Assembly: GCA_947175175.1 (NCBI GenBank)
Contig: CAMWLV010000025.1
Location: 1-35,062, forward strand
DNA length: 35,062 nt
Source: an uncultured Lachnospiraceae bacterium
GTDB lineage: Bacteria; Bacillota; Clostridia; Lachnospirales; Lachnospiraceae
Direction of reading: 5' to 3'
Part shown: positions 1-35,062 of the stretch, one piece after another
How positions within the stretch are numbered: position 1 is the first letter of the stretch
How the letters are laid out: each line of letters begins with the position of its first letter
Translations under genes and position numbers: made by a program
Notes under the pieces: model-generated
What the model saw: only the letters and a program-made list of their open reading frames with translations
What the model was told of the DNA's origin: nothing
Database searches by the model: none

Positions 1-363
1 ATGATATGCTTCCTCCATTTCGTCAGATATCCATGTCCCCTCGTTAAACTCTCTCTTGATCCGGCAGCGATGCATGGTATCCGCAAAATCTCTGTTCAAA
101 ACTACCCGAAGCACATGTTTTTTCATATATTTCTTCATAGAACGTGAAATATGTATCTCATTTGGAAAAATGACAAAACGTTCTTTCGGACACCACCACA
201 AGATTTCCTCTCCAGGATTATACCATGGAAAGATTCCGTGGGAGTATGCCAACAGAAGGCGCTCAACACACAGATCTCCTCCTACCGCAAGCAACCCATC
301 TTCCCTTGCAAGTGTCGGATGGGGGAATGAAATTTCTTTCTCATTGATACGAAATACTGGCAT
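1..363 (-). CDS. aat: Leucyl/phenylalanyl-tRNA--protein transferase, N-terminal part (runs off window)
   Basis: The enzyme transfers Leu or Phe from aminoacyl-tRNA to proteins with N-terminal Arg or Lys, creating a primary N-degron read by ClpS. The minus strand from 363 to position 1 is open for 121 codons with no stop, so the C-terminal half lies outside the window. The family signature is clear: a start MPVFRINEKEISFPHP, then DGLLAVGGDL, a HGIFPWY block, EILWWCPKERFVIFP, HISRSM, and EGTWISDEMEEAYH at the edge. The ATG at 363 matches the usual family start. An in-frame ATG at 405 would add 14 residues but has no ribosome binding site. The gene lies about 110 bp downstream of clpA on the same strand. 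In E. coli aat also lies close to clpS-clpA. Identity is near certain; the exact start is less so. Confidence 0.93.
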   Translation of the reverse strand, partial: MPVFRINEKEISFPHPTLAREDGLLAVGGDLCVERLLLAYSHGIFPWYNPGEEILWWCPKERFVIFPNEIHISRSMKKYMKKHVLRVVLNRDFADTMHRCRIKREFNEGTWISDEMEEAYH

Positions 364-472
364 GTTCCATTTTCGCCTCTCTTCTATATTTATTAAATAC
401 TCCATTTGTCAGTCATTATGTCTGTTCATGATTCTGCACAGATTTTGTCTTAGTGTTCTTTTTTCGTTTCTT

Positions 473-2776
473 CTATGAATATTCCAGCCGGAAACTATCA
501 TCAACGACAGATAGCTTACATTTTCCGCCTTTTTTCAGCTTGCCAAACAAGATCTCGTCCACCAGGAGCGGCTTCACTTCTCCCTGAATCACACGGTCAA
601 TCTCCCTTGCGCCAAATTCCGTCGTGATCCCCTTCTTTTTCAGAAGTTTTTTCGCCGCTGCGTCAACAGACAGCTCTACCTTTTTCAACAATAACATTTT
701 CTGCAGTTCTCCGAGCTTTTTCTCTGTAATCTGCCCTGCCATCGTCTCGTCCATACCATGAAATACGACAATCTTATTCAAACGGTTGCGAAATTCCGGC
801 TGGAAGATGCGCTTCACTTCCTCCATAATCACATCCGCCTTGACATCCTGTCCTGTAAAACCGATTCCATGCTTTCCAATCCGGCTCGCTCCAGCGTTGG
901 AGGTCATGATGACAATCACATTGCGGAAATCTGCCTTTCTGCCCTGATTGTCTGTAAGCGTGGCATAATCCATCACCTGGAGGAGAATGTTGTAAATATC
1001 GGGGTGTGCTTTTTCGATTTCATCTAACAGAAGCACCGCATGAGGATTCTTGCGGATTTCTTCTGTCAGAAGTCCGCCCTCCTCATAGCCGACATACCCC
1101 GCTGGTGAACCGATTAATTTTGCCACTGCATGCTTTTCCTCGTACTCACTCATGTCAAAGCGGATCAGTTTCACGCCGAGTTCGTCCGCCAGACTCCTTG
1201 CGATCTCTGTCTTTCCAACGCCTGTCGGTCCTACAAAGAGCAGGCTCGCCAGAGGTTTTCCTTCTTCCAGAAGCCCCGCCCTTGAGAATTTCACTGCATT
1301 GACAACCTGCGCAATCGCCTCATTCTGACCATATACACGATTCATCAGCCGCTTTTCAAGTGTTGCGAGCGTCTCAATCTCATCATGTTCAACCACCTGC
1401 TTTGGAATCTGGCAGGTTTTGGACAGGATTTCGTCAATCAAATCCTTCCCTACAGTCTGTATTTTCTTTCCCAGTGGGTGCAGGCGGCGGTATGCGCCCG
1501 CCTCATCGATTAAGTCAATCGCCTTGTCAGGCAGATAGCGCTCGTTAACATATTTTGCACTCATGCTGACCGCATATGCGATCACACCCTTTCCATAAGT
1601 CACCCCATGGAATTTCTCATAATTCTTTTTCAATCCCTCCAGGATGCGCGTTGCATCTTCTATATCGGGTTCCTTGATGTCAATATTTTGAAAACGCCGC
1701 ACCAGACTCTTGCTTTTCTCAAAATGCTTTTTGTATTCCTCATATGTAGTCGCACCGATAAAACGTACACTTCCGGCCGCCAGATAAGGCTTTAACATAT
1801 TTGAAATGTCAAAAGCGCCTCCGTTGACCGCACCAGCGCCGACAATGTTGTGAATCTCATCGATGTAGACGATTGGTTTCTCCTCGCGGCTAATACTGTC
1901 CATAACCCGCTTGAAGCGTTTCTCAAAATCACCTCGAAACTGTGTCCCGGCGATCAGACTTCCAAGATCAAGTGAAAAAATCTTCGCACCCTTTAGCGGT
2001 TCGGGAACCTGATCTTCCTCAATCAATCTGGCAAGACCATAGGTAATCGCCGTCTTTCCAACGCCTGGTTCTCCGATATGGAGCGGATTATTCTTCTCCT
2101 TTCGGCATAGAATCTGCATCGTGCGTTCCAATTCTTCTTCCCTGCCAATCAGCGGATTGACACCCTCCAACGCATCATTCAGACAGACAGCAAACTGCTG
2201 CCATACTTTATCCGTTTTTTCCTCATCCTGCACATTTTCGTCATAAGAACCAGTTTCATTCGTCTCACTGACCAAACCTCTGTCATTCTTTTTGCTTCCA
2301 CTCCCAGCCCGCCTGTCAGCGGACAATTCTTCATATAAAATGGTCATCTGCTGCAAAAGTTCAGCGTGTTCTATCCCCTGCAGCTGCATGTAGTAAACGG
2401 CATAGCTTTCCTCAAGTTCAAACATTGCATGGATAATGTGCATCAATCCGACTACGTTTTTTCCACTGCCCTGCGCCGACTGCCACGCAAAAGACAGCAT
2501 ACTTCCCATTCCGGCGGAAAACTCTGGATTTTGATTCGGATTTTCATATGTATTTCCCTCGGAACTGACAGAAACCATATATTCGTTGAAATACCCCTCC
2601 AACTGCCTTGACAACTCTTGAACACTCCCACCGCAATCCTCAAATGCCTCCGCAAAAATCTTATTGCCGCAAATGACATACAACACCAGCTCAGGCGTCA
2701 CAAGTTCATAATGCCTGTCTTTTGCCAGAACCACTACGGAATTAATGATCTCCGCCACCTCTCTTGTTACCTGCAT
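473..2776 (-). CDS. clpA: ATP-dependent Clp protease ATP-binding subunit ClpA
   Basis: This is a Hsp100 unfoldase that feeds substrates into ClpP; 767 residues is typical of ClpA. Residues 1-150 form the ClpA-type N domain, the docking site for ClpS, followed by an acidic linker (about 155-195). D1 has Walker A GEPGVGKT (235-242), Walker B VYIDE (303-307) and the Arg-finger segment SLVRRF. D2 has Walker A GPTGVGKT (about 515), Walker B LLLDEIEKAH, sensor TSNAG and FRNRLN. There is no ClpB/ClpC middle coiled coil between D1 and D2. An IGF tripeptide at about residue 635 corresponds to the IGL/IGF loop that docks on ClpP, so it should act with ClpP, which is not in this window. The start is preceded by GGAGG. 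The gene follows clpS across two copies of a 63-bp repeat. Stop is TAG. Confidence 0.95.
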   Translation of the reverse strand: MQVTREVAEIINSVVVLAKDRHYELVTPELVLYVICGNKIFAEAFEDCGGSVQELSRQLEGYFNEYMVSVSSEGNTYENPNQNPEFSAGMGSMLSFAWQSAQGSGKNVVGLMHIIHAMFELEESYAVYYMQLQGIEHAELLQQMTILYEELSADRRAGSGSKKNDRGLVSETNETGSYDENVQDEEKTDKVWQQFAVCLNDALEGVNPLIGREEELERTMQILCRKEKNNPLHIGEPGVGKTAITYGLARLIEEDQVPEPLKGAKIFSLDLGSLIAGTQFRGDFEKRFKRVMDSISREEKPIVYIDEIHNIVGAGAVNGGAFDISNMLKPYLAAGSVRFIGATTYEEYKKHFEKSKSLVRRFQNIDIKEPDIEDATRILEGLKKNYEKFHGVTYGKGVIAYAVSMSAKYVNERYLPDKAIDLIDEAGAYRRLHPLGKKIQTVGKDLIDEILSKTCQIPKQVVEHDEIETLATLEKRLMNRVYGQNEAIAQVVNAVKFSRAGLLEEGKPLASLLFVGPTGVGKTEIARSLADELGVKLIRFDMSEYEEKHAVAKLIGSPAGYVGYEEGGLLTEEIRKNPHAVLLLDEIEKAHPDIYNILLQVMDYATLTDNQGRKADFRNVIVIMTSNAGASRIGKHGIGFTGQDVKADVIMEEVKRIFQPEFRNRLNKIVVFHGMDETMAGQITEKKLGELQKMLLLKKVELSVDAAAKKLLKKKGITTEFGAREIDRVIQGEVKPLLVDEILFGKLKKGGKCKLSVVDDSFRLEYS

Positions 2777-2787
2777 AATCTTCCTCC

Positions 2788-2926
2788 ATAAGTTTCACTC
2801 TAACTCCCATTCGCCCGCTTCGGTGGGTACTCAAATCAGGATGGTGAAATTTTGATTTCACTCTAACTCCCATTCGCCCGCTTCGGTGGGTACTCAAATC
2901 AGGATGGTGAAATTTTGATTTCACTC
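2788..2926. repeat. 63-bp structured repeat, two tandem copies between clpS and clpA
   Basis: Two nearly identical 63-bp units lie head to tail, followed by the first bases of a third. A diverged single copy is at 6784-6850. Each unit has two potential hairpins on the plus strand: GTGAAAT-TTTG-ATTTCAC, and a six-pair stem closed by a TTCG loop (gcccgc-ttcg-gtgggt). The stop codon of clpS (TGA, 2921-2923) lies inside the first unit. On the gene strand each unit ends in GGGAG, a possible ribosome binding site. Because 63 is a multiple of three, the units also read as an open 21-residue peptide repeat, probably by chance. A REP- or MITE-like element is the simplest reading. Confidence 0.85.
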
Positions 2927-3214
2927 TAATGTCATCCGAAACGGAAATCCCTCCGCCTTTGCGCGGGCTGCCGCAGTCTGCACCTTGGAAACAGCGATGT
3001 CATATGGATATGCACCTACCACAGCTTTTCCAACTTCATGCACCAACAGCATCAATCGCTCTGCTTCCATCTCATCTTTATGAAAGATATCCCTCAATAT
3101 ATCAACCACAAAATCCATCGTAGTAAAGTCGTCATTGTGCATGATCACCTTGTAATGTTTCGGTTCCCGTATTTTGATGCGGGTACTCTCTCTTGTTTCT
3201 CCCTGTATTGCCAT
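2921..3214 (-). CDS. clpS: ATP-dependent Clp protease adaptor protein ClpS
   Basis: ClpS is the N-recognin that binds substrates with N-terminal Leu, Phe, Trp or Tyr and delivers them to the ClpA N domain. The 97-residue length is normal. Key residues are present: the N27-D28-D29 cluster in VIMHNDDFTTMDFV, which binds the substrate alpha-amino group, and H59 in LLVHEVGKAVVGAYPYDIA. A short polar N-terminal tail (1-18) precedes the fold, as expected. A GAGGT ribosome binding site lies about 10 nt before the ATG. The stop TGA lies within the 63-bp repeat that separates it from clpA. Upstream is the VWA gene, with an 82-bp gap containing a long palindrome. Aat and ClpA are the next two genes, so the pathway context is complete. 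Confidence 0.96.
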   Translation of the reverse strand: MAIQGETRESTRIKIREPKHYKVIMHNDDFTTMDFVVDILRDIFHKDEMEAERLMLLVHEVGKAVVGAYPYDIAVSKVQTAAARAKAEGFPFRMTLE

Positions 3215-3245
3215 CTTGTATTACCTCATATAATGTAAACTTTAT

Positions 3246-3278
3246 ATGTTCTATGCAAAGAACATGTTCTATGCATAG
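3246..3278. promoter_or_regulatory. 28-bp near-perfect palindrome with direct repeats upstream of clpS (candidate operator)
   Basis: Positions 3251-3278 form a dyad of 14-base arms with no loop. It differs from its own reverse complement at only two positions (8 and 21). The core AGAACATGTTCT (3259-3270) is a perfect 12-bp palindrome. The 12-mer ATGTTCTATGCA occurs twice, at 3246-3257 and 3264-3275, with an 18-bp period. No T-run follows on the gene strand, so an intrinsic terminator is unlikely. Location 32 bp before the clpS start suggests a repressor or activator site. The binding protein is unknown. Confidence 0.5.
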
Positions 3279-3296
3279 GCTGCGTCTTTTGGCGTC

Positions 3297-4490
3297 TCAG
3301 ATTTTCTTCACTTTTTTCCCAAACTGAGACAAGTCCTGTCCCTTCAATGCTTTTTCCAGAAGTTCTGGTAAAAGCTGCGGCGTGCACGCAAAACAAGGTA
3401 CTCCAAGCCCTGCTAATCTCTGCGCCGTCTGTTCGTCATAATACGGCTTGCCGCCATCTGAGATTGCAAGCAGGCTGATCACAGTCACCCCAGATTCCTT
3501 CATATCACCGATGCGCCGCAGCAATCCGGCTCTGTTGCCTCCCTCATACAAATCCGATATCAGGAAAAACAGCGTCTTAGCCGGATTCTCTATAAACTGC
3601 TCACAGTATGCAATCGACTTGTTGATATCTGTACCGCCGCCAAGCTGGAATCCAAACAGCAAATCGACCGGATCATCACTCTTCTCTGTCAGGTCTACGA
3701 TATTTGTGTCAAATGCGACAATCCTCGTCTTGATGCTTGCCATGCTCGCCAGAATACAGCTGATAATCGACGAATAAATCACGGATTCTCCCATCGAACC
3801 ACTCTGGTCAATATCGAGTATGATGGTCCACTTGTTTGCCGCTGTAATACTCGTTCGGTCAAAAAAGTAAAAATGTTCTGGCACGATGGTTTTGAGTTCT
3901 GGATTGTAGTGCTTTAAATTGCGGTTTATCGTCATTTTAAAATCCATTGCCGACGCTGACGGAATAGGCGAATGCTTTCTTTTATTGACCGCAGCAGTCA
4001 CAGCACGTCGGATATCCTGCTCCAGCAGTTTGTTGATCTCCTCCACAATTTTCTTGATAAATTCGCGGACGCTTTCTTTCGAACGCTTCGGTATCTGGTC
4101 TTTTAACATCAATATGGTAGATGCAAGACCGATATCCGGTTCCATATTTTCCAAAAGCTCCGGTTCAAACAACAGCTGTTTCAGCCCGCAGCGCGTCACC
4201 GCATCATTTTGAATAACAGTCACCAGCTCCTTGTCAAACAGCGTCCGCACATCACCAAGCCACCGGCTGATCTGCGGGTTCGACGGTCCCCTTCCACCGC
4301 CGCGCCCGCCTCCGCCGCCTCCCTGGCTGCCAAAACCGCCAAGTTCTGACCGATTGTATATGGAAGCCAGCGCCTGATCCATCAAATCCTGTTCCTGGGA
4401 CAGCGTCAGATCCGTCATTCCTGAAAGACGCTTCTCACTCTCCTGCCCCAGAATCAGACGCCATCTGCCGATCTGTTCTTTTATTTCCAT
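3297..4490 (-). CDS. VWA domain-containing protein, YehP-like
   Basis: This is the VWA partner of a MoxR-type ATPase. The 397-residue protein has a helical N-terminal half (1-215) with a Gly/Arg-rich linker at 51-68, and a VWA domain from about 221. The metal-ion site is intact: D228, S230 and S232 in DIDQSGSMGES, T287 in GGGTDI, and D313 in ISDLYEGG. It resembles E. coli YehP over its length (N-terminal RWRLILG, then DQSGSM, GGGT and the AFDT block), from memory. No signal peptide or membrane segment is visible, so it is cytoplasmic. The gene starts 29 bp after the stop of the DUF5682 gene, indicating one transcript. Metal-dependent binding of a client or of the MoxR hexamer is the expected role by family; the client is unknown. 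Confidence 0.88.
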   Translation of the reverse strand: MEIKEQIGRWRLILGQESEKRLSGMTDLTLSQEQDLMDQALASIYNRSELGGFGSQGGGGGGRGGGRGPSNPQISRWLGDVRTLFDKELVTVIQNDAVTRCGLKQLLFEPELLENMEPDIGLASTILMLKDQIPKRSKESVREFIKKIVEEINKLLEQDIRRAVTAAVNKRKHSPIPSASAMDFKMTINRNLKHYNPELKTIVPEHFYFFDRTSITAANKWTIILDIDQSGSMGESVIYSSIISCILASMASIKTRIVAFDTNIVDLTEKSDDPVDLLFGFQLGGGTDINKSIAYCEQFIENPAKTLFFLISDLYEGGNRAGLLRRIGDMKESGVTVISLLAISDGGKPYYDEQTAQRLAGLGVPCFACTPQLLPELLEKALKGQDLSQFGKKVKKI

Positions 4491-4519
4491 ATGAAACCTC
4501 CCTCGTATAAAAGGTTATA

Positions 4520-6784
4520 TTAAAGATCAAAATCAAAATCATCCAGACTGTCAATCATCTGCTGCGAACTCTCGTCAAGCACAGCATTTACCACCTCGCT
4601 GACCTCCTGACCATTCAGCCCCAGGATCTCACCGAGATTTTCCGCGATCTGGTCCTTCTCCACTGCCGAGAAATCCGCAAAAGCACGCCGCAAAAACACC
4701 AGTGCCCGTTTAAACTCCTCGTCGTCCAATGTGACAAGATAGTCATTCAGGCTTTCCCAGAGTGACAGTCTTGCAATCAGCGCATATCTGTTTTTCATGG
4801 CAAGCCCTTCGAACCAGCCAGCACCCAGATCCGCAGGAATTCCCTTTGATAAACGCCTTGACACCTCTGTGCGCAGCTGCTGCGTATTCATAGCTCCACG
4901 CTCCAGAAGGATTGCTGCCGCAAATCCTGACAGCTTCGTGTTTAGGTCATCCCGTTCTGAAATATCGTCGAGCACCTTGATCCACTCTGCGTTATCCAGA
5001 AAATCGTGCGCCAGTTCTGCGCTGTTTAACTGCTCCATTGCAGTGATGATGACCTGACTCGCCGCATCGTCGCACACACAGGCTGATTCCAGTATCAGAC
5101 AGGCTCTGTAAAACAATTGCTGCAGAATCGGCTCCAGCGGCTTGGAATCGATCCGCCTGATATTTCCATACTGGACGACAACAGAAAGCCGCTGTGCCGT
5201 CTTCGCCAGATCCTCCACCGACGCGGCGTCAACTGCCATTCTCTGCAGTGCTGCAGTCGCATAACCTACCGCTTTCTCCATGCCACAGCAGCAGGCATCT
5301 TCTATGACAAGCGCGATTTCTCCCATTTTGGTCGCATTTTCCACGCGCTCCTTCATGGCAAAGGAAGCCGCACCGTCAATCGTATCCCCCTTTAACGCCG
5401 ATTCCACCAGCTCAATCTCCGCCTCCGGCGTCCAGCGCACTACCCAGTGTTCAGACCATGTCGCATTGTCCTGATTGACCGATTGCTGCTGGGCAAAGCT
5501 CACATTGATCACACGCAGCCGATGTAGGAAAAAAGACCGGTGCAGATCAATAAAAGCTGACTTTTCTGAACTGACACGCCTGTTTTCCCGTAGGTCAAGC
5601 ATCAAGTCCTGCGCTGTGATATCGCGGTATTTCTCGAGTTTCAAGTCCTTTAGCTGTCTGTAAAAATCCTCCTGAATGCTGGTGCGGCTCACCCCGTCAG
5701 GCAGCGCCCCGATTGCCGTTCCGATCTCCGTATCCGCCGTCCCAAGGATAATGTTTGACACACTTCCTTCACCAATGCAGGTCTGCGCAGCATCGCGCAA
5801 GTCCCTGAGCGATGCAATCGTTCCGCCACGCAGCTGCGCCAGGGACATCGCCAGCCTGACCGCCTCGATCACAGACGCGGACGAAACAGGATTCCCCTTC
5901 TCGCGCTGGTATTTGGCAAGCCGTATCAGATAGCTGTAAACAGCATACATCGGCTCACCTTTATTCAAGCCCTCCCACAAGAGTGCATAGTAAGCAGGCG
6001 CCTTGTTTCCAGCGCCGTATCCTGCCCGCGTGGAAAGACGATAGTACGAATAAGGCATCAGGGTATGATTTGCCCCAACCTTTGGCATTTTGGACAGGTC
6101 TTCGTCGGATTCCTGCCAGTTTTTTAACCCTTCCACATGATAGGAACCCGTTACCACGACAATGTCCTCCGGTTCAATGCCAGAGTCTACAGCCTTCTTG
6201 ATCTGCTGACGCATATATGCCTCGCGAAGCACCGTCTCCGCCCAGTCATTTTCTTTTCCTTCTGTGAGACTTCTGATGTTGGCGCCAAAGCTGTTTGCCC
6301 CCAGATGATAGGCTTCCATACTGCCCGCCTGCTCCATGACGCGCTCCCAGAAGGTGTCATGCCCATCTTCACCGCTCTTCTGGTCAAGCTGCTCATAGAC
6401 ACTGATTCCAGAATTTATTCTTGCTTCTTCCCCCTCTGCCTCCTGCATACCACATTCGGGTATCGCCAGAAAGGTCTCTGAGGGCAAATCCATAAAACGA
6501 CACTCCACATGATGCATATGACACCACTGTATCGCCTGATACTCCGGCGAGTATTCCGCAAATGGATACAACACTGTCCTCACGGGTGCTTCCTTGGTGT
6601 AGGCAAGCACCGCAATTGGAGGCTTTGTCTCCTTGCGCACCATATCGGAGATCATGTCCTCAAAATCGCTTGGACCCTCAACCAGCACAAGTTTTGGCTT
6701 CTTTTCATCTAAGAATCCTCTCAGGTAATATGCCCCCGCAGGCGATAAATGCCGTATTCCGAAAAAATTTGGATTATTTTTCAT
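4520..6784 (-). CDS. DUF5682-type protein, YehM-like
   Basis: Cytoplasmic protein of 754 residues. The N-terminal third has GIRHLSPAG (G9-H12), LVLVEGP (E36) and a later VVVTGSYHVEG (H near residue 215). These resemble the paired GxxH motifs and acidic residue of the TraB/Tiki/ChaN-like hydrolase superfamily, so this part may be an enzyme; that is my inference. The remainder is predominantly helical. By neighbourhood (MoxR before, VWA after) it matches E. coli YehM. The chosen ATG at 6784 has GGGAG five bases upstream. A GTG at 6847, overlapping the moxR stop and preceded by AAGGAG, would add 21 residues encoded entirely by the 63-bp repeat and cannot be excluded. Confidence is high for the family and low for biochemical function. 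Confidence 0.82.
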   Translation of the reverse strand: MKNNPNFFGIRHLSPAGAYYLRGFLDEKKPKLVLVEGPSDFEDMISDMVRKETKPPIAVLAYTKEAPVRTVLYPFAEYSPEYQAIQWCHMHHVECRFMDLPSETFLAIPECGMQEAEGEEARINSGISVYEQLDQKSGEDGHDTFWERVMEQAGSMEAYHLGANSFGANIRSLTEGKENDWAETVLREAYMRQQIKKAVDSGIEPEDIVVVTGSYHVEGLKNWQESDEDLSKMPKVGANHTLMPYSYYRLSTRAGYGAGNKAPAYYALLWEGLNKGEPMYAVYSYLIRLAKYQREKGNPVSSASVIEAVRLAMSLAQLRGGTIASLRDLRDAAQTCIGEGSVSNIILGTADTEIGTAIGALPDGVSRTSIQEDFYRQLKDLKLEKYRDITAQDLMLDLRENRRVSSEKSAFIDLHRSFFLHRLRVINVSFAQQQSVNQDNATWSEHWVVRWTPEAEIELVESALKGDTIDGAASFAMKERVENATKMGEIALVIEDACCCGMEKAVGYATAALQRMAVDAASVEDLAKTAQRLSVVVQYGNIRRIDSKPLEPILQQLFYRACLILESACVCDDAASQVIITAMEQLNSAELAHDFLDNAEWIKVLDDISERDDLNTKLSGFAAAILLERGAMNTQQLRTEVSRRLSKGIPADLGAGWFEGLAMKNRYALIARLSLWESLNDYLVTLDDEEFKRALVFLRRAFADFSAVEKDQIAENLGEILGLNGQEVSEVVNAVLDESSQQMIDSLDDFDFDL

Positions 6785-6850
6785 ACTAACTCCCATTTGC
6801 CCGCTTCGGCGGGCACTCAAATCAGGATGGTGAAATTTTAATTTCACACT
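6784..6850. repeat. Single copy of the 63-bp structured repeat between moxR and the DUF5682 gene
   Basis: A diverged copy of the unit at 2788-2926. It has the same two plus-strand hairpins, here perfectly paired: GTGAAAT-TTTA-ATTTCAC and GCCCGC-TTCG-GCGGGC. It is flanked on the gene strand by near-duplicate segments, GGAGTTAGTGTGAAA before and GGAGTTAGTATGAAA after. Removing one unit would restore an ATGA stop/start overlap between moxR and the DUF5682 gene. This suggests the repeat was inserted or duplicated at a coupled gene junction. Confidence 0.85.
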
Positions 6851-7932
6851 AACTCCTTACATGCCTTGTACAATCCCAGCCACTCAGAGCCGCGCTTCTT
6901 CATGACATTCTCGAGATACTCCTTCCATGCTACCTGGTCCTTATCCTCGTCCTTGATGACAGCTCCCTGCAATGCAGCCGCCAGATCCTCGTTTGTGATC
7001 GTACCGTTTCCAAAGCTTCCCGCCAATGCCATACTGTTGCACAAGAGCGATATTGCCTCTGCGGTGGAGAGAACACCCGATGTCCCCTTTACCTTCTGTG
7101 CGCGATCCAGCGTCTCCCCACAGCGAAGCTCCCTAAATATCGTACATACTTTCTCTATCACCTCATCTGCAGGCTGCTTTGCATTCAGATCAAGATTTTC
7201 TGACAATTGTGTCACTCGGGTTCTTACAATCTCCATCTCGGAGTCCAGATTTGCCGGTGCAGGGAGCACGACGATATTAAATCGGCGCTTCAACGCGGCG
7301 GACATTTCATTGACGCCCTTATCCCTTGTGTTTGCCGTCGCAATCACCGAAAATCCCTTTTTCGCAGCTACTTCTATCGAAAGTTCCGGGACAGAGATTC
7401 TCTTTTCTGACAAAATGGAAATCAGTGCGTCCTGTACCTCTGAGGCACAGCGCGAAATCTCCTCGACACGCGCAATGGTTCCTGTCTCCATCGCGTTGAA
7501 AACCGGACTTTTCAGCATCGCTTCGTGCGATGGTCCCTGCGCGATCAGCATCGCATAGTTCCACGAATATTTGATCTGCTCCTCTGTCGTTCCGGCGGTT
7601 CCCTGTATTACTTTTGTGGAATCACCGTTGATGGCAGCAGTCAGATGCTCGGATAGCCAGCTTTTTGCTGTTCCCGGCTCACCGATCAACAGTAATGCCC
7701 GATCTGTTACCAGGGTTGATATCGCAATCTCCACAAGACGCTCATGACCTATGTATTTGGGCGTGATTTCCGTCTTTCCAACCTTTCCTCCGCAGATATA
7801 CGTCTTTACGGACTGCGGGGACATTCTCCACCCTGTCGGGATCGGATTTTTCTCCGCCGCGATCAATGCATCAATTTCCTTCTGAAATAACTGCTCTGCT
7901 GGCAGTCTTAACACTGTTTCATTTTTTTCCAC
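6844..7932 (-). CDS. MoxR-family AAA ATPase, YehL-like
   Basis: A 362-residue hexamer-forming ATPase of the MoxR group, expected to work with the VWA protein two genes downstream. Walker A is GEPGTAKS (84-91) in LLIGEPGTAKSWLSEHL. The Walker B region reads ARVEEI (155-159): the usual first Asp is Glu, as I recall also for E. coli YehL, so this is probably a subfamily trait rather than decay. Sensor 1 is N201 in IATANTRD, and the Arg-finger region is ALKRRFN (213-219). The N-terminal 60 residues are a family-specific extension. The stop codon falls within the 63-bp repeat. It begins 16 bp after the broken HEAT-like gene, consistent with one operon. The remodelling substrate is unknown. Confidence 0.9.
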   Translation of the reverse strand: MEKNETVLRLPAEQLFQKEIDALIAAEKNPIPTGWRMSPQSVKTYICGGKVGKTEITPKYIGHERLVEIAISTLVTDRALLLIGEPGTAKSWLSEHLTAAINGDSTKVIQGTAGTTEEQIKYSWNYAMLIAQGPSHEAMLKSPVFNAMETGTIARVEEISRCASEVQDALISILSEKRISVPELSIEVAAKKGFSVIATANTRDKGVNEMSAALKRRFNIVVLPAPANLDSEMEIVRTRVTQLSENLDLNAKQPADEVIEKVCTIFRELRCGETLDRAQKVKGTSGVLSTAEAISLLCNSMALAGSFGNGTITNEDLAAALQGAVIKDEDKDQVAWKEYLENVMKKRGSEWLGLYKACKELV

Positions 7933-7948
7933 TTGTCATACCCCTTTC

Positions 7949-8188
7949 TTATCGCTGCTTTTCGATCCATTCATCGAAAGCACCCACTACAATATTACCC
8001 TGATTGACTTCACCTGTTTTCATCATCTCACTGAGCGTCCGCGCTTCCTCCATGCGGGCATTTAGATCACCCGGCATATTTTTCAGATAATCCTGAAGCT
8101 GCCATTGCTGATTGAGCAGTCTTGGATTACTCTTAAAAAGGTGCACTGCAAGCCCCTTACAGGTAGTCCAGCCGCATGTCTTCATCAT
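7949..8188 (-). pseudogene. Detached C-terminal fragment of HEAT-like paralog A
   Basis: These 79 residues match the C-terminal end of paralogs B and C: MKTCGWTTCKGLAV here against MKACGWTTCKGLGV in B, then a PGD...EEARTxxEM segment shared by all. It is out of frame with the 557-residue upstream part, which ends at 8157. Compared with paralog B about 83 bp (some 27 codons) are missing at the junction, and 83 is not a multiple of three. The two ATG codons at 8188 and 8185 could allow reinitiation, so a split protein is possible. No convincing ribosome binding site is visible inside the upstream coding sequence. Most likely the remnant of a deletion. Confidence 0.8.
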
Positions 8189-9830
8189 TTAACGCTACCC
8201 AGTTCGTCAGAATCCCATCCGTCTCTTTTGTGAAATGTTCTTTCAGCCATTCTACAAGTTCTTTTGCATGCTGTAAGCGGATTGGTCTCACAACGCTTTT
8301 ATTATAGACATCCACATAAGAGCCATAGAATACATAACTGTTCCTTCGCTGATCCCATATGACATATGCCGCAGCATGAGTGATTGCCTCTATGCACTTT
8401 TTGGACTGTTTTGCAACAAACAGTACTTTATCCCTGACCTGTTCTTCAAGCCAGTCCACACAATCTTCATCCCGGGAAAATTTTACAATAACAGCAGCCG
8501 ACAAAAATTTTGCATTTGATTTTCCAGAATCCTTGTCCTGATACAGCTCCAAAGCAAGTTCCTGTAAATCTGTATCAGGATTGACAATCAGGGAATGCTG
8601 CAGTATTTTTGCCAATACCATTTCAATATCATCGCATATGATCGTACTATCCCAATATGTCTTGGAGCGCAACACGCCATACTGCACGATATTACGTTCA
8701 TAGGATTTCATCCAGATTTCCTTCTCTGCTGCATGCAGTAAACGGTTTATCTTTCCTTTATGCAAAAGCATCTTCCTGTAACATTCACAGACATGTGTTC
8801 CCCCTTTTCCAAAAAGAGCCCTCACAGTATCCAACAGCCTTTCTGCCAGTTCTGTTTTTTCCTTTTCGCCTGCACTGCCTATGCAATCCAGTTTGTCAAG
8901 CATCTGCTCACAGCTTACTGCGACCAGCTCTGCCGCCCAGTTTGTCGTTGTATTCCTCAGATACATTAAAATATTCTCTGGTTTTTTCTTTGCCAGTTTT
9001 CTAAAAATGTTTTCTGCGTCCGCATCCTGCATCTCTGCAAGCGATTCAAAAACCTTATCTTTATTCTTGCCTTTTTCTGTCTTTGACAGATCGCAGAGCA
9101 GTGAGACATTTTTCGGTTCGTGACGAAGCGCATCAATCAATTCGGTACGCACATCCTTCTGTGCCTCGGCAAGCATTCTGATATAAAACTCATTTGCCTC
9201 GGCACCAGCAAGTGCGCTGATCACCTTCACACGGCGCACCATCTCCTTCTTGCCCTTCGGGTCAAAATCCCTGTACAGCGCAGGCAGAACCGTCTTATCA
9301 TTTTCTTCGATCATCCATCGCTCTGCCTGATCTGCAAGTTCTGCATAAGACGCACCCAGCGCTTGTACTAATGCATTTATTACACGATAATCCCTGAAAA
9401 GCTCAGGGTGCTCCTCATGGATATCACACACATATCCATAATGTCCTCCGCCTGATGTCGTTAGCGCTTCCAGAAGCTCCTTTAATGCAGAATATGGCGC
9501 ATTGACAATCAAGCTGCCCGCGTATTGCTCCATATTCAGCGCTCCCACAGACTCGACTTCTCCTACCATATCCACTGTTCCAAGCGTACAGATGACAGCA
9601 TCTGCCAGTGTGATCGTATCAAGCAACGCCCCCTGCACATTCTGACAATTCGGAGATAAAAGCTGTTCTGTCAATTGTCCTACCTTTGCAAAGACGGGAG
9701 AAGCTTTCTCCAACGGCTTGAAGGCATCGTATGCACGTTTCAATCGAAAATCCTCAGACAATAAATTAGTTCCTGCTATGGCAGCCGCGCGAAGGCGCTC
9801 GCGCAGTTCATAAATTGCTCCTGTATCCAT
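8157..9830 (-). CDS. HEAT-like repeat protein, paralog A (C-terminally truncated by frameshift deletion)
   Basis: First of three tandem paralogs by position, 557 residues against about 653-669 for the others. Conserved N-terminal blocks are IYELRERLRAAAIAGTNLL, SPVFAKVGQLTEQLL, LLDTITLADAVICTLG, a GGGHYGYV segment, and DFDPKGKKEMVRRVKVIS. The rest is a series of paired helices suggesting a HEAT-type solenoid; no catalytic motif is evident. Reading continues normally to WVALNDEDM, then a frame change gives five aberrant residues and a stop. The lost tail is found at 7949-8188. The start ATG has GGAG about 10 nt upstream. It lies between paralog B and moxR. In E. coli the corresponding place next to yehL is taken by DUF4132/MolR-type proteins; homology to them is possible but not shown. 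Confidence 0.78.
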   Translation of the reverse strand: MDTGAIYELRERLRAAAIAGTNLLSEDFRLKRAYDAFKPLEKASPVFAKVGQLTEQLLSPNCQNVQGALLDTITLADAVICTLGTVDMVGEVESVGALNMEQYAGSLIVNAPYSALKELLEALTTSGGGHYGYVCDIHEEHPELFRDYRVINALVQALGASYAELADQAERWMIEENDKTVLPALYRDFDPKGKKEMVRRVKVISALAGAEANEFYIRMLAEAQKDVRTELIDALRHEPKNVSLLCDLSKTEKGKNKDKVFESLAEMQDADAENIFRKLAKKKPENILMYLRNTTTNWAAELVAVSCEQMLDKLDCIGSAGEKEKTELAERLLDTVRALFGKGGTHVCECYRKMLLHKGKINRLLHAAEKEIWMKSYERNIVQYGVLRSKTYWDSTIICDDIEMVLAKILQHSLIVNPDTDLQELALELYQDKDSGKSNAKFLSAAVIVKFSRDEDCVDWLEEQVRDKVLFVAKQSKKCIEAITHAAAYVIWDQRRNSYVFYGSYVDVYNKSVVRPIRLQHAKELVEWLKEHFTKETDGILTNWVALNDEDMRLDYL

Positions 9831-9886
9831 CCCTCTAAAACTCCAACTCCTCTCCCATATTCTGTCTTCATCTTATACAGACCTTA

Positions 9887-11848
9887 TCATCTGCTCCATC
9901 CGTCCATATAGCTCTCAAAATCTTCTACTTTCCAATTGTTTACTTTCAACTCCCCACTTCGAATCATCTCACAGATTGTGCGCGCTTCCTCTATGATCGC
10001 CTCATGATCTCCCGGCAGCGATGACACCATCCAGCTGCCTAAAATCCGCGCAGAAACAGGCTTTTTATCTTTTACAAACTTAACACCTAACCCTTTGCAG
10101 GTCGTCCATCCGCATGCTTTCATGTTGCTTAGATACTCGTGATTGTCCCCGGTTATCAATGCTTTTTTATAAAAGTATTCTCCCATCATTTTACACATTT
10201 CTTCATCATTGAATGGTACCCAGCGCGCCAGAATATCATCAACGTCCTTTGAGGAATGCTTCATCAACCACTCCATAATCCCTTTTGCATGCGATAATTT
10301 TATAGAACGTTCGATGCTTTTACACTCTGGGTAAGAAACGTTTATAAAAGAGCCATTCAATTCATAGCTATGCTTTTTTCCATCCCATCTGACATAAACA
10401 GCTGCCTCAGCGACTGCTTTCATCCGCGCTTTCGAAAACTTTGGCACAAGCAGCGCCTTATCCGTAACCTGTTCTTCAAGCCAGTCTGAACAGTCCTCAT
10501 CATTGGAAATTTTCACAGTGACAGCCGCAGGCAAAAATTTTACATTCTGAACCAACTCCATCGCGAGCGCCTGCAGATTCGAATCCGGATTGACGATCAG
10601 CGTATGATGTAAAATTTTTCCCAGCGCTGTTTCGACATCCCTCTCCTCCGTTTTGTACCTGAGCCAATATCGATCGGCTGACAGTACCCCATACAATAAT
10701 ATATCCTGATGCTCCTCATAAACGTTTTTGGGTTTCTGCCATGTTTCTTTGAACAGACCATTTAGCTTTTCTTTTTGCGCGAGCAGCTTTCTGTAGCATT
10801 CACAGATCCGTGCACCTCCTTTTCCAAACAATGCCCTCAATGCAATCTGCAGTTTATCTGATAATTCCCGCTTTTCCTTGTCCGAAATACTGCCTATCAT
10901 ATCCAGTTGACCAAGCATTTTCCCACAGATATCTGCCACCAGTTCTGCTGACCACTCTGTTGTTGTATATTTTAAATAAATTAAAACGGTTTCCGGCTTT
11001 TTCTTTGCCAGTTCCTTAAAAAAGTCATTTACCCTCTCGTCCTGTATCTCTGCAAGCAGTTCAAATACTTTATCCTTATTTTTTCCTTTTTCTGTCTTTG
11101 ACAGATCAAAAAGCAGGGAAAGATTGCCGCGCTCATGACGAAGCGCGTCAATTAATGCAGTGCGCACATCCTTCTGTGCTTCGTCAAGCATCTTAACATA
11201 AAAATCATTCGCCCCGGCTCCCGCAAGTGCACTGATCACATTGACACGGCGCACCATCTCTTTCTTGCCTTTTGGGTCAAAATCCTGATATAATACCGGC
11301 AGAATTGTCTTATCATTATCTTCTATCATCCACTGTTCTATCTGATCCGCAAGTTCTGCATAAGAGGCGCCTAACGCCTGTACCATCACATGTCTTACAC
11401 GATAATCGCGAAAAAGTTCAGGTTTGTTCTCATGTGTATCACATATGTACCCATAATGTCCGCCGCCTGATGTTGTCAGCGCCTCCAATAATCCTTTCAA
11501 AGCAGAATACGGTGCATTGATCATTACACTGCCTGTGTTTTCCTCTGCATTGATTGTTCCCGGAGACTCAATTTCTCCTGACACATCCACTTTCCCAAGT
11601 GTACATATGACAGCATCTGCCAGCGTAATGGTGTCAAGCAGCGCCCCCTGCACATTTTGGCAATCCGGTGTTAAGAGCTGTTCTGTCAATTGCCCGACCT
11701 TGGCAAACACAGGTGAAGCAGTCTCCAGTGGCTTGAATGCCTCGTATGCACGTTTCAATCGAAAATCCTCAGACAGCAGATTTGTTCCTGCCATGGCAGC
11801 TGCGCGAAGGCGCTCGCGCAAATCATAAATTGGTTCTGCATTCATCAT
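9887..11848 (-). CDS. HEAT-like repeat protein, paralog B
   Basis: Intact paralog of 653 residues. It shares nearly the whole N-terminal 280 residues with paralogs A and C (blocks YDLRERLRAAAMAGTNLL, TITLADAVICTLG, DFDPKGKKEMVRRV, KTEKGKNKDKVFE) and diverges more towards the C-terminus, which ends in the conserved GWTTCKGLG and PGD...EEART segments. No signal peptide, membrane segment or catalytic motif is visible; a helical solenoid used for binding is the likely design. The start ATG (11848, with a second ATG three bases on) uses an AAGGA site that overlaps the stop of paralog C only 7 bp upstream, so the two are translationally coupled. Function unknown; operon membership with MoxR and VWA suggests a scaffold or substrate-recognition role. 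Confidence 0.82.
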   Translation of the reverse strand: MMNAEPIYDLRERLRAAAMAGTNLLSEDFRLKRAYEAFKPLETASPVFAKVGQLTEQLLTPDCQNVQGALLDTITLADAVICTLGKVDVSGEIESPGTINAEENTGSVMINAPYSALKGLLEALTTSGGGHYGYICDTHENKPELFRDYRVRHVMVQALGASYAELADQIEQWMIEDNDKTILPVLYQDFDPKGKKEMVRRVNVISALAGAGANDFYVKMLDEAQKDVRTALIDALRHERGNLSLLFDLSKTEKGKNKDKVFELLAEIQDERVNDFFKELAKKKPETVLIYLKYTTTEWSAELVADICGKMLGQLDMIGSISDKEKRELSDKLQIALRALFGKGGARICECYRKLLAQKEKLNGLFKETWQKPKNVYEEHQDILLYGVLSADRYWLRYKTEERDVETALGKILHHTLIVNPDSNLQALAMELVQNVKFLPAAVTVKISNDEDCSDWLEEQVTDKALLVPKFSKARMKAVAEAAVYVRWDGKKHSYELNGSFINVSYPECKSIERSIKLSHAKGIMEWLMKHSSKDVDDILARWVPFNDEEMCKMMGEYFYKKALITGDNHEYLSNMKACGWTTCKGLGVKFVKDKKPVSARILGSWMVSSLPGDHEAIIEEARTICEMIRSGELKVNNWKVEDFESYMDGWSR

Positions 11849-11855
11849 ATTCTTA

Positions 11856-13826
11856 TTATCCTTTATACCAACTATTCATATATTCTTCCAGTTCTGCTGT
11901 ATTGAAATGTTTAACTTTCAGTTCTCCTCTTTTTATCAAACTGCAGACTGTGCGCATTTCTTCCATAATTGCCTCTTTATCCCCAGGCAGCATAGTCAGC
12001 CATCTATATAGAGACCATGTTGGAGTTGATGGTTCATTTTTAAGAATACTTACACCCAATCCCTTACATTCTTTCCATCCGCAATCCTTCATATAATCCA
12101 GATAAAAGCGGTTATCCGGAACAGTCAATGCTCTCTTATAGAAATATTCGCCCATCTCCCTGCATATCGTCTCATCATTTAATGGTACGAACTGTGCCAA
12201 TATCTTGTCAAGCTTTTGCGAGGGCTCCTGTTTTCGAAACCAGCTAATCATCTCTTTCACATACGGCAGATCAATTGTTCGCTCAGCACGCTTGTAATCT
12301 GTGTAATAGACATCTATATATGCACCATATAATTTATAACCATTCTTTTTCCGATCCCACGTGACATAATCCGCCGCCTCAATGACTGCATCCAAGCGCT
12401 CTTTCGCATGTCTGGACACAAGCAGTCCTTTCTCTGGGATCTGCTCTTCAATCCACTCTGCACAGTTTTCATCATTAGAAAATTTTACAGTTGCTGCCGC
12501 CGCCAGAAATTTGATGTTTGCTTTCTTAGGATCTCCATTCTGGTACAATTCCAAAGCAAGCGCCTGCAGGTCCGAATCCGGATTGGCAATCAGGGAATGA
12601 TGCAGAACCTTCCCCAACGCCGTCTCAATATCCAACACATCTGCTTTGTACCAATACTGACCGGGAGTCAGTACACCATAATAAAACGTATCACGCTCAT
12701 ATGTACCTTTTGACTCCTGCCAGGCTTCTTTGAGCAGCGTATTGATCTTATCCTTCTGTGCCAGCAATTTTCGGTAGCATTCACAGATCTGTGTTCCCCC
12801 TTTACCGAACATTGCCCGCACAATATCCTGCAGTCTGTCTGTCAACGCCTGTTTTTCCTTGTCTGAAGCATCGTCTATTGTGTCCAGTTTTTCAAGCATT
12901 TTATTGAAGATATTGACCACCAGCCCAACAGACCATTCTGTCGTTGAATTTCTAAGATATTTTAAGACAGTCTCAGACTTTTTCTTTGCCAGCTTCTGAA
13001 AAAAGTCATTGACCTCCTCCTCCCGCATTGCCGCGAGCATCTCAAATACCCTATCCTTATTTTTCCCTTTTTCTGTCTTTGTCAGTTGAAAAAGCAGAGT
13101 AACATTGCGTGGCTCAAACCGAAGTGCATTGATCAACTCTGTACGCACATCTTTCTGCGCCTCCGCGAGCATCTTGACATAAAAGTCATTTGCCTCTGCG
13201 CCTGCAAGTGCACTGATCACTTTCACACGGCGCACCATTTCTTTCTTGCCCTTCGGATCGAAATCCTTGTATAGCGCCGGCAGAATGGTCTTATCATTAT
13301 CTTCTATCAGCCATTGCTCCACATTATCCGCAAGCCCGGAATAAGAAGCACCCAACGCCTGTACTAAAGCATGATTTACACGATAATCCCGAAAAAGCTC
13401 AGGGTGATTTTCATGCATTTCACATACATATCCATAATGTCCGCCACCTGATGCTGTCAATGCCTCCAATAGCTCCTTCAATATAGAGTATGGTGCATTG
13501 ACAACCAAGCAGCCCGCATTTGTTTCCTCATTAATCGTTCCAGTAAAATCAAATTCCCCAGATACGTCCACTGTCCCAAGTGTACAGATGACAGCATCTG
13601 CCAGTGTGATGGTGTCAAGCAGCGCACCCTGCACATTCTGACAGTCTGGTGATAAGAGCTGTCCTGTCAATTGCCCTACCTTTGCAAAGACAGGCGAAGC
13701 TTTCTCCAGCGGCTTAAATGCCTCATATGCACGCCTTAACCGAAAATCCTCGGACAGCAGATTTGTTCCTGCCATAGCAGCTGCGCGAAGGCGCTCGCGC
13801 AAATCATAAATTGGTGTTGTATCCAT
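11856..13826 (-). CDS. HEAT-like repeat protein, paralog C
   Basis: Intact paralog of 656 residues, first of the tandem trio to be transcribed. The start chosen is the ATG at 13826, six codons inside the longest frame, because AGGAGGGTGGA directly precedes it and the protein then begins MDTTPIYDLRERLR, like its sisters. It carries the same N-terminal blocks as A and B and the C-terminal GWKECKGLGVS segment. Charged helical repeats with the KKKxE(T/N)VLxYLRN(S/T)TTEW block are shared with all four paralogs. Its stop overlaps the ribosome binding site of paralog B. Upstream is a 400-bp structured stretch with no gene, so transcription may start there or read through from the Nudix gene. Confidence 0.82.
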   Translation of the reverse strand: MDTTPIYDLRERLRAAAMAGTNLLSEDFRLRRAYEAFKPLEKASPVFAKVGQLTGQLLSPDCQNVQGALLDTITLADAVICTLGTVDVSGEFDFTGTINEETNAGCLVVNAPYSILKELLEALTASGGGHYGYVCEMHENHPELFRDYRVNHALVQALGASYSGLADNVEQWLIEDNDKTILPALYKDFDPKGKKEMVRRVKVISALAGAEANDFYVKMLAEAQKDVRTELINALRFEPRNVTLLFQLTKTEKGKNKDRVFEMLAAMREEEVNDFFQKLAKKKSETVLKYLRNSTTEWSVGLVVNIFNKMLEKLDTIDDASDKEKQALTDRLQDIVRAMFGKGGTQICECYRKLLAQKDKINTLLKEAWQESKGTYERDTFYYGVLTPGQYWYKADVLDIETALGKVLHHSLIANPDSDLQALALELYQNGDPKKANIKFLAAAATVKFSNDENCAEWIEEQIPEKGLLVSRHAKERLDAVIEAADYVTWDRKKNGYKLYGAYIDVYYTDYKRAERTIDLPYVKEMISWFRKQEPSQKLDKILAQFVPLNDETICREMGEYFYKRALTVPDNRFYLDYMKDCGWKECKGLGVSILKNEPSTPTWSLYRWLTMLPGDKEAIMEEMRTVCSLIKRGELKVKHFNTAELEEYMNSWYKG

Positions 13827-13850
13827 TCCACCCTCCTGTTTCATCTTCCT

Positions 13851-13988
13851 GTTACAGCATCAATCCATGCAAAATCGCTTCGCGATGTCAAAGCCATATA
13901 CCATGGCTTGATGCATCGCTGCCACTACGCTTTCTCACGCGGCTTGCAAAGCCATAATTTGCAGCGTAGTGCAATTCTGAACTGTAAC
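13851..13988. repeat. Inverted-repeat, multi-hairpin intergenic element
   Basis: The stretch is bounded by gttacag (13851-13857) and ctgtaac (13982-13988). It contains four stem-loops: ATCGC-TTC-GCGAT, AAGCCAT-ATACC-ATGGCTT, the nine-pair CACTACGCT (13923-13931) / AGCGTAGTG (13963-13971), and inside that GGCTT-GCA-AAGCC. A related short segment (gttacaagcatcaagccatgcaaaa) lies at 30245-30269. It looks like a MITE- or REP-type non-coding repeat. The following bases to about 14249 hold no gene I can support, so the whole 13845-14249 gap is non-coding as far as I can see. Confidence 0.65.
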
Positions 13989-14249
13989 TCCTATTTTCCA
14001 ATCAGACACATTTTCCCTTGAAATGCAAAGCCATACTTCCTTATTCGCTCCGGCGCAATCCCATTCGCAACCAATGATGCCTCGTACCCAGACTTTACAC
14101 CCGCAAAGCTCATAAAAGTCACCAGATACGTTCCCTATAGTTTCTTTAGTGCATATTCTCCCGAAAGGGATTTCGCTTCCCATACCTTGCGCCCCTCAAA
14201 TAAATCTCCTCTGTCGCGGTATTTGTTTGAAAATGCATTCGACTGTACG

Positions 14250-14648
14250 CTACCACTCCAACTCATAAACTCCATGCTTCTTAAAATCCTCTGCGATTCC
14301 GCCTACAAGCATTGTCTCACATTCCGCCTTTTCTACCCAGCGGTACTCAATATGCTCACTGCCCAAAACCACTTTTTCTTCTGTAGTGGAGCAAAGATAC
14401 ACAACAAAGATCACTTTTTTTCCACAGATCTCATCCAAAGAGGCATATAAAACACTCTCAGGAACTGCCTTCAATCCTGTCTCCTCAAACACTTCCCTCT
14501 CCAGGGCTTCTTCCAAAGACTCCCCTTCCTCTACTTTACCGCCTGGACCTTCCCATCCCCCAAAATCGTCGGGACTGCGGCGAATCAGCAAGGCTTTTTT
14601 CAAATTATGGTTAAGAATTACGCCTTTTACAACTATTTGAGCCTGCAT
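14250..14648 (-). CDS. Nudix (MutT-like) hydrolase
   Basis: Hydrolyses a nucleoside diphosphate linked to another group; the substrate cannot be read from sequence. The 132-residue protein has a perfect Nudix box, GGKVEEGESLEEALEREV followed by FEETGL, matching Gx5Ex7REUxEExGU. It is preceded by a GGWEGPGGKVEEGE context typical of MutT/8-oxo-dGTPase-like members. The start is the ATG at 14648, with GGAGGAGG eight bases upstream; an upstream in-frame ATG at 14702 lies inside the preceding gene and lacks such a site. It begins 22 bp after the AAA/PD-(D/E)XK gene and is probably co-transcribed. Whether it belongs functionally to the Yeh-type module is unclear. Confidence 0.9.
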   Translation of the reverse strand: MQAQIVVKGVILNHNLKKALLIRRSPDDFGGWEGPGGKVEEGESLEEALEREVFEETGLKAVPESVLYASLDEICGKKVIFVVYLCSTTEEKVVLGSEHIEYRWVEKAECETMLVGGIAEDFKKHGVYELEW

Positions 14649-14670
14649 TGGCTTCCTCCTCCAATATCCG

Positions 14671-16248
14671 TTACACGACTGCCTCCACAATTGTCTTCCC
14701 ACAGACTTGAATCTCTTTTACGCCGATTTCCTTTTCTTTGTTAAAGTTAAAGCTTAGCATATAGCCCTTATCCTTATGGTAATAATCCAGATACTCTGTA
14801 AGCTGCTTTTCGCCTCTTTCATTGTATTCCCTGCCATGCCAGATTTTCAGCTCGACAATAAACTGTTCCCCGAGATAATCGACGATAACATCCGTCCTCC
14901 GTTCATCCCTTGTCTGCGCTTCGATATAATAATTTCCTGTTCCATTGATAATCGGCTTTAAGTAGAGCAAAAAGAATTTCCGCCCATACTTTTCAATAAA
15001 ATCCGTATCCTTTTTGTTGTAAATCTCATCAAAGTATTCCACAAATTTTTCCAGAACCAAATCCATGTCCAGTCTGTTATATTTGATAAATTGGGACTTA
15101 TCTCTTCCGCCTTTTACAAATGCCTCACTCTCAAGTGCTTCCTTTGTCATAAAAAGATTCAGCAAATACATTTCAAAAATGCGGTTTGCTATCGCAACAT
15201 GACCGTTTTCCTCTGTCAGAAATCCAAACATTATGCCTATACTGACAGATTTTTCGTCGGGACTAAACGGAATTTTCCTACCCTGATATAATAAATCTTC
15301 TACCATGGAATACAGCTCCTTGTATTGGTCAAGCTGTTTCACCATACTTTCAAATAATGGCGTACTCTCCTTTAAGATATTTGCGACTGCTTTTGCCACA
15401 CCTTCCTTTGACCATGCCTTTTTTCGATTTTCAAAATCATTGCTTCCAGCAATTTTTTCATCAATACGCTTGCATATTGATGAAACAAGGACAGGATATC
15501 CAGAAGTATATTGATATATTTCCTCTGCCACTTTTGGAATATCCATCCCAGTATGATAATCTGCTTCATACTCTTCAAGCATAGATGCAATTTGACCAGA
15601 AGAAAAACTCATATCAATGTCAAAATCAGCAGCGATGTTCCATGGACTGTTGTATTGGTGTTCGGACTCAGGACGCAATTTTAGTTTTAAATTTTTGATA
15701 TTATACACTCCCGCAAGAATAACCGAATGGAAAATTGGCTTTTTATCGCGTTTCAGATAATATCCCCTAAGCTGTGCCAAAAAATCGATAAAAACCTGAT
15801 TATTACCTGCACTGTCAACCTCATCAATCATCAACACGATTGGCCGCGGACTGTTTTTACACATATTGCTCAGATCAATAAACAGCTCCTTTAAACCATA
15901 ACCAGCACTCTCAGATGCAGTCCATGGCAAAGTGATCATCTGATCTTCCATATCTTCCAGCGCCATTGAAATATCTTTTCTAAAAGCTTTCGCAAATACT
16001 GCTTCATCTGAAAAATCTTTCGTTCCCATCAACTGAAAATCCAGTGATATGACAATATACTCCTCTTCCAAATAACCTTCCAGCGCTTCCAGCGTCGTTG
16101 TCTTTCCATATTGTCGTCCCCGGTTGATCACGAAGTAGCTTCCCTCATCAACATAATCTTCTTTTATCTTTTTGACTCTATCATCGAGTTTTACCATATA
16201 GTGCCTTTGTGGTTTGCAAGATCCTGTAATGTTAAACCTGCGTCTCAC
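14671..16248 (-). CDS. AAA ATPase fused to PD-(D/E)XK nuclease-like domain
   Basis: Member of a large family abundant in Clostridia and Bacteroidetes (AAA-ATPase-like plus a C-terminal PD-(D/E)XK domain; Pfam PF09820 and PF08011 from memory). Of 525 residues, the N-terminal NTPase has Walker A GRQYGKT (44-50) and Walker B PIVLMIDEVDSAG (about 144). The C-terminal nuclease-like domain has IEAQTRDERRTDVIVDY and FIVELKIWHG, giving the D...ExK core, plus a conserved Gln/Tyr-rich tail. The GTG start at 16248 has GGGGGAG six bases upstream. The role of this family is not established; mobile or defence-associated functions are often proposed. It sits inside the block that separates the SWIM and HEAT-like D genes from the rest of the Yeh-type set. 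Confidence 0.88.
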   Translation of the reverse strand: MRRRFNITGSCKPQRHYMVKLDDRVKKIKEDYVDEGSYFVINRGRQYGKTTTLEALEGYLEEEYIVISLDFQLMGTKDFSDEAVFAKAFRKDISMALEDMEDQMITLPWTASESAGYGLKELFIDLSNMCKNSPRPIVLMIDEVDSAGNNQVFIDFLAQLRGYYLKRDKKPIFHSVILAGVYNIKNLKLKLRPESEHQYNSPWNIAADFDIDMSFSSGQIASMLEEYEADYHTGMDIPKVAEEIYQYTSGYPVLVSSICKRIDEKIAGSNDFENRKKAWSKEGVAKAVANILKESTPLFESMVKQLDQYKELYSMVEDLLYQGRKIPFSPDEKSVSIGIMFGFLTEENGHVAIANRIFEMYLLNLFMTKEALESEAFVKGGRDKSQFIKYNRLDMDLVLEKFVEYFDEIYNKKDTDFIEKYGRKFFLLYLKPIINGTGNYYIEAQTRDERRTDVIVDYLGEQFIVELKIWHGREYNERGEKQLTEYLDYYHKDKGYMLSFNFNKEKEIGVKEIQVCGKTIVEAVV

Positions 16249-16329
16249 TCTGTCTCCCCCTTCACATCTCAGAGATCATAACTTCGATTCTCATTCTTAG
16301 CAGCCCTGTCGTATTTGGCACTTTCAAAT

Positions 16330-17436
16330 CTAAGCCTTCTTGCGCTTCCAGCCAAACAAGGTCTTCTTAAAATTGCGTTTATTCTCAATCACACGGATAT
16401 CAGCTGGAAATTTGTCCCAATACTCAAAGCCTTTCTTGATATCAACTGGCACACCAAGTCCGTATGCATAAATCTCGCCCAACCCGATTGCACTCAACCG
16501 TTCCCCTGGATATTCTTCAAATTCCCGCTTTGCCGCCGCGTAATCCACAGGTGTCCCCCAGCCTTTCAGGTAACACATACCAAGCATGTCAGATACCCAG
16601 TTACTTCCTTCCCGTGCAATGCGGAAATACTCTATGGCTTTGTTATAGTCTTTCGCAAGACCACGTCCTCCTCTAAAATATACCTTTCCAAGTCTGGAAT
16701 ATGCCCTTGTCTCGCCATGCTCCAATGCCCTCTGATAATACTCCAGGGCAGTCAGAGCGTCATCAATGCCATAGGTATCACCCATTCTAAGCTCACAAAA
16801 GCCAACTCCGTTGTTCGCTCCGAGGTTGATCAATTCCATTTCTTTCTGGTGATTCTTTGGCATACCATGCTCACCTGATGTCAGGATATTGAGATAATTT
16901 TGGAGAACAAAAAAGTTCCCGTTTGCAAGACTCATATCATAGTATTGCATTGCCTTGTACATATATCCGCGAATCATTTCTTCGGTCACCTTGGGATACT
17001 GAAAAAAATCAATCACATCCCCAAAGTAATAGGCATTTCCGATCAAAAGCTGACAGAACGCCTGACCGTCGTTGGCATACGCCTCCACTACATCCCATAT
17101 CTCCCGGAGAGAATGATACGGCGGGTGCACAAAGGTACCATTTGGCGGTATAAATCCTGCAAGACGCATACTTGCAAACATTCCAACCGCACTTCCAAGT
17201 TCTATGCTCTTTCGAAAGCATTCAATCCCTCTATATTCATTTTCCTCAAATCCAAAGACAGGATCAATAAAACTGTCCCCCAGATAACAGCGCCCAAGAA
17301 AGTAATACGCATCTGCATTTCCCTCCTCAGCAGCCTGCTCCAACATCTGCTTTGCCTTGGCTCCTTCTGCCTTATTCCGTCTCACCCAGAGCTGATCTAC
17401 TGCGTATTCCACTCGTTTATCAAAACATTTGCTCAT
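16330..17436 (-). CDS. Sel1-like repeat protein
   Basis: 368 residues composed of Sel1/TPR-type helical pairs. Clear units include AAEEGNADAYYFLGRCYLG, a unit at ALEHGETRAYSRLGKVYFRGG, one at AREGSNWVSDMLGMCYLKGW, and a final AIGLGEIYAYGLGVPVD. Such proteins are adaptors for protein-protein contacts. No signal peptide is present, so it is probably cytoplasmic. The ATG has GGGGGAG seven to eight bases upstream, and the gene begins 23 bp after the two-TM membrane protein gene, so these two form a transcription unit. It is followed by 81 bp without a gene before the AAA/nuclease gene. No enzyme domain is fused to it. Confidence 0.85.
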   Translation of the reverse strand: MSKCFDKRVEYAVDQLWVRRNKAEGAKAKQMLEQAAEEGNADAYYFLGRCYLGDSFIDPVFGFEENEYRGIECFRKSIELGSAVGMFASMRLAGFIPPNGTFVHPPYHSLREIWDVVEAYANDGQAFCQLLIGNAYYFGDVIDFFQYPKVTEEMIRGYMYKAMQYYDMSLANGNFFVLQNYLNILTSGEHGMPKNHQKEMELINLGANNGVGFCELRMGDTYGIDDALTALEYYQRALEHGETRAYSRLGKVYFRGGRGLAKDYNKAIEYFRIAREGSNWVSDMLGMCYLKGWGTPVDYAAAKREFEEYPGERLSAIGLGEIYAYGLGVPVDIKKGFEYWDKFPADIRVIENKRNFKKTLFGWKRKKA

Positions 17437-17459
17437 AAATATGCTCCCCCTTTCCCCAA

Positions 17460-18242
17460 TTAATAAAAATATTCATTCCAGTTATCAACCACAAATGCCG
17501 CATAGCTGGAATCCACATTAAATTTTTCTGTAAGTATTTTTTGCGCCTCCTGCTTCTTCCCTTTCATAAGCAGGCTGTTCAGCACCCTAAACTGTTCCAC
17601 CCGGTAAGTGACGCCGTTAATCTTTGTCTCTTTCAGTTTTAGCGATACCTTCACTTCGGAGGGGAGGAAGATCCCGATGCAGAGAAACACAAGTCCGACA
17701 ATCATAATCCATGCAAACAGGATTGTATTCTCCTTTACACCAGTCAGATTGACCTGATATAGCATATATGGAAGTATTGCATCATCCATGTCTGACTCCC
17801 GCTCAAAAAATCCTACCTCACGGAACCAGTCTCGCATCTTGCCTGAAGTTGTATCATCCAGTTCCAGGACAACACCCTGGAAATGCACAGTTTCCGTTCC
17901 ATAGTCATTGGTATACCCATATGCATAATCCATCGTTTCATCCACAACCTGGGTATAATCGCCTGCATTTTCACTGGATATGGAAAGCGGAATAACATAA
18001 CCATACTCTCCGCTCCATACTGGTATCACATGATAATCCCTGCTGTCCCGTCTGGAGAAACGCTCAAAGACCATATATAAATCTGTCTCAACCGCTGTGT
18101 TTGGTGCAACTGCTTCCATCCCTTCCTCCACAATGTCAACCGGCGTGCTGAATGCAGGTACGATAAATCTTCTACCTGCAAATAGCAGGACTGCTCCCAG
18201 CAAAAATAATATGATTCCGATAATTACCGATGTCTTTTTCAT
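17460..18242 (-). CDS. Membrane protein of unknown function with two TM segments
   Basis: I do not recognise this 260-residue protein. It has a TM segment at about 6-24 (VIIGIILFLLGAVLLFAG), an approximately 145-residue presumably extracytoplasmic region rich in acidic and aromatic residues, a second TM segment at about 176-196 (ILFAWIMIVGLVFLCIGIF), and a cytoplasmic tail of about 60 residues. The tail includes KKQEAQKILTEKFNVDSS, which resembles the helix-turn-helix pattern at the end of ribosomal L7/L12-like domains, but only weakly. It starts just after an AGGAG-like site and is followed at 23 bp by the Sel1 gene. A sensor-like or surface role is possible but not supported by any motif. 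Confidence 0.7.
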   Translation of the reverse strand: MKKTSVIIGIILFLLGAVLLFAGRRFIVPAFSTPVDIVEEGMEAVAPNTAVETDLYMVFERFSRRDSRDYHVIPVWSGEYGYVIPLSISSENAGDYTQVVDETMDYAYGYTNDYGTETVHFQGVVLELDDTTSGKMRDWFREVGFFERESDMDDAILPYMLYQVNLTGVKENTILFAWIMIVGLVFLCIGIFLPSEVKVSLKLKETKINGVTYRVEQFRVLNSLLMKGKKQEAQKILTEKFNVDSSYAAFVVDNWNEYFY

Positions 18243-18358
18243 TTTTTACTATTCTCCTATCCATCTTAACCAAAAAAGTGTCATTCGAGCGCCTTATCAT
18301 TCAGAATCTATTTGCCCAACGCACTCTAATGGTTATCCCTTAATTTGCACTATATGCA

Positions 18359-19837
18359 CTAATACAGCAGCCGCACTACCGCATCATGTGTTACAATGCT
18401 GAGCGGCTGCACCATGAGTCTCCGGTTCTCTTTATTATAATAAAATGCACCGAGCAGCACTTGATTTTCGAGCAGTGCGCCATTGGGAAGCATCGAAAGT
18501 CGCAGTACCGTCTCCTCCATATCCGGCATATTTCCCAGAAGGATCGTGTCGTCATTTTTGTCTGCCAGCACAAAGTCCTCGCCTATTTTTCCAATCCTGT
18601 TAAAAGCAATCAGCTTGATCATCGTGGGCTGTGTCATCGCATTTTTGAGGAAATTCTTGACTGCCTTTGCCTCCTGCTTGACAGAAGTGATTGCGTGTTG
18701 AAAAATCGCCTCATAATCCGCCTGCTCATATCCACGAATCTGCGCACCGTCCCATCTGACCCTGACATTTCCATCACCCGGGTAAAATACTGCACTCGGC
18801 ACTTTTGCAACGCCAAAGATGCTGTCCTCCTGCTTGACATATTTTAAGGATTTCAGCGGACGGTAGTTGTAGTTCATGAAGATTTCCCCATTGTCCAAGT
18901 CCGCCCAGCAGCCTGTATCAATGTATTCTTTCCGCGCCTCATCGAAAGTCACCCAGAAAGACAGCTGCATCAGGCTTGCATTCTTTTTGCTCTTTCCTAA
19001 CTCTTCCAACTCTGAAAGCTTCCAGATACCGCCAAGTTCTTCATATAATACAGTATCATCCAATGTCAAGTCGTCATTATCAAGCTTTTCGTTGATATAC
19101 TGGCGTGATTTCTTGATCAAAGTCCACAGTTTTTCGAGCACACTGATTGCAGCGTCATAGTGCGATTCGTCCTGATCTTTCTGGAAGGCTGTTATTTCTA
19201 TTAAAAGCTGATTGCATAATCTCTGCGGTCCCGGAAGGTAATAATCCCCCATCTGCTTTGCAAGCTGCTGATAGGTTTTGAGTGAAGCGCCCCCGATTGT
19301 TCCAAGACCTGCTGCCATCAAGTCATTGACCACTTTTTCCACCAGGTCAAGCCCTTCAAGCTGTGACTTTAACTTTTTCACCCTTGCATTCTTGGCAGTC
19401 TTTGCAGCGGACGCCTTTTTCTTTTCTGCCTTTTTCTTTTCCTCCTCGGTCATCTCGCTTTCCGGCTTTGCAGCCTCGTTTGCCTTGTTTTCCTTTGCCT
19501 GTTTCTTCTCGCGCTTTTTCTGAATGTCCTCTGGCACTTCACAGATACGAAATTCCTTTTTCGCCAGCATATCATACAGCAATCCCAGACTGTGTTTACA
19601 CGGGAACTGTCTGCTAGGGCATGAGCAGCGAAATACCGGGTTGTTTTCATCTATGTAATCTGCTGATGTGATATAATTGCTCTTGCCGCTTCCTGTGCAT
19701 TCACCCATATAGAGCGTGTCGTCCTCCGTCCGTTCAAGCTTGACAAATCCACCCTTCTGGGATATTTTCTTGCCGTTTGATGCCGCTGCCGCATTGGGCG
19801 CCAATGCTAAAATCTGCTGTTCTGTGATTTCTCTCAT
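18359..19837 (-). CDS. SWIM zinc-finger protein, YehQ-like
   Basis: 492 residues. The SWIM motif is C71-x-C73-x6-C80-x-H82 in FRCSCPSRQFPCKH, expected to bind one zinc and contact DNA or protein. A highly charged Lys/Glu/Ala segment (about 106-160) follows and may form a coiled coil. The remaining C-terminal 330 residues contain no motif I recognise. SWIM proteins accompany MoxR and VWA genes in the E. coli yeh locus (YehQ) and in similar clusters of other bacteria, from general knowledge, so this is the fourth component of that set. Here it is separated from moxR by about 10 kb on the same strand. It follows HEAT-like paralog D across an inverted-repeat element. Confidence 0.87.
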   Translation of the reverse strand: MREITEQQILALAPNAAAASNGKKISQKGGFVKLERTEDDTLYMGECTGSGKSNYITSADYIDENNPVFRCSCPSRQFPCKHSLGLLYDMLAKKEFRICEVPEDIQKKREKKQAKENKANEAAKPESEMTEEEKKKAEKKKASAAKTAKNARVKKLKSQLEGLDLVEKVVNDLMAAGLGTIGGASLKTYQQLAKQMGDYYLPGPQRLCNQLLIEITAFQKDQDESHYDAAISVLEKLWTLIKKSRQYINEKLDNDDLTLDDTVLYEELGGIWKLSELEELGKSKKNASLMQLSFWVTFDEARKEYIDTGCWADLDNGEIFMNYNYRPLKSLKYVKQEDSIFGVAKVPSAVFYPGDGNVRVRWDGAQIRGYEQADYEAIFQHAITSVKQEAKAVKNFLKNAMTQPTMIKLIAFNRIGKIGEDFVLADKNDDTILLGNMPDMEETVLRLSMLPNGALLENQVLLGAFYYNKENRRLMVQPLSIVTHDAVVRLLY

Positions 19838-19889
19838 TTCATTTCAATTCCTTTCTATTTTTTATTCAAACGATATATGACATATTTAT

Positions 19890-20031
19890 GTTACTGTTCA
19901 CACCCCTACTGTGTTTTGCATGTTTAAACGTTTTTTCGGTGTGAACAGCAACATTTATGCACACAAAATGCTAAAGGGCAAGCATTTTGGCGCTTGATTC
20001 CCACTACTTTGATGGGGGAGTGAACAGTAAC
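19890..20031. repeat. 142-bp inverted-repeat element between paralog D and the SWIM gene
   Basis: Perfect 12-bp terminal inverted repeats, GTTACTGTTCAC (19890-19901) and GTGAACAGTAAC (20020-20031). A nested imperfect copy of the right end (gtgtgaacagcaacatttatg) lies within it from about 19938. An internal hairpin-like pair around aaaatgct and agcatttt adds structure. No reading frame is present. The 207-bp gap 19838-20044 contains only this element. It is MITE-like and shares a GTTACNGTTCA-type end with the element near 13988. Confidence 0.7.
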
Positions 20032-20044
20032 TTATTTATAAATA

Positions 20045-22054
20045 TCATTCTGAAAAAATCTGCTCGCGTAGGTACTTGTAATAGTTTACTCCGTTTTCGC
20101 TAATACCTTTAATCTTATTCTCCTCTGCCAGCTTGATAAAGACATCCATCTCTGCCTTTGCGTCCTCCCTGCTCCCAGGCAGCTTTTCAAAAAAACTCTG
20201 TATCTGATAGGAATCCACGAATGGCTGTCCCCGCATTGCAAAGACTTCTGCAAGTCCCTTGCACTTCGTCCATTTGTAGCCATTTAGATAATCCAGATAC
20301 CGGAGCATCATATGTCTGGCATTTGGAGATGGCACTTGATCCATATCAAAAAATCTATTGTAGAACCATTCCCCCATTTTGGCGCATTCGGCTTCATTGT
20401 CCCTGTCTGTCCAATAATAAATCAACTCATCCCATCGGTATTTCATCATCCATTGAATAATGCTCCCAGCATTAGGAATATCAAGTATACGCCTGAAACG
20501 CTTATTGCTGTCCTCATGCAAGGCATCATAGGCATTTCGATAACCATACATCGCGCTGCGACAGTATGCTGCGCCGCGATAGCCATGAACATACCCATAC
20601 ATCATATATCCATGCTTTCTTTCATCCCACCTTATGTACTGTAGTGCAGCCCTGATTGCATCTCGTCTGCCTTCTGCGTCCTTGTGCTCCGTTTTGGTCT
20701 GTATCTGTTCCTCATACCAGACCGTACAGTCATCACCTTCATACATCTTTGCTAACGCCGCGGCAGTCAGGAAATTGTCATTCTTTCGCTTTCCCCCATG
20801 GTTTTCATATTGTTCCATTGCCAGCACCGCAATCTGCTGACCGGAACCAACTACAAGTGATATTGCAAGATGCCTGCCGATGGTTTCTTCCCAAGTGTGC
20901 CGCTTTTTCTTTTCCTTGACTTCCTCAAACTGGGATTCCACGACAAAATACTTAATCTCATCACCTGCCAGGACATCCAGTTTTTCCTTATTTTCAAGGA
21001 GCATTTTATAGCACTTCACCACATCATCGCCACTTTTGCCAATCAATGCCTCCACACTTCTGCAGAACCTTTTTATCTTCAGTTTCTCGTCATCCGTGCG
21101 CTCCTGCCCCTCCTGCATCTCCAGTATTGCTGGCAGCAGCTCCATGCATATCTGTACGATGATTTTGGACGCACCCTCTGTTGTTGATGTGATCAGATAT
21201 TCGCAGACATCTTCCGGCTTTTTCTTAGCCATCTTTTCAAAAATCGCATTAATCCTGTCATCATGCATACCTGCAAGAATATTCAGCACTGTCTGTTTAT
21301 TTCTGCCCTTTTCCGTATTTACCATATCAAGAAGAATATCTTTATTCGACGGTTCTTCCCCGAGTAGCTTGATCAGCTCCAAACGGATATCTTTTTCTGC
21401 GTCTGCAAGCATCTTGAGATAAAAATCATTTTCCTTTCCCCCTGCAATTGCATTGATGACCTCAAGCCTGCGCTGCATCTCTTTCTTTCCCTTTGGATCA
21501 AAATCTTTTTTCAGCAGCGGAAGAACAGAGGCGCCCTCTTCCATAAGCCACTCCTTCACCATCTCTGCAAGTTCTGCATACGAAGCCCCAAGTGCATGCA
21601 CCAGAGCATGGCGCACACGGTAATCCTTGAAAATCTCTGGAGAACTTTTGTACATATCACGAACGAATGCGTAATTCCCACTGCCACTGGTGGTAAGCGC
21701 CTCTATCAATGACTTCACTTTTGAGCACGGCGCATTGACAATCACCACATCTGCCATCGTATCAGTCTCTAATGGCTGAATTTCCCCCACTGCGTCAACG
21801 GTTCCCAGTGTGCAGATCACCGCATCTGCCAACACAAGTGTATCCAATAATACTGCCATTGGGTTTGTGCAGTCTGCTGACAACAAGAGTGTCATTTGCT
21901 GGTTCAGCTTTGCAAATACTGGTGATGCTCCCTCCAACGGTTTTACCGCTTCCGCGGCGCGTTTTAACCGAAAATCCTCCTGGAGCAGATTAACCCCTGC
22001 AATAGCAGCTGACCGCAGACGGTTCTGCAGTTCGTAAATCGGTGCGATATCCAT
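20045..22054 (-). CDS. HEAT-like repeat protein, paralog D
   Basis: 669 residues, the most diverged of the four paralogs. It keeps the N-terminal frame (IYELQNRLRSAAIAGVNLL, SPVFAKLNQQMTLLL, LVLADAVICTLGTVDAVGE, DFDPKGKKEMQRRLEVI, NTEKGRNKQTVLNILAGM) and the C-terminal YLNGYKWTKCKGLAEV and PGSREDAKAEM segments. The middle region has an extra Tyr/Gly-rich stretch (near GYVHGYRGAAYCRSAMYGY) absent from A-C. The start ATG has AAGGGG about 13 nt upstream. It is directly upstream of the SWIM gene and 71 bp downstream of the thioesterase gene. Its separation from A-C suggests an old duplication before the tandem expansion. Confidence 0.8.
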   Translation of the reverse strand: MDIAPIYELQNRLRSAAIAGVNLLQEDFRLKRAAEAVKPLEGASPVFAKLNQQMTLLLSADCTNPMAVLLDTLVLADAVICTLGTVDAVGEIQPLETDTMADVVIVNAPCSKVKSLIEALTTSGSGNYAFVRDMYKSSPEIFKDYRVRHALVHALGASYAELAEMVKEWLMEEGASVLPLLKKDFDPKGKKEMQRRLEVINAIAGGKENDFYLKMLADAEKDIRLELIKLLGEEPSNKDILLDMVNTEKGRNKQTVLNILAGMHDDRINAIFEKMAKKKPEDVCEYLITSTTEGASKIIVQICMELLPAILEMQEGQERTDDEKLKIKRFCRSVEALIGKSGDDVVKCYKMLLENKEKLDVLAGDEIKYFVVESQFEEVKEKKKRHTWEETIGRHLAISLVVGSGQQIAVLAMEQYENHGGKRKNDNFLTAAALAKMYEGDDCTVWYEEQIQTKTEHKDAEGRRDAIRAALQYIRWDERKHGYMMYGYVHGYRGAAYCRSAMYGYRNAYDALHEDSNKRFRRILDIPNAGSIIQWMMKYRWDELIYYWTDRDNEAECAKMGEWFYNRFFDMDQVPSPNARHMMLRYLDYLNGYKWTKCKGLAEVFAMRGQPFVDSYQIQSFFEKLPGSREDAKAEMDVFIKLAEENKIKGISENGVNYYKYLREQIFSE

Positions 22055-22094
22055 CTCTTTTCATTTCCCCTTTCGTAATATATCTATCACTCTT

Positions 22095-22130
22095 ATACCC
22101 CTGCGTGCTCTGACACGCATACCAATCAAT
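22095..22130. repeat. Short dispersed repeat, copy 1 (GTGTC...GCACGCA hairpin type)
   Basis: On the gene strand it reads ATTGGTATGCGTGTCAGAGC followed by a CACGCAGGGGTAT end. It contains the hairpin TGCGTG-TCAGAG-CACGCA. A second copy about 85 percent identical lies at 24530-24562, immediately before pgeF. It fills most of the gap between the thioesterase gene and paralog D. Confidence 0.6.
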
Positions 22131-22572
22131 GGTTTATCTTAGCACTTCCTAACATCAGCCGGAATCGTTCATCAATCTCCGGGCAATCACGCTTTAATGA
22201 AATAACGCGCCCCTCCTTATCCAAAAAACAGTGTGTGCTTGTCCCTTTGGTGCGAAGCTCTCCAGTGAAACTGTCTGTCATTTCGTATTCCAAGTCAAGC
22301 CGCACGCCATTGTACTTTACGACTTTTACCTGAATCTGCACTGTGTCATCGAAATGCACCATACTTTTGTACTGACAGGACACAGAGACTACAGGACTGA
22401 TCACTCCTTGCTCCTCTATGTCCCGGTAAGAGATCCCAAACTGGCTCATGACGTCCATCCTTGCCTCCTCCATCCACCGGATATAATTGGAATGATGAAC
22501 GATCCCCATTTGGTCTGTCTCATAATATTTCGCATGGTGTATGTATGGTTTGATATGACTTTCTCCACTCAT
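22126..22572 (-). CDS. Acyl-CoA thioesterase, hotdog fold (YbgC/4-hydroxybenzoyl-CoA thioesterase type)
   Basis: Expected to hydrolyse acyl-CoA thioesters; the physiological substrate is not predictable. The 148-residue protein has the hotdog signature YYETDQMGIVHHSNYIRWME, with the catalytic Asp in ETDQMG and the His-His-Ser-Asn-Tyr turn. It also has the later RVDLEY-like strand (here RLDLEYEMTD) and STHCFLD near the end. Length is normal. It begins after a GGGGGC sequence and is followed 71 bp later by HEAT-like paralog D on the same strand. It may be a housekeeping gene adjacent to, rather than part of, the accessory region. Confidence 0.9.
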   Translation of the reverse strand: MSGESHIKPYIHHAKYYETDQMGIVHHSNYIRWMEEARMDVMSQFGISYRDIEEQGVISPVVSVSCQYKSMVHFDDTVQIQVKVVKYNGVRLDLEYEMTDSFTGELRTKGTSTHCFLDKEGRVISLKRDCPEIDERFRLMLGSAKINH

Positions 22573-22699
22573 CTATCAGTTATTGCCCCCTTCTGTGTCT
22601 CATTCAAAATTTTTCCTGCGATATCCCATATAAGAGTATTATTCAATTTCGTACACAATCCCATAAAAATACTTATATTGCTTATTTTCCTACAGCTCC

Positions 22700-23539
22700 T
22701 TAGTCTGACAATTCAGACTTCATAAAATCAATAATCATTTTTTTCTCACCACATTCGGGGCATGTATATATTCCATATAAACAAGGGACAAGATCAGCTT
22801 CTTCAACCTCCAAATCGCGAAGAAAACTTCCAAACCACGCATATGTATTATCGTAATTTATTCCGTCCCACTGTACAAGCGGCGCAGGAGTAATGCTTTT
22901 AAGAAAACTCTCATCATCAAAGTAATTATTTTCATCATCATAGCCGCACTTATCGCATTTTATACGTATACAGCCTTCTTCCCAGTCGGTCATATACAAC
23001 TCATAAGCAGTTTCTCTGTCTAATAAAATCGCCATTGCCGATAGGGAAAACATCCATTTCTCGTCAGAATCCTTAGCTTTTATTTCATCGAAGTAATTAT
23101 TAATAAAATCTTTTGTCTTTTCCCGAATTATCGAAATGGCGTTCTCATAGCTCTTAAAAACACTGTCATAACTATCCAAGGCAGATTTATCGATTCTTCT
23201 TGTATAATACGGAATATCCGTCGCAAGACACAATCCCACGTTAGAGATTATGGAAAACAATCTGTCGAAATCACCCTCATTTTTTTCCAGAAGCTTAACT
23301 ATGTATGGCATTACAATATACGCAGCTTCATAAAAGTCTGCTTGATGTAAAAGATTTGCCCAAAGATTTTCATAAGCAATTTCATAATCGTCACTTTCTT
23401 CCATATCCAATCTGTCCGGCTTTGACTGAGACGGAATATTTACCACATCTCCCATGACAATTTTTACGTCCTCGCACATATTGCCGTACGCTCCCTTGTA
23501 TATTGTCCATAATTTAGAATCATAAGGAATTAAAATCAT
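22700..23539 (-). CDS. Unrecognised protein with two CxxC pairs
   Basis: I do not recognise this 279-residue acidic protein. It is mainly helical, with an early NLWANLLHQADFYEAAYIV segment reminiscent of HEAT-like proteins seen as immunity partners of contact-dependent toxins. It also has two CxxC pairs, CDKCGYDD in the middle and CPECGEKK near the C-terminus, that could bind a single zinc. The start is the ATG at 23539, ten bases after AAGGAG; the earlier TTG at 23548 directly abuts that site and is unlikely. The coding sequence looks more AT-rich than its neighbours and lies at the boundary between housekeeping and accessory blocks, hinting at later acquisition. No partner toxin is visible. 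Confidence 0.7.
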   Translation of the reverse strand: MILIPYDSKLWTIYKGAYGNMCEDVKIVMGDVVNIPSQSKPDRLDMEESDDYEIAYENLWANLLHQADFYEAAYIVMPYIVKLLEKNEGDFDRLFSIISNVGLCLATDIPYYTRRIDKSALDSYDSVFKSYENAISIIREKTKDFINNYFDEIKAKDSDEKWMFSLSAMAILLDRETAYELYMTDWEEGCIRIKCDKCGYDDENNYFDDESFLKSITPAPLVQWDGINYDNTYAWFGSFLRDLEVEEADLVPCLYGIYTCPECGEKKMIIDFMKSELSD

Positions 23540-23601
23540 TATATTCAATCTCCTTTGACTATTTGTATACTGTTGGCTCTACTACTTCTGACTGCCGTTC
23601 C

Positions 23602-24525
23602 TTACTTCAACATCATAAACGCCCCAAGATTCCCACGCTTTCCTCTGCTGGCTCTATGGCTGAACAGCAGTTTTGGATTGCAGCAGGTACACACATCCGT
23701 CACTTCAATATTTTTGTTCGGAACTCCCGCATCACGAAATACTCTGTAATTCGCATACCACAAATTCAGCTGATACTTTCCGTCTTCCTTTCGGTACATC
23801 AGACAATCCTCGATCTCCTTCTGCGTATAATCCTGCTTATACCGCGCAAGGTACGCCTCCGTCTTTGCATCCTCCTGCGCAAAAGCCTCCCCAAAGGCAA
23901 GCGCAACGTCCTCACTCACCTCATAACAGCCTTGACAGATGGAGGGCGCGATTGCGACTCTTACCTCCTCCGGCTTTGTGCCATACTCTGCCCGCATTCG
24001 TTCCAAGGTCACTTTACCCATTTTTCTGACGGTTCCACGCCAGCCGGAATGCGAAAGTCCGATTGCCCTATTCACTGGGTCTACAATAAAAAGCGGTACA
24101 CAGTCCGCATAAAAAGTGGCCAGGATAATCCCTTTTTCATTTGTGACCAGACCATCTACATCGTTATAATCCCTCTCACAGACTACTCCTTTTCCCTTGT
24201 CGGCAGCAGTCACCTTGCGCACATTTGTGGTGTGTGTCTGCTGTGAACAGACGATATCGCTGCTTGTCATACCCAGATGCGCCGCAGCCCTTCTATAATT
24301 TTCATCCACATTTTCTTTGGTATCACCCTGCGAATAACTGAAATTGAGGGAATACAGATAATCGCTGCTCACTCCGCCGTATCTGGTTGAGAAAAAATGC
24401 TCCACAATGCCTGTCTGTTCCAGACCTGCAAAAGTGAAATATGCCATTTCCTTATTTTTATTGTCAAAATCAAGCCTGCAGGTTCTTCTGTTGCCATACC
24501 TGATAATTTGTTCTGCCATATTCAT
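23602..24525 (-). CDS. pgeF: Laccase-domain protein PgeF/YfiH (purine nucleoside phosphorylase-like)
   Basis: Member of the DUF152/YfiH family, described as a copper- or zinc-binding multifunctional purine nucleoside enzyme and, in E. coli, as a peptidoglycan editing factor. The 307-residue protein has the three metal/catalytic ligands in context: His in CSQQTHTTNV, Cys in TFYADCVPLFIVD, and His in GLSHSGWRGT. A Cys-rich VCTCCNPKLLFSHR sequence near the end is also typical. The ATG at 24525 is preceded by AAGGGG at seven bases, part of a repeat also seen at 22095-22130. A longer GTG-type start at 24561 would lie inside that repeat. It is followed by a 62-bp gap and then the unrecognised CxxC protein. 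Confidence 0.93.
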   Translation of the reverse strand: MNMAEQIIRYGNRRTCRLDFDNKNKEMAYFTFAGLEQTGIVEHFFSTRYGGVSSDYLYSLNFSYSQGDTKENVDENYRRAAAHLGMTSSDIVCSQQTHTTNVRKVTAADKGKGVVCERDYNDVDGLVTNEKGIILATFYADCVPLFIVDPVNRAIGLSHSGWRGTVRKMGKVTLERMRAEYGTKPEEVRVAIAPSICQGCYEVSEDVALAFGEAFAQEDAKTEAYLARYKQDYTQKEIEDCLMYRKEDGKYQLNLWYANYRVFRDAGVPNKNIEVTDVCTCCNPKLLFSHRASRGKRGNLGAFMMLK

Positions 24526-24529
24526 ACTG

Positions 24530-24562
24530 ATACCCCTTGCGTGCTCCGACACATATATCAAT
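24530..24562. repeat. Short dispersed repeat, copy 2, supplying the pgeF ribosome binding site
   Basis: On the gene strand it reads ATTGATATATGTGTCGGAGC, then CACGCAAGGGGTAT, immediately before the pgeF ATG. It matches the copy at 22095-22130 with few changes. The AAGGGG used as ribosome binding site by pgeF lies inside it. Confidence 0.6.
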
Positions 24563-24615
24563 CTTCTTTCACACTTCCTTGTTCTTCCCTATAATACGTT
24601 TGTATGCATACCAAG

Positions 24616-24972
24616 TCACCGATAAATATGCTCAAATGCATTTTGATACCATGTGATCTCCTCTCCGCAGATTGCAACCACATCATACCGCACAGGCGCA
24701 AAGTCTCCCATGCGATGCATCATCCGGTAATAGTCCGCCACCCTGCATATCGTCCGCTGTTTGCCGTAATTCACTGCCTCCACAGGATATCCCTTGGCAT
24801 TGTCTTTGCGGTATTTTACCTCAAAAAATACAGTATACTCGCCATCTCTTCCAATAATGTCAATCTCACCCCTGCGGTTTCTGTAATTGTGCTCTAATAT
24901 CACCACTCCCTGCCTTTGTAAATATTCTATGGCAGTCTGCTCATATGCAGCACCTTTTTTTCTGGTATTCAT
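24616..24972 (-). CDS. yraN: UPF0102 family protein YraN (PD-(D/E)XK nuclease-like)
   Basis: 118 residues, typical of the UPF0102/YraN family, whose fold is of the Holliday-junction-resolvase type. The conserved core is GEIDIIGRDGEYTVFFEVKYR, giving the D...ExK pattern, preceded by GAAYEQTAIEYLQRQG. The function is not established. The ATG has GAGGG six bases upstream and begins 14 bp after the FlhB-like gene; yraN next to rnhB and ylqG/ylqH-type genes is a common arrangement in Firmicutes. It is followed by pgeF after about 90 bp. Confidence 0.94.
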   Translation of the reverse strand: MNTRKKGAAYEQTAIEYLQRQGVVILEHNYRNRRGEIDIIGRDGEYTVFFEVKYRKDNAKGYPVEAVNYGKQRTICRVADYYRMMHRMGDFAPVRYDVVAICGEEITWYQNAFEHIYR

Positions 24973-24986
24973 TCACACCCTCGTAT

Positions 24987-25298
24987 CTATTGCTTTTTAT
25001 TGCCATTCTGATAAGCACTTACCTTTGCCTTAATCTTATCCATGCTGTCCACAAACATAAGGATTTCCGCAACCACTTCATAGAGCTCCGGCGGTATCAT
25101 ATCACCGATCTGTAGCTTTGACAACGTATTTGCAAGTTTGTCATCCTTGTGAACAGGCACATCTGCCTGCTTTGCCTGCTCGATAATCCTATCCGCCAGA
25201 GCCCCCCGCCCCATTGCAATCACTCTGGGTGCACTGTCTGCCGGGTCATACTCCAACGCCACGGCCTGTTTTACTTTTTGCTTTTTATCCCCTGCCAT
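24987..25298 (-). CDS. FlhB C-terminal-domain-like protein (YlqH type)
   Basis: 103 residues homologous to the cytoplasmic C-terminal domain of the type III export switch protein FlhB/EscU. VKQAVALEYDPADSAPRVI and GRGALADRIIEQAKQADVPV match the FlhB core, and IGDMIPPELYEVVAEILMFV is the usual end. The NPTH autocleavage motif and all membrane helices are missing, so it is not a working export switch by itself. B. subtilis has the same arrangement (ylqG-ylqH after rnhB). It follows the FliK-like gene across a strong hairpin. Role unknown. Confidence 0.87.
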   Translation of the reverse strand: MAGDKKQKVKQAVALEYDPADSAPRVIAMGRGALADRIIEQAKQADVPVHKDDKLANTLSKLQIGDMIPPELYEVVAEILMFVDSMDKIKAKVSAYQNGNKKQ

Positions 25299-25336
25299 AT
25301 CACCAACACCCTCTACATTTACGTTTTACAATTCCC

Positions 25337-25426
25337 GAACGAACACTGCCCTTTGCGTTCGTTCTAAAACGACTTCGTAATTCCAAGAGCATGCCCTTTA
25401 TGCTCTTGGAATTACAAAATCGTTTT
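25337..25426. terminator. Long hairpins between the FliK-like and FlhB-like genes
   Basis: A 16-bp perfect stem (25377-25392 with 25400-25415, loop gcccttt) is extended by outer arms aaaacga (25366-25372) and tcgtttt (25420-25426). A second hairpin, GAACGAAC/GTTCGTTC (25337-25344 and 25357-25364), lies next to it. On the gene strand the large stem starts at the FliK-like stop codon and ends with TTTT, so it could act as a terminator or a processing site. Both loops share tgcccttt. Confidence 0.6.
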
Positions 25427-27305
25427 ATGCCCTCGTATCAAACGTCTGATAACTCAACACTGCGCTGCCACCTGCCACCTGCTCTTCCATGTGCTCGAGA
25501 ACAGTCTTGTCCTCCTCCTTTTCGAGAATCATATTCTTGCACTGATAGCCCTTTTTCGAAAGTCTCTGCGCCAGTTCATCAATATGCCCCTCAACTAATG
25601 CAATGGAATCTTCATCAAGATAAAATTTTGTGGTAACCTGATTTCGCTCCGTCTGCAGGGAAATACTGACATCCAATGCCCCCAGATTATCCATATCCAA
25701 ATGTAAAAACGCAGTGAGCATGCCATCCTTGCGCGCCATGTTCTTTTTGTTCGTATAGACATACAGATCCCCATGCGCCTGAGAATTGCTCAGTTTCAAT
25801 GGAAGCTGTACATAGTTGAACACCTGGTTCATCTGATTCATAAATTCCACATTTTCGCTGATATTTCCCATGGCGCGCGCCTGTGTACCACTTCCGCTCT
25901 GACCACCTGCCTGCATCGCCTCGTTCATCATGCGCGACAATTGACTGCTTTCCTTTGCAAGCTTCTGATAAAATTCCTCGACCCTGCCTTCCCGCGCCAA
26001 TTCCTGTGGTGTCAGTGTCCATTGTTTCTGCAGTCCGTTTTTGAGCATCGACTTAAATGGCTCTGAGCGGAATATCACCGCCTTTTGTTCTGTTGTCAGC
26101 TGCTTTCCCAGATCACTGTCCATTAACAGCTGCTTCACACCCTTGACCTCAAGCTTTCCGCCCTTGATCCCTTCTCTCATAAGAGAGATGATCTTATTGG
26201 GAAGTGCCTGTGGTTTTTCCCCTTTTAACTGCGCAAGAATTGTATCAAGCGGTCTTTGATTCTGCTGCACATTTTTCTGTGTCTCCTGTGGAACCGCTTC
26301 CTGTTCCGGCAGTTGTCCGGCTTCTTTGTCTGTCCTTGTCGTCCTGTCACTGGTGAATTCCGTCACTGCTGCTTCCTGCGGATTCCCTTTTATGACGGAC
26401 ACATTCTCCGCATCTGCTCCAACATTATCTTGGACAACCGTTCCTGCTTCTAACTGTGCATGCTGTCCTTCCGGTGGAACTGCAGTACTATTATTTCCAT
26501 TTGCAGCCGCTTGCGTTTCTCCTGTCTGCCCTTCCTCACCTGCAAGCAGCACAAGCACCTGCTCCATAAATTTCCCGCCATTTTCCAATGCTGCCTGCCT
26601 TGGTACGGCTCCAACAGCATTCGCAGACACAGTCTGGTTCCCCTGCACATCTGCTTTTCCAGCCAATGTATCATAGAGTTTTAGAATTTCGTCCGAAGCC
26701 TCTCTAATGCCATCAAGCAGTTTGTGCTCCATATTTTGATAATTCTGAAGCTGGTTAAGACTGCTGTCATTGACCGGAAGCTGCAGTTTGTTTAATTTAA
26801 TCAAATCGGTCATGCTTGCACCAGGGTTCTGCAGCGTCAGACGGTTAAACAACATCAATGTATTCTTGTTGATTGACATTCCGTTTTCCAGTAATGTTGA
26901 CACAAGCGTCAGATTTCTATCACTAACAGCCATATGCGCCGCCCTGAGTGCCGCCTCTCCCACTCTCAGCATCTGCATTCTTCCGTCATAGACTGGCTTT
27001 AACACCACTCTGTTATCCTTGTTGGACTGAACCTGCAGATTCATAAACTGTCCGAGCGCCACCTGCACATCACGCTCAAGCTTCGCCGCCATATATTGCC
27101 CGTTTGTCAGCTGTATCTGAACATCCTCACCATTTACAGAAACGATCTCACCCTGAAACGTGTCGCCGGGCTGCAGCTGCGTCACATCAACTCCCTGTGT
27201 GCTGACAGAACCTGCACTCCCTGATACGCTCACATTTCCTGTATACCCCTGTCCTACCTGTGTCCCTTCATAACTATGCGAAAATCCCGATAAAAAGCTT
27301 TCCAT
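25425..27305 (-). CDS. FliK-like protein (YlqG type)
   Basis: 626 residues. The N-terminal part has a QPGDTFQGEIVSVNGEDVQI segment resembling a small beta-barrel, followed by a Gln/Ala/Gly-rich low-complexity centre (about 225-350). The C-terminal part has a FliK-like domain with LGALDVSISLQTERNQVTTK and IDELAQRLSKKGYQC. The order rbgA-rnhB-this-FlhB-like reproduces the B. subtilis ylqF-rnhB-ylqG-ylqH neighbourhood. No signal peptide is seen. GGAGGGAAGCTT precedes the ATG. Direct participation in flagellar hook-length control is doubtful because no other flagellar gene is present in the window. Confidence 0.8.
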   Translation of the reverse strand: MESFLSGFSHSYEGTQVGQGYTGNVSVSGSAGSVSTQGVDVTQLQPGDTFQGEIVSVNGEDVQIQLTNGQYMAAKLERDVQVALGQFMNLQVQSNKDNRVVLKPVYDGRMQMLRVGEAALRAAHMAVSDRNLTLVSTLLENGMSINKNTLMLFNRLTLQNPGASMTDLIKLNKLQLPVNDSSLNQLQNYQNMEHKLLDGIREASDEILKLYDTLAGKADVQGNQTVSANAVGAVPRQAALENGGKFMEQVLVLLAGEEGQTGETQAAANGNNSTAVPPEGQHAQLEAGTVVQDNVGADAENVSVIKGNPQEAAVTEFTSDRTTRTDKEAGQLPEQEAVPQETQKNVQQNQRPLDTILAQLKGEKPQALPNKIISLMREGIKGGKLEVKGVKQLLMDSDLGKQLTTEQKAVIFRSEPFKSMLKNGLQKQWTLTPQELAREGRVEEFYQKLAKESSQLSRMMNEAMQAGGQSGSGTQARAMGNISENVEFMNQMNQVFNYVQLPLKLSNSQAHGDLYVYTNKKNMARKDGMLTAFLHLDMDNLGALDVSISLQTERNQVTTKFYLDEDSIALVEGHIDELAQRLSKKGYQCKNMILEKEEDKTVLEHMEEQVAGGSAVLSYQTFDTRA

Positions 27306-27330
27306 AAGCTTCCCTCCAAGTGATTTGTTC

Positions 27331-28119
27331 TCAATCTATCTCCAATGATTCCTCAATGAAATTTTTGATAAAACTCTTTCTGTGTATAGGTGTCGCCCCA
27401 TTTTTTTTCAGCACTTCTATATGAACTGCCGACCCATATCCCTTATTATCTGCAAAATGATACTCTGGATATGCTTTATCATACTCCACCATCAGACGAT
27501 CCCTCGTCACTTTTGCGACAATACTCGCCGCGGCGATTGATACGCTCTTGGCATCTCCCTTTATGATTGGAACCTGTCTGATATCCACCCCTGGGATCGT
27601 AACTGCATCATTCAAAAGCAAGTCCGGCTGTACACTCAAATTGCTGATTGCCTGACGCATTGCCTCATAAGTAGCCTGTAAAATGTTAATCTCATCAATC
27701 CGCTCATGCGATGCATACCCGATTCCCACTGCCACTGCCTCTTTCATAATCATATCATAGAGCTCTTCGCGCTTTTTCTCGCTCAGCTGCTTGGAATCAT
27801 TGAGGTATAGGATCTGACAATCCTTTGGCAATATAACTGCACCTGCCACCACAGGTCCTGCGAGCGGTCCTCTGCCCACCTCGTCAATCCCACAGATATA
27901 TCCAAAGGAAGCATATTCTTTTTCGTACTTTTTCATGCATTCTGTGCGCTTTTTTTCTTTCTCATATGCGTCAATTCCTTTCCTCGCCTTCGCCACAAGC
28001 GCCTGCACACCACTTCTCACATCACCCTCATACGTTTTCACAAAAACAGGCAGCTCACTTTCGCATGCTGCCTTTAATTCATTTTTGATCTCTCCTATTT
28101 TCTTTTCCACAAAATCCAT
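27331..28119 (-). CDS. rnhB: Ribonuclease HII
   Basis: Removes ribonucleotides and RNA primers from RNA/DNA hybrids. The four acidic catalytic residues are present: D79 and E80 in [16 protein letters not shown]171 in LLLNDAV, and D207 in [12 protein letters not shown]. The [13 protein letters not shown] and HRKSF blocks follow. The roughly 70-residue N-terminal extension is usual in Firmicutes RnhB. I chose the ATG at 28119 because the resulting N-terminus aligns with known Firmicutes proteins (IGEIKNEL...). An ATG at 28179 would overlap lepB by about 40 bp and is also possible. It lies in the lepB-rnhB-fliK-like run, 25 bp before the FliK-like gene. Confidence 0.95.
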
Positions 28120-28139
28120 GTCCTTTCCATATGGTTCTT

Positions 28140-28718
28140 TTATTGATGCTTCAATATTCCAAATTTCGAGAAAGGCCATATCCTGATAAAAGCCCTGCCG
28201 ATAATATCCCTGCGATGAATATTTCCCACGGAAGGATCCCTGCTGTCCGAACTGTTGTTCCGGTTGTCTCCCATCACAAAATACTCATCATTGCCAAGCT
28301 GTATCGGATCGCCTGCCCTTCCCGGACTTTGAATGACCTCCCGTCCATAGTTCTCATCCAATACTTCACCGTCTATATATATATTGCCGCTGTCATCAAT
28401 CTGTATCGTCTCTCCCGGCATTCCTATAATTCGTTTGATATAGTATGTATCCGTGTCATATTGAAAAGGAAATACGATAATATCAAATCGCTCCGGATCA
28501 TCAAAGCGATATGAAATCTTGTCAACAATCAAATGGTCTCCATCACTCAAAGTCGTCTCCATACTGCTTCCGCTCACCTGTGTCCTCTGTCCCACATATG
28601 TGACAATGAGATATGCGGCACAAAATACTAACAACAGATAGATACTGATGCTCAATATTTCCTTCAATACGTTCTTCATTTTATTATCCCCTGTTTCTAT
28701 TGTTTCTGTTTCCATCAT
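28140..28718 (-). CDS. lepB: Signal peptidase I (copy 1)
   Basis: Membrane serine protease that cleaves signal peptides; 192 residues. A single N-terminal TM segment (about 21-42) is followed by S52 in SGSSMETTL and K95 in [12 protein letters not shown], the Ser/Lys dyad, and by the [18 protein letters not shown] box. The ATG at 28718 overlaps the rbgA stop, indicating coupling. An internal ATG at 28679 with AGGGG eight bases upstream may be the principal start. A second signal peptidase gene lies on the other side of rbgA. Confidence 0.95.
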
Positions 28719-29569
28719 TCTTCCGGCATCTCCAATGTAATTCTTCCTATCCTTCCATTTCTAAAATCTTCCACGATCATCGAAGATGCTTTCATAATGT
28801 CGAGTTCCTCACCTTTTAGATAACACTTCTTGCTGACACAGACTGCCTTGATTGTGTCATAAGCATCCTGATCGTCTAAAATCTTTATATCATATCTTTT
28901 CTCCAAAAGTCCTGGGTATTCCCTGCACAAAAAGTTGATCAGGTCATATGCAAGCTCATCCAGATGCACAATCTCGTCATTTATGGAGCCAATCATTGCA
29001 AGACGCAGCCCCACTGTCTGATCTTCAAACTTCGGCCACAAAATACCAGGTGTGTCCAGAAGTTCCAGTCCTTTATTCAGACGAATCCACTGTTTTCCCT
29101 TCGTCACCCCAGGTTTGTTTCCGGTCTTGGTGCACGCCCTTCCCGCAAACGAATTGATAAATGTGGACTTTCCTACATTCGGAATCCCGACCACCATGGC
29201 ACGCACAGGTCTGTTGAGAATTCCTCTGCGCCTGTCACGCTCTATCTTTTCCTTACATGCCTCCTGTACGACACCCTGAATCGATTTCACGCCAGAACCT
29301 GTCTTTGAATTGATTTCCATCGCATGAAATCCCTTATTTGTAAAATATTCCATCCATATCTTATTTTTCCTTGTATCTGCCAAGTCCGATTTATTCAGTA
29401 AAATGATCCTTGATTTATTTTTTCCAAGATCATCAATATCCGGATTTCTGCTGCTGAGAGGTACTCTGGCATCCACCAGCTCGATCACCAGGTCAGTCAG
29501 TTTGATATCCTCCTGCATCATCCGTTTTGCCTTTGTCATATGCCCCGGATACCATTGATAATTCGCCAT
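28715..29569 (-). CDS. rbgA: Ribosome biogenesis GTPase RbgA (YlqF)
   Basis: Circularly permuted GTPase required for late 50S subunit assembly. Motif order is G4 NKSD (59-62), then the G1 P-loop GIPNVGKST (128-136), then G3 DTPG (172-175), diagnostic of the YlqF/YawG family. The N-terminus WYPGHMTKAKRMM is the typical start. Length 284 is normal. It is embedded between the two lepB genes, and the order rplS-lepB-rbgA-lepB-rnhB resembles that of many Clostridia. Confidence 0.97.
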   Translation of the reverse strand: MANYQWYPGHMTKAKRMMQEDIKLTDLVIELVDARVPLSSRNPDIDDLGKNKSRIILLNKSDLADTRKNKIWMEYFTNKGFHAMEINSKTGSGVKSIQGVVQEACKEKIERDRRRGILNRPVRAMVVGIPNVGKSTFINSFAGRACTKTGNKPGVTKGKQWIRLNKGLELLDTPGILWPKFEDQTVGLRLAMIGSINDEIVHLDELAYDLINFLCREYPGLLEKRYDIKILDDQDAYDTIKAVCVSKKCYLKGEELDIMKASSMIVEDFRNGRIGRITLEMPEE

Positions 29570-29604
29570 ATATTATCATGCCTTTCTGTTTTCCGTTTAC
29601 AATT

Positions 29605-30186
29605 CTACTCTATCAATCCTAACTTGCTGTCACCGGCGGCAAGTTTCATCCACGCCTTTCCTATGATAAAACTTTTCTTGACCGTTCCGATATTCGCGGA
29701 ACGGCTGTCCTCGCTGTTATTACAGTTATCGCCAATCACAAAATACTCGTCTTCCCCAAGTGTGACTTCACTTTCCAATAGTCCCGGTTCTGCAATCCGG
29801 TCATTAAAATATTCCTCAACAGTCTCATCATTCACATACAACAGACCATTTTTTATGTACAATGTATCCCCCGGAACACCTACCACACGTTTTACGTAAT
29901 AATGCGACTTTTCATTTCCATTTGGGAGAAATACAATCACATCTCCCTCCCTTGGCGATGCCACCTTATAGATCAGCCTATTCAAAAAAATACTCTGTCC
30001 ATTGTACAGATTTGGCTCCATTGAGGGACCAATCACACTCGTCTTCATCCCGATACAGAAAACCGTCACAACCGCAAGCAATATCGAGGCAAATATCCAG
30101 AAAAACCAGCTGAAAATTTCTTTGACTACAACGATATTCAGTTTTTTCTTTTTCTGATAAAAAGTTAATCCCTTTCTTCTAGCCAT
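29605..30186 (-). CDS. lepB: Signal peptidase I (copy 2)
   Basis: 193 residues. A basic N-terminus (KKKKLN) precedes one TM segment at about 24-46. The catalytic Ser is S55 in VIGPSMEPNL and the Lys is K99 in YYVKRVVGVPGD; the GDNCNNSEDSRSANIG box follows. It is a clear paralog of copy 1 but well diverged, so the two may differ in substrates. GAAGGACATA precedes the ATG. A sigma-A promoter is visible at 30305-30333, so this gene may head the lepB-rbgA-lepB-rnhB unit. Confidence 0.95.
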   Translation of the reverse strand: MARRKGLTFYQKKKKLNIVVVKEIFSWFFWIFASILLAVVTVFCIGMKTSVIGPSMEPNLYNGQSIFLNRLIYKVASPREGDVIVFLPNGNEKSHYYVKRVVGVPGDTLYIKNGLLYVNDETVEEYFNDRIAEPGLLESEVTLGEDEYFVIGDNCNNSEDSRSANIGTVKKSFIIGKAWMKLAAGDSKLGLIE

Positions 30187-30244
30187 CCATTATGTCCTTC
30201 TAAAATCGATCGTCTTTCGATCGGAACGATTCCGTCCCTTCATC

Positions 30245-30269
30245 GTTACAAGCATCAAGCCATGCAAAA
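30245..30269. repeat. Partial copy of the element seen at 13851
   Basis: The sequence gttacaagcatcaagccatg followed by caaaa matches the left end of the 13851-13988 element (one inserted base and one substitution). The rest of that element is not present here. It may be a truncated remnant in the 212-bp gap between rplS and lepB. Confidence 0.45.
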
Positions 30270-30304
30270 CCCTATCCTGAACAACTACTTTTAATACATA
30301 AATA

Positions 30305-30333
30305 ATTATACTCAATCTGCAGCATGATTTCAA
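30305..30333 (-). promoter_or_regulatory. Sigma-A type promoter upstream of lepB copy 2
   Basis: On the minus strand TTGAAA (30333-30328), a 17-bp spacer, then TATAAT (30310-30305). It lies about 120 bp before the lepB ATG and just after the rplS terminator, which fits the start of a new transcript. Confidence 0.75.
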
Positions 30334-30356
30334 GTATGAGTTAAGTGTATGCATAA

Positions 30357-30386
30357 AACCAAACGGAGCCTGTCACCAAGCTCCGT
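30357..30386 (-). terminator. Rho-independent terminator after rplS
   Basis: On the minus strand a seven-pair stem ACGGAGC/GCTCCGT (30386-30380 with 30369-30363) with a 10-base loop is followed by TTGGTTTTATG. The T-run is interrupted by GG, so strength may be moderate. It lies 13 bp after the rplS stop. Confidence 0.7.
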
Positions 30387-30398
30387 CATACAAACCAA

Positions 30399-30746
30399 TT
30401 ATTTCACCAGTTCCTTAACCTTAGCCTTCTTACCAACACGATTTCTCAAGTAGTTTAACTTAGCACGTCTAACCTTACCTGCTCTCACAAGCTCTACTTT
30501 CTGTACATTCGGAGAATGCATAGGCCATGTCTTCTCTACGCCGACACCATTCGAAATCTTTCTGACTGTAAAAGTTTCTCTGTTGCTGCCGCCCTGAATC
30601 TTCAATACAGTACCCTCAAAGATCTGGATTCTCTCGCGATTACCCTCTTTGATCTTACCATGTACTCTCACTGTATCGCCGACTTTAAAGCTGTCAACTT
30701 TTTCCTTTAACTGTTCTTTCTCGATTTCTCTAATAATTTCGTTCAT
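30399..30746 (-). CDS. rplS: 50S ribosomal protein L19
   Basis: 115 residues, the normal L19 length. Diagnostic segments are [58 protein letters not shown] and the basic [20 protein letters not shown] end. The ATG has AGGAGG ten bases upstream. It is separated from trmD by a 139-bp leader with its own promoter and followed by a terminator, so it can be transcribed independently. Confidence 0.98.
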
Positions 30747-30877
30747 TTGATTTGCCTCCTTATTATTTCGACGTTCTTAATACTTCTGCATCATCTATTT
30801 TTATCATGACTCGTACCAGAGGACCATCTCTTTATTCGCAACATTAATAATTTACCATAATCTTGGTACAATTGCAA
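30747..30877 (-). promoter_or_regulatory. rplS promoter and 5' leader
   Basis: A sigma-A promoter is visible on the minus strand: TTGCAA (30877-30872), a 17-bp spacer, and TAAATT (30854-30849) as the -10. About 95 bases of leader follow before the rplS ATG. Firmicutes rplS leaders often carry an L19 autoregulatory RNA structure (Rfam L19 leader). I cannot confirm its fold here by eye. Confidence 0.55.
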
Positions 30878-30885
30878 GTATTTTT

Positions 30886-31668
30886 TCAATTTCTTCCTTG
30901 TGACCGCTTATTCTTTGGCGGCTTAGGTGGGTGTTCTGTGAGATATGCCTCATACATATCTGGTCTTCGAGCCCTTGTCCTCTCCAGAGACTGCTCCAGC
31001 CGCCACTTCTCAATGTTTGCATGATGTCCGCTCAACAGTACGTCTGGCACCTTCTTGTCATGCCAGACTTCAGGCCGCGAGTATTGTGGATATTCCAACA
31101 GCCCGTCTGCATGGGACTCCGTCTGCGCCGATTCCCCGTTATTCAATACCCCTGGAACCAGCCTCGATATCGCATCAATCATGACCATCGCCGGGAGTTC
31201 TCCGCCGGTAAGCACATAATCCCCTATCGATATATAGTCTGTCACAATCTCCTCGAGAACCCTCTCATCGATCCCTTCATAATGCCCACAGAGAAAAACC
31301 AAATCCTCCTCCATAGATAATTCTACAGCTTTCTTCTGGTTGAAAACTTTCCCCTGCGGAGTCACATAGATCACTCTTGTCTTTTTACTGTCTTGTGGAC
31401 TTTTATTGCCATTTTCATCATCTTTTCTTCTTGCAATTTTCTCGTCAAGCGCCTTCCAGCAGTCATATACAGGCTGTGCCTGCATCAGCATGCCCGCCCC
31501 TCCGCCGTACGTATAGTCATCCACTTTCTTATGTTTGTCAAGCGTGTAATCGCGTATATTCACTGCCTCTATGGAGATGCAGCCCTTTTCCTCTGCCCGC
31601 CCTATAATACTGGTATGCAGTCCGTCAAGTACCATCTCTGGAAAAAGTGTCATAATATGAAAATGCAT
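30886..31668 (-). CDS. trmD: tRNA (guanine37-N1)-methyltransferase TrmD
   Basis: SPOUT methyltransferase that makes m1G37 in tRNAs. The 260-residue frame starts MHFHIMTLFPEM at the ATG at 31668, nine bases after TTAGGAG. An upstream in-frame ATG at 31749 lies within rimM and is not supported. Motifs are GGGAGMLMQAQPVYD, IGDYVLTGGELPAMVMIDA (trefoil knot) and LSGHHANIEKWRLEQSLERT. The ribosome binding site overlaps the rimM stop, so rimM and trmD are coupled. Confidence 0.97.
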   Translation of the reverse strand: MHFHIMTLFPEMVLDGLHTSIIGRAEEKGCISIEAVNIRDYTLDKHKKVDDYTYGGGAGMLMQAQPVYDCWKALDEKIARRKDDENGNKSPQDSKKTRVIYVTPQGKVFNQKKAVELSMEEDLVFLCGHYEGIDERVLEEIVTDYISIGDYVLTGGELPAMVMIDAISRLVPGVLNNGESAQTESHADGLLEYPQYSRPEVWHDKKVPDVLLSGHHANIEKWRLEQSLERTRARRPDMYEAYLTEHPPKPPKNKRSQGRN

Positions 31669-31679
31669 AAATCTTTCTC

Positions 31680-32189
31680 CTAATCCAATAAACCTTCCAT
31701 AATGTGAACTTTCATCTTCCTGCTCTCCATATCCACGTCCAGAATGCACTGCTTAATAGCCGGAAAAAGCACTTGCCTGCCATCCTCGAATTTTACTTCA
31801 TACACATCGTTTGCCCCGGTTTCGATCACGTTCGTCAGCACACCGAGATATTGTTCCATTTCATCATATACTGCCATGCCGATCAAGTCCGCTATAAAAT
31901 ATTCATCGCGTCCAAGTTTTACTGCATTTTCCCTTGTCACCAAAAGAGGCTTTCCCTTGTATTTCTCTATGTCATTTATATTGTCAAAACCCTTGAATTT
32001 CAAGATAGCATACTGTTTAAAAAACTTCACGCCTTCTATTTCGAGAATCTTTTTTTCCTTGCCCGTATCCAGAATTACTTCCTTTAATTTCTTAAACCGC
32101 TTCACATCATTCGTCGTAGGAAATACTTTTACTTCTCCATGAACACCATGCGGCTGTGTGATTGCCCCTACCTGTAGTAAATCTTCCAT
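31680..32189 (-). CDS. rimM: Ribosome maturation factor RimM
   Basis: Binds S19 and helps 30S head assembly. The 169-residue protein has the RimM N-terminal barrel, LLQVGAITQPHGVHGEVKVF, and the PRC-barrel part, YFIADLIGMAVYDE through LFPAIKQCILDVD. GGAGGTTTC precedes the ATG. Upstream lies a 346-bp gap filled by inverted-repeat elements and a terminator, so rimM-trmD may be transcribed from a separate promoter that I cannot identify. Confidence 0.96.
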   Translation of the reverse strand: MEDLLQVGAITQPHGVHGEVKVFPTTNDVKRFKKLKEVILDTGKEKKILEIEGVKFFKQYAILKFKGFDNINDIEKYKGKPLLVTRENAVKLGRDEYFIADLIGMAVYDEMEQYLGVLTNVIETGANDVYEVKFEDGRQVLFPAIKQCILDVDMESRKMKVHIMEGLLD

Positions 32190-32218
32190 GAAACCTCCAT
32201 TTTTTTTACAAATTCCTT

Positions 32219-32275
32219 AGGAACTGACGATACATAACTTGTGCGGATTGCGCAGGATATTTATTGTCAGTTCCT
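32219..32275. repeat. 57-bp inverted-repeat element upstream of rimM
   Basis: Terminal inverted repeats AGGAACTGAC (32219-32228) and GTCAGTTCCT (32266-32275). The interior (acttgtgcggattgcgcagg) resembles the right half of the larger element at 32377-32536 read in the other direction, so it looks like an internally deleted relative. Confidence 0.65.
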
Positions 32276-32286
32276 TACCTTATACG

Positions 32287-32313
32287 TATAAAAGGGTGTT
32301 CCACCGAACACCC
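32287..32313 (-). terminator. Intrinsic terminator between the KH gene and rimM
   Basis: On the minus strand a perfect eight-pair stem GGGTGTTC/GAACACCC (32313-32306 with 32301-32294), loop GGTG, is followed by TTTTAT. It would end transcripts coming from ffh-rpsP-KH before rimM. Confidence 0.75.
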
Positions 32314-32376
32314 CACTTATCCTGCACAACCCCATGCAAAGGAAATATGCCACTGGGACGTGCAGCTCGATTACTT

Positions 32377-32536
32377 AGGAACTGTTCAAGAATAACCTGT
32401 ACACCTTGACTTGTCTTTTTCCCCGATTGCACAGGTCAAAAAGCCTCGCCGTAGCCCACTACGCCTACGTTTTTTGACCTGCACCCTCGAAGAAATATCC
32501 TGCGCAAGTTGTACATGTTATTTCTGAACAGTTCCT
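32377..32536. repeat. 160-bp nested inverted-repeat (MITE-like) element after the KH gene
   Basis: 27-bp ends (32377-32403 and 32510-32536) match as inverted repeats at 24 of 27 positions, starting AGGAACTGTTCA. Inside are a second inverted pair, CAGGTCAAAAA (32432-32442) and TTTTTTGACCTG (32470-32481), and a central hairpin CGTAG-CCCA-CTACG (32450-32463). No reading frame is present. The right end abuts the stop codon of the KH gene. Confidence 0.75.
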
Positions 32537-32766
32537 TACACAATTTCAACATCCACCTTAAGATTATCTTTGGAAGATGCTGCCTTGACAACGGAACGGA
32601 TTGCTTTCGCAATTCTGCCCTGCTTGCCAATTACCTTACCCATATCAGCTGGTGCTACATGAAGCTCTACGGTGATATTCTTCCCCTCCGCCTTCTCAGT
32701 AACAACTACCTCATCAGGGTTGTCTACTAAAGCTTTCGCTATAACTTCGACTAACTCCTTCATCAT
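32536..32766 (-). CDS. khpA: KH-domain RNA-binding protein KhpA (YlqC)
   Basis: 76-residue single KH-domain protein. The GxxG loop is in MGKVIGKQGRIAKAIRSVV. The location between rpsP and rimM is standard for Firmicutes YlqC/KhpA, which pairs with KhpB (Jag) in RNA binding and cell-division control. GGAGG precedes an ATG-ATG start. The stop TAA overlaps the end of the MITE-like element. Confidence 0.95.
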   Translation of the reverse strand: MMKELVEVIAKALVDNPDEVVVTEKAEGKNITVELHVAPADMGKVIGKQGRIAKAIRSVVKAASSKDNLKVDVEIV

Positions 32767-32793
32767 TCACACCTCCAAGAGTGTCAGAGTCGA

Positions 32794-33039
32794 TTATTTC
32801 TCGATACCTGCTGCCTTGAAAATCTTTGAAACGACCTCTGTAGGCTGGGCTCCGTTTGATAACCATTTCTTAGCAAGCGCCTCATTTACCTTAAACTCGC
32901 TGGGATCTGTGTTCGGGTTGTATGTTCCGATCTCCTCGATACACTTTCCGTCTCTGGGTGATCTCGAATCTGCTACAATGATTCTATAGATAGGAGCTTT
33001 CTTCTTACCCATTCTTCTTAATCTGATTTTTACTGCCAT
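32794..33039 (-). CDS. rpsP: 30S ribosomal protein S16
   Basis: 81 residues: [39 protein letters not shown] and the [16 protein letters not shown] end are diagnostic of S16. GAGGTGAAG precedes the ATG. It follows ffh by 41 bp and precedes the KH gene by 27 bp, the usual SRP/S16 operon order. Confidence 0.98.
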
Positions 33040-33080
33040 TTTTCTTCACCTCATAAATCTTTCTTTGTATTTAAAATGTA

Positions 33081-34436
33081 TTAAAAAGGAAGTTTAAATC
33101 TCCCTTTTTTACTGCCAAATCCTCCCATCATACCCGGGAGCTGCTTCATCATTTTCTGTGACTGTTCAAACTGCTTGATGAAGCGGTTTACCACTGCAAT
33201 GTCCACACCCGCACCCTTTGCAATCCTGTGCTTCCGGCTCGGATTCAACAACTTAGGATCCTTGCGTTCTGCCGGTGTCATGGATAACACAATCGCTTCC
33301 ATGCGTGCAAGCTGTTTGTCATCGATCGCCGACTCGATATCGCTCGCCTTGATCCCCATGCCTGGCATCATACCAAGAATACTTGACAGACCTCCAAGCT
33401 TTTTCATCTGGCTCATGCTTTCAAGGTAATCCTCAAAATCAAATTTCCCCTTTTTCAGACGCGATGCCATTTCTTTTTCCTTTTCAGCATCCATCTCAAG
33501 GTTTGCCTCTGCGACTTTATCGATTAAGGTAAGGACATCCCCCATTCCTAAAATGCGGTTTGCCATTCTGTCTGGGTGGAACTGCTCTATATCTGTAAGC
33601 TTTTCGCCTGTGCTCACAAACAAAATCGGCTTTCCGGTGACTGCTTTTACAGAGAGTGCGGCACCGCCTCGTGTATCGCCATCCATCTTTGATAGGATAA
33701 CCCCGCTCACGCCTACTTTTTCATCAAATTCCTTCGCAACATTAACGGCATCCTGTCCTGTCATAGCATCCACAACCAAAAGTGTCTGGTGCACCTCGAC
33801 ATTCTCCTTGATTTCCTGCAGCTCTGCCATCATTTCCTCATCTATATGCAGACGTCCGGCAGTATCTATAATTACGATATTGTTATTATTCTTCGCCGCA
33901 TGCTCCATAGATGCCTTTACTATATCAACAGGCTTGTGATTCGTACCCATTGAAAAAAAGTCGACCTGCTGTTTGTTGGCGTTCACATTTAACTGCTCGA
34001 TTGCCGCCGGCCGATAGATATCACACGCAACCAGCAATGGTTTCTTACCTTTTAATTTCAGTTTTCCAGCAATCTTTGCCGCCGCGGTTGTCTTACCTGC
34101 ACCCTGCAGACCACACATCATGATCACCGTGGTAGCTTTGCCTGGCTGCAGTTCCAGCTCTGTTGTCTCAGACCCCATCAGGGCTACCATTTCCTCATTA
34201 ACGATCTTGATCACCATCTGCCCGGGATTCAGACCGTTCATGACATCAGAACCGACCGCGCGCTCCTCCACTGACTTTACGAACTGCTTTACCACCTTGA
34301 AGTTTACATCAGCCTCCAATAGAGCCATCTTCACTTCCTTGAGCGCAGCCTTCACATCAGCCTCTGTAAGACGTCCCTTGCTTCTTAAATTTTTGAATAC
34401 ATTCTGCAGTTTATCTGTTAAGCTCTCAAATGCCAT
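33081..34436 (-). CDS. ffh: Signal recognition particle protein Ffh
   Basis: SRP54 GTPase that binds 4.5S/scRNA and signal peptides. The 451 residues comprise an N domain (1-95), a G domain with P-loop GLQGAGKTTAAAKIAGKL, the IIDTAGRLHIDEEM segment and DGDTRGGAALS, and a Met-rich M domain ending MMKQLPGMMGG. The M domain contains the RNA-binding helix-turn-helix (LNPSRKHRIAKGAG). GAGGAG upstream overlaps the ylxM stop. Confidence 0.98.
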   Translation of the reverse strand: MAFESLTDKLQNVFKNLRSKGRLTEADVKAALKEVKMALLEADVNFKVVKQFVKSVEERAVGSDVMNGLNPGQMVIKIVNEEMVALMGSETTELELQPGKATTVIMMCGLQGAGKTTAAAKIAGKLKLKGKKPLLVACDIYRPAAIEQLNVNANKQQVDFFSMGTNHKPVDIVKASMEHAAKNNNNIVIIDTAGRLHIDEEMMAELQEIKENVEVHQTLLVVDAMTGQDAVNVAKEFDEKVGVSGVILSKMDGDTRGGAALSVKAVTGKPILFVSTGEKLTDIEQFHPDRMANRILGMGDVLTLIDKVAEANLEMDAEKEKEMASRLKKGKFDFEDYLESMSQMKKLGGLSSILGMMPGMGIKASDIESAIDDKQLARMEAIVLSMTPAERKDPKLLNPSRKHRIAKGAGVDIAVVNRFIKQFEQSQKMMKQLPGMMGGFGSKKGRFKLPF

Positions 34437-34440
34437 CCGA

Positions 34441-34797
34441 TCAAAGCTCCTCTATAATTTCATTCGACAATCGTTTAATCTGCTCATCATCTGTAAGTCT
34501 GTTGATCTGCTGGATATTGAACTTAATCCTTGAAAACTTTTCCACCAGATGAAGCTTGTTCTCGTAACCAGCAAGGATCTTGTCGCACCGCTTGATCAGA
34601 TCATGCACACCCTGACGGCTGATTCCCTGCTCATCTGCAATCTCACTTAAAGATAAGTCATTCAATACCGCATCCTCGTAAATCTTTTTCTGGTGCTTCG
34701 TGAGAAGTTCCCCGTAAAAATCATAAAGCATACCCTTATATTCAAGTTTCTCAAGTCCGATCACAGCTTTTTGGGCTGTCGTATTACCAGCTTCCAC
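34441..34797 (-). CDS. ylxM: SRP-associated HTH protein YlxM
   Basis: 118 residues of the UPF0122/YlxM family, a sigma-70-region-4-like helix-turn-helix protein always found before ffh in Firmicutes and thought to modulate SRP. The HTH is [21 protein letters not shown]. The start is GTG at 34797, with GGAGG seven bases upstream. It ends four bases before the ffh ATG. It is the first gene of the SRP operon in this window. Confidence 0.95.
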
Positions 34798-34855
34798 GTT
34801 GCTTCCTCCGCAAGAGCACTTTTAAACACGCTCTAATATGTCACGCGACTTTATT

Positions 34856-34884
34856 AGAATACTACAAATAAAAACAGGTGTCAA
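34856..34884 (-). promoter_or_regulatory. Sigma-A promoter of the ylxM-ffh operon
   Basis: On the minus strand TTGACA (begins at 34884, ends 34879), 17-bp spacer, TATTCT (34861-34856), about 60 bp before the ylxM GTG. A second TTGACA begins some 15 bp further upstream. The remaining bases to 35062 are AT-rich with no gene I can support. Confidence 0.8.
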
Positions 34885-35062
34885 GTATTTTTTCTTGTCA
34901 AACAAATGTTCGTGTTTGTTCGTCTTGTGTTGTTCTTTTGAAAAATCAATGTTTTACTCGCTTTATTAGTTGCGTCTTGTGTTGTCTATTTTTGTGTTAT
35001 TACAACGATTTTGGAACACAAAAGCGGAACAAATTACGTATATAGTTAAGTCCGCTAAATCC

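Follow-up and report, generated by a model that had tools for sequence, protein, structure and literature searches.

Does a Lachnospiraceae genome that carries clpS, clpA and aat side by side encode the N-degron pathway known from E. coli, where Aat tags proteins, ClpS reads the tag and ClpA-ClpP destroys them, and if so, how did these genes come to be there? N-degron proteolysis has been studied mostly in Proteobacteria. Here we analysed a window of 35,062 nt, which is the entire contig C25 of the draft genome G000 (4.1 Mb, 249 contigs, 86.5% complete). Our reading, to which we assign a probability of roughly 0.88, is that the locus encodes a Leu/N-degron pathway with a history within Clostridia, and that its linked genes appear to have moved together. 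An ordinary N-degron route is the best explanation for the locus because the known functional residues of the proteins are conserved. By its named relatives the genome falls among Lachnospiraceae and Acetatifactor-like bacteria, and we take its family to be Lachnospiraceae from those names.

In the open-reading-frame list, the minus-strand transcription order at the left contig end is clpS, clpA and aat (Table 1). The aat frame is open from an ATG at 405 (1-405, 135 codons) without a stop, whereas homologues begin at ATG 363. Further upstream, the start of the DUF5682 gene was set at 6784, since most of 6785-6847 consists of the 63-nt repeat that also fills the clpS-clpA spacer.

Table 1. Features at the left end of the window.
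Feature	Position	Strand or location	Description and evidence
clpS	2921-3214	-	97 aa, adaptor for N-degrons, binding pocket conserved; Pfam, PDB, E. coli alignment
clpA	473-2776	-	767 aa, two AAA+ rings, IGF ClpP-docking loop; Pfam, NCBIfam, PDB
aat, N-terminal part	1-363	-	121 codons; Pfam, identity to L078, PDB 2dps
Two tandem copies of 63-nt repeat	2793-2933	clpS-clpA spacer	covers most of the spacer, overlaps the clpS stop codon
VWA (CoxE-like) gene	3297-4490	-	directly upstream of clpS, 82-nt gap
DUF5682 gene	4520-6784	-	frame open to 6847; start at 6784 picked by eye
MoxR-type AAA ATPase gene	6844-7932	-	family match

ClpS is recognised by PF02617 (1.2e-30, 105.5 bits vs a Pfam cut-off of 23), and all nine NCBIfam models that it matches are ClpS models, its scores lying below their equivalog cut-offs (best 84.6 vs 149, next 84.2 vs 112). 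It matches the solved structures PDB 3o2b and 1mbu, and its N-D-D, M and V-H columns, which we take to be the residues of the N-degron pocket, are identical to those of E. coli in the alignment. ClpA carries the Pfam domains AAA_2, AAA_lid_9 and ClpB_D2-small together with a weak Clp_N (22.9 bits vs 20.7), and TIGR02639 is the best of all NCBIfam models, yet at 977.5 bits it stays under the cut-off of 993.15. The match to PDB 7uiv, a ClpA, reaches 7.1e-195 with ClpC chains scoring lower, and the protein aligns with E. coli ClpA over its full length, no ClpC middle domain being visible by eye in that alignment. Both Walker A/B sets and the D2 GYVG loop are kept, the docking loop reads IGF here and IGL in E. 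coli, and the D1 pore loop is Q-F-R in the window as opposed to K-Y-R in E. coli. With two AAA+ rings, a ClpA-type N-domain and an IGF/L loop, the 767-aa protein is, as far as its sequence goes, assigned to ClpA. The clpA frame seems to be interrupted in two relatives, L153 and G171, in the latter near the frame end.

The Aat fragment matches PF03588 (Leu_Phe_trans; 4e-30, 105 bits vs 22.7) over profile positions 2-89 of 171 only, as well as PDB 2dps (1.2e-32), and its best NCBIfam match is aat, at 79.8 against a cut-off of 143.55 for a protein that is cut short. Because the window is the whole contig, aat is broken off by the contig end and not by the window. The closest named relative, L078, shares 97% identity in ClpA and has a full Aat in the same place (12369-13076). 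Over 121 aa the fragment is 99% identical to it; the C-terminal half, where the presumably catalytic G-E-S and D-C-Q motifs are found, is present in L078 and is not part of the window. A preliminary description of this DNA had placed clpS, clpA and the N-terminal half of aat in order on one strand, which frames, Pfam, NCBIfam and alignment confirm, and had pointed to the N-D-D and His residues of ClpS and the IGF loop of ClpA, all of which appear in the E. coli alignment. Its aat without a stop inside the window is likewise borne out, as the frame is still open where the contig ends, at position 1, but its term ‘complete’ for the cassette applies to relatives, while for the window genome, where aat ends with the contig, we only infer it.

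A profile search detected ClpS in 17 of 200 family genomes, true ClpA in the same 17, and Aat in eight, all within these 17. Full ClpA was set apart by score, 17 genomes reaching at least 793 bits and the remaining best matches at most 295 bits, the latter being consistent with ClpC/ClpB; a Clp/Hsp100 match of some kind occurs in 199 of the 200 genomes, with one lacking any. Within the window's genus ClpA was found in 25 of 38 genomes (13 of the 18 with completeness of 90% or more and contamination of 5% or less). Farther afield, a class sample of 291 genomes contained ClpS over the cut-off in 12 and Aat in 10, a phylum sample of 249 genomes contained Aat in one, the window's own genome, and two genomes of family f56 have Aat without a ClpS match. 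By these counts the three genes are uncommon in family and phylum, in agreement with the earlier suggestion that most Firmicutes lack ClpS and Aat, and scoring their co-occurrence in the family couples ClpS and ClpA in 17/17 cases, eight of them with Aat.

Gene order separates the pair from the third gene. In all 17 family-sample genomes clpS adjoins clpA, while aat follows clpA in five, lies on another contig in three and was not found in nine. Among 80 named loci, which were found via the window ClpA and are biased to its clade, with some near-copies, clpS lies beside clpA in 76, about 5 kb apart in L106, and three meet the contig end first; aat is directly downstream of clpA on the same strand in 52 and elsewhere on the locus in four, it is not on the locus in 18 despite at least 700 nt of room, and the other six could not show it. 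A second clostridial family, f55, has the order clpS-clpA-aat in 5/5 genomes with both, and in family f43 aat lies apart from clpS-clpA in 2/2. Moreover, Lachnospiraceae bacterium A4 and IMSAGC_011, whose records are not titled MAG, share the gene order and neighbours of the window, so that a binning artefact is unlikely.

In the proposed pathway, for which every biochemical step is carried over from the E. coli system, Aat would transfer Leu or Phe from aminoacyl-tRNA onto proteins with a basic N-terminal residue, ClpS would bind N-terminal Leu, Phe, Tyr or Trp and dock on the ClpA N-domain, and ClpA would unfold the substrate and feed it to ClpP, encoded elsewhere in the genome (ClpP was found in 18/18 genomes searched, in G000 with three matches of 238-291 bits and one weak match). 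ClpS-ClpA must work without Aat too, because 9 of the 17 ClpS/ClpA family genomes have no Aat match, and such genomes would read only N-termini that are already destabilising by themselves. It is very unlikely that the window genome belongs to this group, its aat being a broken remnant and ClpS-ClpA acting alone on primary N-degrons: a search for a second aat half elsewhere in the assembly found none (one PF03588 match in G000, a genome 86.5% complete) and aat is missing from 18 of the 74 related loci that could show it, but no stop interrupts the frame before the contig end, it is nearly identical to the intact Aat of the nearest relative, and the assembly is both incomplete and split into many contigs. 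We see equally little chance that the adaptor works mainly with ClpC instead of ClpA in this organism. ClpS is reported to work with ClpC1 in mycobacteria (PMC10149685), and Clp/Hsp100 matches are nearly universal in the family, as given above; against a ClpC partner, ClpS is restricted to genomes with a full ClpA (17/17) and absent from the other 183, 182 of which have a ClpC/ClpB-like match, and clpS and clpA are adjacent.

The genomic context of the cassette extends upstream. In the window and 11 related loci, MoxR ATPase, DUF5682 and VWA genes are followed by clpS on the same strand, with a VWA-clpS gap of 6-107 nt in 10 of the 12 loci and of 2 kb in two, an extra gene lying inside it in L079, the one examined. 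Co-transcription of the cassette with these genes is possible in this clade. A general link was considered and rejected, as MoxR-DUF5682-VWA flank clpS only in the window and its 11 near relatives, with several other loci ending short upstream of clpS so that they could not show these genes. Unlikely, too, in our judgement is the broader proposal that Lachnospiraceae have an accessory proteolysis module which moves horizontally and was captured distally in a MoxR-DUF5682-VWA operon in an Acetatifactor-like clade, where MoxR/VWA remodelling and N-degron proteolysis would act together; its capture part draws on a single observation, the conserved adjacency in the window and 11 loci.

The 63-nt repeat is not present in the clpS-clpA spacer of L078. 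Considered as an RNA element, it gave three folds, two of them no better than those of shuffled sequences and one, at 6793-6855, better (z -3.59); the long Aat of G194, inspected by eye, does not contain the repeat as an in-frame insertion. Scans for promoters and terminators returned sites no more numerous than in shuffled sequence, and in the 110 nt upstream of clpS no conserved operator was seen by eye, L078 being the only one of 13 related loci that resembles the window.

To follow the history of the locus, trees were calculated with LG+G4 and no mixture model, with Proteobacteria as the only outgroups; the wide ClpA tree and the Aat/ClpA comparison are quick trees. In the ClpA tree the 17 family rows form one clade with three of the five f43 rows adjacent, while f55 and the other two f43 rows stand further off, and clostridial ClpA forms one clade apart from three proteobacterial rows (support 100). 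In the Aat tree, whose root is weakly supported (78/57), the two f43 rows again adjoin the family and f55 is separate. G194, G048, G111, G033 and G046 are recovered as a clade by both RpoB and GyrA (GyrA support 100/98), and both trees also keep f43 together as one group. The ClpA data reject this five-genome clade (p-AU 2.4e-84) and f43 as one group (1.9e-117), and their rejection of the pairing of G000 with G004 seen in RpoB is weaker (p-AU 0.007); conversely, the tested ClpA groupings are rejected by RpoB (p-AU 6.8e-61 and 1.3e-109) and GyrA (1.8e-4 and 8.6e-65). The ClpA and RpoB/GyrA trees concur in parts, e.g., G033 with G046. G016, with a partial rpoB, was dropped from the ClpA/RpoB comparison, and G112, G174, G402 and G482, with no match over the gyrA cut-off, from the GyrA tree. 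The comparison of Aat with ClpA covered 50 cassettes: 43 of the 52 named ones, two of five in the family sample and all five of f55. The named ones omitted were near-copies, truncated loci and some whose ClpA start is divergent. The two trees had 21 of 47 splits in common, as opposed to a mean of 0.3 and a maximum of 2 after shuffling, and no well supported splits of Aat and ClpA were in conflict. The disagreement of ClpA with RpoB and GyrA, both inside the family and in one other family, together with the concordance of Aat and ClpA, makes movement within Clostridia likely, and the sequence data suggest that the linked genes moved as a unit between clostridial lineages. The best explanation is that clpS-clpA is an accessory pair, and aat a further optional gene, with a history within Clostridia.

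The main rival to movement as a unit is an old duplication with differential loss. In its full form, purely vertical descent since an early ancestor of the Clostridia, with numerous losses on the way, the conflict reflecting an old clpA duplication or poor resolution, we hold it to be somewhat unlikely. It would accord with the single family clade of ClpA with other Clostridia as neighbours and with the patchy presence within the genus (25/38), which implies frequent losses or gains, but it has to face the strong conflict with two independent housekeeping genes; furthermore, each family-sample genome has one ClpS match and no second, and no second full ClpA appears among the matches listed (five candidates scored per genome). 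The least probable origin, and a very unlikely one, is acquisition from Proteobacteria, where clpS, clpA and aat neighbour each other. Although E. coli aat lies 1.2 kb from clpS-clpA and the window Aat, at 47% identity to that of E. coli, is hardly closer to f55 Aat (48-52%), its identity to the other Lachnospiraceae-type Aat of the tree is 64-99% and that to f43 Aat 55-57%, the clostridial ClpA clade is separate from the three proteobacterial rows, and E. coli aat sits on the other strand, past serW and infA. A recent gift from Proteobacteria finds no support in the ClpA and Aat trees, in which Proteobacteria are the sole outgroups. A phage collection yielded 25 records with a ClpS relative, 24 named after Gram-negative genera; all are below 60% identity, which leaves this collection without a near phage source. 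Plasmid matches were all below 60% identity as well (Aat 37 records, ClpA 2282 records). What survives of the ‘transferred’ cassette in the preliminary description is movement within Clostridia, made likely by the tree conflict and the Aat-ClpA agreement, whereas an E. coli-like donor does not; kinship to the E. coli arrangement is not supported either, given the strand of aat and the nearest relatives, which are other Clostridia. The two contrary outcomes it had named, a frame that is not Aat and genes that are universal and vertically inherited, did not come out.

Taken together, we regard the Lachnospiraceae cassette as a known pathway with a sporadic history, rare in gut Clostridia but well preserved and, it seems, transferred. 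Comparing close relatives that have all three genes, only clpS and clpA, or none of them could show what the pathway and its tagging enzyme give the cell. A literature search whose reach included few subscription papers found no study of clpS-clpA-aat in Lachnospiraceae and no paper joining ClpS, ClpA and Lachnospiraceae, a result that does not prove there is none. In one Lachnospiraceae strain a region resembling aat has been used as a marker (PMC11352710); the primers given there fall inside clpA, not aat, in both A4 (L082; 2 and 3 mismatches) and L081 (3 and 4 mismatches), a placement that fits a patchy, fast-varying locus.

Compared with known systems, an obvious ClpS was stated to be absent from S. 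mutans and B. subtilis, with data not shown (PMC5742171), and ClpA together with ClpS has already been published in a clostridium, Clostridium thermocellum, where, in the passages concerned, ClpA was used in protease assays on anti-sigma factors with ClpS left out, and neither aat nor a cassette is mentioned (PMC12203970). Within Lachnospiraceae, [Clostridium] symbiosum ATCC 14940 (L127), Acetitomaculum ruminis (L150) and A4 share the clpS-clpA-aat order of the window and do not differ from it in essentials, and the MoxR-DUF5682-VWA neighbours accompany it in the window and A4 and were not seen at the L127 or L150 loci. E. coli (NC_000913.3, 922913-927432) has the same three protein families, key residues and adjacent clpS-clpA order as the window, at identities of about 43% for ClpA and about 47% for the Aat fragment, but its aat is encoded in the opposite direction, separated by serW and infA, whereas in the window aat comes third in a row of genes that share one strand.

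The spacer between clpS and clpA in the window carries a 63-nt repeat, which overlaps the preceding gene's stop codon at each of its three sites (the clpS-clpA spacer, before the DUF5682 gene, and locus L208), and one copy of which contributes a spurious early start to the DUF5682 gene. A pattern search of the draft genome (G000) with the exact 32-nt core of the repeat returned one additional copy. A 23-nt core of the repeat was found in none of the 80 related named-organism loci that were collected by likeness to the window ClpA.

Locations of the 63-nt repeat and of the MoxR neighbourhood
Feature	Location	Context
63-nt repeat, two tandem copies	window 2793-2933	between clpS and clpA
63-nt repeat, single copy	window 6779-6856	upstream of DUF5682 gene
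63-nt repeat, further genomic copy	L208 (G000:C15:14776)	downstream of pta-like gene (gene named by eye)
MoxR, DUF5682, VWA, SWIM-domain gene and four related genes (557-669 aa)	window 3297-22054	

Inspection by eye showed that inserts in the clpS-clpA spacer vary among the relatives L079, L080, L090, L091 and L106, comprising palindromic segments and a 0.35-kb segment whose ends are inverted; the insert in L106 is about 5 kb long and carries one glycosidase-like and one chemoreceptor-like gene. Additionally, clpS-clpA at locus L113 is 70-73% identical to the window under a record titled Candidatus Gastranaerophilales, and this is probably a misassigned contig. Upstream of clpS, two of the four related genes in the MoxR neighbourhood were tested and neither had a Pfam match.

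Variants of Aat were observed as well. The aat frame of genome G194 (L028 9867-10772), 302 aa in length, has a 24-residue insertion in the middle of the protein and an N-terminal extension. Divergent Aat proteins are encoded in family f56 of the class-level genome sample, with three copies close together in G418 (L172) and one in G324 (L171), and no ClpS match was obtained in either genome; perhaps the transferase fold serves a different purpose here.

The gyrA matches at G402:C1 and G482:C1 sit in open frames that, at 2037 and 2107 aa respectively, greatly exceed the usual length and perhaps include an intein. The clpA frame looks interrupted at two loci, with the match limited to a 332-codon frame at the end in L153 and the final stretch sitting in a different frame in L040 (genome G171). 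Furthermore, compared with locus L082 (10268-10708), the primers of a published strain-specific "aat-like" qPCR marker (PMC11352710) appear to amplify the clpA of the cassette.
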